Below are positions 1 to 64,000 of a DNA stretch of 64,000 nt, piece by piece; position 1 is the first letter of the stretch; each line of letters starts with the position of its first letter. The stretch spans positions 1 through 64,000 of the forward strand of contig JAURNW010000007.1 in the NCBI GenBank assembly GCA_030829985.1, given 5' to 3'. The translations under genes were made by a program, and so were the position numbers. The DNA comes from Gammaproteobacteria bacterium. GTDB taxonomy: Bacteria > Pseudomonadota > Gammaproteobacteria > Eutrophobiales > Eutrophobiaceae. The notes beneath the pieces were generated by a model. The model was given only the letters and a program-made list of their open reading frames with translations. It was not told the origin of the DNA and did no database searches.

Positions 1-381
1 AACGTGCATTGATTAAACAAAATACCTTGGCACTACGTAAACAGATGCATTACGATAAACAACACATTAACTAACCCGATGAACCGATCTGTCTCTTAGT
101 TTATGCCGCTCTTTGTCCAAAAGGTTTTGACGACGTACACATAATGATGTTTAAGTTGGCCCGCATCAGCAGGCATTCCTTGTAATCTGGAGATTATAAC
201 AAGGCATATTAAGCCTGAATCAACATCCCCTGTTTTTTCTTGCTCCAAACCTCTTCCCCTGATGTTTGTCTTTTTAGTGATCTTATTCTATAAATCACTC
301 TACCAGATTGCTTAAAGCGCACAATGCTTCAAAAAGGTGACATATAAAGTTATGATTATCATCTGAATTGAGTAGACCGAC
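1..381. other. Left-edge non-coding stretch
   Basis: No convincing complete gene. A plus-strand frame is open from base 3 to a TAA ending at 74, about 23 codons, and could be the tail of a gene lying outside the window, but nothing identifies it. A hairpin occurs at 178-204: CCTTGT and AATCT pair with AGATT and ACAAGG across a two-base loop with a small bulge. No T-run follows it, so it is not a clear terminator. The rest is probably the 5' region of the quinoprotein gene; no good promoter pair was found. Confidence 0.3.
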
Positions 382-420
382 ATGAACAATAACGAAATAC
401 AAAATAAGGAGGCCGGATGA
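382..420 (+). CDS. Possible 12-residue leader peptide overlapping the quinoprotein start
   Basis: An ATG at 382 opens a 12-codon frame reading MNNNEIQNKEAG. Its TGA (418-420) overlaps the ATG (417) of the next gene as ATGA. The next gene's AAGGAGG ribosome site lies inside this frame. Such overlaps usually couple translation. It may equally be chance in a short stretch; there is no support beyond position and overlap. Confidence 0.25.
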   Translation: MNNNEIQNKEAG

Positions 421-2207
421 GAATAAAAAAACTGGCTCTAATAATCCTTACGTTTTCGCTGTCACTACCCGTCCTAGCTGAGAATAGTACCTCTATCGTT
501 GATGAGAACCGTCTGTTGCAAGCAGATAAGGAAACTGATAACTGGCTCTCATTCGGGCGCAGTTACAACAATCAGAATTTCTCTCCACTCAAACAAATTA
601 ATACCAGTACCGTAAAACGGCTTGTGCCTAAATGGGTTTTTCAAACCGGTGAAAAAGGATCATTTCAAACACAACCGCTGGTTGCTGATGGTGTAATGTA
701 TGCCACCATACCAGGCAATGATGTCGTCGCTTTAGATGCTGCAAAAGGTACTGTTCTTTGGCGCTACAAACACAAAAATAGAAGAGAAAAAACCAAGGCA
801 GGTCCGGCAAACAGGGGAGCTGCTTTAGGCTATGGTAAAGTATTTGAAGCCACGAATGATGGTCGATTAATTGCACTCGATAAAAACACCGGCGAGATAA
901 TCTGGGACAAGATCATAGCGCGTCCTACCGATGCCGAGCTTCAAGGCCTTAGCGAAACACAAAAGAAATTCCTGACAGAAAACATTGATTCCTTACCCGC
1001 AAAGATGGCACCGTTAATCTATAAAGATCTGGTTGTTGTCGGTGTCACATCAGCAGGCTATGGACTTTTTTATAATATATTTGAAGGTATAACATCGGAA
1101 AAAGTACCACCGCATGATCGTTTCCTTGGAATACGTGGTTATGTTGCGGCCTTCGATGTAAATACAGGCAAAGAAGTATGGCGTTGGTATACAACGAAGA
1201 GTGGTGCATGGGAGGGTAAGTTTTCTACTACAACACCAGAGGGCGATAAACTACCGCGTGATATTCCCCGCGAAAAAGAATTAGCCACCAAGCTAAAGGA
1301 TCGTTGGCGTATTGGTGGTAGTTCAACCTGGATGACACCATCGTTTGATCCAAAACTCGGGCTAATATTTTTGGGGACGGGTAATGCCTCTCCCAATGAT
1401 GTTTCAAGTGCGCGTCCCGGTGATAACCTTTACGCAAATTCTCTTGTTGCGATTGATGCCTACACAGGTGAAACCCGTTGGCATTATCAGCAAGTGCCGC
1501 ATGATTTATGGGGATATGATGTCGCCAGTAATTCAGTATTATTTGATTTGCCGGATGGCGATAATGTTATTCCAGCAATTGGTATTGCTGGCAAGACAGG
1601 TTGGTTCTATGTTCACAACCGCAACACCGGTGAATTGATTTACCGATCAGAACCATTCGTACCACAACACAATCTATTTCAAGCACCGACTGATAAGGGC
1701 ATTATTAGCTTCCCAGGATCATGGGGTGGCGCATCGTGGTCTCCTGTTTCTTATAATCCAAAAAACGGTTGGGTGTATATCCCCGGCATACACAAACCTA
1801 CGCGTTATCGTTTGCAGTACGGCCAATTCGAAGGCAAGGAAGTTCCTTATATCTTAACTGAAGTTGCAGAGTCAGAACCGAACTGGGGAACACTGACCGC
1901 AATCGATACACGTAAACAAGGCCAAATACAGTGGCAAATTAAAACCGAACAACCACTGATTGGCGGGGTACTCGCAACTGGCGGGAACCTTGTCTTTATG
2001 GGTGAAGGCAACGGCATGTTTGCCGCCTTCGATAGCGGTAATGGAAAACGCTTGTGGGAATTTAATTGTGGAGCTGGAGTAAATGCGCCGCCGATTAGTT
2101 ACAAAGTTGGAGAGCAACAATTCATTGCTGTTGCTGCAGGTGGCAACAGCTATTTTAAATATCCGAGCGGTGATTCAATAATTGGCTTTGGCTTGTCGAG
2201 TAAATAG
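417..2207 (+). CDS. Secreted PQQ-dependent quinoprotein dehydrogenase
   Basis: Periplasmic quinoprotein of the PQQ alcohol/glucose dehydrogenase propeller family, 596 residues, expected to oxidise an alcohol or similar substrate and pass electrons to the respiratory chain. A signal peptide ends near residue 21 (PVLA/EN). Tryptophan-docking blades recur as TGEIIWD, TGKEVWRW, TGETRWHY and NGKRLWEF. The start has a strong AAGGAGG site five bases upstream. Two departures from methanol-dehydrogenase-type enzymes are visible: the adjacent Cys-Cys pair that normally precedes the NRG segment is missing (the region reads KAGPANRG and the protein has a single Cys, near the C-terminus), and there is no C-terminal cytochrome c domain. 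No cytochrome or PQQ biosynthesis gene lies beside it. The substrate cannot be told. It converges tail to tail, six bases apart, with the methyltransferase. Confidence 0.85.
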   Translation: MRIKKLALIILTFSLSLPVLAENSTSIVDENRLLQADKETDNWLSFGRSYNNQNFSPLKQINTSTVKRLVPKWVFQTGEKGSFQTQPLVADGVMYATIPGNDVVALDAAKGTVLWRYKHKNRREKTKAGPANRGAALGYGKVFEATNDGRLIALDKNTGEIIWDKIIARPTDAELQGLSETQKKFLTENIDSLPAKMAPLIYKDLVVVGVTSAGYGLFYNIFEGITSEKVPPHDRFLGIRGYVAAFDVNTGKEVWRWYTTKSGAWEGKFSTTTPEGDKLPRDIPREKELATKLKDRWRIGGSSTWMTPSFDPKLGLIFLGTGNASPNDVSSARPGDNLYANSLVAIDAYTGETRWHYQQVPHDLWGYDVASNSVLFDLPDGDNVIPAIGIAGKTGWFYVHNRNTGELIYRSEPFVPQHNLFQAPTDKGIISFPGSWGGASWSPVSYNPKNGWVYIPGIHKPTRYRLQYGQFEGKEVPYILTEVAESEPNWGTLTAIDTRKQGQIQWQIKTEQPLIGGVLATGGNLVFMGEGNGMFAAFDSGNGKRLWEFNCGAGVNAPPISYKVGEQQFIAVAAGGNSYFKYPSGDSIIGFGLSSK

Positions 2208-2213
2208 TATTAC

Positions 2214-2984
2214 CTAACTCGATTTTCTGAGTACAAACACACCATAATCCGATTTGGCATTAAGCATTACTGGATTAGCAATGTCATAGTTATGGTCATA
2301 AACATTCTCTATCTCAAAATGTTTCGAACTTGCAACCAACTTCTGGAATTGTTTAAGTGAATATGTACGCAGTTTATAGATCGATTCAAATTTTTCGTTT
2401 CCAGTTATTGTTATAGGATTCAAGACGACTCTTAAGGTCTCTGTTTGCTCTTTTTTATTTAACGCTAACATCTCTATCGATGTTTTCACTGTTAAACGAC
2501 CACGTTTTGCAGTCCATCGTGTTATCTTATCGGTCACACCCTGTTCAGGAATCAGATGTAAACCAAGTATATAAATACCATTTTTCTTCAATACCCCAGC
2601 GACATTAAGCATATGCTGTATTGCCTTGCTTTCTGATAAGAGATGCCTGAAAGTATCAACCGTACAATAAGCAGCATCGTATTTTTTTCTATTCGCAGGA
2701 AAATCGATCATGTCACCCTTAAAAATAGTTGCCCGGAGAGAATTACGTTTTAGTTTTTCCTGGAGGTACTTGAGTGCATTGTCATTGAGATCAAAACCTG
2801 TGCAGTCAAATCCACATCGCGCTAGCGGAATAATCAAGCGACCAGTACCGCATGCGGGTTCGAGCAGGCGGGCATATTCTCCCTTACTGTATTTAGAAAA
2901 TACCGCTTTCAGGAAGTCGAGTTCCTCTCTCATGCCTTCTGAGAAAGAAATATCATAATAGGTAGGCAGGTTATACCAATTCAT
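2214..2984 (-). CDS. Class I SAM-dependent methyltransferase
   Basis: A 256-residue cytosolic methyltransferase. Motif I is clear (LEPACGTGRLIIPLA) and is followed by an acidic residue ending strand 2 (TGFDLN), as expected for a Rossmann-fold SAM-binding site. A GDMIDF segment matches motif II. The best start is the ATG at 2984 (MNWYNLPTYYD); an upstream in-frame TTG at 3002 would add six residues, and neither has a strong ribosome site. The substrate is unknown; the family includes small-molecule and lipid methyltransferases. It stands alone between a convergent quinoprotein gene and a divergent cyclic-nucleotide-binding protein, so context gives no function. Confidence 0.75.
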   Translation of the reverse strand: MNWYNLPTYYDISFSEGMREELDFLKAVFSKYSKGEYARLLEPACGTGRLIIPLARCGFDCTGFDLNDNALKYLQEKLKRNSLRATIFKGDMIDFPANRKKYDAAYCTVDTFRHLLSESKAIQHMLNVAGVLKKNGIYILGLHLIPEQGVTDKITRWTAKRGRLTVKTSIEMLALNKKEQTETLRVVLNPITITGNEKFESIYKLRTYSLKQFQKLVASSKHFEIENVYDHNYDIANPVMLNAKSDYGVFVLRKSS

Positions 2985-3116
2985 GGTTTTATTATTACCC
3001 AAATTAGTGCGTATTGAACCTGCTTCGACTATTTTTTTTATATAACATTGACAAGCGGTTCATATACTATAATTCTGTAGTAATATAGCGATATTAATTA
3101 CATAGATGCTCTGCAA

Positions 3117-3617
3117 TTGAAAGAACTCCAGTTACTCGATGATGGCGATTCATTCAGGAAATCTGCCTATAAGTTCATAAAAGAATCTGAATTTTTTTCC
3201 GATTTTGGCGACGACGAGATCGAAATACTCGCGCGCTGGACCAAGGCTTATTCAGCGGATACCGGTTGCGTGGTGTTAAATGAGGGCGATAAGAGCAACT
3301 GTCTTTGTATTATCGTGAAAGGTTCAATCAATATATTCAAACGTTTGCCCAATGATGAGCACTTGAAGATTGCCGAAATCTGTACTGGAGAATCGATTGG
3401 AGAAATGGGTATTATTGACGGAGAACCTTTCTCAGCTTCGGGGATAGCATCTGAAGATTCGATTGTTTTATTAATCACTCGCGAAGATTTTGAAGACATC
3501 ATCAGACAGAATCTCGAGTTAGGTAATAAACTGTTATGGAAGCTTGCCAAAATATTAACCGCACGCCTCAGACACACGACAAAACGACTGGCTGAATTAC
3601 TTACCGGGAAGAAATAA
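3117..3617 (+). CDS. Stand-alone cyclic-nucleotide-binding-domain protein
   Basis: A 166-residue protein made almost entirely of one CRP-like beta-roll, about residues 25-145. The phosphate-binding cassette is at 91-109 (GESIGEMGIIDGEPFSASG). The arginine that normally contacts the cyclic phosphate is replaced by Phe (about residue 105), so cAMP or cGMP binding is doubtful. No helix-turn-helix follows; the last 25 residues are a basic helix. It is therefore more likely a sensor or partner protein than a DNA-binding regulator. The frame opens with TTG at 3117 and no ATG fits, so the exact start is uncertain. Its last 17 bases overlap the 3' end of the PPTase gene on the other strand, so the two transcripts would be antisense to each other. 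Confidence 0.7.
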   Translation: MKELQLLDDGDSFRKSAYKFIKESEFFSDFGDDEIEILARWTKAYSADTGCVVLNEGDKSNCLCIIVKGSINIFKRLPNDEHLKIAEICTGESIGEMGIIDGEPFSASGIASEDSIVLLITREDFEDIIRQNLELGNKLLWKLAKILTARLRHTTKRLAELLTGKK

Positions 3618-4326
3618 TAATAGCGCTATTTTTTGTTGTAGCCGTTAATGCTGTCTTGTAGTTATCGAGCTTCATTAGTTCGTAACAAAACCATTTATCA
3701 TTCAGTTTTTCAGCCGTTATTATTTCACGGGCATCATCAATACTCTCATTAATAGGCACAGAAAATTTATCCAGCCCAAATGATATACCCTGCCCTGTTG
3801 CCTTGATAAAAGATTCCTTTCTGGCCCAGATACGATAGAAGGCATCACACTGCTGTTTCTCATCTAAATTAATTAGATCATTCCTTTCCTTCTCACTAAA
3901 AAATCGATTCGATAATGATTTATAGTCTATATCCGGATTGACTTCTTCTATATCAACACCGACTTTATTTTCTAATGTCATCGCAATAAGGGCATAGTCA
4001 CCGGAATGAGAAATATTGAATTCTATTGGTACACGATTTATATAATCTTTGACTACAGGTTTGCCCTGTTTTTCATATGAAAAAACGATATCTCTTGGCT
4101 CTTTACCGAGGTTACTCGATAACAACAATCTTAATAGACTTCTTGTAATGACAAACTGCTCTCTCTTTTGCTCAATCCTTAACCGATCAGCACGATGCCC
4201 CTCATCTTCGGGTAGATATTCAACCAAGTCCTTACTGTTGAATAAACTGATTTGGTAGAGGAACACATGAATTTTATCAGCGGATAAAACCGGTTTTTCT
4301 TTTAAAACCTGCTCAATTCTGCTCAT
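3601..4326 (-). CDS. Sfp-type 4'-phosphopantetheinyl transferase
   Basis: Transfers phosphopantetheine from CoA to the active-site serine of carrier proteins. All family signatures are visible: FNISHSGDYALIA near residue 103, GVDIEEV with the metal ligands D125 and E127, and WARKESFIKATGQG at 167-179 with E171 and K175. At 241 residues it is a normal Sfp/Gsp-type enzyme. The ATG at 4326, four bases after the oleD stop, is preferred to a TTG at 4341 that would overlap oleD. As the last gene of the lipid locus it is the natural activator of the four ACP domains in the PfaA-type megasynthase, the role PfaE plays in polyunsaturated fatty acid clusters (inference from position). The 3' end overlaps the cyclic-nucleotide-binding protein gene. 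Confidence 0.92.
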   Translation of the reverse strand: MSRIEQVLKEKPVLSADKIHVFLYQISLFNSKDLVEYLPEDEGHRADRLRIEQKREQFVITRSLLRLLLSSNLGKEPRDIVFSYEKQGKPVVKDYINRVPIEFNISHSGDYALIAMTLENKVGVDIEEVNPDIDYKSLSNRFFSEKERNDLINLDEKQQCDAFYRIWARKESFIKATGQGISFGLDKFSVPINESIDDAREIITAEKLNDKWFCYELMKLDNYKTALTATTKNSAIIISSR

Positions 4327-4330
4327 TAAT

Positions 4331-5320
4331 TTATGTCTCAAATGATTGCTTCAAGCGTTTCATTCCTTCATCGATACTGATGGCGGGTTGATATGCTAAA
4401 TCATGTTTTGCTGCTGATAAGTCAAACCAGTGGGACGTAGATAATTGCCTGGCGACGAAGCGTGTCATTAAGGGCTCTTGTTTAATATTGAATAATCGAT
4501 AAATACATTCGAATATGACGCCGATATAATAAGCCGTATTTGCATTGAGTGTCTTTGTCACCGATGGTAGTTCAGCAGCTGCTAATATTTTATTGATTAA
4601 ATTCGTCATCGTTAACGGTTCGTCATTACTTATGAAATAGGCTTTGCCCGCACAGATACTATCAACAGACTGGAGACAATCTGCCGCAAGCAAATGTGCC
4701 TGAACTGCATTATCGATGTAACATGAATCAACCTTGTTATCTTTACTGCCCACCAATCTCAACCGGCCTGCTTTGGCACGTTCGATCAGGCGTGGCGCAA
4801 GATGCCGATCGCCCGGCCCCCAGATCAAATGTGGACGTAACGCTACTGTCTTTAGATCGGAATTATTAGCCTTGAGTATAATTTGTTCGGCTTCCGCTTT
4901 GGTCTTCTGATAGGCATTAAAAAATGTTTTTGCATATGGGGTTGTTTCATCAATACCTGCTTCATCAGTGCCATCAAAGACAACACTTGGGGTACTAGTA
5001 TAAACAAGATATGGAATATGATTGTTTTCACACGCCTTAATTACATTTTGTGTGGCAATAACATTGGCTTGATAATACTCATCATAATCACCCCAGACAC
5101 CGGCCTTGGCAGCGACATGAAAGATAATGTCACAGCCTCTCGCTGCTGCATCAATATCATTTCCATTACTTACATCGGCTTGAATTGCTTCGACACCCAA
5201 CTCTGATAAGAAAGGATAATGACCGCGTTGTATAGTTTTTACACTATCGCCTCTTTTTAATAATGCTTTGACAATAGCACCGCCAAGAAACCCACCACCA
5301 CCGGTCACCAGCGCCTTCAT
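4331..5320 (-). CDS. oleD: OleD-type 2-alkyl-3-ketoalkanoate reductase
   Basis: NAD(P)-dependent extended short-chain dehydrogenase, 329 residues. In head-to-head olefin synthesis OleD reduces the OleA product to a 2-alkyl-3-hydroxy acid. A TGGGGFLG nucleotide loop lies at residues 6-13, and the catalytic YQKTK (Y137, K141) is present. The 3-beta-hydroxysteroid-dehydrogenase-like C-terminal half matches OleD rather than sugar epimerases. The ATG at 5320 is chosen over a frame start at 5341 because it forms an ATGA overlap with the oleC stop and has GGAG eight bases upstream. Its immediate partners are oleC (overlapping) and the PPTase (four bases downstream), which implies one transcript. Confidence 0.88.
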   Translation of the reverse strand: MKALVTGGGGFLGGAIVKALLKRGDSVKTIQRGHYPFLSELGVEAIQADVSNGNDIDAAARGCDIIFHVAAKAGVWGDYDEYYQANVIATQNVIKACENNHIPYLVYTSTPSVVFDGTDEAGIDETTPYAKTFFNAYQKTKAEAEQIILKANNSDLKTVALRPHLIWGPGDRHLAPRLIERAKAGRLRLVGSKDNKVDSCYIDNAVQAHLLAADCLQSVDSICAGKAYFISNDEPLTMTNLINKILAAAELPSVTKTLNANTAYYIGVIFECIYRLFNIKQEPLMTRFVARQLSTSHWFDLSAAKHDLAYQPAISIDEGMKRLKQSFET

Positions 5321-6966
5321 GCAAACTTCTCCTTTGCCCATAGCGCCAGTTTTTCACGACCAATCTTGGCATTGTGGCGTATATCAACCGGGAAACCCGA
5401 ATGAAATAAAACATGTTTTATATTTTTGGTTATCTCGTGATTACGAGCCAGTATTAATAATTCCTGTTTCAATTCATCACTATTAAAGCCCTTATGCTCT
5501 GGCTCTATCTCAACGCAGATGATCGGTATGGTTTCATTGTCTATCGTTACACCAACCAGAGCAGTGCGAAAAACGAAAGGATGAGTGTTGAATATAGCTT
5601 CACAACAAATCGTGAATAAGGTTTCATCCTTAATAATAACGCGGTGACTTTTACGTCCGCAAAACCAAAGTCTGTTTTGCACATCAATATAACCCACATC
5701 ACCCATGCGATGATAAAAACCATCCTCAGTACGTATTTTTGCCAGACCTGTTTCCTTGTGTCGATTAAAATAGGAACGCGTTACCTGCGGCCCTTTAACA
5801 CATATCTCACCAATCTCATTAACCGGTAATTCCAGTTCCTCACTCCAGCTTGCAATCACATCATCATTTAGTTTGATGATTTTGATATCCAGATCATCAA
5901 CCGCTTTACCAACACAGACACCTTTACCCTGCATTGTTGCTTCGGCAGTTTCATTCAATATTTCATTACTACCAATAGAACTGACTGGTAGTGATTCGGT
6001 TGCGCCATAAGGTGTGAATATCTGCACATCACTTTTAAGCAATGTTTTAAATCTTTTTAAAACCAATGGCGCCACTGGTGCGCCGGCAGATAAAACACGT
6101 CTCAATGTAGGTAGATTAATACCTTTACCTTCACTCCACTTACTAACCCGATTTAATAACGCGGGCGAACCAAACATAGTTGTACAACCATATTGTGTAA
6201 CTGCATCAATAATCATTTTCGGATTAACATGACCGGGACGGGTAAAATCCATTCGTGGAATAATAGACGTCATCCCTAAAGCAGGTGCAAATAATGAAAA
6301 TAACGGGAAGGTAGCTAAATCTATTTCTCCCGGTTTAATGTCATAGAGTTTTTTTAAGGCTTCAACCTGGGCTGTAAAATTGCCATGTGAATAGACGACA
6401 CCTTTAGGAACCCCGGTACTGCCGCTGGTAAAAAGAATGGCCGCTGTATCTTCGGCTTTAGTTTGCGCGCTCTGAAAATCATGCTTTTTACCTTCTGTTT
6501 TTATCTGGTCAAGCCTCGTGATAAAAGGCGTTAATAAAGCATTATTGCCAACAAGCACATTTTTAGTAATGGTCTTTTTTGCCCAGCCTAATCCTAGTCG
6601 TGCTATGTGCGCCGTGCTGATACCGATAAAGGCTTCCGCTTCTGCTTCAGCAAGACACTTGCCCAGATTTTTAATCCCCATGCCGGGATCAACCGCAACC
6701 AGAACCGATTCTAATTTGTACAAGGCAAATACCAGCGCAAAAAAATCCAGCCCCGGTTTAACCATTAACACAGTTCGTGTGCCTTTGCCTATGCCATAAG
6801 CCTTAAGTCCCGATGCAACAATATCGCTTGCGTGATTCAATTGTTGGTAAGTATAAGAAGTTTTATAACGATCTGAAGCAGATTTATTCTGAACGACAAC
6901 CGCATAGCTATCGGGTTGTTGCCCTGCTATTACCGGCAGGTAAGATGCAATGTTTGCTGTAATCAT
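5317..6966 (-). CDS. oleC: OleC beta-lactone synthetase
   Basis: ANL-superfamily adenylating enzyme of 549 residues. OleC converts the 2-alkyl-3-hydroxy acid made by OleA and OleD into a cis beta-lactone with ATP. The P-loop-like motif TSGSTGVPKG sits at 180-189, the adenine-binding segment reads YGATES, the GDVGYID motif precedes the hinge, and a C-terminal lysine (K534, in HNAKIGREKL) is in the usual catalytic place. Long-chain acyl-CoA ligases share these motifs, but the flanking oleB and oleD settle the assignment. It ends in a four-base overlap with oleD and lies 32 bases after oleB. Confidence 0.9.
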   Translation of the reverse strand: MITANIASYLPVIAGQQPDSYAVVVQNKSASDRYKTSYTYQQLNHASDIVASGLKAYGIGKGTRTVLMVKPGLDFFALVFALYKLESVLVAVDPGMGIKNLGKCLAEAEAEAFIGISTAHIARLGLGWAKKTITKNVLVGNNALLTPFITRLDQIKTEGKKHDFQSAQTKAEDTAAILFTSGSTGVPKGVVYSHGNFTAQVEALKKLYDIKPGEIDLATFPLFSLFAPALGMTSIIPRMDFTRPGHVNPKMIIDAVTQYGCTTMFGSPALLNRVSKWSEGKGINLPTLRRVLSAGAPVAPLVLKRFKTLLKSDVQIFTPYGATESLPVSSIGSNEILNETAEATMQGKGVCVGKAVDDLDIKIIKLNDDVIASWSEELELPVNEIGEICVKGPQVTRSYFNRHKETGLAKIRTEDGFYHRMGDVGYIDVQNRLWFCGRKSHRVIIKDETLFTICCEAIFNTHPFVFRTALVGVTIDNETIPIICVEIEPEHKGFNSDELKQELLILARNHEITKNIKHVLFHSGFPVDIRHNAKIGREKLALWAKEKFA

Positions 6967-6998
6967 TACAAACCGGGATAAATTATCTGGTGGCAGAC

Positions 6999-7895
6999 TT
7001 AAGTCTGCACCTCTGCATTCTTTTCAAGAAACGATTGAATGATTGGAATAACTTCATCAGCCGCATCTTCCAACAGATAATGCCCGGCATCAAATTCATG
7101 ATATTCAGCATTCGGCAATCGCTTCTTCCATTCATTCAAATAATGTCGATCAAAAACAAAATCATAAACACCCCAACAAACCAGGACAGGAATCGCTGAA
7201 AATTGTTTTAGATTTTTATCGACTTGATCGACGATGTCATAAGAAACATGATCTTCATCCAATGGAATATCTTCCACAAAGCGAAGTACTGAAAGTCTGT
7301 TTTTCCAGTTATCATAAGGTGCCAAATAGGCATTTTTTATCGCCTCAGTCATTGGCTTTCGCGTCACACATTGCGTAACTGCGCCACGACAAAATGCATT
7401 GAACCCCTGATTCAATAATGAACCAAGTACCGGAGTACGACTTAATTTTAATTGCCACGGAATTTGTATATCTTTTGGGATATGAAATCCGGCTGTGTTA
7501 GAGATGACTAGACGTTTTATTTTTTCCGGGTAACGCGTTGCATAGGCCATTCCAATCATGCCGCCCCAATCGTGAACAATCAGGGTCAGCTTATTATCGA
7601 TCTCAAGACTAGTTAACAATTCATCAAGATCATCTACGCGCTGTTCAAGCGTAAACTCGTACCCATTCTTGTCGGGTTTATCCGATAAACCCATACCAAT
7701 ATGGTCAGGTACAACACAATGGTATTTATTAATTAAGGCATTAAATAGATGTCGGTAATAAAAAGACCAGCTCGGATTACCATGTAACATAATAATGGTT
7801 TCTGCATTATTCTTGCCGCCTTCGAGATAATGCATACGTTTATTATTAATAGACGTATAACAGGAAGATTCAGAGGGATAATCCGGATATTGCAT
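6999..7895 (-). CDS. oleB: OleB beta-lactone decarboxylase
   Basis: Alpha/beta hydrolase of the haloalkane-dehalogenase-like group, 298 residues. OleB opens the OleC beta-lactone and releases CO2 to leave a cis-olefin. The oxyanion motif HGNPSW is at 38-43, the nucleophile is Asp109 in VHDWGG rather than a serine, and the catalytic histidine is H272 (DAGHYLLED). The Asp nucleophile is what separates OleB and dehalogenases from ordinary esterases. It precedes oleC by 32 bases. A 115-base gap and the dinB gene separate it from oleA, which is unusual for an ole cluster. A true dehalogenase is the alternative, made unlikely by the neighbours. Confidence 0.9.
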   Translation of the reverse strand: MQYPDYPSESSCYTSINNKRMHYLEGGKNNAETIIMLHGNPSWSFYYRHLFNALINKYHCVVPDHIGMGLSDKPDKNGYEFTLEQRVDDLDELLTSLEIDNKLTLIVHDWGGMIGMAYATRYPEKIKRLVISNTAGFHIPKDIQIPWQLKLSRTPVLGSLLNQGFNAFCRGAVTQCVTRKPMTEAIKNAYLAPYDNWKNRLSVLRFVEDIPLDEDHVSYDIVDQVDKNLKQFSAIPVLVCWGVYDFVFDRHYLNEWKKRLPNAEYHEFDAGHYLLEDAADEVIPIIQSFLEKNAEVQT

Positions 7896-8010
7896 AAACT
7901 ATTGGTTTTAATAAAAAATAAATATGTAAGCGGAGTAGTTTACTGAATATTGACCTATTCACCAAGCTCGGAGCATTAATATATTAGTCATCTCTCTTGC
8001 CGGACAGAAA

Positions 8011-9117
8011 TTAGAGTAAATTCATTTGTTCTGCTTTATCTACCCGTTTTGTGTCCTTTTCCTGCAACTTCGATGTGCTTACCCCTAGCAGCCGCACCTT
8101 GCGCTGCCCTGCTTCTGTTTTCGTTAATAATTCTTTGATAATTTCAAATATTTTTCTGCCAGCCAGTGTGGGCTTTTCGATAGTCCGACTACGTGTGACC
8201 AATTCAAAATCAGCGTATTTAACCTTTAGGGTTATTGTCTGAGCGGTTAATTGTTTATCAAATAATAATCTTGAAACACTATTCGATAATTCATCCAGAA
8301 TAATCAGCATTTCATTGGTATCACTTATATCTTTACTGAAGGTATTTTCCTTACCTAAAGATTTTCTTTCACGATGATTATTCACTGGTCGATGATCAAC
8401 TCCGCGTGAAATAGAATAATAAAAGTGCCCTGCTTTTCCGAAAAGTTTGACAAGCTCATTCAGATCTTTTTGTAAAAGGTCATTGCCTGTATGAATACCG
8501 ACAGCTTTCATACGTTTTTCAGTTGCCTTACCAATTCCATGAAACTTTCTAACCGGGAGTGTTTTTATAAATTCCGGACCTTGCTCGGGCGTGATTAAAT
8601 ATAATCCATCAGGCTTATCCATATCAGAAGCAATTTTGGCCAGAAATTTATTATATGAAATACCAGCCGAGGCATTGAGTTCGGTTTTTTCTTTTATTAA
8701 ACGTTTTATTTCCTGGGCAATCAGTGTTGCTGAACCTGAATAAACCTGATTATGTGTGACGTCCAGATAAGCTTCATCCAGGGACAAAGGTTCAACTAAA
8801 TCTGTGAATTGATGAAACACTTCACGAATCTGTGAAGATACTTCTCGATAAACAGCAAAACGTGGTTTTAAAAAAACAGCATGGGGGCAGCGTTGGTGCG
8901 CTTGCGTGGCTGGCATCGCTGAATGAATACCGAATTTTCTTGCTTCATAACTACACGCGGCAACAACACCACGTTGTTCTGGCGTACCACCCACAACGAC
9001 TGGTTTGCCCTGGTATTCGCGATTATCACGCTGTTCTACTGAGGCATAGAAAGCATCCATATCGATATGGATTATTTTGCGTTGTTCTATGTTTTCACCA
9101 TCATTTTTTGTATTCAT
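8011..9117 (-). CDS. dinB: DNA polymerase IV (Y-family, translesion)
   Basis: Error-prone polymerase that copies past damaged bases, 368 residues. The palm shows IDMDAFYASVE with metal ligand D19 and SLDEAYLD with D114 and E115; the steric-gate position is Tyr24. A thumb helix-hairpin-helix (KFHGIGKATEKRM) and a little-finger domain follow. The protein ends in EQMNLL, which resembles the sliding-clamp-binding pentapeptide found at the end of Pol IV. It lies on the same strand as the flanking oleA and oleB genes, with 36 bases to the small ORF upstream. No LexA box was identified. Its presence inside a lipid operon has no obvious functional reason. Confidence 0.93.
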   Translation of the reverse strand: MNTKNDGENIEQRKIIHIDMDAFYASVEQRDNREYQGKPVVVGGTPEQRGVVAACSYEARKFGIHSAMPATQAHQRCPHAVFLKPRFAVYREVSSQIREVFHQFTDLVEPLSLDEAYLDVTHNQVYSGSATLIAQEIKRLIKEKTELNASAGISYNKFLAKIASDMDKPDGLYLITPEQGPEFIKTLPVRKFHGIGKATEKRMKAVGIHTGNDLLQKDLNELVKLFGKAGHFYYSISRGVDHRPVNNHRERKSLGKENTFSKDISDTNEMLIILDELSNSVSRLLFDKQLTAQTITLKVKYADFELVTRSRTIEKPTLAGRKIFEIIKELLTKTEAGQRKVRLLGVSTSKLQEKDTKRVDKAEQMNLL

Positions 9118-9153
9118 GTATGGCTAAGAATACAGAACCAGGACTTTAAATAT

Positions 9154-9357
9154 CTAGCGCAGTACAAAAGGTGTAAATGATGATGCGCTGGTTTTTTTTC
9201 TCTTTTTATTTTCAAATGGCAACATCTTTTCAGATAAGGCAGTAATCTCTTTCAGACTGACCGATGGCGTTTTTATTTTAAATGACTCGGGATTAGGAAA
9301 AGTAAGCTTGTCTTGTTTATTTTTCATAAAACATAATACGTTTAAAACCCTTACCAT
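9154..9357 (-). CDS. Small basic protein of unknown function
   Basis: Not recognised. The frame gives 67 residues from an ATG at 9357 that overlaps the end of oleA by seven bases, or 57 from an ATG at 9327 (MKNKQDKLTF). The product is rich in Lys, Ser and Thr with a basic KKRKK cluster near the C-terminus, and has no signal peptide or membrane segment. The tight overlap with oleA and the matching strand suggest co-transcription. No strong ribosome site is visible for either start. Confidence 0.45.
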   Translation of the reverse strand: MVRVLNVLCFMKNKQDKLTFPNPESFKIKTPSVSLKEITALSEKMLPFENKKRKKTSASSFTPFVLR

Positions 9358-10550
9358 TCCCAGCCAAGCATCAAGCAGTTCAAACCACTACCAATTCCCA
9401 GAAAACTGACACGATCACCTTTCTTTAAGAACTGACGCTGTTCTGCAATTGCAGCAGTTAATGGCACAGAGACTGTGCCGATATTGCCGAGATATTTATA
9501 AGTACTAAAATCTTTTTCCGGAGAGATACCAAGTTCTCTCAAGATCGTATCGCGATGCCCTTGTCCTACCTGATGACAAATAACTTTATCAACCTGATCT
9601 CTGGCCCAACCCATCTTGGTTAGAAATGAACCCCAGGTTTTAACGCCTAATTTGGCACCGTGTTTTAATACGGATACCGAATCGGTAGACATAAATTCGG
9701 ATAAGGCTGCCGGTAATTTTTCAGATGGCATAATACCTGCCAATGCCGGAGGTAATTTTTGACTGGTCATGACGTCTTTAATCGCAGATGGAAGTACTTC
9801 TGGATGCATCACCTGATCAATTGCTGCGAGTAATTTGTCAGGAGAGAACATCAATTCTCCCAGTGCTACCGGTGATAAAGTGACTCCCCAACGACAAAGT
9901 TTATGATGTTCAGGAGCCGACTGGTTAGCACCACCCAATAAACGATGCGTCTGTTTGTTATCAAAAGAACCGTCGGTAAGCAAAACTGCCGCCGCGCCAG
10001 AACCACCGGTTAAGGTCGCAAGGGATCGGGAAAACATGTCCATGGTTCTATCATTCAACATGCGGTCAATCATAATCTCAACGATCTCACGTGAGGTTTC
10101 ACAGGAGACAACCATCCCGGCACGAATCTGTTTTAATTCAATCCGATTAGCAATGTCGATAATTCCATTCATAACACCCAGGCAGGCATTGGAAATATCA
10201 TAGATATTGGCATCATCACTGATACCTAATTGGGCTGCTACGGCACAGGCTGTAGCAGGCTCAAAATTCTCTCGACACACTCCCGTATAGACCAACGCTT
10301 CAACATCTTTCGCCTCGACATTGGATTGTTCTAATGCTTTACGAGCAGCACTTGCCGCACCATCGGAAAGGACATGCCCCTCTTCCCACCAGCGGCGCTC
10401 GTGTATACCGGTCAAAGCCTCTAATTGTCCGGGGGCTATATGCAGTGCGTCATACATCGGCATTAAGCGCTGCTCAAGGTCGTCGGAGGTAATGACTACC
10501 GGCGGCAACTCGTAGCCGATAGACTCCATATGTACTCGGGTATATTTCAT
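9351..10550 (-). CDS. oleA: OleA head-to-head acyl condensing enzyme
   Basis: Thiolase-fold enzyme that joins two fatty acyl thioesters into a 2-alkyl-3-keto acid, the committed step of long-chain olefin synthesis. Active-site residues match the OleA family: Cys123 in SNACLGVMNG, Glu97 in ENFEPATA (the general base that marks OleA), His326 in CHQVGQGH and Asn356 in LGNIGT. At 399 residues it is about 50 longer than usual OleA proteins. The excess is explained by a block of four 13-residue repeats at 237-288 inserted before the TDSVSVLKHG segment. It lies downstream of the PfaC-type gene across a 254-base gap and is separated from oleBCD by dinB. FabH-type ketosynthase III is the alternative, but the Glu and the operon context favour OleA. 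Confidence 0.92.
   Translation of the reverse strand: MKYTRVHMESIGYELPPVVITSDDLEQRLMPMYDALHIAPGQLEALTGIHERRWWEEGHVLSDGAASAARKALEQSNVEAKDVEALVYTGVCRENFEPATACAVAAQLGISDDANIYDISNACLGVMNGIIDIANRIELKQIRAGMVVSCETSREIVEIMIDRMLNDRTMDMFSRSLATLTGGSGAAAVLLTDGSFDNKQTHRLLGGANQSAPEHHKLCRWGVTLSPVALGELMFSPDKLLAAIDQVMHPEVLPSAIKDVMTSQKLPPALAGIMPSEKLPAALSEFMSTDSVSVLKHGAKLGVKTWGSFLTKMGWARDQVDKVICHQVGQGHRDTILRELGISPEKDFSTYKYLGNIGTVSVPLTAAIAEQRQFLKKGDRVSFLGIGSGLNCLMLGWEW
9687..9842 (-). repeat. Four 39-bp in-frame tandem repeats inside oleA
   Basis: Encodes residues 237-288 of OleA as four units of 13 residues: PDKLLAAIDQVMH, PEVLPSAIKDVMT, SQKLPPALAGIMP and SEKLPAALSEFMS. The pattern is roughly x-E-K-L-P-x-A-L-x-x-V-M-x, probably four short amphipathic helices. 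The DNA units are only partly alike (for example a shared GGTAATTTTT core in two), so the expansion is not recent. Confidence 0.8.
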
Positions 10551-10601
10551 GGATCAGCTCGCATATTGCATAAGAATGCCGGATGGTCGCGCAGGACAGA
10601 T

Positions 10602-10681
10602 GTTCGGTCTGCGTGCTCGCGACTGAGCAGGTAGTTATTCATACCTGTGAGGAAGCATGTGCGCAGAGCGAATAGCTGAAC
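10602..10681. repeat. Imperfect intergenic palindrome between oleA and the PfaC-type gene
   Basis: The 254-base gap 10551-10804 has no convincing gene. Its centre is a hairpin, CAGGTA at 10628-10633 pairing with TACCTG at 10642-10647. Outer arms pair imperfectly: GTTC and TCTGCG on the left against CGCAGA and GAAC on the right. The layout (distinct central hairpin, semi-conserved outer arms containing GTGCGCAG) resembles the palindrome at 27600-27745. Confidence 0.45.
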
Positions 10682-10804
10682 CAGTGAGACCCGGCATAAG
10701 CATTTGCTAAAAGTTACTCGATCCCTGAAATATTCGTATAATAAATTCATATTTAAAATCATATCTGATAATTGCTGTTCTTATGCAATATTCGAGCTCT
10801 TATT

Positions 10805-13800
10805 CTATGTGATTCGGAGTGCAAAATCCTTCATCTGATAGATAATTCTGCCATCTACAGTCAAAAAACCGTCCGCTTTAATGGACTTTGCCTGATCATC
10901 AACTGCAGTAATCACTGCCTGCACCGTGACCGTATCATCAACCGGCAAGATTTGCCCTCTATATACCCACTCATGCGGCTGATTTAAGGCCATACTCTCA
11001 AAGGCACAAGTGCCAATTTGAAACTCGTCCTGCCAACGTTTCCAGGCAAATACCTTCAATAATTGCATAAATGATTCAAGACCCAATGAGCCCGGCCATA
11101 CTGGATCTTCATAAAAATGCGCCTTAAAAAACCAGGCATCCGGCTTTACCTTAGCTTTTCCTTCAATGAATCCCAGGCCGTTAGGCCCACCACTCATGCT
11201 TAATATAGTTATTTCATCAACCATACGCATCATTGCGTCTGGCATCGGCGCCTCTGTCGGATAAGCAAATGTCTCAAACTCGTTACGCTCCGCATCACTG
11301 GCCTGATATGGGATAGCTTCACGTATTCCCACCTGATCGGCCAAAGCTTCTTTAGAGAAAAATCCAAAATAGGTATTTCCCTGATAAACCAGTCCCCGAT
11401 CGGACTGCATTTCATAATCAAAATTCTGAATAATCATGCCGCCAGATTGAGAGACATTGGTAATTTTCACCTTTGTGGTGACCGTGCCTATATCCGGCGT
11501 AACTTTGATAAATTGCGTTGCCTTACCGCCGAGATTTCTAAAGGAAATGTCGGTCTCGCTGGTCAAAGCTGAACCCAGATAAGCCGCCAACCAACCACAA
11601 GGTTGTAAGGCGACTTCCAGCAATACGGCAAATGGCATATAGGGTTGATTGTCTTCAGTGAAAAACCATTCATCAACCGGAACATCATATTCCGCTTCAA
11701 TAACACCACCGGCATTTAAAACCCACTGCTCACAATCTTTAATAGAGGTGATGCGATCCAGAAATTTATACGGTGGACCGGGCAGCCGGGCAATCTTACG
11801 GTCCTTATCAAATACTTTATATCGATCGCCAAACGCTTCGGAAGGTTTGCCAATAGCAAAAGCGAGGATGGATTCATTATCAAACAAAACCTGTTTCGAT
11901 TTCTCTATATTCTGCTTACTCCAGAGTGCTTCCAATCGTCCGCGTTTTAAACCGCTGAGTTGTACCGACATATTTTTCATCTGCACGATGGCACGGTGAT
12001 CACCATACATTAAGGCATCAGCAAGAACATAAGGTGTCCCATCTTCCTGGTAACCGATTTCTTTTAGCGTTATTTCATATTGAACCGCTTTGGTTTGTTC
12101 TGTCACCTGACCTCGGCATTTAAGCTGACTGACTTCGCCGATAATCGGCTCATAGACAAACTCATCTAACTCACCAATCCAACCCATACGCAATAGATAA
12201 ACCCGCAAGGTATGCAAACAACATTCATACATTAATGTTCCCGGCATAACCCGGTCATCAACAAAATGGCAGGTGAGGAACCAGTCATCAGGATGTATAT
12301 CCGCTTCACCGGTGATTTGACCAATTCCAAATCGTCCACCTTCAGGATCTAGTTTTAAGATGCGATGCACCAGCGTCATAAGACCACCGGGTAAACCTAC
12401 TGGATTATTTAAATCATTCTTTGCGAATGCATTACCAAAACAGGAAACAAGATCACCCTGTCGTAAGGCATTTAATTGTTCATCGTTATAACTCTCCACC
12501 CGCATAGGAACCAACTCATGGTAGTTTCCAGTGAGTTTCCCTTTCTCCTGTTGCTTTTCCATGGAGGTTAAAACGATTCCCTGCCCTGCATCCAGCTCTT
12601 GCTGACTGAAAAAACCGGCACAACCCTGGGTCATGGTTAATAGCGGTTCACCGTTGACGCTACCTTCAAAATTAAAACGAAATAAACGTGTATCACCCTG
12701 ACTAAAAAAGTTCTCGATATGAATATCGTAATGAATCGTCTGTCCTGCTGTCGGTAATGGGCCATGAAAGGTGATACGTGCATCAAGCAGCCGGTAAACA
12801 GCCAATCCTTTTGTTATATGATCAATACCCAGATAACCCGATAAAAATAGATCAGCCTGTCCTGCTTCAACCGCGATACAGGTCGGGATTCGACCTGAAT
12901 CCAGATACCATGCATCTGCTAATACATCATGTTCTGTAATCACCGTGCCCTGGGCTGTTGGGTTATGCATCAACGAGTCAGCCTCGCCTATAACATCAAG
13001 TATGCGGTCAACCAACATCAGAGGTTCATCAGGCAAACGTACTCGCGAAGGATGTTTATCAATGTCGGAAAAACGATCGCCAAGCATCTTGCCGATCGAG
13101 CCAGTCGCAAATTCCATACATTGCTCACGATTATATAAACAATCAATCTGTTGTTCTGGTTTGTATTGTTCTGCACTAGTGACAGGGGCTTGTGATAAAT
13201 CATAGTTGCCACCATTTACTAACTGCATCTGCATACTGATGGCTTGTTCGAGCGTTCTGGTCATGCCCTGATTCACACGTAAAAATGTTTCTTGTGCTTC
13301 AGCACGCGCTAATTCCGTTTGTTGCATCTGCTGGATCAAAGGTTGTAAACCATCATTAGCCGCCATGGGTAATGAGCTTATATTTTGTTGAGGAATATTT
13401 ATTTCAGCACTGTTTTCTATTGAATGTTTTTTCTTTAATTCAACGATTGAAGATTCATTCTCTGTCGTTTTTGATTTGGGCGGTAATGGAACGTTAAAGG
13501 CTTCGCCTCCCGTCTTAACGCTAATATAATTTTTATATTCAGCCTTATTTTTAATTCCAGTAATGGCAAACTGTGATAAATCTATCGATGTACCTTCTGC
13601 ATAGAGTTGTCCAAGAACCTGCATTAGATTGTCAATATTGTCCTGACCTTTAACACAGATGGCTTTGGCAAAATGCGGTTTGTCTGCAAGTATCTGATCG
13701 ATCATCCTGCTACAGGAACCACCTGGCCCCATTTCGATGAACATACGTACACCATCATCATAAGCACTGTTAATCACGCGAGTATAATCAAATGGTGCCA

Positions 13801-16800
13801 AGGCTTGATCCAGAATTGAATCGGCAGCCGAGTCCTGTGTGACTTCATAAGCACCGCCACGAATACCACTATAAAATGTCACATCGTCTGGAGGTGTCGT
13901 CTCGAATATATGCAGGTCGCGATAAGCTTTTGCCACAGGCTTTGCAACCTCACAATGCACTGTGGTTACGCCCGATAAAGGATGATAATGAACGGCGAGT
14001 TGTTTGACTGCCTTGTTCAACGCAGTCCTATCACCGCCTATGACACATTCATTCGGTGTATTAATGATTAATAAATACACATGCTCATAATGTTCAAGGG
14101 CTGCCCTGACTGTATCGGCACTGGCATTAACAACACCCAGTGCCCAATCAATCGGCTGATCTGTTTCCCATGCCTTTTGTACTGATTTACAAGGCCCTGC
14201 GAGTTCTTCAGTAAACAATGTGCTTTGTTGAATACGTTGTAGCATTTCATCACGCGCAGTCCATGTACGTGTGGAGAAAAAACCGGCAGTCTCGCCCAAA
14301 CTATAACCGATCACGGCATCGGGTTTTATTTCAAAACTACTGACAACATCACTAACAAAGGTCCCCAACCAAACCTGACCAAAGATAACTTCTTCATGAC
14401 TGAGTTCTTTATCGTCATTATTTTGAGTCTGCCAAAAGCGACCTTTAGCAAATTGAGAAGCCAGTGTTTGATTTTCTGCATCGAGTTTTTCCAACACTTC
14501 AGGAAAGGCTACCCCCAACTCCTGGCCCATACCCCAAAAATGATTACCTGAACCGGGATAAACAAACGCTATTTTTCCTGTTTTGCATAACGGTTCAGCA
14601 GAATAAAAACAGTGTCCGTTACTAATCGATACATTATTTTCAATTGCAATTATTACATCTTTAATAGCCGCTTTAAATTCAATACTATTTTTAAACAATA
14701 AAGCCACACGATATTGTTCATTATCTTGTTGATAATTTAATGCATCATCAAAATTTAATTTTTTCAGTTTACTAATCAATAAGTCTGGTTTGTTTGCAGA
14801 AACGTTTATCAGACACGGCAAATATTTTTTTGAAATCAAACATGCATCACCTTCCTGTAACAGGACACTGACACAGTTTCCATCGACACTTGTACTATTC
14901 ACCAGAGTTAGTCGCGGCCCCTTATTTCTATCCTTCAACCAATAACGTGTTTGTAAATTATCTTCGACTGGTAATAGTCGATATCGTAATTCACAAATAG
15001 CACTGGCAACGGACATCAGTCCGGTCGCAGCACCAGAATGCCCTAATGCGAAACTATTTTGCTTAACATTTTTAAGAACAGGCATATCGGGCAGGACTTC
15101 ATCTTTGCGCGAAAAAATAATCTGATCGATTTCATCAAGATGACACGCTGCATCAGAACAGGCATTCTCGATTGCGGTAATTTGTGCTGATTGTGTTGTA
15201 GCAACACCGATTCCTTTTATGACTGAATATATTTGGTCACCATCACGCAGTGCATCTGCATGTCGTTTTAAAATAAATGCTGTCGCACCATCAGCAACAA
15301 CCGATTTATCATGACACTCCAGATGTCCCTTAACTGCTCTGAGATCACTGGCTAAATCAACTGCACCGACGATAGCCTGATCCAGTTCGTTTTGTTGTAA
15401 TGCCCGTACACCGGATTCCAATGCACGTAGACCGGATGTTTCTTCTGCTGAGACAGTAAACGACGGACCACCGATACGAAATGCACGAGCGATACGACTT
15501 GCAACAATACCGCCCAATGCACCCATAGTACGGTTTGCACTTAAGGCTGGACCACATGCTGCTCTAAGATTTTCTATCCATTCATTTAATTCAGTGTCAT
15601 TGAGTTTAATACCTAATCGTTGTAACCATTCCCGTGCATACTTTTTCTGCATCCAGCGAAAATGAAAATTCGTTGTATTTAAATCAAGTGCAATACCAAT
15701 GAAAACACCTGTTCGGCACTGCTGTTCTGATGTCAATTCAGAAAGCCCGGCATCATCTAAAGCATTGGCAGCAACTTCCAGCATTAACAGTTGTTGCGGC
15801 AACATCTCTTGCAACTCTGCCGGTGGAATTCGATAACGTCCGAGAGGTACGTTTACTTTATTGATTAAATAGCCATCACAACCGTTGCTCTCAGCACCCC
15901 ACCAATGTTCAGGTTGCGCGGACGATATATCAACACCGAATAAAACGGCTTCATCAAATTCCTGTTGATCATTCCATGGACCAAGTTGCGTCTCCATTCC
16001 GACTATCGCAATATTTTTATCTTCAGGATTGATGCTGACTAGCGAAGCCTTTTCAATTGTTTCGTTTTTGTATTCTTCCAATAAAACATGTGCATTAATC
16101 CCTCCAAACCCAAAACCACTGATTGCTGCACGACGTGGAGCATCGCTATCGACTTGCCAAGGCTCCGGTTGTGCTAATACCCTGAAAGGACTGTTGCTTA
16201 AATCGATTTTATTTGTTGGTGATTCAAAATTTGCTGTGGGTGGTAAGACACGGTGCTTCATTGCCAGCAATGTTTTCATCAATGCAGCGGCACCGGCCGC
16301 TGTTAATAAATGGCCGACATTACTTTTAACAGAACCGATAACGCACTCGCCATCAACAGCATGACTTTTCCAAAGATTATTTAATGAAGTGAACTCAACA
16401 CCATCCCCTACCGGTGTGCCGGTTCCATGACATTCAATATGTTGTACCTGGTTCGGTAACCAACCGGCCTTCGCATAAGCCGACTGCATAGCGCGGGATT
16501 GCCCCTCTGCATCCGGTGACATGATATTACCTTCAATATCATTAGATAGACCAATGCCTGCAATCGTTGCATAAACATGATCTCCCTGTGCGATTGCATC
16601 TTCCAGGCGCTTTAATATAAAAATACCAGCACCCTCGCCAACAACAAGCCCATCTGCCTTACTATCAAACGGCGAACACCGACCTGACTTTGAAATCGCG
16701 TTCAGTTGTGAAAATCCCATCTGTGTATAAAGACAATCAGGCCGTGATACACCACCGGCCAACATCGCATCAACACGACCCGCTAATAATTCATCAACAG

Positions 16801-17398
16801 CGTACTTCAATGAATACAGAGATGAGGCGCAGGCCGCATCCAACGTATAAGCACCGGCACCAAGACCTAATGCTTTTGCCAATAATCCTCCGGGTAAACC
16901 GGCAACATAGCGATTCAATGCTTCAGTTGTTTCTGGTTGATTTGTTGATTCAGCTTTTAACTGCTTTTCAAATAAGAATTTAAATATCTCATCGCTAAAT
17001 TGCGAAGCGGATTCTGTTGGTAAAACAATATTACCGATGATAACGCCAACACGTTCTTTATTAATCGATTCAGTCCTGGCATCAGCCCATGCATCGCGTC
17101 CTGCGTGTAACAAAATCTGATACATAGGATCCAGACGATTCAATAAGTCTTCATCAACATTGAATCCATCAGGATTAAATTTGAAGTCCTGTATTAAGCA
17201 GGCACGTCGAGAATTAACTTTATCGGCTTCAAGGGTGGGAGAATACAATTCATCCGGTTTCAATCGCCAACGGTCTGCACCGACTTCAATCGCACTATCT
17301 TTCGCCGCCAGAATATTCTGCCAGAATTCATCAAGATCGCGTGCACCGGGGAAAACCCCTCCGAGACCGACAATTGCGATTTTAGTTGATGGTTTCAA
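10805..17398 (-). CDS. pfaC: PfaC-type megasynthase: KS-CLF-AT-DH-DH
   Basis: A 2197-residue subunit of a polyunsaturated-fatty-acid-type synthase. Domains: ketosynthase 1-445 (Cys190 in DAACASS, His324 in CHGTGTP, His363 in SNVGHL); chain-length factor about 462-850, where the Cys is replaced (SAEETSG, Glu652); acyltransferase about 943-1245 (Ser1033 in GYSLGE, ending in EMGPGGSCS, the PfaB-type signature); a Ser-rich linker and a Gln-rich helix 1300-1400; then four hot-dog folds forming two FabA-like dehydratases, about 1440-1810 and 1855-2197, with His1711 (TCHFVDD, VMPG) and His2094 (KAHFYEDPVWPG). In the classical marine clusters the AT is a separate PfaB protein; here it is fused, as in the myxobacterial and thraustochytrid types, but no C-terminal acylglycerolphosphate acyltransferase is present. 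The start is TTG at 17398; no in-frame ATG suits the KS N-terminus. Confidence 0.92.
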   Translation of the reverse strand: MKPSTKIAIVGLGGVFPGARDLDEFWQNILAAKDSAIEVGADRWRLKPDELYSPTLEADKVNSRRACLIQDFKFNPDGFNVDEDLLNRLDPMYQILLHAGRDAWADARTESINKERVGVIIGNIVLPTESASQFSDEIFKFLFEKQLKAESTNQPETTEALNRYVAGLPGGLLAKALGLGAGAYTLDAACASSLYSLKYAVDELLAGRVDAMLAGGVSRPDCLYTQMGFSQLNAISKSGRCSPFDSKADGLVVGEGAGIFILKRLEDAIAQGDHVYATIAGIGLSNDIEGNIMSPDAEGQSRAMQSAYAKAGWLPNQVQHIECHGTGTPVGDGVEFTSLNNLWKSHAVDGECVIGSVKSNVGHLLTAAGAAALMKTLLAMKHRVLPPTANFESPTNKIDLSNSPFRVLAQPEPWQVDSDAPRRAAISGFGFGGINAHVLLEEYKNETIEKASLVSINPEDKNIAIVGMETQLGPWNDQQEFDEAVLFGVDISSAQPEHWWGAESNGCDGYLINKVNVPLGRYRIPPAELQEMLPQQLLMLEVAANALDDAGLSELTSEQQCRTGVFIGIALDLNTTNFHFRWMQKKYAREWLQRLGIKLNDTELNEWIENLRAACGPALSANRTMGALGGIVASRIARAFRIGGPSFTVSAEETSGLRALESGVRALQQNELDQAIVGAVDLASDLRAVKGHLECHDKSVVADGATAFILKRHADALRDGDQIYSVIKGIGVATTQSAQITAIENACSDAACHLDEIDQIIFSRKDEVLPDMPVLKNVKQNSFALGHSGAATGLMSVASAICELRYRLLPVEDNLQTRYWLKDRNKGPRLTLVNSTSVDGNCVSVLLQEGDACLISKKYLPCLINVSANKPDLLISKLKKLNFDDALNYQQDNEQYRVALLFKNSIEFKAAIKDVIIAIENNVSISNGHCFYSAEPLCKTGKIAFVYPGSGNHFWGMGQELGVAFPEVLEKLDAENQTLASQFAKGRFWQTQNNDDKELSHEEVIFGQVWLGTFVSDVVSSFEIKPDAVIGYSLGETAGFFSTRTWTARDEMLQRIQQSTLFTEELAGPCKSVQKAWETDQPIDWALGVVNASADTVRAALEHYEHVYLLIINTPNECVIGGDRTALNKAVKQLAVHYHPLSGVTTVHCEVAKPVAKAYRDLHIFETTPPDDVTFYSGIRGGAYEVTQDSAADSILDQALAPFDYTRVINSAYDDGVRMFIEMGPGGSCSRMIDQILADKPHFAKAICVKGQDNIDNLMQVLGQLYAEGTSIDLSQFAITGIKNKAEYKNYISVKTGGEAFNVPLPPKSKTTENESSIVELKKKHSIENSAEINIPQQNISSLPMAANDGLQPLIQQMQQTELARAEAQETFLRVNQGMTRTLEQAISMQMQLVNGGNYDLSQAPVTSAEQYKPEQQIDCLYNREQCMEFATGSIGKMLGDRFSDIDKHPSRVRLPDEPLMLVDRILDVIGEADSLMHNPTAQGTVITEHDVLADAWYLDSGRIPTCIAVEAGQADLFLSGYLGIDHITKGLAVYRLLDARITFHGPLPTAGQTIHYDIHIENFFSQGDTRLFRFNFEGSVNGEPLLTMTQGCAGFFSQQELDAGQGIVLTSMEKQQEKGKLTGNYHELVPMRVESYNDEQLNALRQGDLVSCFGNAFAKNDLNNPVGLPGGLMTLVHRILKLDPEGGRFGIGQITGEADIHPDDWFLTCHFVDDRVMPGTLMYECCLHTLRVYLLRMGWIGELDEFVYEPIIGEVSQLKCRGQVTEQTKAVQYEITLKEIGYQEDGTPYVLADALMYGDHRAIVQMKNMSVQLSGLKRGRLEALWSKQNIEKSKQVLFDNESILAFAIGKPSEAFGDRYKVFDKDRKIARLPGPPYKFLDRITSIKDCEQWVLNAGGVIEAEYDVPVDEWFFTEDNQPYMPFAVLLEVALQPCGWLAAYLGSALTSETDISFRNLGGKATQFIKVTPDIGTVTTKVKITNVSQSGGMIIQNFDYEMQSDRGLVYQGNTYFGFFSKEALADQVGIREAIPYQASDAERNEFETFAYPTEAPMPDAMMRMVDEITILSMSGGPNGLGFIEGKAKVKPDAWFFKAHFYEDPVWPGSLGLESFMQLLKVFAWKRWQDEFQIGTCAFESMALNQPHEWVYRGQILPVDDTVTVQAVITAVDDQAKSIKADGFLTVDGRIIYQMKDFALRIT

Positions 17399-17554
17399 TT
17401 TTATCTTTTTCTATAAGTATGAGTGAGCAGACTATTGTTTGGATTTATTTGGCTATTTTATCCTAAATAAAACCCAAAATATTATGATTACCTGATTTTT
17501 TGTTTTATTTGATTATCTGCTACTGGTCAGGATAAACCTGTTCTGATGGACTAT
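17399..17554. other. AT-rich leader of the PfaC-type gene
   Basis: 156 very AT-rich bases between the 77-residue ORF and the TTG start of the PfaC-type gene. It probably holds a promoter for the downstream half of the locus, since pfaC is cut off from pfaA by the inserted block, but no confident -35/-10 pair was found. Confidence 0.25.
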
Positions 17555-17788
17555 TTAGTCTGATTTGAGATTTTTCTCACAGAAGTTCTGCACAAGCTCA
17601 ACCTCGTTTTGCATAAAACAATATACTTCAAGGAAGTTATAACGCTTGATCAGATTTAATACCCGCATTGAATGGTCTCGTTCTGCATGCTTCATACTTT
17701 TATCCATGATCGCTAATATAAATTGTCGATCATCAACAGAAAGAAATTGCCAGTAAGCCAGACCAATAACAATTGCGGTATGTTGCAC
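17555..17788 (-). CDS. Small protein of unknown function (77 residues)
   Basis: Not recognised. Begins with GTG at 17788, with GGGAG six bases upstream, which supports translation. The product is mixed charged and hydrophobic with three cysteines and no signal peptide. The same frame stays open upstream for about 40 more codons without an ATG, so this could be the 3' part of a decayed longer gene. The 51-residue frame just upstream ends 17 bases before this start, so the two may form a tiny operon. Confidence 0.4.
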   Translation of the reverse strand: MQHTAIVIGLAYWQFLSVDDRQFILAIMDKSMKHAERDHSMRVLNLIKRYNFLEVYCFMQNEVELVQNFCEKNLKSD

Positions 17789-17805
17789 ACTCGGCTCCCA
17801 AGGTC

Positions 17806-17961
17806 CTAGTTCATCGGCACTCCATTCAACAAAACCGCACCTTCGATACTGAACGCCTTGCCGGTATTCGCCAGCACTGGTGTCAATGACAGGGTTAATG
17901 CCATCAATACGAGCGACTTAAAGAAAGCGGATGGTGTGTGAGTGCGGTTATTTGAATTCAT
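17806..17961 (-). CDS. Possible short secreted peptide (51 residues)
   Basis: An ATG at 17961 opens 51 codons ending in TAG at 17806. The N-terminus is a convincing signal peptide: polar start, core FFKSLVLMALTLSLTPV and a cleavage site PVLA/NT near residue 31. Only about 20 residues would be secreted (start NTGKAFSIEGAV). No ribosome site is seen. Either a genuine short exported peptide or the beginning of a larger exported protein that has been truncated. The second reading is favoured by the open overlapping frame that runs into the 77-residue ORF. Confidence 0.35.
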   Translation of the reverse strand: MNSNNRTHTPSAFFKSLVLMALTLSLTPVLANTGKAFSIEGAVLLNGVPMN

Positions 17962-18000
17962 AATGATAATGTGTGTATGTCCAATATAGATGCGATATTT

Positions 18001-18050
18001 TGCCCTGTTTTGCCCTGTTTTGCCCTGATTTGCACTGTTTTGCTATGTTT
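18001..18050 (+). repeat. Five 10-bp tandem repeats
   Basis: Direct repeat of TGCCCTGTTT: two exact copies at 18001-18010 and 18011-18020, then TGCCCTGATT, TGCACTGTTT and TGCTATGTTT, each with one or two changes. The ten-base period is close to one helical turn. It lies between the small ORFs and the end of the GDP-fucose synthase gene. Function unknown. Confidence 0.75.
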
Positions 18051-18115
18051 TATGACGTCCATTTCTTAAGATTCTTCACATTGGGACAAACATCACTCCT
18101 AACCACAATGGCACT

Positions 18116-19057
18116 TCACACCAACTCTTTAGGCAGATTATTAAGATACCAGGCGTAAGTCATTTCGATACCACGATGTAAAGATGTTTTGCTTTGCCAA
18201 CCCAGGCTGTTGAGTTTAGTCACGTCAGTGACTTTTTTAGGCGTACCATCCGGTTTGGTGGCATTAAAGTTAATTTCACCCTGAAAGCCAACAATATCTT
18301 TTATCAGCTCGGCTAATGCCTTAATACTGATATCTTCTCCCATACCAATATTAACAATGGATTCATCATCGTAATGTTGCATCAGGAAACAACAGGCTTC
18401 TGCCATGTCTTCGATATAGAGAAACTCTCTGAATGGCTTACCAGAACCCCAGACTTCGACAGCATCAGCATTATTGATCTTACCTTCATGAAACCTGCGG
18501 ATTAAGGCCGGTAAGACATGTGAATTCATCAGGTCGAAATTATCACCCGGCCCATAGAGATTGGTCGGCATTAGCGAGATGGCGTTAAATCCATATTGCT
18601 TCCGATACGCCTGACAAAGTTTGATACCGGCTATCTTGGCAATGGCATACCATTGATTGGTTTCTTCCAATGGTCCGGTTAACAGGTATTCTTCTTTGAT
18701 CGGTTGCGGACAATCACGCGGATAAATACAAGTAGATCCCAGGAAGGCCAGTTTTTTGACGCCATTTTTATACGCCGCATCAATGATGTTGGTCTGGATT
18801 AAAAGATTGTCTCTTAAAAATTCCACCGGTTTACTGTCATTGGCATGTATACCGCCCACTACGGCTGCAGCGAGAAAGACGTATTCGGGTTTGGTCTCTT
18901 TAAAAAACGCTTCTACTGCGGCTTGATTACACAGATCGAGATCTATTCGATCACGCACAATCAGGTTGGTGTAACCCTCAGTCGTTAATTGTCGACAGAG
19001 GGCAGCACCTACCAGTCCATTATGTCCCGCAACATATATCCTTGAATCACTTCGCAT
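18116..19057 (-). CDS. fcl: GDP-L-fucose synthase
   Basis: Converts GDP-4-keto-6-deoxymannose to GDP-L-fucose by epimerisation and NADPH reduction. 313 residues, the normal length. The nucleotide-binding GHNGLVG is at 11-17, the GSTCIYP segment at 107-113, and the catalytic pair is Y137 and K141 (WYAIAK). It starts five bases after the GDP-mannose dehydratase gene, so the two act in sequence from GDP-mannose. No glycosyltransferase accompanies them, so the acceptor of the fucose is not visible in this window. Confidence 0.93.
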   Translation of the reverse strand: MRSDSRIYVAGHNGLVGAALCRQLTTEGYTNLIVRDRIDLDLCNQAAVEAFFKETKPEYVFLAAAVVGGIHANDSKPVEFLRDNLLIQTNIIDAAYKNGVKKLAFLGSTCIYPRDCPQPIKEEYLLTGPLEETNQWYAIAKIAGIKLCQAYRKQYGFNAISLMPTNLYGPGDNFDLMNSHVLPALIRRFHEGKINNADAVEVWGSGKPFREFLYIEDMAEACCFLMQHYDDESIVNIGMGEDISIKALAELIKDIVGFQGEINFNATKPDGTPKKVTDVTKLNSLGWQSKTSLHRGIEMTYAWYLNNLPKELV

Positions 19058-19062
19058 GTTGT

Positions 19063-20127
19063 TTAATCTTTATTATTTTTAATTAACAATTCGTTTTTAA
19101 CCATCTTCATATCGGCCTGCATCATTTCTTCAATCATCTCTTGCAAGCTGGTTTTTGGTGCCCAACCGAGTTTTTCTTTAGCCTTAGTCGGGTCGCCCAA
19201 TAAGCTTTCAACTTCAGTAGGACGAAAATAGCGCGGGTCTACTTCGACGATACAATTGCCATTTTGATCATAACCTTTCTCATCGACACCATCTCCCTTC
19301 CAGGTAATTTCAATATCAATCGTCCTGGCAGCAAACTCAATGAACTCTTTCACGGTATATTGAATACCCGTCGCCACGACAAAATCTTCCGGCTGTTCCT
19401 GTTGCAACATCAACCATTGAATCTCCACATAGTCACGCGCATGTCCCCAGTCGCGTTTTGCGTCGAGATTACCCATATATAACTTATCTTGTAAGCCTTG
19501 TTTAATTCTACTTAGCGCAATAGTTATTTTACGCGTTACAAAGGTTTCGCCACGCACAGGGGATTCATGATTAAATAAAATACCATTACAGGCATAAAGA
19601 CCGTATGCCTCTCGATAGTTAATCGTAATCCAATAAGCATAGAGTTTTGCTACAGCATATGGCGAGCGCGGATAAAAAGGTGTGGTTTCAGTCTGTGGTA
19701 CTTCTTGTACCTTGCCGTAAAGCTCCGAGGTCGATGCCTGGTAATAACGTGTCTTCTTTTCCATCTTTAAGATACGTATCGCTTCTAATATTCGTAGTGC
19801 GCCAAGCGCATCGGAATCAGCCGTGTATTCTGGTTCTTCAAAGGAGACCGCGACATGGCTTTGTGCTGCGAGGTTATAGATTTCATCAGGTTGCGATTCC
19901 TGAATTATACGCGTCAAACTACTGGAGTCGGTCATATCACCATAATGCAGAATAAAATTTCTATCGGAGACATGCGGGTCCTGGTAGAGATGATCAATAC
20001 GGTCGGTATTAATCAGCGAACTGCGTCGTTTTATACCGTGAACGATATAGCCTTTGTTTAATAAAAATTCAGTCAGATAGGAACCATCCTGTCCGGTTAT
20101 CCCTGTGATTAGTGCACGTTTTGTCAT
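19063..20127 (-). CDS. gmd: GDP-mannose 4,6-dehydratase
   Basis: First step to GDP-6-deoxy sugars: NADP-dependent dehydration of GDP-mannose. 354 residues, full length. GITGQDG is at 9-15, the active-site ASTSELYG at 131-138, and Y157/K161 in YAVAK. The [16 protein letters not shown] segment is typical of the family. It forms a two-gene unit with fcl and lies divergent from the HigBA pair. The unit splits the pfaA and pfaC genes, which suggests later insertion or rearrangement (inference). Confidence 0.95.
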
Positions 20128-20217
20128 TTGAATTAATCTAGCTTTTGTTTGATAAGGTTCTTATTTTATCAGATAAACTCATATGGGATGACTAAATATC
20201 GTTTCTTTCAATATAGC

Positions 20218-20242
20218 ATATGTCAACTACATGTTGACATAT
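20218..20242. promoter_or_regulatory. Palindromic operator ahead of higBA
   Basis: A perfect 10-base inverted repeat, ATATGTCAAC (20218-20227) and GTTGACATAT (20233-20242), separated by TACAT. The right arm contains TTGACA, a consensus -35 box, so a bound repressor would block it. HigA antitoxins repress their own operon at such sites, making this the likely autoregulatory operator. A clear -10 box at the right distance was not found. Confidence 0.65.
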
Positions 20243-20268
20243 AACGACTGTATGATTAAACTTTATAG

Positions 20269-20541
20269 GTGATTAAGACATTCAAGCATAAAGGACTTGC
20301 TGAACTATTTGAAACTGGTTCAAGTCGCCACATAGGGAGCCGGTATCAGGCTAAAGCATTGCGTTGCCTTGATCTAATGGAAAACGCAGACACACTATCC
20401 GAATTGCATGTGCCTGGTTTTGGCTTTCATCGATTGCAGGGTGAACCCGTTCGTTATGCCATGACCGTGAGTGCTAATTATAGAATTACATTTGGCTGGC
20501 AGAAAGGCACAATTGATGTCGACCTTGAAGATTATCATTAG
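20269..20541 (+). CDS. higB: HigB/RelE-family mRNA-cleaving toxin
   Basis: A 90-residue RelE-fold toxin, expected to cut mRNA on the ribosome. The family pattern is visible: MIKTFKHKGLAELFETGS at the start, LHVPGFGFHRLQG in the middle and a YRITFGW strand leading to the terminal DVDLEDYH. The start is GTG at 20269, matching the family N-terminus. The antitoxin gene follows ten bases later, the toxin-first order typical of higBA. Confidence 0.9.
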   Translation: MIKTFKHKGLAELFETGSSRHIGSRYQAKALRCLDLMENADTLSELHVPGFGFHRLQGEPVRYAMTVSANYRITFGWQKGTIDVDLEDYH

Positions 20542-20551
20542 GAGAGAACCA

Positions 20552-20851
20552 TTGAACAGACAACCAACACATCCGGGTGCTATCTTAAGAGAGGATGTTA
20601 TACCGGCATTAAAAGAGCAAGGTGTCAGTGTCTCTCAATTCGTGCGCGATCTTCATATATCAAGAAATCTATTATATGGGATTCTTGAAGAATCCAGACC
20701 AATTACACCAAACATCGCTGTTCGTTTAGGTAAGGTTTTAGGTAATGGTGCTGATATCTGGCTAAGGATGCAACAATCGTATGATTTATACGTTGCAGAA
20801 AACCAGCTTGCAAATGAACTAGAAGAAATGCCTGTCTATCATGTTGCTTAA
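20552..20851 (+). CDS. higA: HigA-family antitoxin
   Basis: A 99-residue XRE-type helix-turn-helix protein that neutralises HigB and represses the operon. The helix-turn-helix lies about residues 22-58 (VSVSQFVRDLHISRNLLYGILEE, then ITPNIAVRLGKVLG), followed by the GNGADIWLRMQQSYDL segment seen in HigA proteins. The start is TTG at 20552: AGGAGA lies seven bases upstream, and the N-terminus NRQPTHPGAILREDV matches the family. A longer frame from 20471 would run into higB and is not favoured. Confidence 0.9.
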   Translation: MNRQPTHPGAILREDVIPALKEQGVSVSQFVRDLHISRNLLYGILEESRPITPNIAVRLGKVLGNGADIWLRMQQSYDLYVAENQLANELEEMPVYHVA

Positions 20852-20897
20852 CAAGCTTTCAATTTCTTAATCGATAAATAGAAACATTCCATCGAGT

Positions 20898-23800
20898 TCA
20901 CACATTTTCCTGTTTGCCCAGTTCATTTTCTTTAAAGGCGGTGAGTAATGACCCGTCACGGACACATTCATAGCCTTCCATTATTCCGATTAACTGGCCT
21001 TTATTATCAATAAACTCTATTGATGCATTGGCACGGTGATCGGTATGTTCGAGCACCTCGGCAATTATCTTTGCGCCCTCTTTTGGATAGCTGCGTTGAT
21101 ACTGGCGATAATATTTAATCGCCGTTGGTAATGAACCGATGCCTTGTTGTTCAAAACTCCATAAGATCATTAACTGAAATGCTGAATCCAGTATCAACGG
21201 ATCGGTTAACCAACTGGAACGAATCGGTTGTTGCATCCATACCGTAGGCGGTGGTGCAGCTGACACGTTTGCTACAATACCTTTATCACTACAGTGTGTT
21301 ACCTCACGGATGCCATGTAGATGTTGTCCATGGAATAACTGTCCGTTTTGATAATACTCACCTTGTTGATATTGATAGTTACCCTTAACGGCTATTAGTT
21401 TTGGTAATACATCTTTTTCGTAGGTATCGACTAACACCATTACCGCACTGGCATGAAGTAGATTACCCGAGCGTAATTCGACCGGAACATAGCCAACATT
21501 GTCTTTTTGTATCATGGCACCTGCCAGTATTCGACAATGGATGTTCTCATCAGACTTTAAGGTAACCCCTTTCAATACACGGAAGTCATCAAAGCCATGG
21601 AATTGCATTCCTGGATTCAAATGCAATGCGCCATGCGCAAACCATTCAATAATTACAGCGACCGGTAATACGGCATGACCATTCATTACATGTGATGTCA
21701 GGAAAGCATAAGAACTCACAGAAAGATCGCGTTCGAATGCCATAGTCAAATCACCGCGTTCAGTAATCACTGATACCGAACTAACGACATCTGCTAGAGG
21801 TATCGTCTGTAAAAGACTTTCCAATTCACCAAGGACTACTGTTTCGACCGGGCCATCTGATTCTATTTCCCGGATCAAATACTCTGCACCGGCATCCAGT
21901 CCAATGACACCGACACCTTCATCTTCAAATAACTTTTTCAACGCGGGCGTAACCATGCCACCATCCCATGGACCCCAGTTAACAGACAGTACCTTACAAT
22001 CTTTTCTTTTTTGATTTTCAGACTGTGCAATTTTGTTTAATACTTCATTGGCGGCCGCATAATCAACTTGTCCTTTTCGGCCAAGACGTGCTGTCGTAGA
22101 TGAAAATAACACTAGCAACTTCAAGTTATCGTCTCGCGTCGCGGATAACAAACTTTGCAAACCTTCGACCTTGGTAGAAAAAACAGTACTAAACTGTTCT
22201 TCTGTTTTATCTTCTATTAATCGGTCGGCCAAAACGCCAGCGGCATGTATAACACCGCTAACATTACCTAATTCAATCCGCGCCATATCAATAACATTGG
22301 CAACAGCATCCGTGTTAGTCACATCGACCGAGGCATACTGAACCTTTACGCCAGTCTGTTCGATACGTTGCAAGCTGTTATTGATTTCACGTTGTGCCAG
22401 GATTGACTGATAGTGTTTTTCAAGATCAGCAGGGCGTAATTTTTCCGTTGTATTTTCAAGAATCGCTTTTTTAATACTCGCAGGATCGACAAGTGAAGAT
22501 AACCACGTTGGCTCCGCCTGAGGCTCGGGACTTCTACCCAATAATAAAAGGTTAGATTTATAAGTCTCTGCAATCTTGACGGCAACCTGAGCGGTTACAC
22601 CGCGCGCACCACCGGAGATAACAATCAAATCATCTTGATTGAGTAATGTCTGTTTAGATTTAATCACAGGCAGAGTTTCTTCTAGCAAAGACAAACATAT
22701 AACTTGTTCATCACTCAAACCGACTTCCAGTGGTCCTTCAAGAAAGAGTTCTTTTTTAAGCAAGGATATTGACGCCGTATCTGAATCGACATCGATAGAT
22801 TTACACGCGACTTCGGGCCATTCCTTGTCGGCTGTTTTAATAATGCCGTACAGCCCAGCCTGAGTAGCATCGCTTTTCAAATCACCGGCAAAACCAAAGC
22901 TGCCACCGTGTGTGGTGATCGAAGTCAGTATGCCATTAGCCTGTTTAAGTACTGCACTGCAGGCTTGCACCAGCGCGAAGGTTTCGAGCAACCATTGTTT
23001 ATCCGGGTTTGCAGAAGCACAAACAATTAAACCACCTAACTTATTATTTGGTTTGACGTCATTCGCAACAAGTTTTGTTTTATAACCCTTGCCTTTTAAT
23101 TCGCTTGCTAGATTCTCTGCCAGTTTTCCACCTGCTTTCGTGATCCAGATTTCTTTACTGGTATCGAATGCAATCTCATTACGCTTATCAGCTTGTTCAA
23201 GTTGTGTAACATGAACAACTCTTCTGACTATTCTTGATTCTTTCTCTACTCGTGTTTCATTAGCAACAAGCGATTCACTTTTACTTTCAGTAAAAACCGA
23301 TGAGCCCGTTTGCTCATTCATATATTCTATGATCTGTTGCAAGGTCTGCAATGCAGCCAAATCATCTGCAGCAACCATCGGCAAGTCCGGCATCTTATCC
23401 TGCAACGCTGATAAAATTTCGACACGCTTAATCGAATCGATACCCAGATCACTGTCCAGATGCATTTCCAGATTTAACATGTCCACTGGATAGCCGGTTT
23501 TATCGGCGACAACCTCTAACAATATTTCTGCAAGGTTCGTGTCCGTTGTGGTTGCCGGGATGACTTCTGCTGAGACATTAAACACATCGACAATCGACTG
23601 CAGTGTTTGCAAGGCGGCCATGTCATCTGGACTGACTGATGGTAGTGCAGGAATACGTTCCTGTATGGCAGATAATATTTCTACGCGTTTGATTGAATCG
23701 ATACCCAAATCGCTATCCAGATTCATATCGAGATTAAGCATCTCGGTTGGATAACCGGTTTTATCGGCAACGACTTCAAGTAAGGTTTCTGCAAAACCAC

Positions 23801-26800
23801 TAATCACATTTGTCTCTGCTGGAACTACTGCTGATGTTGTTTGTTCAGCAACAAATAATTCTGTAATAGAACGCAGTGTTTGTAGTTGCCCGAGTTCATC
23901 AGGACTTACCGTTGGTAATTCCGGCATTGCTTCCTGTAAGGCTGATAATATTTCAACCCGTTTGATCGAGTCGATACCCAAATCACTATCCAGGTTCATA
24001 TCCAGATCCAACATCTCAATTGGATAGCCGGTTTTTTCAGCAACTATCGCTAATAATATTTTTTCAAAGTTGTTATCAACTTTGGTCTCATGAGTAATCG
24101 CTGCCTTGCCTGTTTGTTCAACGACAGGTCTACCCGCGACTATAAATTCAACAATGTGTTGCAGGAATTGAAAGGTTCCTAATTCTTCAGGATTGACCGC
24201 AGCAGACCAGGGTAGTTTTTCCTGTAGTGCAGAAAGAATTTCGACACGTTTTATCGAATCAATCCCCAAATCCGTATCCAGACTCATATCCAGACTTAAC
24301 ATCTCTAATGGATAACCGGTTTTTTCTGATACCACACTTAACAACAGGTTATTGATATCAACATCAGATTGTTGAGTGCTAACTGGTGCTGCATGTTTTG
24401 TTTCTTCAATCTCTTTAATAACGGGTTTTGTAACCGGTGTTGGCTCGACACTATTCTTTTGAACCACCGAGTTCAATTTTATCTGTTGTTGCTTCTGCTC
24501 TGCTAAAGGCAAGCCTGACATTAATCGTTGTTGTTGTTCTAACAATGATTGAATCGATTGTTGTGCAGTCTCCTGTCCTTCGAGATATTGCTGATGCAGA
24601 CGTGCTGTTTGTTCCTGCATTTTTTGCAGGGCAAGAATGCTTTGCTGTGTCGCTTGTAGCAATTGGTTATTCTGTTGCGGTGCTGCAGGTATTTGAACCT
24701 GAACAGGCTCAGTCCTGGTTACATCATCTGTCATGTTGCTTATTGTCTTTTTAGGTTTGCTTGGTGGTCGTGCCGGGCGCGGCTGCATCACATTGGCACC
24801 ACTGATTGATACCGTCATGGCTGGCTTTGCGTCTTTTGCAGGTCGTTCGAGTTTCGAACAAGCTTCATCCCATTTTGCCAGATCAGCCTGATTTCCTTTG
24901 GCAGCCAGCGTTGCCAGAGCAACCGCTAAATCATATTGACCTTGTTTCTTTCCTGCAGACGCATCTATAGCCATCGCCGTCATCTCTTTATCAGCAAGGA
25001 TAGAGCTTATTAAACCGGTTAAGGTTTTTCCGGGACCGACTTCAATAAAGGTATTGAACCCGTCTGTGTATAATTTCTCAACTTGTTCAACAAAACGCAC
25101 TGGCGCGGCCAGTTGATTTGCAAGTAATTGTTTAGCTGCTTCTGAATCTGTTGGATAAGCTTCGGTAGTTGTATTTGATAATACAGGATACGCATTTTCG
25201 GAGAATGTGAATGAAGCCATTGCCTCAGCAAAGGGTTTAGCAGCATCCGCAACAAACGCACTATGAAACGCGGCGGCAACGGGTAGTTTTATTGCGCGGA
25301 TTTTTTCAGCCTTGGCCAATTTGGCAAAACTATCGATTTGATCTGTCGCGCCGGACAACACGACCTGATTCGGCGAATTATGATTCGCGATAACAAGATC
25401 AATTTTATTGTCCGTTAATATTTTTTTAGTTTGTTCATAAGACGCAACTACTGCCAGCATGGAACCACGATCGCCTTCACCCGCTGCCATTAGTTCACCA
25501 CGCAGTCGTGATAATAGATGTAAGGTTTCAGTATCGTAATAACCGGCCGCTGAAAGTGCGGTTAATTCACCATAACTGTGTCCTATAGCAGCTGTTGCCT
25601 GGACACCAAAATGATTTAATACATCGAGCGCGCCGATGCTAACCGCACCAATGGCCGGTTGTGCATTTTGTGTTTGACGTAATGTGTTCTCCTGTTCTTT
25701 TTCATCTGCCTTGGAAAAAACAGGAATAGGATACAAGACATCAAGCAAATTTTGTTTTCCGGTCGCGACACTGAATAATTGGTTCGCTTGTTCCAACGCA
25801 TTTAAGAATTGTGGGAACTGGCAAGCCAGATCGCGGCACATACCAACATATTGTGACCCCTGACCCGGAAAGACAAAGGCAATCTTTTTATTCGTTGCTG
25901 TTGAACTATAGCTAACGCCATTTGGCATTTGCCAGGTGTGTTCAGATGAAGCTTCGAGTTTGGTTTTAATATCGGCAATAAATTTTTTCAGATCTGAATT
26001 TGTTTTTTCAAGCACTATCGTCAAACGATGTGCAGCTGTTTTTTTAAATGATTGGCAGGAGTCATAAGCAAAAAATCGAAGTTCATTCCATGACTGCAAT
26101 AATGAATCATCGGGTAATTGTTTAATCAATTCAGCTTTAGTCTCGCCACCAAGCGCAATAATCAAGACTTGTCCGTCCCATTCGATATCTGTTTTAGTTT
26201 CTTCCGCTTCTTCTAATACACAATGAAAATTACTACCGCCAAAACCAAACGCACTTAATGCGGCACGCCGTGGTGTTGCCTGTGTTTTTAGCCAGGGGCG
26301 TTTAATTGAATTTAAATAGATCGGTGCAGTACCGGGATTAATGAGTTCCAAGGGTTCATCAACCTTGATACTCGGCGGCAATACTTTATGTTTTAACGCC
26401 ATTGCCGTCTTGATGAGACCGGCGATACCTGCTGCTGCCTTGGTATGACCTATCATCGATTTTACCGAACCGACAGCGCACCATGTTTCTGCATCATTAT
26501 CCTGTCGATAAACACCGGATAAGGCCTTCGCTTCAACCGCATCACCAACAGAAGTGCCGGTGCCGTGTGCTTCGACCAGTTCAATACTTCGTGGCGTGAC
26601 ATCCGCTTCGCGATAGGCATTCCACAATGCCTTGGTTTGACCTTCGGCACTAGGCGCATATATCGCGTTGCCTTTACCATCGGAGGATGATCCCATACCA
26701 CGTAATACGGCATAGATCTTGTCACCATCACGCTCGGCATCATCAAGACGTTTTAAAATAACCGCGCCCAGACCTTCACCGAGGATTGTGCCATCACCTT

Positions 26801-27596
26801 CTTTTGCAAACGGACGACTATTACCAGTAGGAGATAGCGCTGGTGTTTTACTAAAACACATATACATGAAGATATCGTTGAAGGTATCCATACCGCCGGT
26901 AATCGCCATATCAACACGACCGGCACTGAGTTCTAAGGCGGCAAGATGCACAGCACTTAATGAACTGGCACAGGCTGCATCAACCACGCAGTTGGTTCCA
27001 CCCAGATCAAAACGATTTGCAATACGACCTGCAGCAACATTACCTAATAGACCAGGAAATGAATTTTCCTGCCAAGGGACATAACCATCGGCGATACGCT
27101 GTACCACATCTTCGGTCGTTTCCGGATCTACACCGGCATCGGCCAGAGCCTTACGCCAGATCGGATGGCCTAATCGTGCTCCCAATGGAATCACTAATTC
27201 CAACGTGCCGGTCACACCGATAATTACACTAGTACGATCACGATCGAATTCACGACCGTCGCCTGCATCTTTGCCAGTTGAATAACCTGCATCCAACAAG
27301 GCTTGTCGCGCAACCATCATGCCAAGTAATTGCGTTGTATCGGTGGCTTCAATATTGTTCGGACTCATGCCGTATAACAAAGGATTGAAATCAACTGCAT
27401 TAATAAACCCGCCACGCTTACCATAGGTCATATCCGGCGCTGATTTATCTGCATCAAAATAATCAGATGGCTTCCAATGTGTTTCAGGAATATCAGTTAT
27501 CGCATCAACACCTTCCCGGATATTGGCCCAATATTCTTCGACGTTATCGGCCTTGGGGAATAAACACCCTATTCCAACGATGGCGAGTGGTTTCAT
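20898..27596 (-). CDS. pfaA: PfaA-type megasynthase: KS-AT-4xACP-KR-DH
   Basis: A 2232-residue iterative type I synthase, the chain-building core of the locus. Domains: ketosynthase 1-460 (Cys209 in DAACASS, His344 in AHGTGT, His384 in MIGHTK); acyltransferase about 570-870 (Ser674 in GHSYGE, His778); a Gln-rich helical linker 975-1030; four tandem ACPs at about 1080-1425, each with LGIDSIKRVEIL (serines 1114, 1210, 1301, 1388); ketoreductase about 1470-1930 (SGGARGV at 1661-1667, Ser1832/1833 and Tyr1846); and a C-terminal double-hot-dog dehydratase (His1969 in HVMNGHAVLP, Asp2137 in LILDSAFQ). This is the PfaA order. The ATG at 27596 has AGGAG eight bases upstream. It converges with higA, 46 bases apart, and is separated from pfaC by about 3.5 kb of unrelated genes. 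The product chain cannot be read from sequence. Confidence 0.95.
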   Translation of the reverse strand: MKPLAIVGIGCLFPKADNVEEYWANIREGVDAITDIPETHWKPSDYFDADKSAPDMTYGKRGGFINAVDFNPLLYGMSPNNIEATDTTQLLGMMVARQALLDAGYSTGKDAGDGREFDRDRTSVIIGVTGTLELVIPLGARLGHPIWRKALADAGVDPETTEDVVQRIADGYVPWQENSFPGLLGNVAAGRIANRFDLGGTNCVVDAACASSLSAVHLAALELSAGRVDMAITGGMDTFNDIFMYMCFSKTPALSPTGNSRPFAKEGDGTILGEGLGAVILKRLDDAERDGDKIYAVLRGMGSSSDGKGNAIYAPSAEGQTKALWNAYREADVTPRSIELVEAHGTGTSVGDAVEAKALSGVYRQDNDAETWCAVGSVKSMIGHTKAAAGIAGLIKTAMALKHKVLPPSIKVDEPLELINPGTAPIYLNSIKRPWLKTQATPRRAALSAFGFGGSNFHCVLEEAEETKTDIEWDGQVLIIALGGETKAELIKQLPDDSLLQSWNELRFFAYDSCQSFKKTAAHRLTIVLEKTNSDLKKFIADIKTKLEASSEHTWQMPNGVSYSSTATNKKIAFVFPGQGSQYVGMCRDLACQFPQFLNALEQANQLFSVATGKQNLLDVLYPIPVFSKADEKEQENTLRQTQNAQPAIGAVSIGALDVLNHFGVQATAAIGHSYGELTALSAAGYYDTETLHLLSRLRGELMAAGEGDRGSMLAVVASYEQTKKILTDNKIDLVIANHNSPNQVVLSGATDQIDSFAKLAKAEKIRAIKLPVAAAFHSAFVADAAKPFAEAMASFTFSENAYPVLSNTTTEAYPTDSEAAKQLLANQLAAPVRFVEQVEKLYTDGFNTFIEVGPGKTLTGLISSILADKEMTAMAIDASAGKKQGQYDLAVALATLAAKGNQADLAKWDEACSKLERPAKDAKPAMTVSISGANVMQPRPARPPSKPKKTISNMTDDVTRTEPVQVQIPAAPQQNNQLLQATQQSILALQKMQEQTARLHQQYLEGQETAQQSIQSLLEQQQRLMSGLPLAEQKQQQIKLNSVVQKNSVEPTPVTKPVIKEIEETKHAAPVSTQQSDVDINNLLLSVVSEKTGYPLEMLSLDMSLDTDLGIDSIKRVEILSALQEKLPWSAAVNPEELGTFQFLQHIVEFIVAGRPVVEQTGKAAITHETKVDNNFEKILLAIVAEKTGYPIEMLDLDMNLDSDLGIDSIKRVEILSALQEAMPELPTVSPDELGQLQTLRSITELFVAEQTTSAVVPAETNVISGFAETLLEVVADKTGYPTEMLNLDMNLDSDLGIDSIKRVEILSAIQERIPALPSVSPDDMAALQTLQSIVDVFNVSAEVIPATTTDTNLAEILLEVVADKTGYPVDMLNLEMHLDSDLGIDSIKRVEILSALQDKMPDLPMVAADDLAALQTLQQIIEYMNEQTGSSVFTESKSESLVANETRVEKESRIVRRVVHVTQLEQADKRNEIAFDTSKEIWITKAGGKLAENLASELKGKGYKTKLVANDVKPNNKLGGLIVCASANPDKQWLLETFALVQACSAVLKQANGILTSITTHGGSFGFAGDLKSDATQAGLYGIIKTADKEWPEVACKSIDVDSDTASISLLKKELFLEGPLEVGLSDEQVICLSLLEETLPVIKSKQTLLNQDDLIVISGGARGVTAQVAVKIAETYKSNLLLLGRSPEPQAEPTWLSSLVDPASIKKAILENTTEKLRPADLEKHYQSILAQREINNSLQRIEQTGVKVQYASVDVTNTDAVANVIDMARIELGNVSGVIHAAGVLADRLIEDKTEEQFSTVFSTKVEGLQSLLSATRDDNLKLLVLFSSTTARLGRKGQVDYAAANEVLNKIAQSENQKRKDCKVLSVNWGPWDGGMVTPALKKLFEDEGVGVIGLDAGAEYLIREIESDGPVETVVLGELESLLQTIPLADVVSSVSVITERGDLTMAFERDLSVSSYAFLTSHVMNGHAVLPVAVIIEWFAHGALHLNPGMQFHGFDDFRVLKGVTLKSDENIHCRILAGAMIQKDNVGYVPVELRSGNLLHASAVMVLVDTYEKDVLPKLIAVKGNYQYQQGEYYQNGQLFHGQHLHGIREVTHCSDKGIVANVSAAPPPTVWMQQPIRSSWLTDPLILDSAFQLMILWSFEQQGIGSLPTAIKYYRQYQRSYPKEGAKIIAEVLEHTDHRANASIEFIDNKGQLIGIMEGYECVRDGSLLTAFKENELGKQENV
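23322..24359 (-). repeat. Four tandem acyl-carrier-protein repeats within pfaA
   Basis: Four in-frame copies of an ACP module with phosphopantetheine serines 96, 91 and 87 residues apart. The core LGIDSIKRVEILSA is identical in three copies and has one change in the other (AL to AI just after). Tandem ACPs are a hallmark of Pfa synthases and are known to raise product yield with copy number. Confidence 0.92.
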
Positions 27597-27599
27597 TTG

Positions 27600-27745
27600 A
27601 GCACTCCTAAAAATGCACTTTTCCCGCGATTGCTGCGTCGGCTCCGTACTCGAATCCTCATGTATGATTTATACATTGCGGCTCTCCGTGCGCAGCCTTC
27701 TTGCACTCACGATAAAATCACTATTTTTAAGTGCACTCAGTTGTT
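27600..27745. repeat. Imperfect intergenic palindrome between pfaD and pfaA
   Basis: The 172-base gap between pfaD and pfaA carries a long imperfect palindrome. Its centre is ATGTAT-gattt-ATACAT near 27662-27678. The arms pair as AATGCACTT against AAGTGCA and GCTGCG with CTCCG against CGGAG-like and CGCAGC sequences. The AGGAG ribosome site of pfaA lies at its left edge, so the element could also affect pfaA expression. Confidence 0.5.
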
Positions 27746-27768
27746 GTTTTGTTTTCTTAGACATAAAT

Positions 27769-29448
27769 TTATTCAGATAGATATTTTTCTATTGCATCTA
27801 GTTGCATCGGTTGGAACTGAAGTAATTCTCCAGGTATTTCGACGCCTTGTTTTAGCATGCCGTTAACCCGGCTTAACACTGCCGCACCATACATGATATT
27901 CATCGCTACTGTAACGGCATCACGCTGTTCCGGCGTTGCCAGAAAAGTATCACGCGTCCATTCATTAAAAGCACCCATCGCCGGACCACACCAGATTTGG
28001 TAATCGACTTGTCGATCTTCAATACCGGCATTGGCCCAGCGTGAAGATAAACCCAGATACCAGCGGAAGATCAATGCCATTTTGTGTTTTGGATTAGCCT
28101 TTGCTTTTTCTATTTGTGAAGGATCGCGTTCATTAAAAAATTCTTCTGTCTTTTGCCAGATATGATCAAATGACATTTTAAAAACGGTCTGTTCCAGATT
28201 TGTTCTTTCGGCTTCCGGTATCTGATCGATCGATGCATACTTTTTATACGTCTCATACAGTTTATTACCGCGCATGGCAAACATAGTGCCGCGTTTTAAT
28301 ACCTGTAACTTCACACCCATTTCAAACATATCTACCGCTGGCGCCATCGTGACATCCGCTTGCCCGGTGTTAGCCAACATTTCTCTGACGATGTCAGAAG
28401 AACCGGATTCTTTACAGGCCTGATTCACCGTACCAGTGACGATGTAGGCTGCGCCCATAGCAAAAGCGCCAAGCGCTGATGCCGGTGTCGCGATGCCACC
28501 AGCAGCGCCAACACGTAAGGGACTTTGATAGTTATACGTTTTCTGATATTGATCGCGTAAGGCCAACATGGTCGGTAGCAATGTAATTGCCGGACGATTG
28601 TCAGTGTGGCCACCCGAGTCCGCTTCAACAGTCAGGTCTTGCGCCATCGGAATATGTTTGGCCAGCTCCGCTTCTTCTGTACTAATCGCACCTTGCGCGA
28701 CTAATTCATTCAATAGTTTTTCAGGCGGTGGACTAAACCATTTACTGGCCAACTCAACCCGCGATGCCTTGGCTATGATCCGATTCGGTACAACAATAGT
28801 ACCGGCTTCATCTTTATGAATACCTGTCACACGATAGCGCACAACCGGCAAGGTGAGTTTCATATAGGCCGAGGTTTCGACCAGATCGATACCATAGCGA
28901 AGATACAAATCGACAACCGCATCTTCATGCCCTTTTTCATTTGGACTATAGATTAGATTGAAGCAGTAGGGTTTTTCCGGTAAAGCTTCTTTTAAACGCT
29001 GGATCGCTTTTTCAACTTGCGGCAAAGATAATCCGGCCGCACCAAACGATGCCAACATGTTCGCGTTGGCTATGACTTCTACTAACTCAGTAGAGGCAAT
29101 CCCGTTCGCCATGGAACCCGTCATATACGGGTATTTTATGCCATAGTCCTGACAGAATTGTTTACTTCCCAATGCGTTGATCGGTTGCGTCGGAACAAAC
29201 GCGAGACATTGATAGCTGCTCTCAGTATTACTGATTGCATTGAAGTGGATTGAACCCGCTAATGCGATATTGAGCTCAGACTGTTGCTGCACCAATGAAA
29301 AAGGAACTTGAAGGCGACGAAGCTGTTCAGGCAGATCGGCTAAATCTCGTAATTGACCACTTTCATCCGCTTGCCAATAACTCAGGCTGGGTGAATCATC
29401 AGCATGAATTACACTTGCTGGCGCTATTATCTCAGGAACTGAACTCAC
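27769..29448 (-). CDS. pfaD: PfaD-type trans-acting enoyl reductase
   Basis: FMN-dependent TIM-barrel enoyl reductase of the nitropropane-dioxygenase group, 559 residues, which reduces selected double bonds during chain building by the Pfa synthase. Signature segments are PYMTGSMANGIAS, ADSGGHTDNRP (flavin site) and VGAAGGIATP, with a long C-terminal extension containing FNEWTRDTFL typical of PfaD. Begins with GTG at 29448 and reads MSSVPEI. It is the first gene of the lipid locus and lies divergent from the squalene synthase gene, so its promoter must be in 29449-29714. Confidence 0.93.
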   Translation of the reverse strand: MSSVPEIIAPASVIHADDSPSLSYWQADESGQLRDLADLPEQLRRLQVPFSLVQQQSELNIALAGSIHFNAISNTESSYQCLAFVPTQPINALGSKQFCQDYGIKYPYMTGSMANGIASTELVEVIANANMLASFGAAGLSLPQVEKAIQRLKEALPEKPYCFNLIYSPNEKGHEDAVVDLYLRYGIDLVETSAYMKLTLPVVRYRVTGIHKDEAGTIVVPNRIIAKASRVELASKWFSPPPEKLLNELVAQGAISTEEAELAKHIPMAQDLTVEADSGGHTDNRPAITLLPTMLALRDQYQKTYNYQSPLRVGAAGGIATPASALGAFAMGAAYIVTGTVNQACKESGSSDIVREMLANTGQADVTMAPAVDMFEMGVKLQVLKRGTMFAMRGNKLYETYKKYASIDQIPEAERTNLEQTVFKMSFDHIWQKTEEFFNERDPSQIEKAKANPKHKMALIFRWYLGLSSRWANAGIEDRQVDYQIWCGPAMGAFNEWTRDTFLATPEQRDAVTVAMNIMYGAAVLSRVNGMLKQGVEIPGELLQFQPMQLDAIEKYLSE

Positions 29449-29714
29449 TCGTTTTAACTCGTTATATATAAGGTATGTAATATGCCGGAACTATCAGACA
29501 ATAAACTTAAGTTATTTTATGTAGGCGATTCATCATTGATTATTTGCATCCATATAAATCAGGTTGTAATGTGCGCTGCCGAACCACCCTAATTATTGAA
29601 TTGTATCATTTTTTCGAGCATAAACAGCTAGCCTACGCTGCAAGATGGTCAAAGCAGACCATGCTTCGTTAAAAATAATGTAAACTATTGTTATTTAAGA
29701 GATAATTGTAATTA
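29449..29714. promoter_or_regulatory. Divergent control region between pfaD and the hopanoid operon
   Basis: 266 bases shared by the two divergent lipid operons. It contains an inverted repeat ATGGTC-aaagca-GACCAT at 29645-29662, about 50 bases before the squalene synthase start, which could be a regulator site. AT-rich stretches near 29460-29480 may hold the pfaD promoter. No consensus promoter pair is convincing. Confidence 0.35.
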
Positions 29715-30770
29715 ATGAAGTCGAAACAAGAATTTAAAATAAAAATGGACGATGCTGCCTACCAAAATGAGATATTGCAGCATGTGTCGCGCACCTTTGC
29801 ACTGACTATCCCGCAGTTACCAAAATCGCTATGTAAAGTTGTCGCTAATGCTTACCTGTTATGCCGAATTGCCGATACGATTGAAGATGATAAATCAATG
29901 TCCGCTGAGCTTAAGCGGGAATATGCCGAACGCTTTATCGCCGTCGTCAGGGGTGACGAAGCTGCCGAGGGCTTTGCTGATGGGCTGTTTCCATTGTTAT
30001 CATCTACTGCAACCGAGGCTGAACATGATTTAATCGCGAATACGTCGCCTGTGATCCGTATTACCCACAGTTTCAATGAACGTCAACGTGCGGCTTTGGA
30101 ACGCTGTGTCTCAATCATGGCTGAAGGCATGGTGCGTTATCAGGATGCTGAAACACTGGACGGTGTGGCCGATTTGAATGATATGGGTCAATACTGTTAT
30201 TACGTTGCCGGCGTAGTAGGCGAAATGCTAACTGAGCTCTTTTGTGACTACTCGCCGGAGATTGATGCCCAGCGTGAAGAGCTAATGCCACTGGCCGTGT
30301 CATTTGGGCAAGGCTTGCAGATGACTAATATCCTGAAGGATATCTGGGAAGACCATGAACGTGGGGCTTGTTGGTTACCGCGCGATATTTTTAATAAACA
30401 TGGTGTGGATATACGTGACAAGACACCGGGGAAAATGGATGAAGGATTTAATGAGGCATTGATTGAGCTACTTGGGGTTGCACATGCCCATATAAACAAT
30501 GCCTTACGTTACACACTGAAAATTCCAGCCAGTGAAAAAGGTCTGCGTCGCTTTTGCCTGTGGGCACTGGGTATGGCGGTATTAACATTGGATAAGATTC
30601 GGCAAAAGCCTGACTTTACAACCGGCCAGCAAGTAAAAATCAGTCGACGAAGCGTCAAAACGACTATCTTCTTTACCAGCCTGTTTGTTCGCAATAATCT
30701 AATTCTAAACTACCTGTTTCGATTCAGTGGCCGGCGTTTGCCTATGGCTGATATTCATGAGAAACTTTGA
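29715..30770 (+). CDS. Squalene synthase (eukaryotic-like, farnesyl-diphosphate farnesyltransferase)
   Basis: Joins two farnesyl diphosphates to squalene, the precursor for hopanoids. 351 residues. The two aspartate-rich motifs are present: DTIEDD at 54-59 and NILKDIWEDHERG around 209-213. YCYYVAGVVGEMLTELF resembles the segment found in the single-enzyme, NADPH-using squalene synthase rather than the HpnC/HpnD pair of most hopanoid bacteria. A hydrophobic C-terminal stretch (TTIFFTSLFV) may sit at the membrane. It is the first gene of the hopanoid operon, so one enzyme replaces HpnCDE here. Phytoene synthase is the alternative and is less likely next to a hopene cyclase. Confidence 0.9.
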   Translation: MKSKQEFKIKMDDAAYQNEILQHVSRTFALTIPQLPKSLCKVVANAYLLCRIADTIEDDKSMSAELKREYAERFIAVVRGDEAAEGFADGLFPLLSSTATEAEHDLIANTSPVIRITHSFNERQRAALERCVSIMAEGMVRYQDAETLDGVADLNDMGQYCYYVAGVVGEMLTELFCDYSPEIDAQREELMPLAVSFGQGLQMTNILKDIWEDHERGACWLPRDIFNKHGVDIRDKTPGKMDEGFNEALIELLGVAHAHINNALRYTLKIPASEKGLRRFCLWALGMAVLTLDKIRQKPDFTTGQQVKISRRSVKTTIFFTSLFVRNNLILNYLFRFSGRRLPMADIHEKL

Positions 30771-30821
30771 TGAAATCAGCTCATTAGACAACATTGCGTT
30801 GATTAACTTAAGGGGAACACG

Positions 30822-30911
30822 GTGGCTGCAGACAATAATTTCAATAAATTATTACTACCTGTAACTAACTTTCTCGATTTAACAAGCCTGCGAATTATCA
30901 AAAATAATTAA
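30822..30911 (+). CDS. Possible 29-residue leader ORF coupled to the hopene cyclase
   Basis: A GTG at 30822 preceded by AAGGGG (spacing six) opens a 29-codon frame starting MAADNNFNKL and ending IIKNN. Its TAA overlaps the ATG of the cyclase gene (TAATG). The cyclase start has no ribosome site of its own, so re-initiation after this leader is plausible. The peptide has no recognised function. Confidence 0.45.
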   Translation: MAADNNFNKLLLPVTNFLDLTSLRIIKNN

Positions 30912-32860
30912 TGTCTCTCGAAACACAAAACGAACGTATCGATAGTCATCCATCGGATGATTCTCACCCGTCTGCTCAGAAGAACAATCTGGATGAGGCG
31001 ATCCAATCTGCTAAAAACAAGTTACTCGAACAACAGCAAGATGATGGGCATTGGATTTACGAACTAGAGGCCGATAGCACTATTCCGGCTGAATATATTT
31101 TGATGAATCATTTTGTTGGTGAAATCGATGATGAGATCGAACAAAAGATCGCACAATATTTACGTGACCAACAGACTGAAGAAGGTGGTTGGTCACTTTA
31201 CACCGGCGGTGATTTCGATATCAGCTGTTCGGTCAAAGCTTACTACGCACTGAAGCTTGTGGGTGATGACCCGCATGAAGAACACATGGTCCGCGCTAAA
31301 AACATGATCCTGAATCATGGCGGCGCATCACATGCAAATGTATTTACGCGTATTACCATGGCCTTGTTCGGACAAGTGCCCTGGAGAGCTGTACCGTTTA
31401 TTCCTGCTGAAGTTATTATTTTGCCAAAGTGGTTTCCCTTTCATATTGATAAGGTGTCTTATTGGTCACGTACGGTAATGGTGCCGCTGTTTATCTTATG
31501 TACCATGAAGCCGCTTGCTGTAAATTCACGTGGCATTGATATTAGAGAACTGTTTATTACCCCGCCTGAAGATGAACAACATTATTTTAGAGTGACGACA
31601 CCATTAAGTCGTGCATTCCTGCTACTTGATCAAATTGGTCGGTTGGCAGAAAAACTGGTGCCCAAATTTATACGCCAGTATTCGATTCGAAAATGCGAGC
31701 AATGGTTTTTATTACGCATGAACGAAGAACATGGCATCGGTGGTATCTTTCCGGCGATGGTCAATGTCTTTGAATCTCTGGTCATTCTCGGTTACCCGAA
31801 AGAACATCCAACACGAAGACAGGCACGTCAGGCCATAGAGGCCTTATTAGTCAAACGTGGTAACAGTATGTATTGTCAACCGTGTTTATCACCCGTTTGG
31901 GATACCTGTCTTGCCGGCCAGGCGATGATCGAAACTGAAACTGAAGCGAACATTACGCCTGAAATAGAACATGCCCTTGATTGGCTTGAAGATCGTCAAC
32001 TTAGTGATGAGCCGGGTGATTGGCGTATTGCCAGACCCAACCTGGCTGGCGGTGGCTGGGCATTTCAATACAGTAATTATTATTATCCCGATCTTGATGA
32101 CACGGCTATGATTGGCTGGGCAATGCATCGAACCGGTAATGATAAATATTCAGAACCTATACAACGTGCTGCAGCATGGGTTGCCGGTATGCAATCCAAC
32201 GGTGGTGGCTTTGGGTCTTTCGAGGTCAACAATACCCAGTATTATTTAAATTCTATTCCATTTGCTGATCATGGAGCCCTGCTCGACCCACCGACAGCTG
32301 ATGTATCAGGCCGTGCTATTGCATTGCTTAGTCTGGCCGATAAAGAAAAATACGCGCGCAATATTAATGATGCTATCAACTATATAAAATCTGATCAGGA
32401 AGATGATGGTTCCTGGTTTGGTCGTTGGGGCACAAATTATATCTACGGCACCTGGTCGGTACTGACCGCTCTGGAAATTGCGGAAGAAGATCCACAGCAG
32501 GGTTACATCAGGAAAGCCGTTGAGTATTTGCAAAATATGCAAAACGAAGATGGTGGCTGGGGTGAAAGCAATGACAGTTACTATCCGCCACGACATTATC
32601 GACCTTATCAAAGCACTGCCTTTCAAACGGCATGGGCTTTACTTTCCTTATTAGCCGTTGGTGAAGCTGAGTCAGAAACGGTTAGACGTGGGATAAACTA
32701 TTTAATCTCAAATCAATCAAGTGATGGTCATTGGTATGATGATAGTTATACCGCGCCAGGATTTCCGCGTGTGTTCTATTTAAAATATCATGGTTATACC
32801 AAATACTTCCCTTTATGGGCTTTGGCTCGTTATCGCAACATTCTTAGCAACAAATCTTGA
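30911..32860 (+). CDS. shc: Squalene-hopene cyclase
   Basis: Membrane-associated class II triterpene cyclase that folds squalene into hopene or hopanol. 649 residues, normal length. The proton-donating motif DLDDTA is at 394-399, and several QW repeats are visible (QTEEGGWS, QEDDGSWFGRW, QNEDGGWGES, SSDGHWYD). The membrane-entry segment FPFHIDKVSYWSRTVMVPLFIL lies about residues 175-197. The start shares one base with a leader-ORF stop, and its TGA overlaps the TTG start of hpnG, so these genes form one operon. Confidence 0.96.
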   Translation: MSLETQNERIDSHPSDDSHPSAQKNNLDEAIQSAKNKLLEQQQDDGHWIYELEADSTIPAEYILMNHFVGEIDDEIEQKIAQYLRDQQTEEGGWSLYTGGDFDISCSVKAYYALKLVGDDPHEEHMVRAKNMILNHGGASHANVFTRITMALFGQVPWRAVPFIPAEVIILPKWFPFHIDKVSYWSRTVMVPLFILCTMKPLAVNSRGIDIRELFITPPEDEQHYFRVTTPLSRAFLLLDQIGRLAEKLVPKFIRQYSIRKCEQWFLLRMNEEHGIGGIFPAMVNVFESLVILGYPKEHPTRRQARQAIEALLVKRGNSMYCQPCLSPVWDTCLAGQAMIETETEANITPEIEHALDWLEDRQLSDEPGDWRIARPNLAGGGWAFQYSNYYYPDLDDTAMIGWAMHRTGNDKYSEPIQRAAAWVAGMQSNGGGFGSFEVNNTQYYLNSIPFADHGALLDPPTADVSGRAIALLSLADKEKYARNINDAINYIKSDQEDDGSWFGRWGTNYIYGTWSVLTALEIAEEDPQQGYIRKAVEYLQNMQNEDGGWGESNDSYYPPRHYRPYQSTAFQTAWALLSLLAVGEAESETVRRGINYLISNQSSDGHWYDDSYTAPGFPRVFYLKYHGYTKYFPLWALARYRNILSNKS

Positions 32861-33576
32861 GCAGACTCGGCATTATTGTAGCCCTGCCTGCAGAGGCAAA
32901 GTCGCTTTATAGCAAAAAATTAAAAATAGCGCTGCCGATTGAAATACAGAAAGATATTTTTATATGCCTCTCTGGTATTGGTTATGATTCTGCTCAAATC
33001 GCAGCTAAAAAATTACTGGCATTAAAGGTAGATGCCTTGATTAGTTGGGGCGTTGCCGGTGCAATTGATAGTAGTGTAAATTCAGGTGACTTGATCCTGC
33101 CGAAATCGATTATCAATCAGGACAAACAGGGTTTAATATCAACTGAATGGCGAGAACGGATATCCGACTATCTACAACAGACTTCGTCGAGAATATTGAC
33201 TGGTAATATTGCCTCCAGCAAAACTATCTGTGCAACCGTTACAGATAAAAATAATTTGTTGGCCGCCACCGGGGCACTTGCCGTTGATATGGAAAGCGCG
33301 GCTATAGTAGAAACAGCATTGGCCCATCAGCTTGACTGTCTTGTCATTCGTGCCGTAGCAGATAATGCAAATACTGCTATACCGGAGGCCGTGCTTGATC
33401 ATACAGATAATATGGGGCGACCCAGAATATTTAAATTTGTCTGGTCTTGTCTATTCAAACCAGCGCAGATACGAGAACTGTTCAATCTGGCGCGGGCTTA
33501 TAAGATAAGCTTGAAAACGTTATCCAGTATCGGAGTTGATTTAAAAAAAGAACATTTTTTTTATTCAGATATTTAA
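32857..33576 (+). CDS. hpnG: HpnG-type hopanoid nucleosidase/phosphorylase
   Basis: Purine-nucleoside-phosphorylase-fold enzyme of 239 residues. In bacteriohopanetetrol synthesis HpnG removes adenine from adenosylhopane. SWGVAGAID (phosphate or ribose contact) and DMESAAIVETA (ribose-binding Glu) are visible, as is the N-terminal IIVALPAEAK. It starts with TTG overlapping the cyclase stop. HpnH, the radical SAM enzyme that makes adenosylhopane, is not in this window and must be elsewhere if the pathway is complete. Confidence 0.85.
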   Translation: MSRLGIIVALPAEAKSLYSKKLKIALPIEIQKDIFICLSGIGYDSAQIAAKKLLALKVDALISWGVAGAIDSSVNSGDLILPKSIINQDKQGLISTEWRERISDYLQQTSSRILTGNIASSKTICATVTDKNNLLAATGALAVDMESAAIVETALAHQLDCLVIRAVADNANTAIPEAVLDHTDNMGRPRIFKFVWSCLFKPAQIRELFNLARAYKISLKTLSSIGVDLKKEHFFYSDI

Positions 33577-33651
33577 TTAATCCAGTCGCTTGTCATAAAA
33601 TACTAACTGGTTTATAAGAGCCACATTATTAACTTTAAACACACTATCACC

Positions 33652-34395
33652 ATGAAAATAAGCAACGAACAGATTCAGGAATTCAAGGACACCGGCTTTC
33701 TTGTCATACGAAATTTATATAATGCAGAACGCATGCAGGAAATTACTGCGTGGACAGAGGAAGTGACAAACTACCCTGAAGTCCCCGGTAAATACATGAT
33801 GTATTTTGAAGAGAGCAAACTCGAATCCGGTAAACGCATATTGTCACGCATGGAAGATATAGAACCTTTCCATCAGGGATTTAGCGACCTCTTCGTTAGC
33901 GGCGAAATACAAAAAATATGTTCGCAATTATTCGATGATGAAGCGGTGTTATTTAAAGACAAGATCAATTTCAAGATGCCTGGCGGTGATGGTTTTAAAG
34001 CACATCAGGATGTACAGGCAGGATGGGACCGATACTCAAAGTTACATATAACTGCGCTGGTGAGTATTGATCCTTCAACTATTGAAAATGGCTGTCTGGA
34101 AATGGCCAGCGGGCATAATAAGGGATTAATCGGTGAAGCATGGAAACCATTGGAGGAAGATGCACTGGATTACATTTCGGTAACAACCAATCCTGGCGAT
34201 GCCATTTTTTTTGATTCATTTGCACCACATCGTTCTGGTCCAAACATGACAAATGAAAAACGCAGAGTACTTTACGTTACCTACAATGCTGCAGCAGAAG
34301 GTGATCATCGTAGAAAATATTATGATGACAAACGCCTGAGTTATCCGCCGGATATCGAACGCGAAGCCGATAAAGAGTACGTGTTTAGAGTCTAA
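33652..34395 (+). CDS. Phytanoyl-CoA-dioxygenase-family Fe(II)/2-oxoglutarate oxygenase
   Basis: A 247-residue oxygenase with a cupin core. The iron facial triad is H118 and D120 (KAHQDVQ) with H193 (FAPHRSGPN); the following arginine at 204 or 205 is placed to bind 2-oxoglutarate. The family hydroxylates lipids, amino acids and natural products. It lies inside the hopanoid operon, 75 bases after hpnG and 50 before hpnN, so hydroxylation of a hopanoid or of another membrane lipid is a reasonable guess. I know of no standard hpn gene of this type. The substrate is not determinable from sequence. Confidence 0.82.
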   Translation: MKISNEQIQEFKDTGFLVIRNLYNAERMQEITAWTEEVTNYPEVPGKYMMYFEESKLESGKRILSRMEDIEPFHQGFSDLFVSGEIQKICSQLFDDEAVLFKDKINFKMPGGDGFKAHQDVQAGWDRYSKLHITALVSIDPSTIENGCLEMASGHNKGLIGEAWKPLEEDALDYISVTTNPGDAIFFDSFAPHRSGPNMTNEKRRVLYVTYNAAAEGDHRRKYYDDKRLSYPPDIEREADKEYVFRV

Positions 34396-34445
34396 TTTTG
34401 TACTAACAGGCTGTGGGCAGCTTGTCTTAATCGGATAAAAAAATA

Positions 34446-37079
34446 ATGAATCAAACTCATACATCGATAAGCGAACGTATGATCTTGAACTGGTTGCAGT
34501 TTGTTGAAAAATATCGGCTTGCGGTAATTATTAGTATTCTCGTGCTAACGATATGCTCTGTATTCTATATCAAAGATAATCTCGACATGAGTACCAGTAC
34601 TACTGACATGCTGTCAGAAAAACTGCACTGGCGACAACTCGATATTCAGTACGATAAATTATTCCCGCAAGATTCCAGCAATATTCTTGTTGTCGTTGAA
34701 GCCAAAACGCCTGATCAGGCCAGTGATACCGCAGACACTTTATATACTGTGCTGAAAAAAGATGCTGCTGCATTTAATGATATTTATTTCCCATCCGCTT
34801 TACCCTACTTTCAACAATCGGCATTTTTATTTCTTGATCTCGATGAATTACAAGACTTGTCTGACCGACTGGCAAAGATTCAGCCTTTTTTAGGTAGCCT
34901 GGTAGAAGATCAAAACTTGCGCGGTTTATTTACTATGCTCAGCGATGCCACTCAAGCTAAACAAGATGGAGAAGAAATTGATATCAAACCCTTGTTGATT
35001 GAAATAAATCATGCTCTGGAAGATAAAAACCATCAGGTATCCTGGCAACGCTTAATGAATCCCGACAGCGACATTGAAGATGTCTATCGTGAATTTATTA
35101 TGCTGCAAATAAGAGATGGAGAAAGTCACTCACTCTTACCTGATGAAGATATTATTGAACATGTCAGAACGACCATAAATTCATTAAACCTGACTGATAA
35201 CAGTTCCATTAATATTCGATTAACAGGCGGTACAGTACTTTCCTTCGAAGAACTAAAGAGTGTCTCCGAGGCCAACATTCAGGCAATTGCATTATCTTTT
35301 CTACTGGTCGCTATTATTTTATCCATCGGTCTTGGTTCTTTCTGGTTAGTAGCAGCATGCCTTATAACACTACTGACAGGTTTAATCGCTACAACTGCTT
35401 TTGCTACATTGACGATTGGAGAGCTAAATCTTATCTCCGTTGCATTCGCAGTGTTATACATCGGTCTCGGGATAGATTTTGCGATTCATCTGTTGTTGCG
35501 GTTTCGAGAGGAGAAACTCGCAACATCCGATAATAGCGGCGCATTAAATCTGGCAGGAAAACATATATTCAAATCATTAGTACTCTGTGCAATCACGACA
35601 GCTATTGGGTTTTATTCTTTTATGCCAACCGATTATCTGGGTGTAGCTGAGCTGGGATGGATCGCAGGAAGTGGTATGTTCATCAGTCTGATATTCACCT
35701 TTACCCTGTTACCTGCACTATTAATGTTTATCAAGCCCAATCCAAAACCGAACAGCCAAAAGCTACTTAACAAACCCTTTGTTAATGCCTTAATTAACAT
35801 CCCCTATCAATATAAAAACCCGATATTACTAATCACATTACTGATTGTTTTTGGTCTTTCTTTTCAATTTAATCAAATTAGTTTTGATACAAACACACTC
35901 AATCTTCAAGATCCGAACAATGAATCTGTACAAACCTACCGCGATTTATTAAAGGATAGCAAAACCTCGCCATGGAGTGGGGTATTACTGGAACAGGATT
36001 TAGACAGAGCTGAAAAAACCAAACAGGAACTGGAATCGCTTGCTTTAGTAGACAAGGTCATTTGGCTGAATGATTTTGTGCCAGAAGAACAGGAAGATAA
36101 ACTGTTTATCATTGATGACATGAATTTACTGTTAGGTTCGCTAACATCAAATCAGTCACCGGTTAATATCACTAATTCAGAGCGCCTTGAAGCGGTTACT
36201 TCATTAAACAATAAAATTAATGAACTGACTGATGATGTTATTGATGAAGACTTGATTTCGTTAAGAAATAATCTTGCCGGTTTATTAAAAAAACTGGATA
36301 AGAATCCTGATAAAACGCAGCTTGTTAAAATTGAACAACAGCTATTAAGTAGTTTTCCGGGCAGGATGCGTTCTCTGGCGGAAGCATTAAATGCCGCCGA
36401 AGTTACTCTGGAAAATATACCCGATGAAATTCGTGATCGTTGGCTTAGTAACAACATGTACAAAATGGAAATTTTGCCGGTTGAAAATCTTAATGACAAT
36501 GTGGCGATGAAGAATTTTGTGCGTGAATTACAGTCGTATGATAATAATGTTATAGGCTCACCTATTATCAGCATTGAGGCCGGCGAAGCCGTTATCAATG
36601 CATTCCAATCTGCTTTCACCTACGCATTCATTGCCATTGCAATACTGTTATTTCTATTAATAAAAGTAAAGACAGATGCGTTAGTTATACTACTCTCCGT
36701 GTTTGTCGGTGGTGTTTTTACTTTTGGATTTATGCTGCTATTTAATATCCCGTTGAATTTTGCCAATATTATTGGCTTACCTTTATTACTCGGTATCGGG
36801 GTAGACAGTGGAATTCATATCGCCGACCGGTTTCGACAGGAACATCTGACGGGTAGAAATATTTTCATGACCAGTTCATCTCGTGGCGTCATTGTTAGTT
36901 CCTTGACAACAATATGCAGTATCGGGAACCTGGCCTTTTCATCACATCAGGGGACTTCAAGTATGGGGCTATTATTGTCTTTGGGACTTGCCTCAATGAT
37001 GATTTCCACTATGATAATACTTCCAGCTTTTTTAATATGGCAAGATTCATTAACCGCTAGATTATTAAACCGTGACTAA
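34446..37079 (+). CDS. hpnN: HpnN-type hopanoid transporter (RND/MMPL family)
   Basis: Inner-membrane RND transporter of 877 residues, the size of HpnN, which moves hopanoids to the outer membrane. One N-terminal membrane segment near 20-40, a large periplasmic domain, a group of five membrane segments around 275-430 (with GLGIDFAIHLLLRFREE in the conserved place), a second segment and periplasmic domain, and a second group of segments around 720-870 (LGIGVDSGIHIADRFRQEH). The repeated GIDFAIH/GVDSGIH halves show the internal duplication of RND pumps. The stop overlaps the GTG start of the next gene by eight bases. Confidence 0.9.
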   Translation: MNQTHTSISERMILNWLQFVEKYRLAVIISILVLTICSVFYIKDNLDMSTSTTDMLSEKLHWRQLDIQYDKLFPQDSSNILVVVEAKTPDQASDTADTLYTVLKKDAAAFNDIYFPSALPYFQQSAFLFLDLDELQDLSDRLAKIQPFLGSLVEDQNLRGLFTMLSDATQAKQDGEEIDIKPLLIEINHALEDKNHQVSWQRLMNPDSDIEDVYREFIMLQIRDGESHSLLPDEDIIEHVRTTINSLNLTDNSSINIRLTGGTVLSFEELKSVSEANIQAIALSFLLVAIILSIGLGSFWLVAACLITLLTGLIATTAFATLTIGELNLISVAFAVLYIGLGIDFAIHLLLRFREEKLATSDNSGALNLAGKHIFKSLVLCAITTAIGFYSFMPTDYLGVAELGWIAGSGMFISLIFTFTLLPALLMFIKPNPKPNSQKLLNKPFVNALINIPYQYKNPILLITLLIVFGLSFQFNQISFDTNTLNLQDPNNESVQTYRDLLKDSKTSPWSGVLLEQDLDRAEKTKQELESLALVDKVIWLNDFVPEEQEDKLFIIDDMNLLLGSLTSNQSPVNITNSERLEAVTSLNNKINELTDDVIDEDLISLRNNLAGLLKKLDKNPDKTQLVKIEQQLLSSFPGRMRSLAEALNAAEVTLENIPDEIRDRWLSNNMYKMEILPVENLNDNVAMKNFVRELQSYDNNVIGSPIISIEAGEAVINAFQSAFTYAFIAIAILLFLLIKVKTDALVILLSVFVGGVFTFGFMLLFNIPLNFANIIGLPLLLGIGVDSGIHIADRFRQEHLTGRNIFMTSSSRGVIVSSLTTICSIGNLAFSSHQGTSSMGLLLSLGLASMMISTMIILPAFLIWQDSLTARLLNRD

Positions 37080-37680
37080 CAATAACAAACCCTGGGATGC
37101 ACGTTTTGCGTATCGATTGATATACCCATTACGTGACACATTCGTAACACCAAACCATTTAACCGGATTACGATTAATTTGTGGTATATCTGCCGGTGTA
37201 TTTTTATCACTGGGTGAATATACCTATAGTAATATTGGTGCAGGTTTGTTTGTACTATCAAATTTTCTCGACCATGCCGATGGTGAGTTAGCGCGTTTAA
37301 CTGGGAAGATGAGTAATAACGGTCATTATTTTGACCTGGTATCTGATGCGTTGGTTAATATTTTTTTATTTCTCGGTATTGGCCTTGGTTTAATGAAAAG
37401 TGATTTAGGGGCTTATGCCGGAGTGATGGGCTTAATAGCAGGTATTGCCGTTGCTACTATATTTCATCTTCGCCATGAAATAGAAAAACAAACCGGAAAG
37501 CAAGAAGCACGACAACCAAACAAGGGCGGGTTCGAGATTGAGGACATTTTATATTTCCTGCCAGTAGTTACATTCTTACAACTGGATTATTATTTTTTAA
37601 TACTCGCTGCATCAGGTGCGCCCGGCTTTTGTTTATGGGTTGCAAAAGATTATCTCGAAAAACAAAAATCTATTATATGA
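37072..37680 (+). CDS. CDP-alcohol phosphatidyltransferase family protein
   Basis: Integral membrane enzyme of 202 residues that would transfer a phospho-alcohol from a CDP-linked donor. The signature D-x2-D-G-x2-A-R-x8-G-x3-D-x3-D is fully present (DHADGELARL through GHYFDLVSD, about residues 64-90). Several hydrophobic spans surround it. Starts with GTG overlapping the hpnN stop and ends in an ATGA overlap with hpnA, so it is firmly in the hopanoid operon. That is not a standard hpn gene; its acceptor could be a hopanoid polyol or an ordinary lipid alcohol (inference). Confidence 0.85.
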   Translation: MTNNNKPWDARFAYRLIYPLRDTFVTPNHLTGLRLICGISAGVFLSLGEYTYSNIGAGLFVLSNFLDHADGELARLTGKMSNNGHYFDLVSDALVNIFLFLGIGLGLMKSDLGAYAGVMGLIAGIAVATIFHLRHEIEKQTGKQEARQPNKGGFEIEDILYFLPVVTFLQLDYYFLILAASGAPGFCLWVAKDYLEKQKSII

Positions 37681-38663
37681 AAACATTGATAACCGGTGCG
37701 AATGGGTTTGTTGGATCTGCTGTATTACGTCTACTAATTAATGATGGTCAGCAAGTGCGTGCACTGGTCAGACCCGGCTCTGACAGACGCAACTTTGAAG
37801 GTATTGATCTTGAGGTTGTTGAAGGGGATCTGAAAGATGCTGATTCTCTGGAACGTGCGGTAGCCGGCTGTAACACACTTTTCCATATAGCTGCTGATTA
37901 CCGTTTATGGTTGCCTGATCCGGATACCATGTATAAAACAAATGTAGATGGAACAAGGAACTTAATCATTGCCGCTACCCGGGCAAACGTTGAAAAGATC
38001 ATCTACACCAGTAGCGTTGCAACATTGGGCATTAATAAAGATGGCACACCCTCAGACGAAACAACACCGGTAACACTTGAAGATATGATCGGGCATTATA
38101 AACGCTCAAAATATCTGGCTGAGCAAGAGGTCCATAAACTGGTTAAGGGCATGTCGAGTCCGGTTGTAATTGTAAATCCATCAACGCCAGTTGGTCCACG
38201 TGATATTAAACCGACACCTACAGGAAGAATTGTGCTCGATACAATTCGTCACCGTATGCCAGCTTACGTCGATACTGGACTGAACATAGTGCATGTTGAT
38301 GATGTCGCTAAAGGACATTTGCTTGCTCTCGAAAAAGGGATTATTGGTGAGCGTTATATCCTTGGTGGCGATAATATGTCACTGGCAAAGATATTAGAGT
38401 GCATCTGTCTGGATCAGGGTATGAAACCACCCACTATACGACTGCCGCATAATGTTGTGATGCCAATTGCCTGGATAATGGAACGAATAGCGAGCGTTAC
38501 ACATAAAGAACCAAGAGCAACGGTCGAGAGTGTCAGAATGTCTAAAAAGATGATGTTTTTTACCAGTGATAAAGCAAAATATAAACTGGGTTATGAAGCC
38601 AGACCCGGTGTTGAAGGACTTGAAGACGCAATCGCATGGTTTAATGCAGAAAACTATAACTAG
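37677..38663 (+). CDS. hpnA: HpnA-type hopanoid-associated sugar epimerase
   Basis: Extended short-chain dehydrogenase of 328 residues. TGANGFVG at 6-13, TSSVATLG in the middle and YKRSK as the catalytic YxxxK. The segment NPSTPVGPRDIKPTPTGRIV is characteristic of HpnA proteins. The ATG at 37677, overlapping the previous stop as ATGA, is chosen over an upstream frame start at 37629 that would lie inside the preceding gene. It is the last gene of the hopanoid operon. Confidence 0.9.
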   Translation: MKTLITGANGFVGSAVLRLLINDGQQVRALVRPGSDRRNFEGIDLEVVEGDLKDADSLERAVAGCNTLFHIAADYRLWLPDPDTMYKTNVDGTRNLIIAATRANVEKIIYTSSVATLGINKDGTPSDETTPVTLEDMIGHYKRSKYLAEQEVHKLVKGMSSPVVIVNPSTPVGPRDIKPTPTGRIVLDTIRHRMPAYVDTGLNIVHVDDVAKGHLLALEKGIIGERYILGGDNMSLAKILECICLDQGMKPPTIRLPHNVVMPIAWIMERIASVTHKEPRATVESVRMSKKMMFFTSDKAKYKLGYEARPGVEGLEDAIAWFNAENYN

Positions 38664-38674
38664 TTAAAAATTAG

Positions 38675-38694
38675 ATGCGCCATCCATAGCGCAT
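38675..38694 (+). terminator. Possible terminator after the hopanoid operon
   Basis: Stem ATGCGC (38675-38680) and GCGCAT (38689-38694) with an eight-base loop, 11 bases after the hpnA stop. Only a weak T-rich tail (AATCTTCCTT) follows, so termination may be inefficient. Confidence 0.4.
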
Positions 38695-38862
38695 AATCTT
38701 CCTTGACCGTGTCCTTACGTCTCCTATTATAAAATTCTCTTCCTTGCTTCTCCGACTATAAATAGATTGCCGTCTGATTTCTATCATCCTGATAGATGAA
38801 AATATATTGTGTGGTGACTACTCTCTTTGAAGGATGCCTGGAATTAACATGCAGGCATAAAA

Positions 38863-38892
38863 AAATCGAATGCCCATCAGGACATTCGATTT
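38863..38892 (-). terminator. Rho-independent terminator of nhaD
   Basis: Perfect 10-base stem AAATCGAATG and CATTCGATTT with a ten-base loop. On the minus strand it is followed by a run of T (the A-run at 38858-38865), 33 bases after the nhaD stop. The plus-strand side has only a short T-run, so it acts mainly for nhaD. Confidence 0.8.
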
Positions 38893-38925
38893 CTAAGTGA
38901 TGTAGCTAATGTTTTAGAACAGATG

Positions 38926-40404
38926 CTATACGGCTTGACCAATAAACCGTGCGTTGACTAAAAAATGTACCCAAATGCTGGCTGCATAACCCAGTGCAAT
39001 AGCCCAGGTCCACTTCAGATGTGCGAAGAAAGTATAAATACCTCTTGCCTGTCCCATGACAGCAACACCGGCAGCAGAACCAACTGAGAGTAACGAACCA
39101 CCTACGCCCGCGGTCAATGTCACCAGTAGCCACTGCGCCTCATCCATATGTGGCATCATAGTCAATACAGCAAACATCACTGGAATATTATCGATAATAG
39201 CTGAGACGATACCCACCAGCACGTTCGCTGTTGTAGGTCCCAGATCGATATACATGAAATGTGATAATGCAGCCAGATAACCCATTGTACCCAGGCCACC
39301 TACGCACAAAATAACACCATAGAAAAACATCAATGTATCCCATTCGGCTTTTGCTAAAATATCAAAAATATCAATTGCTTCTTCTTCACCATGGTCACTG
39401 GCACTAATCGATTCTGCACCTAAAGGACCGGCGCCGGGTTTGTATTCGTACTCTTGTTTTTTCTTTTTGAGTTCACGAATTTTCTTCATCTTCAGATAAT
39501 AACCAAACAATTTAAGGAAGCCCAAACCCGTCATCATACCGATTACGGGTGGTAAATGTAGAAAGTTATGTGCACAAACTGCCATCGTAATAGTCATGAT
39601 AAACATACCAACAACAACAAAGGCACCTTCTTTTAAAGCGACTTTTTCATCAATCGCTTCCGGCTGTGCCTTTTCAACAAATAATGACATTATTATTGCG
39701 GGAACCAACCAGTTGACCAGCGAGGGAATAATTAAGGCAAAGAAGGTTGCAAAAGGAACAACTCCTTTTTGCCAGACCATTAATGTAGTGATATCACCAA
39801 ATGGACTAAAAGCACCGCCAGCATTAGCTGCTACTACGATATTGATACAGGCAAGTGCAATAAACTTGGTGTTATTGCCACCCACAGCCATCGCCACGGT
39901 CGACATTAATAATGCGGTTGTCAGGTTGTCTGCTATTGGTGAGATTAGAAAGGATAATCCCCCTGTAATCCAGAAGATGTTTCTTAGCGAAAATCCTCGT
40001 GAAACCAACCAGGCCCGTAATGCGTCGAACACATTTCGCTCAGCCATAGTGTTGATATAGGTCATTGCAGCAAGCAAGAATAAAAATAACTCGCCAAATT
40101 CAAGCAAGTTATGCCTGATCATGATTTCAGCGGTATGTTGGTCACCATGTTGTGTATAAGTAATCGCGACCATGGCCCAGATAATACCTGCAGCGACCAT
40201 AACTGGCTTCGACTTACGCAGGTGAATTTGATCTTCAAAGACAACCAGGCTGTATGCGAGAACAAAGACAACCAGGCAAACAATACCTGCCCAATGCGCA
40301 GTAAAATCTTGTAAATGCCCACCTTCCGCTGCATGCACGCTAATTGGAAAGGATAAAAACATAGATACAATTGATATAGACATGAACTGTCCAAAGAGTC
40401 TCAT
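38926..40404 (-). CDS. nhaD: NhaD-type Na+/H+ antiporter
   Basis: Inner-membrane antiporter of the ion transporter superfamily that expels Na+ in exchange for H+. About 492 residues from the ATG at 40404, chosen because AGGGG lies just upstream and a signal-like segment ending SVHAAEGG follows; an ATG at 40434 would add ten residues. Conserved membrane motifs include SPIADNLTTALL and ANAGGAFSPFGDITTLMVWQKG, typical of NhaD. A charged cytosolic loop (KMKKIRELKKKKQEYE) lies mid-protein. It stands alone with its own terminator. NhaD is common in marine and haloalkaliphilic bacteria. Confidence 0.92.
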   Translation of the reverse strand: MRLFGQFMSISIVSMFLSFPISVHAAEGGHLQDFTAHWAGIVCLVVFVLAYSLVVFEDQIHLRKSKPVMVAAGIIWAMVAITYTQHGDQHTAEIMIRHNLLEFGELFLFLLAAMTYINTMAERNVFDALRAWLVSRGFSLRNIFWITGGLSFLISPIADNLTTALLMSTVAMAVGGNNTKFIALACINIVVAANAGGAFSPFGDITTLMVWQKGVVPFATFFALIIPSLVNWLVPAIIMSLFVEKAQPEAIDEKVALKEGAFVVVGMFIMTITMAVCAHNFLHLPPVIGMMTGLGFLKLFGYYLKMKKIRELKKKKQEYEYKPGAGPLGAESISASDHGEEEAIDIFDILAKAEWDTLMFFYGVILCVGGLGTMGYLAALSHFMYIDLGPTTANVLVGIVSAIIDNIPVMFAVLTMMPHMDEAQWLLVTLTAGVGGSLLSVGSAAGVAVMGQARGIYTFFAHLKWTWAIALGYAASIWVHFLVNARFIGQAV

Positions 40405-40434
40405 TACATTGCCCCTGTTACTGCTACGCAGCAT

Positions 40435-40774
40435 ATTATTATTGTTAGTTTGAAGTGATAATCATGCCACAAATGTGCTGACTATTTAAATATTAAGTTC
40501 AAGTTTATAGTCTTTGTACCACTTTGGGTTGACATATCAATTTAGATGAAGAGCACTTCTTGTGATTTTCGGCTAGGTAAGCTAACAGTCCATTTTTTCA
40601 ATTCATTGTCGAAGCGATTATTGAAAAAGCCAAATAGTCGTTTTCTATTCTAATCGGTTAAAAAAATCAGAGGCTTCTATCTGGAAACTTTGTTTATTTC
40701 GAATAGTTTATCATTTAGTTGTTCAATTCTGTCTCATTTGTTCTGATGTCGTAGAGTTCAGGTATAATGACGCT
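40435..40774. promoter_or_regulatory. Divergent control region between nhaD and the copper-chaperone operon
   Basis: 340 AT-rich bases without a gene. At the right end TATAAT (40763-40768) lies seven bases before the SCO start codon, with TTGTTC (40738-40743) 19 bases upstream as a possible -35. If used, transcription would begin at or next to the ATG, giving a leaderless message; no ribosome site is present. No strong promoter was found for nhaD. Confidence 0.4.
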
Positions 40775-41422
40775 ATGATTAAATCTCTAAGCAGCAGTAA
40801 ATTTCTAATTCCAGCGATGATTGTTCTCGCAGTGTTAGCCGCAGGGACTGGCTTTTATATTTCGCTGAAGCAATCACAACAAAAATTAAAAAATCCGAAC
40901 ATAGAAGGATTGTTCTGGCCTTCACCAAAAATAATACAGCCATTTGAATCGGTTGATCAACTCGGGCAATCGTTTGGTCTTGAACAGATAAATAATAAAT
41001 GGTCTTTTATCTTCTTTGGTTACACTCACTGTCCTGATATTTGCCCGATAACCATGTCGGTAATGGCTGAAACTTATAAACAACTAAAGACGGAATATAA
41101 GGATTTGCAAATCATATTTGTGACCGTTGATCCGGTTCGTGATACCACTGAAAAATTGGCTGCTTATGTTACCTATTTTAATGAAGATTTTATTGGTCTG
41201 GGCGGTAGCACCGAGATGGTGAATAGTCTCACCAGGCAAATTGGCATAGCTTACTATCTGAATAATGAAGAGACGTCAGATAATTATCTGGTCGATCATT
41301 CGGCTTCAATTTTTCTGTTTGATCCAAAAGCGCGTATGGTCGGAAAATTTTCACCGCCCCAAGAGACAGAAAAAATAATTAATCAATTTAAGAACATTAG
41401 ACAATTTATCGATGCACAATAA
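40775..41422 (+). CDS. SCO1/SenC-family copper chaperone
   Basis: Membrane-anchored thioredoxin-fold protein of 215 residues that delivers copper to the CuA site of cytochrome oxidase. One N-terminal membrane anchor (about residues 11-30), then the copper ligands C86 and C90 in HCPDICP and H175 in VDHSASIF. The start is ATG at 40775, directly after a -10-like box and without a ribosome site. It overlaps the PCuAC gene by 11 bases, a pairing seen in many proteobacteria because the two chaperones act on the same oxidase. No oxidase gene is in the window. Confidence 0.93.
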   Translation: MIKSLSSSKFLIPAMIVLAVLAAGTGFYISLKQSQQKLKNPNIEGLFWPSPKIIQPFESVDQLGQSFGLEQINNKWSFIFFGYTHCPDICPITMSVMAETYKQLKTEYKDLQIIFVTVDPVRDTTEKLAAYVTYFNEDFIGLGGSTEMVNSLTRQIGIAYYLNNEETSDNYLVDHSASIFLFDPKARMVGKFSPPQETEKIINQFKNIRQFIDAQ

Positions 41423-41885
41423 TAGACCAGTACTTGCCCTGCTTTTTTTGTTTACACAACTCGTTTCATATCCGGTTTTTGCTGATGATAATCAGGATAT
41501 AAGCATAAACAACGTTTGGATTAGTGAAGCACCACCGAGCGTGACTACACTGGCTGCGTATGCAACTATTTATAACGGTTCTAGTGAGACTATAACGCTA
41601 GCATCTGTCTCTAGCCCGCTATTTTCCAGTATTGAGATACACCGGAGTAATATAGTCGATGGAATTGCGCGCATGGAGAAACAATCATCTCTAACAATAA
41701 ACCCGAAAGAGTCTATCGAATTAGCACCTGGCAGCTATCACTTAATGCTATTTAACCCCGATAAACCATTACGATCTGGAAATAGTGTAAGCATAAGCTT
41801 TAACTTTTCTGATGGCACATCATTGTCGGTAGAGGCTCCCGTACTCAAACGACAGAATGATAATCCTCAACATCACCATCATTAA
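41412..41885 (+). CDS. Periplasmic copper chaperone PCuAC
   Basis: A 157-residue exported protein. Signal peptide to about residue 24 (PVFA/DD). The copper-binding pattern H-x10-M-x21-H-x-M is exact: H77, M88, H110, M112. A terminal QHHHH tail adds further possible metal ligands. It hands Cu(I) to SCO or directly to cytochrome oxidase. The ATG overlaps the SCO gene, implying coupled translation, and the stop is two bases before psd. Confidence 0.93.
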   Translation: MHNNRPVLALLFLFTQLVSYPVFADDNQDISINNVWISEAPPSVTTLAAYATIYNGSSETITLASVSSPLFSSIEIHRSNIVDGIARMEKQSSLTINPKESIELAPGSYHLMLFNPDKPLRSGNSVSISFNFSDGTSLSVEAPVLKRQNDNPQHHHH

Positions 41886-41887
41886 AT

Positions 41888-42760
41888 ATGTCTACATCTA
41901 TAACAACACTGATTTCCGACGCTATTAAGGTTTGGCCACTTTACTGTTTGCCAAAACACTTTCTATCTTCGCTTATTTATAAACTGACACGAATCGAAAA
42001 TAAAGCATGGAAAAATTTCTTAATTAAACAATTCATCGCTTTTTATAAAATAGATATGGAGCAGGCAATATGTTCAAACGCGGAAGATTATGCTTCGTTT
42101 AACGCTTTCTTTACTCGAAATTTAAAACCTGATGCACGTAATAATAAGCAAGATAGTAAACTCATACTTTCTCCTGTCGATGGCTTTATCAGCCAAATAG
42201 GAAATATAGACGAAGGACGCTTAATACAGGCCAAGGGAAAGAAATATAATTTATCCAGCCTTTTGGCGAATGATGCCAGCGCTAGTCAATTCAAGTCGGG
42301 TAGTTTTACCACTTTATATCTTTCACCTCGAGACTATCATCGGATCCATATGCCGGTTAGCGGAAAACTGATTAGGTCACTCTATGTGCCCGGTGATTTG
42401 TTTCCGGTGAATACTGCCAGTGTTAGAACAGTAGACCGATTGTTTGCACGAAACGAACGATTTATTAGCCTGTTTGAAACAGAGTTTGGATTAATGGCAC
42501 AAATCATGGTGGGTGCTATTTTTGTTGGCAGCATGGATACTGTCTGGTTAGGCCAAATCACTCCGACGAAGAATCGTGAAATCAATATTAAGGAATATAA
42601 AGACGCGACCATCAAACTTAATCAAACCGATGAATTTGGTCACTTCAACATGGGTTCAACTGTAATTTTATTATTTGAAGAAGACAAATTAAACTGGCTT
42701 GACGATTTGAAAGAAAATGATGCTATCCAGGTAGGACAGATATTAGCAAACTGTAAATAA
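41888..42760 (+). CDS. psd: Phosphatidylserine decarboxylase proenzyme
   Basis: Makes phosphatidylethanolamine from phosphatidylserine at the inner membrane. 290 residues, normal size. The self-cleavage site GST is at 256-258 (FNMGSTVILLF), where Ser257 becomes the pyruvoyl group; D98 in SPVDG and H151 in YHRIHMP match the catalytic Asp and His. It follows the PCuAC gene after two bases, an odd operon partner for a phospholipid enzyme, and converges with nuoN six bases apart with no visible terminator. Confidence 0.95.
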   Translation: MSTSITTLISDAIKVWPLYCLPKHFLSSLIYKLTRIENKAWKNFLIKQFIAFYKIDMEQAICSNAEDYASFNAFFTRNLKPDARNNKQDSKLILSPVDGFISQIGNIDEGRLIQAKGKKYNLSSLLANDASASQFKSGSFTTLYLSPRDYHRIHMPVSGKLIRSLYVPGDLFPVNTASVRTVDRLFARNERFISLFETEFGLMAQIMVGAIFVGSMDTVWLGQITPTKNREINIKEYKDATIKLNQTDEFGHFNMGSTVILLFEEDKLNWLDDLKENDAIQVGQILANCK

Positions 42761-42766
42761 AGATTG

Positions 42767-44200
42767 TTAACCTGCTATTGCAGTCAGACACAGACTCATC
42801 AATATATTTGGCGACAGTCCCAATGCCAAAATCAATAAACCATTCAAACTTAATACTGCGCGCATTTGCTTTGATGATTTTATTGCTGTCATAGATTCCG
42901 GTTTATCAAAATACATTAATTTAATGATACGAAGATAATAGTAAACACCGATTATTGAAAAGATAACGGCAATACCTGCCAGTTCAACAAAACCCGATGC
43001 AACCAGTTCTTTCAACACAAACCATTTTGACCAGAAGCCCAGAAAAGGTGGTACACCTGCCATTGAAAACATTAAACATAACATGATGAATGCAAACCAC
43101 GGACTCCGTTCTGACAGCCCCTTAAAATCATCCAGCATATCGGCTTCAAAACCATTTCGGCCAAGTAAAATAATCATGCCAAATGCACCCATGCTCATTA
43201 ATGCATAACTGATAATGTAAAACATTGAACCTGAAAAACCGGAGCTTGTACCGGAGATCATTCCTAAAAATAGAAACCCGACATGCGCAATCGTTGAATA
43301 AGCCAACATACGTTTAATATTGGTTTGCGCTATAGCAATAATATTTCCGGTAGCCATTGATAACACTGACAGAATCATCAATATCGATTGCCAATCCTCT
43401 ACCAAAGGCATTAGTCCATCGACCAGAACTCGCATTGACATGGCGAAGGCAGCCAGCTTAGGTGCCGTACTAATAAATAAAGTAACAGAAGTCGGAGCAC
43501 CTTGATAAACATCCGGCACCCACATATGAAATGGAGCCGCACCCAGTTTAAATGCAATGCCAATGATCATAAAAATCATGCCATAGACAAGGAACATTCT
43601 GTTTGTATCGTCCAGATTGATCTTGTCTGCAATCGTGACCAATTGTAGTGAGCCGGTTAATCCATAGATCATGGAAATACCGTATAACAACATGCCAGAT
43701 GCCAATGCACCGAGTACAAAATACTTCATCGCGGCTTCTGAAGCTGAACTTGAATCACGCTGCATGGCAACCATGGCGTATAATGAAAGGGATAACAATT
43801 CGAGACCAAGATAAACCGATAGAAGGCTATAAGCAGAAGCCATAATCATCATGCCAAGGACAGCGAATAAGCCAAGCACAAAATATTCACCTTTCAGGCA
43901 TTTATGCTCTTTCAGATATTCATGTGAATATAGAAATACCACGAAGCTAATGCCACACATGAATATTTTTAGAATGGCGCTCATCGAATCACTGACAAAA
44001 CTGCCATTAAAGGCAACCTGAACATTTTCAGGAAAATAATATAAGACCAGTGCTAATACAACCAACAAACTTGCCTGGGTAGTCCAGTAGGTTAAAAGAT
44101 GTAAAGGATCTTTACTAAACGCGTCCACCATCAACACCAGACAAGCCAGTGCTAGCAGCGTTATTTCAGGTATGGCTATGATTAAATCAGCATTCATCAT
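42767..44200 (-). CDS. nuoN: NADH-quinone oxidoreductase subunit N
   Basis: Antiporter-like membrane subunit of complex I, 477 residues with about 14 hydrophobic segments. The conserved proton-channel helix around LFISTAPKLAAFAMSMR and LAYSTIAHVGFL is recognisable. Last gene of the 14-gene nuo operon, three bases after nuoM. It converges with psd. Confidence 0.95.
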   Translation of the reverse strand: MMNADLIIAIPEITLLALACLVLMVDAFSKDPLHLLTYWTTQASLLVVLALVLYYFPENVQVAFNGSFVSDSMSAILKIFMCGISFVVFLYSHEYLKEHKCLKGEYFVLGLFAVLGMMIMASAYSLLSVYLGLELLSLSLYAMVAMQRDSSSASEAAMKYFVLGALASGMLLYGISMIYGLTGSLQLVTIADKINLDDTNRMFLVYGMIFMIIGIAFKLGAAPFHMWVPDVYQGAPTSVTLFISTAPKLAAFAMSMRVLVDGLMPLVEDWQSILMILSVLSMATGNIIAIAQTNIKRMLAYSTIAHVGFLFLGMISGTSSGFSGSMFYIISYALMSMGAFGMIILLGRNGFEADMLDDFKGLSERSPWFAFIMLCLMFSMAGVPPFLGFWSKWFVLKELVASGFVELAGIAVIFSIIGVYYYLRIIKLMYFDKPESMTAIKSSKQMRAVLSLNGLLILALGLSPNILMSLCLTAIAG

Positions 44201-44203
44201 TAT

Positions 44204-45724
44204 TTATAAGATCTTTGGTTGTAATACATGCTCGATCAACTGCTCAATCGTCACATGCATAATTTCGAATATCGGTGCTGGCCAAATACCGAACGTTAAA
44301 ACAACAACAGCCAGTAAGAATAAAATAAAGGCTTCCCGCCCATTAATATCTTTTAATTCTGCAACTGAGTCTTTGGTCACTTCACCAAAGACAACGCGTT
44401 TATACATCCACAAGGTATAAGCCGCACCTAATATCAAGGTTAATGCAGCGGTAAAAGCAATCCAGAAGCTGGCCTTGAAGCTGCTGAGTATCACCAGAAA
44501 TTCACCGACGAAGCCTGATGTACCGGGTAACCCGGCATTAGCCATTGCAAATAACATCATGAAAGCTGCAAAGTAAGGCATCGTATTAACAACACCACCA
44601 TAGTCTTTAATCATACGACTGTGCATACGGTCATACATTACACCAACACAGAGAAACATCGCCGCAGAAATAAAACCATGTGAGATCATCTGCATCATGG
44701 CTCCTTCCATACCCATGATCGCACCAGCCGAAGCACCTGTCGCAGCAACAATGCTAAAAGGGATAAAGAACCCGAGTGTCACAAACCCCATATGCGAGAT
44801 TGATGAGTAAGCAATCAATTTCTTCATGTCTTCCTGAACCAAAGCAACAAAGCCTATATAAACAATCGCTATAAGCGAGAGAACAATCATCGCATCACTG
44901 AAGTAAAGACTGGCATCAGGTGTTACAGGTAAACTAAATCTAAGAAAACCATAACCGCCCATTTTCAACATGATAGCCGCCAATACGACAGAACCACCTG
45001 TAGGCGCTTCTACGTGAGCATCGGGCAACCATGTGTGAACTGGCCACATTGGTATTTTTACAGCAAAGGCTAAAAAGAAAGCGACAAAGATTAATTTTTG
45101 TGCCGTTAAGGTCAATGGCACCTGTTGCAGGGCTTCAATATTAAAACTGCCAGCAACCGAGTACAGATAAAGAAATGCTACTAACATGAATACCGAACCG
45201 AGGAAGGTATACAGGAAGAACTTTATAGTTGCATAGACTCGATTTGGACCACCCCAGATGCCGATAATCAGGAACATCGGGATTAACATTGCTTCCCAAT
45301 AGACATAAAACAAAATGGCATCAAGCGCCAGAAATACACCATTCATTAAGCCGGTGAGAATCAGGAAAGCGCACATATAATATGAAATATGTTTTTCGAT
45401 CACTTCCCAGGCGGCCAATATAACCAGAATCGTTGTAAAAGTGGTCAACAAGATTAATGGTAAGGCGATACCATCAACACCAAGATGATATTTAATGTTA
45501 AAGGCTGTTATCCAATCCGTTTCCTCAATAAATTGCATGCCGGCATAGGTAGGATCAAACTGACAATACAAAATGACAGAAAATATAAAAGTAATAACAG
45601 CAACAGCAAATGAAAAGTATTTTACAGTCTGTTCCTGTCTATCGCCCGCAATCAAAGCCCAGATACCACCAATAATCGGTGTCCAGATAAGGATGCTTAA
45701 TATGGGTAAACTATTTAATGTCAT
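44204..45724 (-). CDS. nuoM: NADH-quinone oxidoreductase subunit M
   Basis: Proton-pumping membrane subunit, 506 residues. Shows the segments LPDAHVEAPTGGSVVLAAIMLKMGGYG, with the buried Glu and Lys used in pumping, and KKLIAYSSISHMGFV. Follows nuoL after 51 bases, the longest gap among the distal membrane genes; that gap is AT-rich with no clear feature. Confidence 0.96.
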   Translation of the reverse strand: MTLNSLPILSILIWTPIIGGIWALIAGDRQEQTVKYFSFAVAVITFIFSVILYCQFDPTYAGMQFIEETDWITAFNIKYHLGVDGIALPLILLTTFTTILVILAAWEVIEKHISYYMCAFLILTGLMNGVFLALDAILFYVYWEAMLIPMFLIIGIWGGPNRVYATIKFFLYTFLGSVFMLVAFLYLYSVAGSFNIEALQQVPLTLTAQKLIFVAFFLAFAVKIPMWPVHTWLPDAHVEAPTGGSVVLAAIMLKMGGYGFLRFSLPVTPDASLYFSDAMIVLSLIAIVYIGFVALVQEDMKKLIAYSSISHMGFVTLGFFIPFSIVAATGASAGAIMGMEGAMMQMISHGFISAAMFLCVGVMYDRMHSRMIKDYGGVVNTMPYFAAFMMLFAMANAGLPGTSGFVGEFLVILSSFKASFWIAFTAALTLILGAAYTLWMYKRVVFGEVTKDSVAELKDINGREAFILFLLAVVVLTFGIWPAPIFEIMHVTIEQLIEHVLQPKIL

Positions 45725-45775
45725 TGTCTAAAATATTCTTCTTAATACTTTTATTTTTAGTAGTCGCTGCTTAAT

Positions 45776-47752
45776 TCAAACGCCATGCACAAACACTGCG
45801 AGCAGTACCAATAATCCAATAATCATGGCGAAGGCATAATGATAAAGATAGCCAGACTGCACATGACGCACTACGCTTGAAAATACCCTCACACTTCTTG
45901 CTGTTCCATTCACAAAAAAACCATCAATGATATTGATATCACCAACCTGCCATAGAAACTGACCTATTCCTCTTGAACCCTTTGCAAAAACAGCTTGATT
46001 AAAATCATCAAAACCATATTTATTGAGCAGTATTTTATAAATGAAACCAATCTTACTAACCAGTTTTGCTGGAATGTCAGGAAACTTGATGTAACACAAC
46101 CAGGCTACAAATATCCCTGAACTCATCAAGAGAAGTACCATGGGGTGCTTAATTGAATGCAATAAGAATCCACCAATGCCGTGATAATCTTCGCCCATCA
46201 CCGCCAATACATCATGGCCACCAGCGGCAGACACATAGATTGCATTACCAAAATAATCACCGAACAACATGGGGCCAATTAAAAATGCACCTAGTATCAC
46301 CGAAGGAATTGCCAGAACAATCAACGGAACAGTAACAACAGGAGGTGCTTCATGTAGATGTTTCCATGTTTCAACATCCATACGTTGATTGCCATGGAAG
46401 GTCATGAAAAATAATCGGAAACTATATAAAGCCGTAATAAAGACACCAGCGACTACCGAGAAATAAGCAAACCCGGAACCCGCCAGAGTAGAGTGATGAA
46501 CAGCTTCAATAATAGCATCTTTGGAAAAAAAGCCGGATGTGCCTGGAAATCCAATCAATGCGAGTGTTCCAAACAAACAGGTAAGCCAGGTAATAGGCAT
46601 TACTTTATACAAGCCCCCCATTTTTCTCATGTCTTGCTCATGATGCACAACAATGATTACCGCGCCTGCGCCAAGGAACAGCAGTGCCTTGAAAAAGGCA
46701 TGTGTTACCAGATGAAACATAGCAGCAGCATAAGCAGAAGCACCAAGTGCTACAGTCATATAACCTAATTGCGATAAGGTCGAATATGCTACGACACGTT
46801 TTATATCATTTTGCACGAGGCCAAGAAGCCCCATAAACAAGGCGGTAATTGAACCAATCACCAGAATAAAACTTAATGCTGTTTCAGATAATTCAAACAA
46901 CGGTGACATTCTCGATACCATAAAGATACCTGCTGTGACCATAGTCGCAGCATGAATCAATGCAGAAATCGGAGTCGGACCTTCCATTGAATCAGGTAAC
47001 CAGACATGTAATGGGACTTGTGCAGATTTACCCATCGCACCGATAAATAAACAAATACATATCACCGTCATTAATGACCAGGGCTCACCATTAAAGATGA
47101 TAATAGTCGCATCAGCATATTGAGAGGCATTGGCAAAGATTTCTGCATAATCCAGCGTGTTAAATGTCATTAATACAGCGGCAATACCCAATAGGAATCC
47201 GAAGTCCCCTACCCTATTCACCAGAAACGCTTTCATGTTGGCAAAAATAGCTGTCTCTTTTTTATACCAGAAACCAATCAACAAATAAGACACCAGACCA
47301 ACTGCTTCCCAACCAAAGAATAATTGCAGGAAGTTATTCGACATGACCAGCATCAGCATGGCAAAAGTAAACAGGGATATGTAACTGAAAAAACGTTGAT
47401 AACCCGGATCATCGTGCATATAGCCAATGGTATAGATATGAATCATCCAGGAAACAAAGGTTACGACCACCATCATGGTCACGGATAATGGGTCAATCAG
47501 AAAACCAATCTTGAAATCCACTCCGCCACTACTCAACCAGGTATATAAAGTCTGATTGTAGATAGCAGCACCATCAAACATATGATGTTTGAAAGCCACC
47601 ATAGAGAGAATACTGGAGATCGCCACACCGATGATAGTGACCCAATGCGCACCACTTCTACCAATGAATTTACCAAACAAGCCCGCAATAAGGGAGCCGA
47701 TTAATGGTGCTAATACGATAGCGATATAAATTTGTTCCATATTATTCATCAT
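45776..47752 (-). CDS. nuoL: NADH-quinone oxidoreductase subunit L
   Basis: Largest membrane subunit, 658 residues, with the antiporter core (HVWLPDSMEGPTPISALIHAATMVTAGIF, KRVVAYSTLSQLGYM) and a C-terminal extension that in known structures forms the long lateral helix. ATG at 47752 has AAGGGA about six bases upstream; a second ATG four codons on is possible. It starts three bases after nuoK. Confidence 0.96.
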   Translation of the reverse strand: MMNNMEQIYIAIVLAPLIGSLIAGLFGKFIGRSGAHWVTIIGVAISSILSMVAFKHHMFDGAAIYNQTLYTWLSSGGVDFKIGFLIDPLSVTMMVVVTFVSWMIHIYTIGYMHDDPGYQRFFSYISLFTFAMLMLVMSNNFLQLFFGWEAVGLVSYLLIGFWYKKETAIFANMKAFLVNRVGDFGFLLGIAAVLMTFNTLDYAEIFANASQYADATIIIFNGEPWSLMTVICICLFIGAMGKSAQVPLHVWLPDSMEGPTPISALIHAATMVTAGIFMVSRMSPLFELSETALSFILVIGSITALFMGLLGLVQNDIKRVVAYSTLSQLGYMTVALGASAYAAAMFHLVTHAFFKALLFLGAGAVIIVVHHEQDMRKMGGLYKVMPITWLTCLFGTLALIGFPGTSGFFSKDAIIEAVHHSTLAGSGFAYFSVVAGVFITALYSFRLFFMTFHGNQRMDVETWKHLHEAPPVVTVPLIVLAIPSVILGAFLIGPMLFGDYFGNAIYVSAAGGHDVLAVMGEDYHGIGGFLLHSIKHPMVLLLMSSGIFVAWLCYIKFPDIPAKLVSKIGFIYKILLNKYGFDDFNQAVFAKGSRGIGQFLWQVGDINIIDGFFVNGTARSVRVFSSVVRHVQSGYLYHYAFAMIIGLLVLLAVFVHGV

Positions 47753-47755
47753 CGA

Positions 47756-48061
47756 CTATCCCTTCATACTATCCAGCGAATCGACATTAATCGTGTCTTT
47801 ATTACGAAACATCACAACCAGAATAGCGAGACCAATAGCAGATTCCGCTGCGGCAACGGTAAGAATAAAGAAGACAAATATTTGTCCGTGTATATCGCCA
47901 AGAAAATGTGAGAACGCAATGAAGTTCATATTGACTGATAACAACATCAACTCAATACACATCAAAAGAATAATCACATTCTTTCTGTTTAAAAATATGC
48001 CCGCAACACTGATACAAAATAACAATGCGCCCAGTGATAAAACTTCGGGTAAGGTAATCAT
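47756..48061 (-). CDS. nuoK: NADH-quinone oxidoreductase subunit K
   Basis: Small three-helix membrane subunit of 101 residues, carrying the conserved glutamates of the proton path ([14 protein letters not shown] and [11 protein letters not shown]). The ATG overlaps the nuoJ stop by four bases. Confidence 0.96.
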
Positions 48062-48669
48062 GATTCGGTTCCCTTTGTCTCAGACTGCATTTTAACGACG
48101 CGTAACCTGTCCTGCTTTTTAACAAACACCTGATCTTGAGGGTTTTTAGATTTGGTTATCTTTGACTTATTCATACTGAGCGAGATTGCAGCAATTATCG
48201 CTACCAGTAATATTGCGCCAGCGACTTCAAATTGAAAAAGATATTCTGTATACAACGTAATACCTAATTCTTTGGTATTACTGTAGTCAGACCCAACTGA
48301 CTTGATTGCCATATAGGTATCTGACATAAAATAATCTGCACCAACAACAAGGCCCATAGCCGTTACCATCAGTACTGCAACGGTAATACCAACAGGTAAA
48401 AACCGTGCAAAGCCTGCGCGCACTGTTGCTATATTAATATCCAGCATCATGACAACGAACAGGAACAGCACCATCACTGCACCGACATAAACCAGTACCA
48501 GCGCAATGGCCAGAAATTCTGCTTGTAACAACAGCCAGATTGCAGACGATGCGAAAAATGACAAGACCAGAAATAAAGCGGAATGGATCGGATTACGCAT
48601 CACCACGACCATAGACGCAGAGAGCAGTAATATTCCGCCAAAAAGATAAAAGACTATTTGTTCTATCAT
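48058..48669 (-). CDS. nuoJ: NADH-quinone oxidoreductase subunit J
   Basis: Membrane subunit of 203 residues with five hydrophobic segments; the typical [17 protein letters not shown] segment, which contains the pi-bulge helix of the family, is clear. A basic cytosolic tail follows. It overlaps nuoK by four bases and follows nuoI after 43. Confidence 0.95.
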
Positions 48670-48712
48670 TTACTTTATTTCTTACTTTTATTAATTGTTA
48701 GTATGTAGTTAA

Positions 48713-49204
48713 TTAACGGTATAAAGCATCTTTTGCCCGATCTTCAGCAAGTTGTTTTTCTACCATGTCTCCGATTTCAAGTAACCTTGGTTTAGTCATC
48801 AACAAATCACCACGCTTCTCTCCGTGGTATTCAAATATTCTGGTTTCAACAATAGAATCTACCGGACAGGATTCTTCACAAAATCCACAAAAAATACATT
48901 TCGTCAGATCAATATCATAACGAGTAGTACGGCGGCTACCATCATCCCGAGGTTCCGATTCAATTGTAATTGCCACAGCGGGACACACTGCTTCGCATAA
49001 TTTACAGGCAATACAACGCTCTTCACCATTAGGATAACGTCGTAACGCATGCAGTCCACGAAAGCGATGAGACTGCGGTGTTTTTTCTTCGGGATATTGC
49101 ACTGTGATCTTGCGCTTGAACATATAACGACCTGTCAGACGCAAACCTTTTAGTAACTCCCAAAGGAATAAACTGTTTATATACTTTTTAATTTTGTCAG
49201 CCAT
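48713..49204 (-). CDS. nuoI: NADH-quinone oxidoreductase subunit I (two 4Fe-4S clusters)
   Basis: Ferredoxin-like subunit of 163 residues carrying clusters N6a and N6b. Two CxxCxxCxxxCP motifs are present: [12 protein letters not shown] and [13 protein letters not shown] short N-terminal amphipathic helix attaches it to the membrane arm. It lies five bases after nuoH. Confidence 0.97.
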
Positions 49205-49209
49205 TATTT

Positions 49210-50325
49210 TTAATTAAACCAGGGTGGAGTATCTGTGATAACTAATGCTGATACGACTACCAACCAAAAGATTGTAATCGGAATAAATACTTTCCAGCCT
49301 AAACGCATAATTTGATCATAACGATAGCGTGGGAACGTTGCCCTGAACCATAAGAACAAAAACATAAAGAAGGAAGTCTTGGCTAACAACCAAAACATCG
49401 GCGGCACCCATGCAAACAGTCCTTCAAGACCAGGGATTCCCTGAAAAGGTGATAACCAACCACCACAAAACATAAGCGCCGAGAGTACTGCTATCAAAAT
49501 CATGTTCGCATACTCAGCCATGAAGAATACCGAGAATGCCATACCACCATATTCAACATGAAAACCGGCCACAATTTCAGATTCACCTTCGGCCACGTCA
49601 AACGGCGCACGGTTTGTCTCTGCAAGACCTGATATGAAATAGATTACAAATAAAGGAAACAGTGGAATCCAGAACCAATGAATAATACTGCCTGATTGTG
49701 AATTAACAATATCACCCAGATTTAAACTCCCTGATGCGACTAATACACCAGCCAAAGCAAAACCCATTGCAATTTCATAAGCCACTATTTGTGCTGCTGA
49801 TCGTAATGCGCCCAAAAAAGCATACTTTGAATTAGAAGCCCAACCGGCAATGATTACGCCATAAACAGCCAATGATGTCAGGGCTAACACATATAACAAA
49901 CCGGCATTAATATTTGCCAATACCTTGGTATCATCAAACGGGATTACAGCCCAGGCTGCCAGCGACGGCGCTAAAGATAATATCGGCGCCATCACAAACA
50001 GAAAACGATTTGAACCCGTCGGAATTACAATTTCTTTTACAATGAGTTTGACCGCATCAGCGATAGGTTGTCCAAGACCCCAAAGACTAAAACCGAAAAA
50101 GCCAACTCGATTAGGACCAATACGACCCTGTATGAATCCGATAACTTTACGCTCAGCATAAGTAAAGTAGGCAACTGTTACTAATACTGGAATCAGGATA
50201 GCAAGAATTTTTATCACCGTTTGTAACATCAACAACCCTTGCGGCTGATAATCCACAGGCAACAACAACGTTGTTATGGGTAACAACAGATTCTGGCTTA
50301 TGAATTGATAGATTATTTCTAACAT
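49210..50325 (-). CDS. nuoH: NADH-quinone oxidoreductase subunit H
   Basis: Membrane subunit at the quinone-binding site, 371 residues. The family signatures [12 protein letters not shown] and [19 protein letters not shown] are present. Somewhat longer than the common 325-350 residues because of the N-terminal extension before the first conserved helix. It follows nuoG after three bases. Confidence 0.96.
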
Positions 50326-50328
50326 ATT

Positions 50329-52710
50329 CTAGGCCTTGGCAATCCTTATCGAACCAAAGGAAGCACCCAGATCAATTTGCGCGATATGTGCAGCTTGAAT
50401 CAGCACACAATCATCAGGCACCCGGTCATCGACAACAACTTTCAGAGTGACGCTGTTTTCATCTTGTTCTACTCTGGCATTATCGGCATCTGTTAAATTA
50501 TTTTTTCCAGCTAGTGCGGTATTAATATGAATCGCACCATCAGAAACATCGGCTGTTTTTTGTAATGAGACAGCACGTCGACAAATTGAATCAATCATAT
50601 TCATCGGTATTTCAGTAATGCGCTGTAAATCGTTCGATGCTGGTTCCAGGCTTGTTGGTGATTGCCATTGATCCATATTATTCGTTTTGATTTCACCGAT
50701 GCTTTGCATTACTTCATCAAGCACATCTGACGAAGACTCATAATCAAAACCATCGAGATTAAATAAATTACCCAACACTCTTAAAAATTTCCATGCAGGT
50801 CTGGCTTGCCCTACTGGTGGAACAACACCGGCAAAGGTTTGGCTACTACCCGCATTATTAATAAAGGTACCCGAAGTTTCAGCAAACACTGAAACAGGCA
50901 ACATCACATCTGCATACTTTTCAATTTCATCGCTTCTATACGCAGTCAATGAAATGACCAGCTCTGCCTCATTCATGGCAGTACGTGCGGCGCGACTATC
51001 CCAACAATCCATCTCGGGTTCAACACCCATAAGGACATAAGCTTTTAATTTTTCCTGCAACATCGCATGCGTATTCAGGCCGACATTCGTGCTTTCAACA
51101 CCACCGGCAAGACGATGGGGTAATACACCGGACAACCAGACACCCGAACTATTAGCCGCTTCTGATAAATAGCCAATCTTTGAATTACTGTGTTTTGCTA
51201 TAAGTCCGGCAAGGCTACGTAACAATGAGAAATGTGGATGTGCAGTCGCTATATTACCAAGCAATACTATTGCATCATCGGCATTAGCCAGTTTGTCAGC
51301 CATTTTTCTATGTGCGTCTGTTATATCGATGTTATCGATACACTGTTTTGTCTGCTCATCAATAGATTGGCCTGTTGTTTCAATTAAGGCTTTTAAAATA
51401 GCTGCCAATTCCATTGGCATTTTCTCAGGCGCAACGATAGTTTTCGTTTCGACAGGATAATTGAAGTCATAATCAACCGGATTCAACATCATTATTGCCG
51501 CACCTTTAAGTGCTGCCTTGCGTAAACGATGATTAATAATAGGTTGTTCTTTTCTTACATTACTTCCAATCAGTAATGCTGACTGCAATGTTTCAAGATC
51601 CGCAATAGACGTGCCCAACCAGGGGAATTGTGATACTGAATTCTGATCTGAAAAATCAACCTGCCTTAAACGGGCATCAATATTATTAGTTCCAACAGCA
51701 CGTGCTATTTTTTGTAGTAGATAGAGTTCTTCGAGAGTTGAAGATGGTGAGGCCAGTACACCAAGTTGATTTGCACCATGACTTTCCAGTGCGCTGCCGA
51801 GTTTTTGTTTAACTACATCCAATGCAGTTTCCCAATCAACTTCTTTCCAGACACCCTCTTCCTTGATCATCGGGTTTTGTAAACGGTCTTCACTATAGAT
51901 CCCTTCATAACTGAACCGATCACGATCAGACAACCAGACTTCATTGATAGCCTCATTATCAGCAGGCGCGACACGTTTAACGCGATCACCTTTTATATGT
52001 ATATGGATATTTGAACCGACAGAATCATGTGGAGCGATACCGTCTTTTTCTACCAGTTCCCAGGTTCTTGCAGAATAACGAAATGGTTTTGAGGTAAGCG
52101 CACCGACCGGACACAGGTCGATAATATTGCCTGACATTTCTGAATTGACACTTTTTTCAATATAGGTGCCTATCTCCATGTTTTCACCGCGACCGGTTGC
52201 ACCCATCTCGCGCAAACCTGCGACTTCTTCACCAAAACGAACACAGCGTGTGCAATGAATACATCGGGTAAGATCAGTCTGGATTAATGGACCGATGTTT
52301 TTATCTTTAACAACGCGCTTCTTTTCCTGATAACGCGACACATCACCGCCATAGCCCATGGCCAAATCCTGTAATTCACATTCACCACCCTGATCGCAAA
52401 TAGGACAATCAAGCGGGTGGTTGATCAACAAGAATTCCATGATGGATTTTTGTGCATTAACAGCCAGCTTCGAACGCGTCTTAACTTTCATCCCATCCAT
52501 GACTGGTGTAGCACAGGCAGGTAAAGGTTTTGGTGCTTTTTCAACTTCAACCAGACACATTCTGCAATTAGCAGCCACAGTCAATTTTTTGTGATAACAA
52601 AATCGTGGCACATAGATGTCATTAGCATCTGTTATCTCAATCAGCATCTGCCCTTTATTTGCTTTTAAGGACTTGCCATCAACTTCTATTGTTATTTGAT
52701 CGTCTGACAT
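50329..52710 (-). CDS. nuoG: NADH-quinone oxidoreductase subunit G
   Basis: Iron-sulfur subunit of 793 residues. N-terminal 2Fe-2S site (CYHKKL, CRMCLVE, then PACATP); the His-ligated N5 cluster (HPLDCPICDQGGEC); the N4-type cluster (CIHCTRC, LCPVGAL). The extra N7 cluster of the E. coli enzyme is missing: the region reads APHDSVGSN without cysteines. A molybdopterin-oxidoreductase-like domain fills the rest. Standard for this operon type. Confidence 0.96.
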   Translation of the reverse strand: MSDDQITIEVDGKSLKANKGQMLIEITDANDIYVPRFCYHKKLTVAANCRMCLVEVEKAPKPLPACATPVMDGMKVKTRSKLAVNAQKSIMEFLLINHPLDCPICDQGGECELQDLAMGYGGDVSRYQEKKRVVKDKNIGPLIQTDLTRCIHCTRCVRFGEEVAGLREMGATGRGENMEIGTYIEKSVNSEMSGNIIDLCPVGALTSKPFRYSARTWELVEKDGIAPHDSVGSNIHIHIKGDRVKRVAPADNEAINEVWLSDRDRFSYEGIYSEDRLQNPMIKEEGVWKEVDWETALDVVKQKLGSALESHGANQLGVLASPSSTLEELYLLQKIARAVGTNNIDARLRQVDFSDQNSVSQFPWLGTSIADLETLQSALLIGSNVRKEQPIINHRLRKAALKGAAIMMLNPVDYDFNYPVETKTIVAPEKMPMELAAILKALIETTGQSIDEQTKQCIDNIDITDAHRKMADKLANADDAIVLLGNIATAHPHFSLLRSLAGLIAKHSNSKIGYLSEAANSSGVWLSGVLPHRLAGGVESTNVGLNTHAMLQEKLKAYVLMGVEPEMDCWDSRAARTAMNEAELVISLTAYRSDEIEKYADVMLPVSVFAETSGTFINNAGSSQTFAGVVPPVGQARPAWKFLRVLGNLFNLDGFDYESSSDVLDEVMQSIGEIKTNNMDQWQSPTSLEPASNDLQRITEIPMNMIDSICRRAVSLQKTADVSDGAIHINTALAGKNNLTDADNARVEQDENSVTLKVVVDDRVPDDCVLIQAAHIAQIDLGASFGSIRIAKA

Positions 52711-52727
52711 TCTATTTATACTGTTTA

Positions 52728-54032
52728 TTATGCGGCTTCAGTGTCATGCGCATGGCCTGTATCAACCATGCAACGTTTATGATCGATGTGATACTGAAAT
52801 TCATCTCTAAATTGTTTGATAAAACTTCTTACCGGCCATGCCGCAGCATCTCCAAAGGCACAAATTGTTCGGCCTTCAATCTTGCTGGCGACATCATCCA
52901 GTTTGTCCAAATCACCCTGAACACCCTTGCCGTCTTCAATTCGTTTTACAACACGATATAACCACCCGGTGCCTTCACGACATGGCGTACATTGTCCGCA
53001 GGATTCTGAAAAATAGAATCGTGAAAGCCGTTGTAAAGCCTTAACCATACAAGTCGTATCATCCATTACGATAACTGCACCCGAACCCAACATCGATCCA
53101 GACTTGGCAATAGCATCGTAATCCATATTCGTATCCAGCATGACATCACCATGCACAACCGGCATTGAACATCCGCCGGGGATCACGGCTTTTAAACCAC
53201 GACCGTTACGCACACCACCCGCCATTTCCAGTAATTTCGCAAACGGTGTCCCAAGTGGAATTTCAAAATTGCCGGGGTTATTAACGTGGCCACTAACGGA
53301 AAAACATTTCATGCCGCCGCTATTGGGCACACCCTTCTCAGCAAACCAGGTTCCACCATTACGTATAATGTTGGGCACTGATGCAAAACTTTCAGTATTG
53401 TTTATGGTGGTTGGTTTACCGTATAAACCAAAGTTCGCGGGGAATGGCGGTTTAAATCTGGGTTGCCCTTTTTTGCCTTCCAACGATTCAAGCAAGGCTG
53501 TTTCTTCACCACAGATATAAGCGCCAGCGCCCAAACTGGCGTAAATATCGATACTGATATCACTGCCTAGAATATTCTTGCCTAATAAACCTTGCTCATA
53601 AGCTTCTTTCAACGCGTTATCAAAACGTGGAAACGGCTCATCCATAAACTCGCCACGAATATAGTTGTAACCAACACTTGAACCTGTTGCGTAACAGGCA
53701 ATCGCGATACCTTCAACGACTGAATGTGGGTTGTAACGCAGAATGTCCCGATCTTTACAGGTGCCCGGTTCACTCTCATCAGAATTACATACAATATATT
53801 TCTGACCTTCGACATTGCGTGGCATGAAACTCCATTTCAAACCAGTAGGAAAACCCGCTCCGCCTCTACCGCGAAGACCAGAAGTCTTAACTTCTTCGAT
53901 AATTTTTTCAGGCGGTATTTTTTCATTAATTATTTTTTTCCACGCTTCATAACCACCGACCTGCAAATAATTTTCAAAGGTCCAGGGCTCATCAAACTTG
54001 AGCGTAGAAAAACAAACGCTATTTATTTCCAT
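52728..54032 (-). CDS. nuoF: NADH-quinone oxidoreductase subunit F
   Basis: NADH- and FMN-binding subunit carrying cluster N3. Glycine-rich FMN/NADH site [16 protein letters not shown], cluster motif [11 protein letters not shown] plus the later Cys in TICAFGDAA. 434 residues from the ATG at 54032, whose N-terminus matches the family; an ATG at 54050 would add six residues and overlap nuoE by 14 bases. Confidence 0.96.
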
Positions 54033-54036
54033 AATA

Positions 54037-54534
54037 TTAGTCCAGTCCATCCAGAATCTCGTCCACCTTCTCCGGTGTCAGATTCTCATAGTACTTATGA
54101 TCGATCATCATCATTGGCCCGCCACAACAAGCTGCCAGACACTCTTCTTCGCACTTGATATAAAATTTTCCATCAGCGGTAGTTTCGCCGGTCTTTATGC
54201 CCAGTTTCTTTTCTACATGCTCAACGATGTCATCCGAACCCATCAACAAGCAGGAAATATTGGTACAAACGGAAATGCTATGGCGACCTACTGGTTGTGT
54301 TTCAAACATAGAATAAAAAGAAGCCACTTCATAAACAGCAATATTCGACATACCCAGATACTCGGCAACCGCATCCATTAATTCTGTGGTCAAATAACCA
54401 TGGTTCTGGTGTTGTGCTTCACGCAAAGCAGCCAGCACTGCAGACTGTTTTCTATCTTCAGGATATTTTTTTAACCACACATCAATCTCTGATCGCGTGT
54501 GTTCTGTCAAAATAGTTTTTGCTGTTTCAGTCAT
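54037..54534 (-). CDS. nuoE: NADH-quinone oxidoreductase subunit E
   Basis: Thioredoxin-fold subunit of 165 residues with the 2Fe-2S cluster N1a, ligands C90, C95, C132 and C136 in the canonical Cx4C and Cx3C spacing. It follows nuoD after a 150-base gap that contains a palindromic element, the only large gap in the front half of the operon. Confidence 0.96.
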
Positions 54535-54564
54535 TCTTTAATACCAAACTAATTAATGGATTAG

Positions 54565-54682
54565 AACGAGTAATTTCTTTCAAGATGAGGCGCTGTGCTT
54601 TTTTTGACGCGGAGCATATGTTTAATATGTGAGCATCTAAAAAAGTGCAGCAACGAAATATTGGAAGAAAGTACGAAGTTAT
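54565..54682. repeat. Long imperfect palindrome between nuoD and nuoE
   Basis: About 115 bases whose two halves pair over nearly their whole length: TTTCTTTCAAGATGAGGCGC and the reverse of the right end (TTTCTTCCAATATTTCGTTG), then GCTGTGCTTTTTTTGACGC against GCTGCACTTTTTTAGATGC, closing on CATATG-tttaa-TATGTG at the centre near 54617-54633. It sits in an operon that is otherwise tightly packed, so it is probably a mobile intergenic element (REP- or MITE-like) inserted between genes; the RNA would form a long hairpin. Confidence 0.65.
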
Positions 54683-54684
54683 AA

Positions 54685-55938
54685 TCATCTGTCTATCTCG
54701 CCAAAGACTATATCTTGTGTACCTATCACCGCAACAACATCCGCCAGCATATGACCTTTAACCATTTCATTAATTGAGGCCAGATGCGCAAATCCGGGAG
54801 CGCGTATCTTTAAACGATAGGGTTTATTCGCACCATCCGAAATGAGATAAATACCAAACTCACCTTTTGGATGTTCCACTGCCGAATAGACTTCACCTTT
54901 TGGTACGCAATAACCTTCGGTAAATAATTTAAAATGATGAATGAGTGATTCCATATCGTCTTTCATCTCTTCTCTTCTTGGTGGCACCAACTTATGATCA
55001 TCAATCATCACCGGACCTGGATTTTGTTTCAGCCATTCAGCACATTGCTGAATAATCCGGTTTGATTGACGCATTTCTTCTACGCGTACCAGATAGCGAT
55101 CATAACAATCGCCATTAGTCCCGACCGGAATATCAAAGTCGAGTTGGTCATAAACATCATAAGGTTGTTTCTTTCTCAAATCCCACTCAATTCCTGAACC
55201 GCGCAGCATCGGACCGGTAAAACCCAGTTGCAGCGCCCTTTCCGGCGAAACTTCAGCTATACCTACAGTACGCTGTTTCCAGATTCGATTATCCGTTAAC
55301 AGGGTTTCATATTCGTCTATACAACCCGGGAATCGATCCGTAAACGATGTAATAAAATCGAGTAATGAACCTTGTCTATTTTCGTTCAGGCGATCTACTT
55401 CAACCTGATTATGCCATTTAGAGGCTTCGTATTTCGGCATCATGGAAGGCAGATCCCGATAAACACCACCAGGACGGAAATAGGTTGCATGCATACGTGT
55501 GCCAGATACCGCCTCATAACAATCCATCAAATCTTCGCGTTCACGAAAACAATATAGAAAGATAGTCATTGCACCAATATCCAGGCCATGTGCACCTAAC
55601 CACATCAAATGATTTAGCACACGGGTAATCTCGGCGAACATGACTCTTATATATTGCGCACGAATTGGCGGTGTCACACCCAGTAATTTTTCTATTGCCA
55701 TAACATAGGCATGTTCGTTACACATCATGGAAACATAATCGAGCCGATCCATATAACCGATACTCTGATTAAAAGGCTTACTCTCAGCCAGTTTTTCTGT
55801 TCCGCGATGTAATAAACCAATATGTGGATCGGCGCGCTCAATAACCTCGCCATCCATTTCAAGAATCAAGCGGAGCACACCATGCGCAGCAGGGTGCTGA
55901 GGGCCGAAATTCATGGTCATATTACGAATTTCAGGCAT
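54685..55938 (-). CDS. nuoD: NADH-quinone oxidoreductase subunit D
   Basis: 49-kDa-type subunit forming the quinone cavity, 417 residues, the standard length, from the ATG at 55938 ([20 protein letters not shown]). That start overlaps the nuoC stop by eight bases. [13 protein letters not shown] and the C-terminal [18 protein letters not shown] are hallmarks. A longer frame to 55977 lies within nuoC and is not favoured. Confidence 0.97.
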
Positions 55939-56629
55939 CGTTCTGTTCCTCTTCCGGTGTGAAAAAACGATTGTCATCTCGAATAACTCTAGGAACCAGG
56001 ACTCTATTAGTAATAGTCACCGGTTGATAGACAACACGTTTCTTGTCCGGGTCATAACGTACTTCTACATTACCTTCCAACGGGAAATCCTTACGAAAAG
56101 GATGTCCAATAAAACCATAATCTGTTAATAAACGTCTTAAATCCGGATGGCCATCAAATAATATGCCGAATAAATCAAAGGCTTCTCGTTCAAACCAGTC
56201 GGCTGAACTCCAGATATCGGTTACCGAGGGTATGCGAGGGTATTCGCCGCTTAAATGACAGCGGAGTCGTAAACGTATATTGTTGGTTAAAGATAGTAAG
56301 TGGTAAACAACAGCAAAACCTTGCCCAGCCTCATTACTGCTTGAGTCTGACGGACTGTCTTTACCATGACGTCCACGACTAAAACCAGTCGATGTTGAAT
56401 CCTGAGTAGACCAATCACTTTGCCCATAGGCCGAATAGTCGACGCCACACACATCAGAAAGTTGAGCAAAAGCAAATTGTTCATCGTCTCGCAACACCTT
56501 ACATACCGACAAAAGATGTTCAGCAGCCAACTCGAGTGTGACCTCATTACGATCAACAATACAGTTCAACAACTCATTGCTGAATCGCTCTTCAAGTTTA
56601 GCCGCGAGATTGGCGGTTGATTCCGTCAT
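55931..56629 (-). CDS. nuoC: NADH-quinone oxidoreductase subunit C
   Basis: 30-kDa-type subunit of 232 residues, separate from NuoD. The conserved VYHLLSL and [29 protein letters not shown] segments are clear. A Ser/Gly-rich stretch of about 35 residues (residues 63-95) is inserted after the CGVDYSAYG segment; similar loops occur in some other proteobacterial NuoC proteins. Confidence 0.95.
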
Positions 56630-56653
56630 ATCCTTAAATAATTATTAGTGAGT

Positions 56654-57133
56654 TTATCGAGCTATGGTATTAGTTCGCTTTATCTTATTTTGTAGCTGTA
56701 TTATCCCAAACAGCAGGGCTTCAGCAGTCGGTGGACAGCCCGGCACATAAACATCTACCGGTACAATACGATCGCAACCTCTGACTACTGCATAGGAATA
56801 ATGGTAATAACCACCACCATTGGCACATGACCCCATAGAAATGACCCAGCGTGGTTCTGACATCTGGTCATATACCTTGCGTAAGGCCGGTGCCATTTTA
56901 TTCACCAATGTACCGGCAACAATCATGACATCAGATTGTCTAGGACTAGGACGAAAAACGATACCAAATCTATCCAGATCATAACGCGACGCACCTGCTT
57001 GCATCATTTCAACAGCACAACAGGCAAGGCCAAAGGTCATCGGCCACATTGAGCCGGTTCTGGCCCAATTTATGAGATTGTCGACACTAGTGGTGACAAT
57101 ACCGGATTCGTGAATTTTTTCTTCTGCGCCCAT
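56654..57133 (-). CDS. nuoB: NADH-quinone oxidoreductase subunit B (cluster N2)
   Basis: Subunit holding the terminal 4Fe-4S cluster N2: [10 protein letters not shown] (tandem Cys), [10 protein letters not shown] and VPGCPPTAE supply the four ligands. 159 residues from the ATG at 57133, which has GGGAG just upstream; a frame start at 57172 would overlap nuoA by 31 bases and is less likely. Confidence 0.96.
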
Positions 57134-57141
57134 TCGACTCC

Positions 57142-57510
57142 CTACTCCCACTCCAGCGCACCTTTGCGCCACACATAAATAAATCCCACAACGAGTTCAG
57201 TAATGAATATCATCATCGACCAGAAACCCGCCATACTAATACTGTCCAGAGCAACAGCCCATGGAATCAAAAAGGCTATTTCAAGATCGAAGATAATAAA
57301 AAGAATGGCAATAAGATAATAACGTACATCAAATTTCATGCGGGCATCTTCAAATGCCTCAAACCCACACTCATACGGCGATTGTTTTTCTGAATCTTTG
57401 CGGGCGTGGCCCATTAATTTCCCTAAACCCAGGCCCAAACCGAGCAGGACAATACCCATAACCAAGCCAACAAAAATAAAAATGAATATGGGGAAATAAT
57501 TCGCCAACAT
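57142..57510 (-). CDS. nuoA: NADH-quinone oxidoreductase subunit A
   Basis: First gene of the complex I operon; a 122-residue, three-helix membrane subunit. The loop [24 protein letters not shown] carries the conserved Cys at the quinone-site entrance, and [13 protein letters not shown] is the usual second helix. Confidence 0.96.
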
Positions 57511-57554
57511 TTGCCTGTTCCAGAACCCTTAGAAATTGAAATTAATAAAGCGTA

Positions 57555-57560
57555 ATTATA
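57555..57560 (-). promoter_or_regulatory. nuoA: Probable -10 box of the nuo operon
   Basis: Consensus TATAAT on the minus strand, 45 bases upstream of the nuoA ATG, in an AT-rich region. The matching -35 box is weak (GTGATT or TTGGCT at non-ideal spacing). Confidence 0.45.
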
Positions 57561-57938
57561 CTAACAAGTTTCAAGCCAATCACCTAAAAACATTAATAAT
57601 TTTTATATTTTTAAAGCCAGCACTATGTATAGCAATCAATAAGGCTGACCATATTGCAATGTCGTTCAAATTAATACCGATAAAAAATTGATCAGTGTTT
57701 TGTAAATATGTGCAAATTCAGTACGGATAGAGTACACCTTAAAGCAAAAGCTTTAATGAATTACAGACTACAAAATTAAATTCTGTGTGAATAAATCAGC
57801 ATGAGAGTAAAACCAGTGATTAGTGAAATGTAATTTCAAGGTCTATACTTATTGAGAGGGTGTCATTTTATCAAAAATGACCTGCTTGGCAGAACCCTAC
57901 AAGAAGCTGTTCGTTTAAGTGATAATAGGAAAAATAAT
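57561..57938. promoter_or_regulatory. Intergenic region with a palindrome ahead of the lipoprotein gene
   Basis: About 380 AT-rich bases between the divergent nuoA and lipoprotein genes. An 8-base perfect inverted repeat, GTCATTTT (57862-57869) and AAAATGAC (57874-57881), lies 58 bases before the lipoprotein start and may be a regulator site. A -10-like TATACT occurs at 57844-57849. No gene was found in this stretch. Confidence 0.4.
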
Positions 57939-58799
57939 ATGACTATTTTCATCAAAGCTCTCTTAATTTTACTGTTAACCTTCAACTTGTCTGGATGTGT
58001 TGATGCTACTCAGCAACTCATAGACAGAATCACCGCTTATATAACGTCCACATATAATCCTTCGATGTTTGAGAATAAAAACGGAAAGGTATTCCTGATT
58101 GATGATGATGAACCATTTACCGGGAAGATGGTTGAAAACTATAAAAATGGACAACAGAAATTATATATAGAATATATAAATGGTCTTATCTCCGGACCAT
58201 GGAATGAATGGTATGAAAATGGAAATGAAAAGATTACGGGTGTCTTTGTCGAAGGATCAGGAACAATAAAACATTTTGATATTGATGGCACCAGAACAAT
58301 GGAATCGCACTATGAGAAAGGCAAACTGGAAACAATCAAGGAATATAGCCCGGTTGGTCAGTTGCTTGGTGTGGCTGGTAAATTAGGAATCCCGCTCGAT
58401 ACTGAATATAAGCTTGAGGCTACGCTTGAAGGTAATTCCAAAACGGAATGTAAGCATCTGGCAAAAAAATTCTTAAGACATCCAGAACAGTTCCTTGATA
58501 ACTGGGCAGCCATTAAAGAAAAACATGCGTTTAAATCTGAACACGTATCGTTGGTTTACAATTATCAAAACGGAAATATATGTGCCACCTTCCCCCTGAA
58601 CAATGGCTTGTTACATGGCGGTCATTATTTGTATTTACCCGATGGGGTTTTACTTAAATACGTGCGTTACAGGGAAGGTGAAATTTATGGAGAGTTTGCA
58701 ACCTATATAGAAAAAGCAGGCGAGTGTTATGTTGGTAGTAATACTTCAGGCGCTGCCGGTGGACGCTGGCATGGCACCTGTAACAGAATTAACGATTGA
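57939..58799 (+). CDS. Lipoprotein with MORN-like repeats, unknown function
   Basis: A 286-residue predicted lipoprotein. Signal peptide with lipobox LSGC, lipidated Cys20. Residues about 60-130 contain MORN-type repeats of the YwqK kind (GKMVENYKNGQQK, YINGLISGPWNEWYENGNEK), and another lies near the C-terminus (YLPDGVLLKYVRYREGEIYG). The middle is not recognised. The start at 57939 has AGGA eight bases upstream and gives a proper signal peptide; a longer TTG frame from 57852 does not. It converges with prpF, 26 bases apart, with no visible terminator. Confidence 0.7.
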   Translation: MTIFIKALLILLLTFNLSGCVDATQQLIDRITAYITSTYNPSMFENKNGKVFLIDDDEPFTGKMVENYKNGQQKLYIEYINGLISGPWNEWYENGNEKITGVFVEGSGTIKHFDIDGTRTMESHYEKGKLETIKEYSPVGQLLGVAGKLGIPLDTEYKLEATLEGNSKTECKHLAKKFLRHPEQFLDNWAAIKEKHAFKSEHVSLVYNYQNGNICATFPLNNGLLHGGHYLYLPDGVLLKYVRYREGEIYGEFATYIEKAGECYVGSNTSGAAGGRWHGTCNRIND

Positions 58800-58825
58800 G
58801 ATGCAGGCTACAAATAGATTATTTA

Positions 58826-60004
58826 TCAAAATGCATCACCAGGAACACGTACCCAACCTTCCATAAGAACGCGAGCACTGCGACTCATGATCACCTTGGT
58901 CGCAGTCCATTCACCGTCTTTTTGAATAGCCTCGGCGCCGACTCGCAAAGTGCCAGACGGATGTCCAAAGGTAACGGCTTTTCGATCACCGCCACCGGCA
59001 GCAAGATTCACCAGCGTACCCGGAATAGCGGCGGCTGTTCCAATCGCTACCGCAGCGGTACCCATCATAGCGTGATGTAATTTACCCATCGACAGTGCAC
59101 GCACATTCAAATCAATATCAGCAGCACTAATGAGTTTACCACTGGAAGAAACATAGTCAGCAGCCTTGGCAACAAAAGCGACCTTGGGCGTATGCTCTCG
59201 ACCTGCGGCCTCTTCTATATTTTTAATCAGTCCCATACGCACAGCACCGTGAGCACGAATCGTTTCAAACATGAACAACGCTTTTTCATCGCCGTTAATC
59301 GCACCCTGAAGTTCAGTGCCGGTATAACCGATGTCTTCTGCATTGAGAAAGATGGTCGGGATACCGGCATTGATCATCGTCGCTTTGAATGTACCCACAC
59401 CCGGCACTTCCAGTTCATCTACCAGATTACCTGTTGGCAACATCGCACCTTCACCATCGGCCGGGTCCATAAATTCCACCTGCACTTCTGCGGCAGGAAA
59501 CGTTACGCCATCCAGTTCGAAGTCGCCGGTTTCCTGTACTTGACCATTGGTAACAGGAACATGCGCGATAATGGTCTTTTTAATATTGGCCTGCCAGATA
59601 CGGACGATAGCCACACCATTCTCGGGAACACGACTCGCATCAACCAGACCACTACTAATAGCAAACGAACCTACCGCTGCGGTCAGGTTGCCGCAGTTAC
59701 CACTCCAGTCGACGAAAGGCTTATCGATAGACACCTGACCAAACAGATAATCGACATCATGATCCGGCTGACTGGTTTTCGACAGGATGACCGTCTTGCT
59801 GGTACTGGAGGTTGCACCACCCATACCATCGGTATGCTTGCCATAAGGATCGGGACTACCGATCACACGTAACAAAAATGCATCGCGTGCAGCACCCGGC
59901 ACCTGCGCCGCTTTGGGCAGATCTTCAAGATTAAAGAACACGCCTTTACTGGTACCGCCACGCATATAAGTAGCGGGAATTTTTATTTGAGGAACCTGAC
60001 TCAT
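58826..60004 (-). CDS. prpF: 2-methylaconitate cis-trans isomerase PrpF
   Basis: Diaminopimelate-epimerase-fold isomerase of 392 residues. In the AcnD-type methylcitrate cycle it isomerises the trans-2-methylaconitate formed by AcnD so that aconitase can finish the step. The N-terminal PATYMRGGTSKGVFF and the central WSGNCGNLTAAVGSFA are typical of PrpF. It starts 14 bases after acnD, confirming the pair. The methylcitrate synthase and methylisocitrate lyase genes (prpC, prpB) are not in the window. Confidence 0.95.
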   Translation of the reverse strand: MSQVPQIKIPATYMRGGTSKGVFFNLEDLPKAAQVPGAARDAFLLRVIGSPDPYGKHTDGMGGATSSTSKTVILSKTSQPDHDVDYLFGQVSIDKPFVDWSGNCGNLTAAVGSFAISSGLVDASRVPENGVAIVRIWQANIKKTIIAHVPVTNGQVQETGDFELDGVTFPAAEVQVEFMDPADGEGAMLPTGNLVDELEVPGVGTFKATMINAGIPTIFLNAEDIGYTGTELQGAINGDEKALFMFETIRAHGAVRMGLIKNIEEAAGREHTPKVAFVAKAADYVSSSGKLISAADIDLNVRALSMGKLHHAMMGTAAVAIGTAAAIPGTLVNLAAGGGDRKAVTFGHPSGTLRVGAEAIQKDGEWTATKVIMSRSARVLMEGWVRVPGDAF

Positions 60005-60018
60005 GTATTAACTCCTGC

Positions 60019-62625
60019 CTAGGCCGCGTTTGATTCAAGAAAGTCTTGAGCGAAACGTTGCAGCACACCACCGGCGGCATAAACATGCACTTCTTCGGCA
60101 GTATCAAGACGACAAGTAACTGGTATTTCCACCGTCTCGCCGTTGCTACGGTGCATAACAACAGTCAGATCGGCACGTGGAGATATCTCGCCAATGACAT
60201 CGTAAGTCTCGGTGCCATCGATAGCGTAGGTATTACGATTTTCACCATGCTTGAACTCCAACGGCAATACGCCCATACCGACTAAATTGGTACGATGGAT
60301 GCGTTCAAAACCTTCGGCCACGATGACTTCTACGCCAGCCAAACGTACACCTTTGGCAGCCCAGTCACGGGAAGAACCCTGTCCATAATCAGCACCGGCA
60401 ATAATGATCAACGGTTGCTTACGTTGCATATAGGTTTCTATCGCTTCCCACATGCGGCTCTCTTTACCTTCCGGCTCGATGCGCGCCAGCGAACCTTGTT
60501 TCACTTCGCCATTCTCATCACGACACATCTCGTTCAATAATTTTGGATTGGCAAACGTAGCACGCTGTGCAGTGAGATGATCACCACGATGCGTTGCATA
60601 AGAATTAAAGTCTTCTTCTGGTAAACCCATCTTATCCAGATAGGCACCGGCAGCACTGTTCAACATGATCGCATTAGAAGGCGACAGATGATCTGTCGTA
60701 ATGTTGTCACCGAGTACTGCCAACGGACGCATGCCTTTCATCGTACGCTCACCCGCCAATGCGCCTTCCCAATAAGGAGGACGACGGATATAAGTACTCT
60801 GTGGACGCCAGTCATACAATGGACTTTTAGCGGCTGCGCCTTTAACAAGGTTAAACATCGGCGTATAGATCTTATTAAACTGTTCAGGCTTAACACTTTC
60901 TTTCACTATCGCATCAATCTCTTCATCGCTAGGCCAGATATCTTTCAGCGTTATTGGATTGCCTTCTTTATCTTTACCCAGTACATCCTTTTCAATATCG
61001 AAACGAATGGTGCCGGCAATCGCATAGGCAACCACCAGTGGTGGTGAAGCAAGGAAAGCCTGCTTGGCATAAGGATGAATACGACCATCGAAGTTACGGT
61101 TACCCGATAACACGGCCGTCGCATACAGATCACGATCGATCACTTCTTTTTGAATTTCAGGATCCAGCGCGCCACTCATACCGTTACAGGTGGTACAAGC
61201 GAAAGCCACAATGCCAAAACCCAGTTTTTCTAGCTCGGGCAACAGACCCGATTCTTCCAGATACAGTTGAACCACCTTGGAGCCCGGCGCGAAAGAAGAT
61301 TTAACCCACGGCTTACGTATTAAACCGAGTTCATTCGCCTTGCGTGCAATCAGACCAGCGGCAACCATGTTGCGCGGGTTACTGGTATTGGTACAGGAAG
61401 TAATCGCCGCGATGATAACCGCACCATCGGGCATTTTGCCTTCGGCTTCATCTGCGTTTGCCTGTTCCAATCCCACCGCGATACCGCGAGAAACCAGATC
61501 CGAGGTAGCTAAACGTCGATGTGGATTCGATGGTCCCGCCATATTGCGGCAAACCGTAGACAGATCAAATGTCAGTACACGTTTATAGTCAGCATCTTTA
61601 AGATCATCCGCCCAGAGACCGGAGACTTTGGCGTAGTTTTCTACCAACGCTACTTGTTCTGGTTCACGACCGGTCAGCTTCAGATAATCGATAGTCTGCT
61701 CGTCGATATAAAACATACCGGCAGAGGCACCGTATTCCGGTGTCATATTGGAGATAGTGGCGCGATCACCAATGGTCAGTCCGGCAACACCATCACCAAA
61801 GAATTCAAGATAGGCGGAAACTACTTTCTCGTTACGTAAAAATTCAGTGATGGCCAACACGATATCCGTTGCCGTAATACCCGGCTGACGTTGTCCGGTA
61901 ATATTGACACCAATAATATCTGGCAAGCGCATCATGGTTGGTCGACCCAGCATGACGGTTTCAGCTTCAAGACCACCGACACCGATAGCGATAACACCTA
62001 AAGCATCCACGTGCGGCGTGTGACTGTCGGTACCGACACAGGTATCAGGAAAAGCTACTCCGTTTCGAGATTGGATCACCGGCGACATCTTTTCCAGATT
62101 GATCTGGTGCATGATGCCATTACCAGCAGGGATAACGTCGACGTTATCAAACGCCGTCTTGGTCCATTCAATAAAATGAAACCGATCTTCATTACGGCGA
62201 TCTTCAATAACACGATTCTTTGCAAACGCCTCAGGATCAAAACCACCGTGTTCAACAGCCAGCGAATGATCAACGATCAACTGCGTTGGTACAACCGGGT
62301 TAACCTTGGCCGGATCACCACCTTGATCAGCAATCGCATCGCGTAGGCCCGCTAGATCAACCAGCGCCGTCTGACCCAGGATATCGTGACAAACCACACG
62401 CGCCGGATACCAGGGAAAATCCAAATCTTGCTTACGTTCAATAATCTGTTTGAGGGAATCGGTCAGCGCAGCCGGTTCACAACGGCGCACCAGTTGTTCC
62501 GCCAATACGCGAGAGGTATAAGGTAACCGCGCGTACGCACCAGGCTTAATCGCATCGACTGCTTCGCGCGTATCGAAATAATCGAGATCAGAATTGGGCA
62601 GCGGTTTTCGGTAATTGGTATTCAT
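60019..62625 (-). CDS. acnD: Fe/S-dependent 2-methylcitrate dehydratase AcnD
   Basis: Aconitase-family enzyme of 868 residues that dehydrates 2-methylcitrate during propionate breakdown. The three cluster cysteines are C411 (SCTNTSNP), C477 and C480 (ACTTCNGMSG). The N-terminal half reads as AcnA/AcnD, and the pairing with prpF selects AcnD rather than housekeeping AcnA. It is first in a two-gene unit. Confidence 0.93.
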   Translation of the reverse strand: MNTNYRKPLPNSDLDYFDTREAVDAIKPGAYARLPYTSRVLAEQLVRRCEPAALTDSLKQIIERKQDLDFPWYPARVVCHDILGQTALVDLAGLRDAIADQGGDPAKVNPVVPTQLIVDHSLAVEHGGFDPEAFAKNRVIEDRRNEDRFHFIEWTKTAFDNVDVIPAGNGIMHQINLEKMSPVIQSRNGVAFPDTCVGTDSHTPHVDALGVIAIGVGGLEAETVMLGRPTMMRLPDIIGVNITGQRQPGITATDIVLAITEFLRNEKVVSAYLEFFGDGVAGLTIGDRATISNMTPEYGASAGMFYIDEQTIDYLKLTGREPEQVALVENYAKVSGLWADDLKDADYKRVLTFDLSTVCRNMAGPSNPHRRLATSDLVSRGIAVGLEQANADEAEGKMPDGAVIIAAITSCTNTSNPRNMVAAGLIARKANELGLIRKPWVKSSFAPGSKVVQLYLEESGLLPELEKLGFGIVAFACTTCNGMSGALDPEIQKEVIDRDLYATAVLSGNRNFDGRIHPYAKQAFLASPPLVVAYAIAGTIRFDIEKDVLGKDKEGNPITLKDIWPSDEEIDAIVKESVKPEQFNKIYTPMFNLVKGAAAKSPLYDWRPQSTYIRRPPYWEGALAGERTMKGMRPLAVLGDNITTDHLSPSNAIMLNSAAGAYLDKMGLPEEDFNSYATHRGDHLTAQRATFANPKLLNEMCRDENGEVKQGSLARIEPEGKESRMWEAIETYMQRKQPLIIIAGADYGQGSSRDWAAKGVRLAGVEVIVAEGFERIHRTNLVGMGVLPLEFKHGENRNTYAIDGTETYDVIGEISPRADLTVVMHRSNGETVEIPVTCRLDTAEEVHVYAAGGVLQRFAQDFLESNAA

Positions 62626-62725
62626 AACTATGTTTACTCTCAGTGTGGTTTGTTACTACTTTGGGCAATTCGAGTGTGTTCAGGACTAAACAACCAGATT
62701 GTCGACATATTGTTCGAAAATAGCG

Positions 62726-62768
62726 ATTATAATGCGTTCATTGCTGTATTTCCACTTACTATTGTCAA
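62726..62768 (-). promoter_or_regulatory. Possible promoter elements upstream of acnD
   Basis: In the 221-base gap between the HipA-like gene and acnD, the minus strand has TTGACA (62768-62763) and TATAAT (62731-62726). They are 31 bases apart, too far to be a single promoter, so they may belong to two overlapping promoters whose partner boxes are weak. Confidence 0.35.
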
Positions 62769-62846
62769 CACTTTACGTGAATGGGTCGTAAGAGATCTGA
62801 TTTAGCGTCATATTAACACTCGTTATATATTCGATTGTTGTGCCCT

Positions 62847-64000
62847 TTAAAATTGATTCAGTCTTAGTGCGTTTTGTATTCCATCACGTTGCGAAGGATT
62901 GACGCCAACAGCATCAGCATAGGTATTCCAGTGCGATACAACCTGTTTCACTTCATTTATGATTTTCTCAGCCCGTCCTCGCTTCATCGAAGCCGTCTTT
63001 GCACAAGCTTTAAAATCATCCAAAGTAAAATCATCTGTCTTTCCATTAATACTCATCTGGTGATTTGCAGTCCAGTCCCCAGAAGGATTAAAACTGTAGG
63101 TAATATCAAATGCTGGCGACAATGACCATTCCCCGAGCTTATTCATTAAAAAAGCAATGTTTTTAACATGATCATCCTGGTTTCGTGCAATGACATTAAA
63201 CACCATTCTTCGAAACAGTTGTTCTACATCACTCATTGGTAATTCAAGTTGTCGAATAACCATAAATGCTTGTTCATATGAATGTGCCTGAGCCATTTTG
63301 TAATCATAATGTCCCAATGCAGCGAGTGATTGCATATGTTGCTTTTCACCACCAGACGAACGTTCAAAGCGCTTTGTCATAAAATGCCGTCTATTATTTT
63401 CTTCAAATAGTTCACATTTTTCCATATCTATCCCGGCATCCATTGCCATTTTCGAATAGGCGTATTCAATCACACCATAGCCTTCCGGATCAGCAAGCTC
63501 TTTATCCCGGTTATTACTAACGCCATCAAATTTTACTATCCAGTACTCAAAACCTTCTTTCGTTTTAACCTGACCAGATCGAACTTCGTTTGTCGCAGGA
63601 TTCCACGCAATCACAGCCTTTGCTCTTGCGCCGCCAGCAGAGGTACCAATTTGTAACATATCTGCCATAGCCTGTTCCTTACTTTCATCATCGAATGAAA
63701 TATTAATATTTTCCCGTTTTGAAAGTATCTCAGAAGCAAGCCCAACCATTTGGTCGATGTGTATTTTATGTGATGTTGTGCGCCTTGGTCCTTCAGCTGG
63801 CAAGTACTCCAAAGCGCCCATACCTCTATCACCGGTATAACAAAGACGTTCTATTGCATTGAAAGATTGTGGCGTTCGTCCCTGTCCCGCTAACCACTTA
63901 TCAATGAGCGCATTACCAAATTTGTCTGGTAACGAATCAGCTAATAAACCTGGCAAGCCATAAAAGGACTCATATTTAAGATCACGAAAGGTATAAACCT
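62847..64000 (-). CDS. HipA-family serine/threonine kinase toxin (5' end outside window)
   Basis: The frame stays open to the window edge; the sequence before MPGLLADSLPDKFG reads on as FRDLKYESFYG, which matches the usual HipA run into GLPGLLADSLPD, so the TTG at 63956 is an internal codon and not the start. Visible motifs are the ATP loop GTSAGGARAKA, the catalytic loop NQDDHVKN and the metal-binding SPAFDITYS. HipA kinases inactivate targets such as aminoacyl-tRNA synthetases and are held by a HipB antitoxin, which would lie beyond 64000. About 385 residues are visible. The 221-base gap suggests no co-transcription with acnD. Confidence 0.85.
   Translation of the reverse strand, partial: VYTFRDLKYESFYGLPGLLADSLPDKFGNALIDKWLAGQGRTPQSFNAIERLCYTGDRGMGALEYLPAEGPRRTTSHKIHIDQMVGLASEILSKRENINISFDDESKEQAMADMLQIGTSAGGARAKAVIAWNPATNEVRSGQVKTKEGFEYWIVKFDGVSNNRDKELADPEGYGVIEYAYSKMAMDAGIDMEKCELFEENNRRHFMTKRFERSSGGEKQHMQSLAALGHYDYKMAQAHSYEQAFMVIRQLELPMSDVEQLFRRMVFNVIARNQDDHVKNIAFLMNKLGEWSLSPAFDITYSFNPSGDWTANHQMSINGKTDDFTLDDFKACAKTASMKRGRAEKIINEVKQVVSHWNTYADAVGVNPSQRDGIQNALRLNQF

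Follow-up and report, generated by a model that had tools for sequence, protein, structure and literature searches.

The window, that is, the whole 64,000-nucleotide stretch of DNA analysed here, carries an oleA gene together with oleBCD (4331-7895) and the genes of a Pfa synthase (Table 1). The 2197-residue protein is a PfaB-PfaC fusion of the sort that defines Type I pfa-like clusters, and the window cluster fits this kind, which has already been described with ole genes in Deltaproteobacteria and Gemmata obscuriglobus (PMC3098273). The pfaA, pfaBC fusion, pfaD and oleABCD genes are common to both. The window cluster differs in belonging to uncultivated Gammaproteobacteria and in an insert within OleA; Gemmataceae-type OleA also have an insert at this site, but one unrelated to it.

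Table 1. Position of the pfa-ole genes and of the OleA features in the window
Feature	Position	Strand	Basis
Phosphopantetheinyl transferase (pfaE-like)	3601..4341	-	TIGR00556, 57 bits, over cut-off
oleD, 2-alkyl-3-oxoalkanoate reductase	4331..5341	-	NF042423, 492 bits, below 580 cut-off
oleC, beta-lactone synthetase	5317..6966	-	NF006754 over cut-off; NF045785, 658 bits, below 850 cut-off
oleB	6999..7895	-	matches to alpha/beta hydrolase families, below their cut-offs; lies downstream of oleA in most loci of relatives
oleA, 399 aa, thiolase-superfamily enzyme of head-to-head acyl condensation	9351..10550	-	ORF, NCBIfam NF006720, AlphaFold/Foldseek
Catalytic Asn356	9483..9485	-	invariant
Catalytic His326 (X. 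campestris His285)	9573..9575	-	invariant
52-residue insert, residues 236-287, four 13-residue units	9690..9845	-	self-alignment statistics; alignment with 80 OleA loci
Unit 4, PSEKLPAALSEFM, residues 275-287	9690..9728	-	self-alignment; resembles native rim segment of insert-free relatives
Unit 3, TSQKLPPALAGIM, residues 262-274	9729..9767	-	self-alignment
Unit 2, HPEVLPSAIKDVM, residues 249-261	9768..9806	-	self-alignment
Unit 1, SPDKLLAAIDQVM, residues 236-248	9807..9845	-	self-alignment
Linker VTLSPVALGELMF, residues 223-235, between conserved LCRWG and unit 1; predicted helix 227-234	9846..9884	-	
Catalytic Cys123 (X. campestris Cys143)	10182..10184	-	invariant in 77 OleA
Glu97 (X. campestris Glu117), Glu enabling head-to-head condensation	10260..10262	-	invariant
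pfaBC fusion, 2197 aa (KS-CLF, PfaB-like AT and DH domains)	10805..17398	-	TIGR02813, TIGR02816 and FabA-type stretches; long models below cut-off
pfaA, four ACP domains	20898..27596	-	four DSIKR ACP motifs
pfaD, enoyl reductase	27769..29448	-	TIGR02814, 641 bits, over cut-off

Other elements are found within and beside the cluster. The 254 bp that separate pfaBC from oleA (10556-10798) are bounded by 21-nt inverted repeats that are 95% complementary, resembling a small mobile element with one copy in the genome; the same gap measures about 12 bp in most relatives. A gene for a DinB-type DNA polymerase IV (8011-9117) is located between oleA and oleB, and it occupies this place in many close relatives and is absent there in other lineages. 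The pfaBC and pfaA genes are split by a segment (17399-20897) that includes two nucleotide-sugar genes (18116-20127), a small HTH ORF and a 10-bp tandem repeat (17998-18051), unlike the relatives L062 and L063, in which pfaA and pfaC are adjacent. Hopanoid-type genes (29715-38663), assigned by sequence reading as squalene/phytoene synthase, squalene-hopene cyclase, MMPL transporter and HpnA-like, adjoin the pfa-ole cluster.

The 399-residue ORF is clearly a member of the OleA family as judged from its sequence, and head-to-head condensation is predicted for it. The NF006720/PRK09258 (OleA) profile matched over its full length (positions 1-338 of 338) with 484.8 bits against a cut-off of 285, and the AlphaFold model matched the X. 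campestris OleA structure 4kti in Foldseek with an E value of 7.4e-41 and a TM score of 0.93 by target. All of the 77 OleA proteins compared have E97, C123, H326 and N356, in agreement with the earlier note, which had read the catalytic residues as intact. The X. campestris OleA (PDB 4kti, 3row, 4ku3; 338 aa) has the same fold, with Cys, His, Asn and Glu117 conserved at about 30% identity, but it presents just a few residues (GNLDR) where the window OleA has the linker and the 52-residue insert, and sampled genomes with OleA of this type lack pfaD. The Shewanella-type OleA (about 349 aa), which has a Pfa synthase as partner and draws on it (PMC6463001), belongs to the same Pfa-associated subfamily as the window OleA, both sharing the LCxWG...EFM(R/S)TD motifs; it is found in genomes with pfaD and, unlike the window protein, has no insert.

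The repeat units and their position in OleA

The four tandem 13-residue units described in the earlier note are real, with a periodicity far above chance. The self-alignment of the insert at shifts 13 and 26 scored 114, a value reached by none of 20,000 shuffles (best of periods 7-20; mean -12.4, sd 10.3) and by none of 17,249 other 52-residue segments drawn from the long open reading frames of the 64-kb window. The insert does lie where the earlier note had placed it (9687-9842, residues 237-288), although the best register starts one residue earlier (236-287), and the pattern EKLPxALxxVM given there is loose: units 3 and 4 come nearest to it, but unit 1 is without the second Pro and unit 2 has V for K. 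The consensus includes Pro at position 2 and/or 6, L/I at 5, A/V at 8, I/L at 9, V/I/F at 12 and Met at 13, with hydrophobic moments of 0.28-0.61 per unit. A Pfam search (E 0.001) revealed no known domain within the insert. Units match one another at 4-7 of 13 residues and at 41-62% of DNA bases, the mark of an old duplication; this divergence, together with the lack of any Tandem Repeats Finder match at the units, rules out a recent duplication at the DNA level. The insert had also been taken to account for the excess size of the protein, which holds in comparison with Pfa-associated OleA of 346-349 residues, since 399-347 equals 52, but falls short against the X. campestris type (338 aa), where the excess is 61.

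Among 26 gammaproteobacterial sequences, mean identity is 68% in the insert and 85% in the core. The dN/dS ratio is about 0.11 for the insert and 0.03 for the core, rough figures because mean pS is near 0.77 even in the pairs with unsaturated synonymous sites that were used. The length is invariant in these 26 proteins and in two Planctomycetota, and twelve insert residues (P237, D238, K239, L240, P250, P254, M261, P267, P275, L279, P280, M287) do not vary in a 17-sequence family alignment. These sequence comparisons show the insert to be under purifying selection.

The position of the insert was deduced with the help of FabH (beta-ketoacyl-ACP synthase III), which belongs to the same superfamily, catalyzes a different reaction and has no insert. 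M287 precedes the catalytic His326 by 39 residues and the matching Met of the genome's own FabH precedes its His by 37, a spacing from which M287 corresponds to Met207 in FabH numbering. In FabH, Met207 and Gly209 line the CoA/pantetheine tunnel. By this numbering the insert directly precedes the Met207 equivalent and lies at the mouth of the pantetheine channel. In the AlphaFold prediction, carried out on 77 sequences, the OleA core is mostly above 90, whereas the insert has a pLDDT of 46-66, below 50 at residues 246-266, so that its helical arrangement (helices 227-234, 237-246, 253-262, 268-271 and 279-282, of low confidence within the insert) stays tentative. For the Gemmata insert one longer helix is predicted, also with low confidence. 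A helical platform, as previously suggested, is therefore partly in line with the model, which sets a row of short helices at the channel rim where an ACP arm would enter, but with low confidence. Disorder and variability between close relatives had been named as evidence against such a platform: the low model confidence goes in that direction and the fixed length goes against it.

Distribution of the insert

All 22 further OleA orthologues of the window's GTDB family align across the insert, the complete ones having 399 residues and 76-98% identity and one of the 22 being broken by a contig end. Named genomes were scanned with the peptide patterns MESIGYEL and Y[TSA]GVCREN, a two-pattern search that could miss inserts in more distant OleA proteins, and the best 80 of 90 loci were analysed. 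Among these 80, the same insert was found in three Planctomycetota MAGs (L082, L083 and L084; 71% identity), with equal length in two of them and two additional residues in the third, and it was absent from the OleA of other lineages, mostly 346-362 residues long. Several environmental clusters in this set (L076, L085, L111, L123, L133) stand under the names Klebsiella pneumoniae, Akkermansia muciniphila and Bordetella parapertussis, which look wrong. Class- and phylum-wide samples outside the family contained insert-free OleA only, of the 338-residue and the 347-349-residue (approximate) kinds, with one further insert-free OleA in a 361-residue frame.

In an OleA tree built with the insert columns removed, the insert-bearing proteins form one clade of 29 rows (support 96/87) whose sister is the insert-free Humisphaera protein L088. 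The insert was gained a single time and is a fixed, lineage-specific trait of one evolutionary branch, and the cluster has apparently moved between Planctomycetota and Gammaproteobacteria. Both OleA and pfaC of L082, L083 and L084 are near those of the gammaproteobacterial family, which suggests transfer of the whole cluster across phyla, the alternative being mis-binned contigs.

An unrelated Ala/Val-rich insert is located at the same site in OleA from Gemmataceae and related bacteria (11 rows, support 100/100), where the segment varies in length from 39 to 64 residues (L094, L097, L099, L101-L104, L108, L113, L117, L119). In L108 the insert shows a 14-residue periodicity that none of 5000 shuffles matched; in the others a repeat is weaker or missing. 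L086 OleA has a different, short insert (26 aa), also at this site. The occurrence of unrelated inserts at one site suggests a channel rim at which helical additions are tolerated or have been acquired repeatedly.

Relation of the insert to the Pfa synthase

The earlier note had suggested that the repeats dock OleA to the Pfa ACPs or to OleBCD for direct hand-over of a polyunsaturated chain, and had asked whether the insert occurs only where pfa genes are linked. A tblastn search of the window proteins against the best 80 of 90 loci found pfaC in the flank of all 29 insert-bearing OleA, but also of 34 of the 40 insert-free and all 11 Gemmataceae-type OleA, which argues against a special link; because insert-free OleA are pfa-linked too, Pfa linkage was discarded as the explanation of the insert. 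The Fisher test of 29/29 versus 34/40 (p = 0.036) was given no weight, as the insert represents one gain and the rows are therefore not independent. Of the six insert-free loci without flanking pfaC, five come from genomes in which another region matches PfaA above the curated cut-off, which is not so for L127. Counts of PfaA model matches over genomes are weak on their own, since ordinary ketosynthases match this model too, and we have therefore relied on synteny and over-cut-off matches. PfaD was found in 22 of 23 insert-bearing genomes of the family, in all nine sampled genomes with a 347-349-residue OleA and in none of the eight sampled with Xanthomonas-like types; an insert common in organisms without Pfa was not seen. 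In the sampled genomes, Pfa is associated with a short native stretch that extends the insert site by about 10 residues, and not with the 52-residue repeat.

When expressed in E. coli together with Pfa, the 38-kDa OleA of Shewanella pealeana makes the 31:8 ketone; it draws on Pfa directly and apparently binds the Pfa ACPs (PMC6463001). A protein of this size is too small to hold the insert, which is not required for taking Pfa chains and elaborates a step that other OleA carry out without it. A basic surface complementary to the acidic ACPs was also not found, judged by net charge only: the insert has a net charge of 0 to -5 and few basic residues in 28 of 28 cases, the Pfa ACPs being at -9 to -11 (0 to +1 in helix II). 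A co-adapted partner was looked for as well and rejected, as no indel of at least 3 residues in OleB, OleC or OleD matches the insert clade, with a single trivial one of 3 residues in PfaC.

Possible roles of the insert

Our preferred reading, held with slightly less than even confidence, is that the insert forms a lineage-specific amphipathic helical collar on the rim of the OleA pantetheine/acyl channel. Repeated rounds of tandem duplication may have produced the units from a native segment of the rim that has (L/V)S(E/Q)FM at its end and directly precedes the M-x-T-D strip in relatives lacking the insert; the likeness can be followed from APEGVSQFM in L088 and ILPASLASQFTQFM in L091 to KLPAALSEFM in unit 4 of the window. 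Each unit could then fold as a short helix that is capped by Pro and has an L--AL--VM face, and the four together might cover the channel mouth as a mobile lid, both steps being weaker. Such a lid would shield or steer either the acyl chain, which is long and polyunsaturated, or the unstable beta-keto acid; bracing of the OleA dimer, or of the hand-over to OleBCD, might be a further role.

Among the rivals we place hand-over to OleBCD in the lead and docking of Pfa ACPs behind it. Repeats that dock OleA to the OleBCD assembly and pass on the unstable beta-keto acid are an unlikely explanation, but one to which the amphipathic, conserved units and the exit of the product at the channel rim would be suited; a passage of PMC6463001 cites the OleA-OleBCD contact as weak, so an extra arm could help. 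Against it, oleBCD also lies beside nearly all insert-free OleA (best 80 of 90 loci), and the lack of marker indels in OleB, OleC and OleD points the same way. A platform on which Pfa ACP domains dock to hand over the polyunsaturated chain directly appears less likely still: the site of the insert at the pantetheine channel, the flanking pfaC in every insert-bearing locus and the transfer from Pfa ACPs to the Shewanella OleA are in its favor, but this last protein and the other 349-residue Shewanella-type OleA from pfaD-bearing genomes have no insert, most insert-free loci are pfa-linked and the charges do not complement each other.

Marginally less probable than ACP docking is a neutral or mildly structural elaboration, in which duplications arose in a tolerant surface loop and were afterwards constrained by folding only. 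The unrelated, variable inserts at the same site (Gemmataceae-type and L086), the lower conservation relative to the core and the low pLDDT would agree with this, whereas the absence of length variation in the 26 gammaproteobacterial and two Planctomycetota proteins, the twelve invariant residues and the dN/dS value speak against it. A tolerated elaboration without a distinct job would look much like the collar. The least probable rival is the attachment of OleA to the membrane or a hydrocarbon phase through amphipathic helices; the hydrophobic moments, the very hydrophobic product of OleA and the Ala/Val-rich helical insert of the Gemmataceae type are consistent with it, but the neutral to acidic character, unlike that of typical binders of anionic membranes, and the prolines that break long helices in every unit are not. 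It is also doubtful, to the same degree as the neutral elaboration, that the unrelated amphipathic rim additions of at least three lineages (the 4 x 13 repeats in Gammaproteobacteria and Phycisphaera-like bacteria, the Gemmataceae Ala/Val-rich helix and the short L086 insert) represent a convergent gate or hand-over arm for polyunsaturated chains on the route from Pfa to OleA to OleBCD.

Insert-bearing, insert-free and Gemmataceae-type OleA constitute a ready natural experiment. Should the insert have no distinct job, it would cleanly illustrate an insertion hotspot that the enzyme tolerates. Should the collar govern the capture of chains or the transfer of the product, it would show how a small repeat module tunes a ketosynthase-like enzyme in nature, and it would offer a handle on the way intermediates pass between OleA, Pfa and OleBCD.
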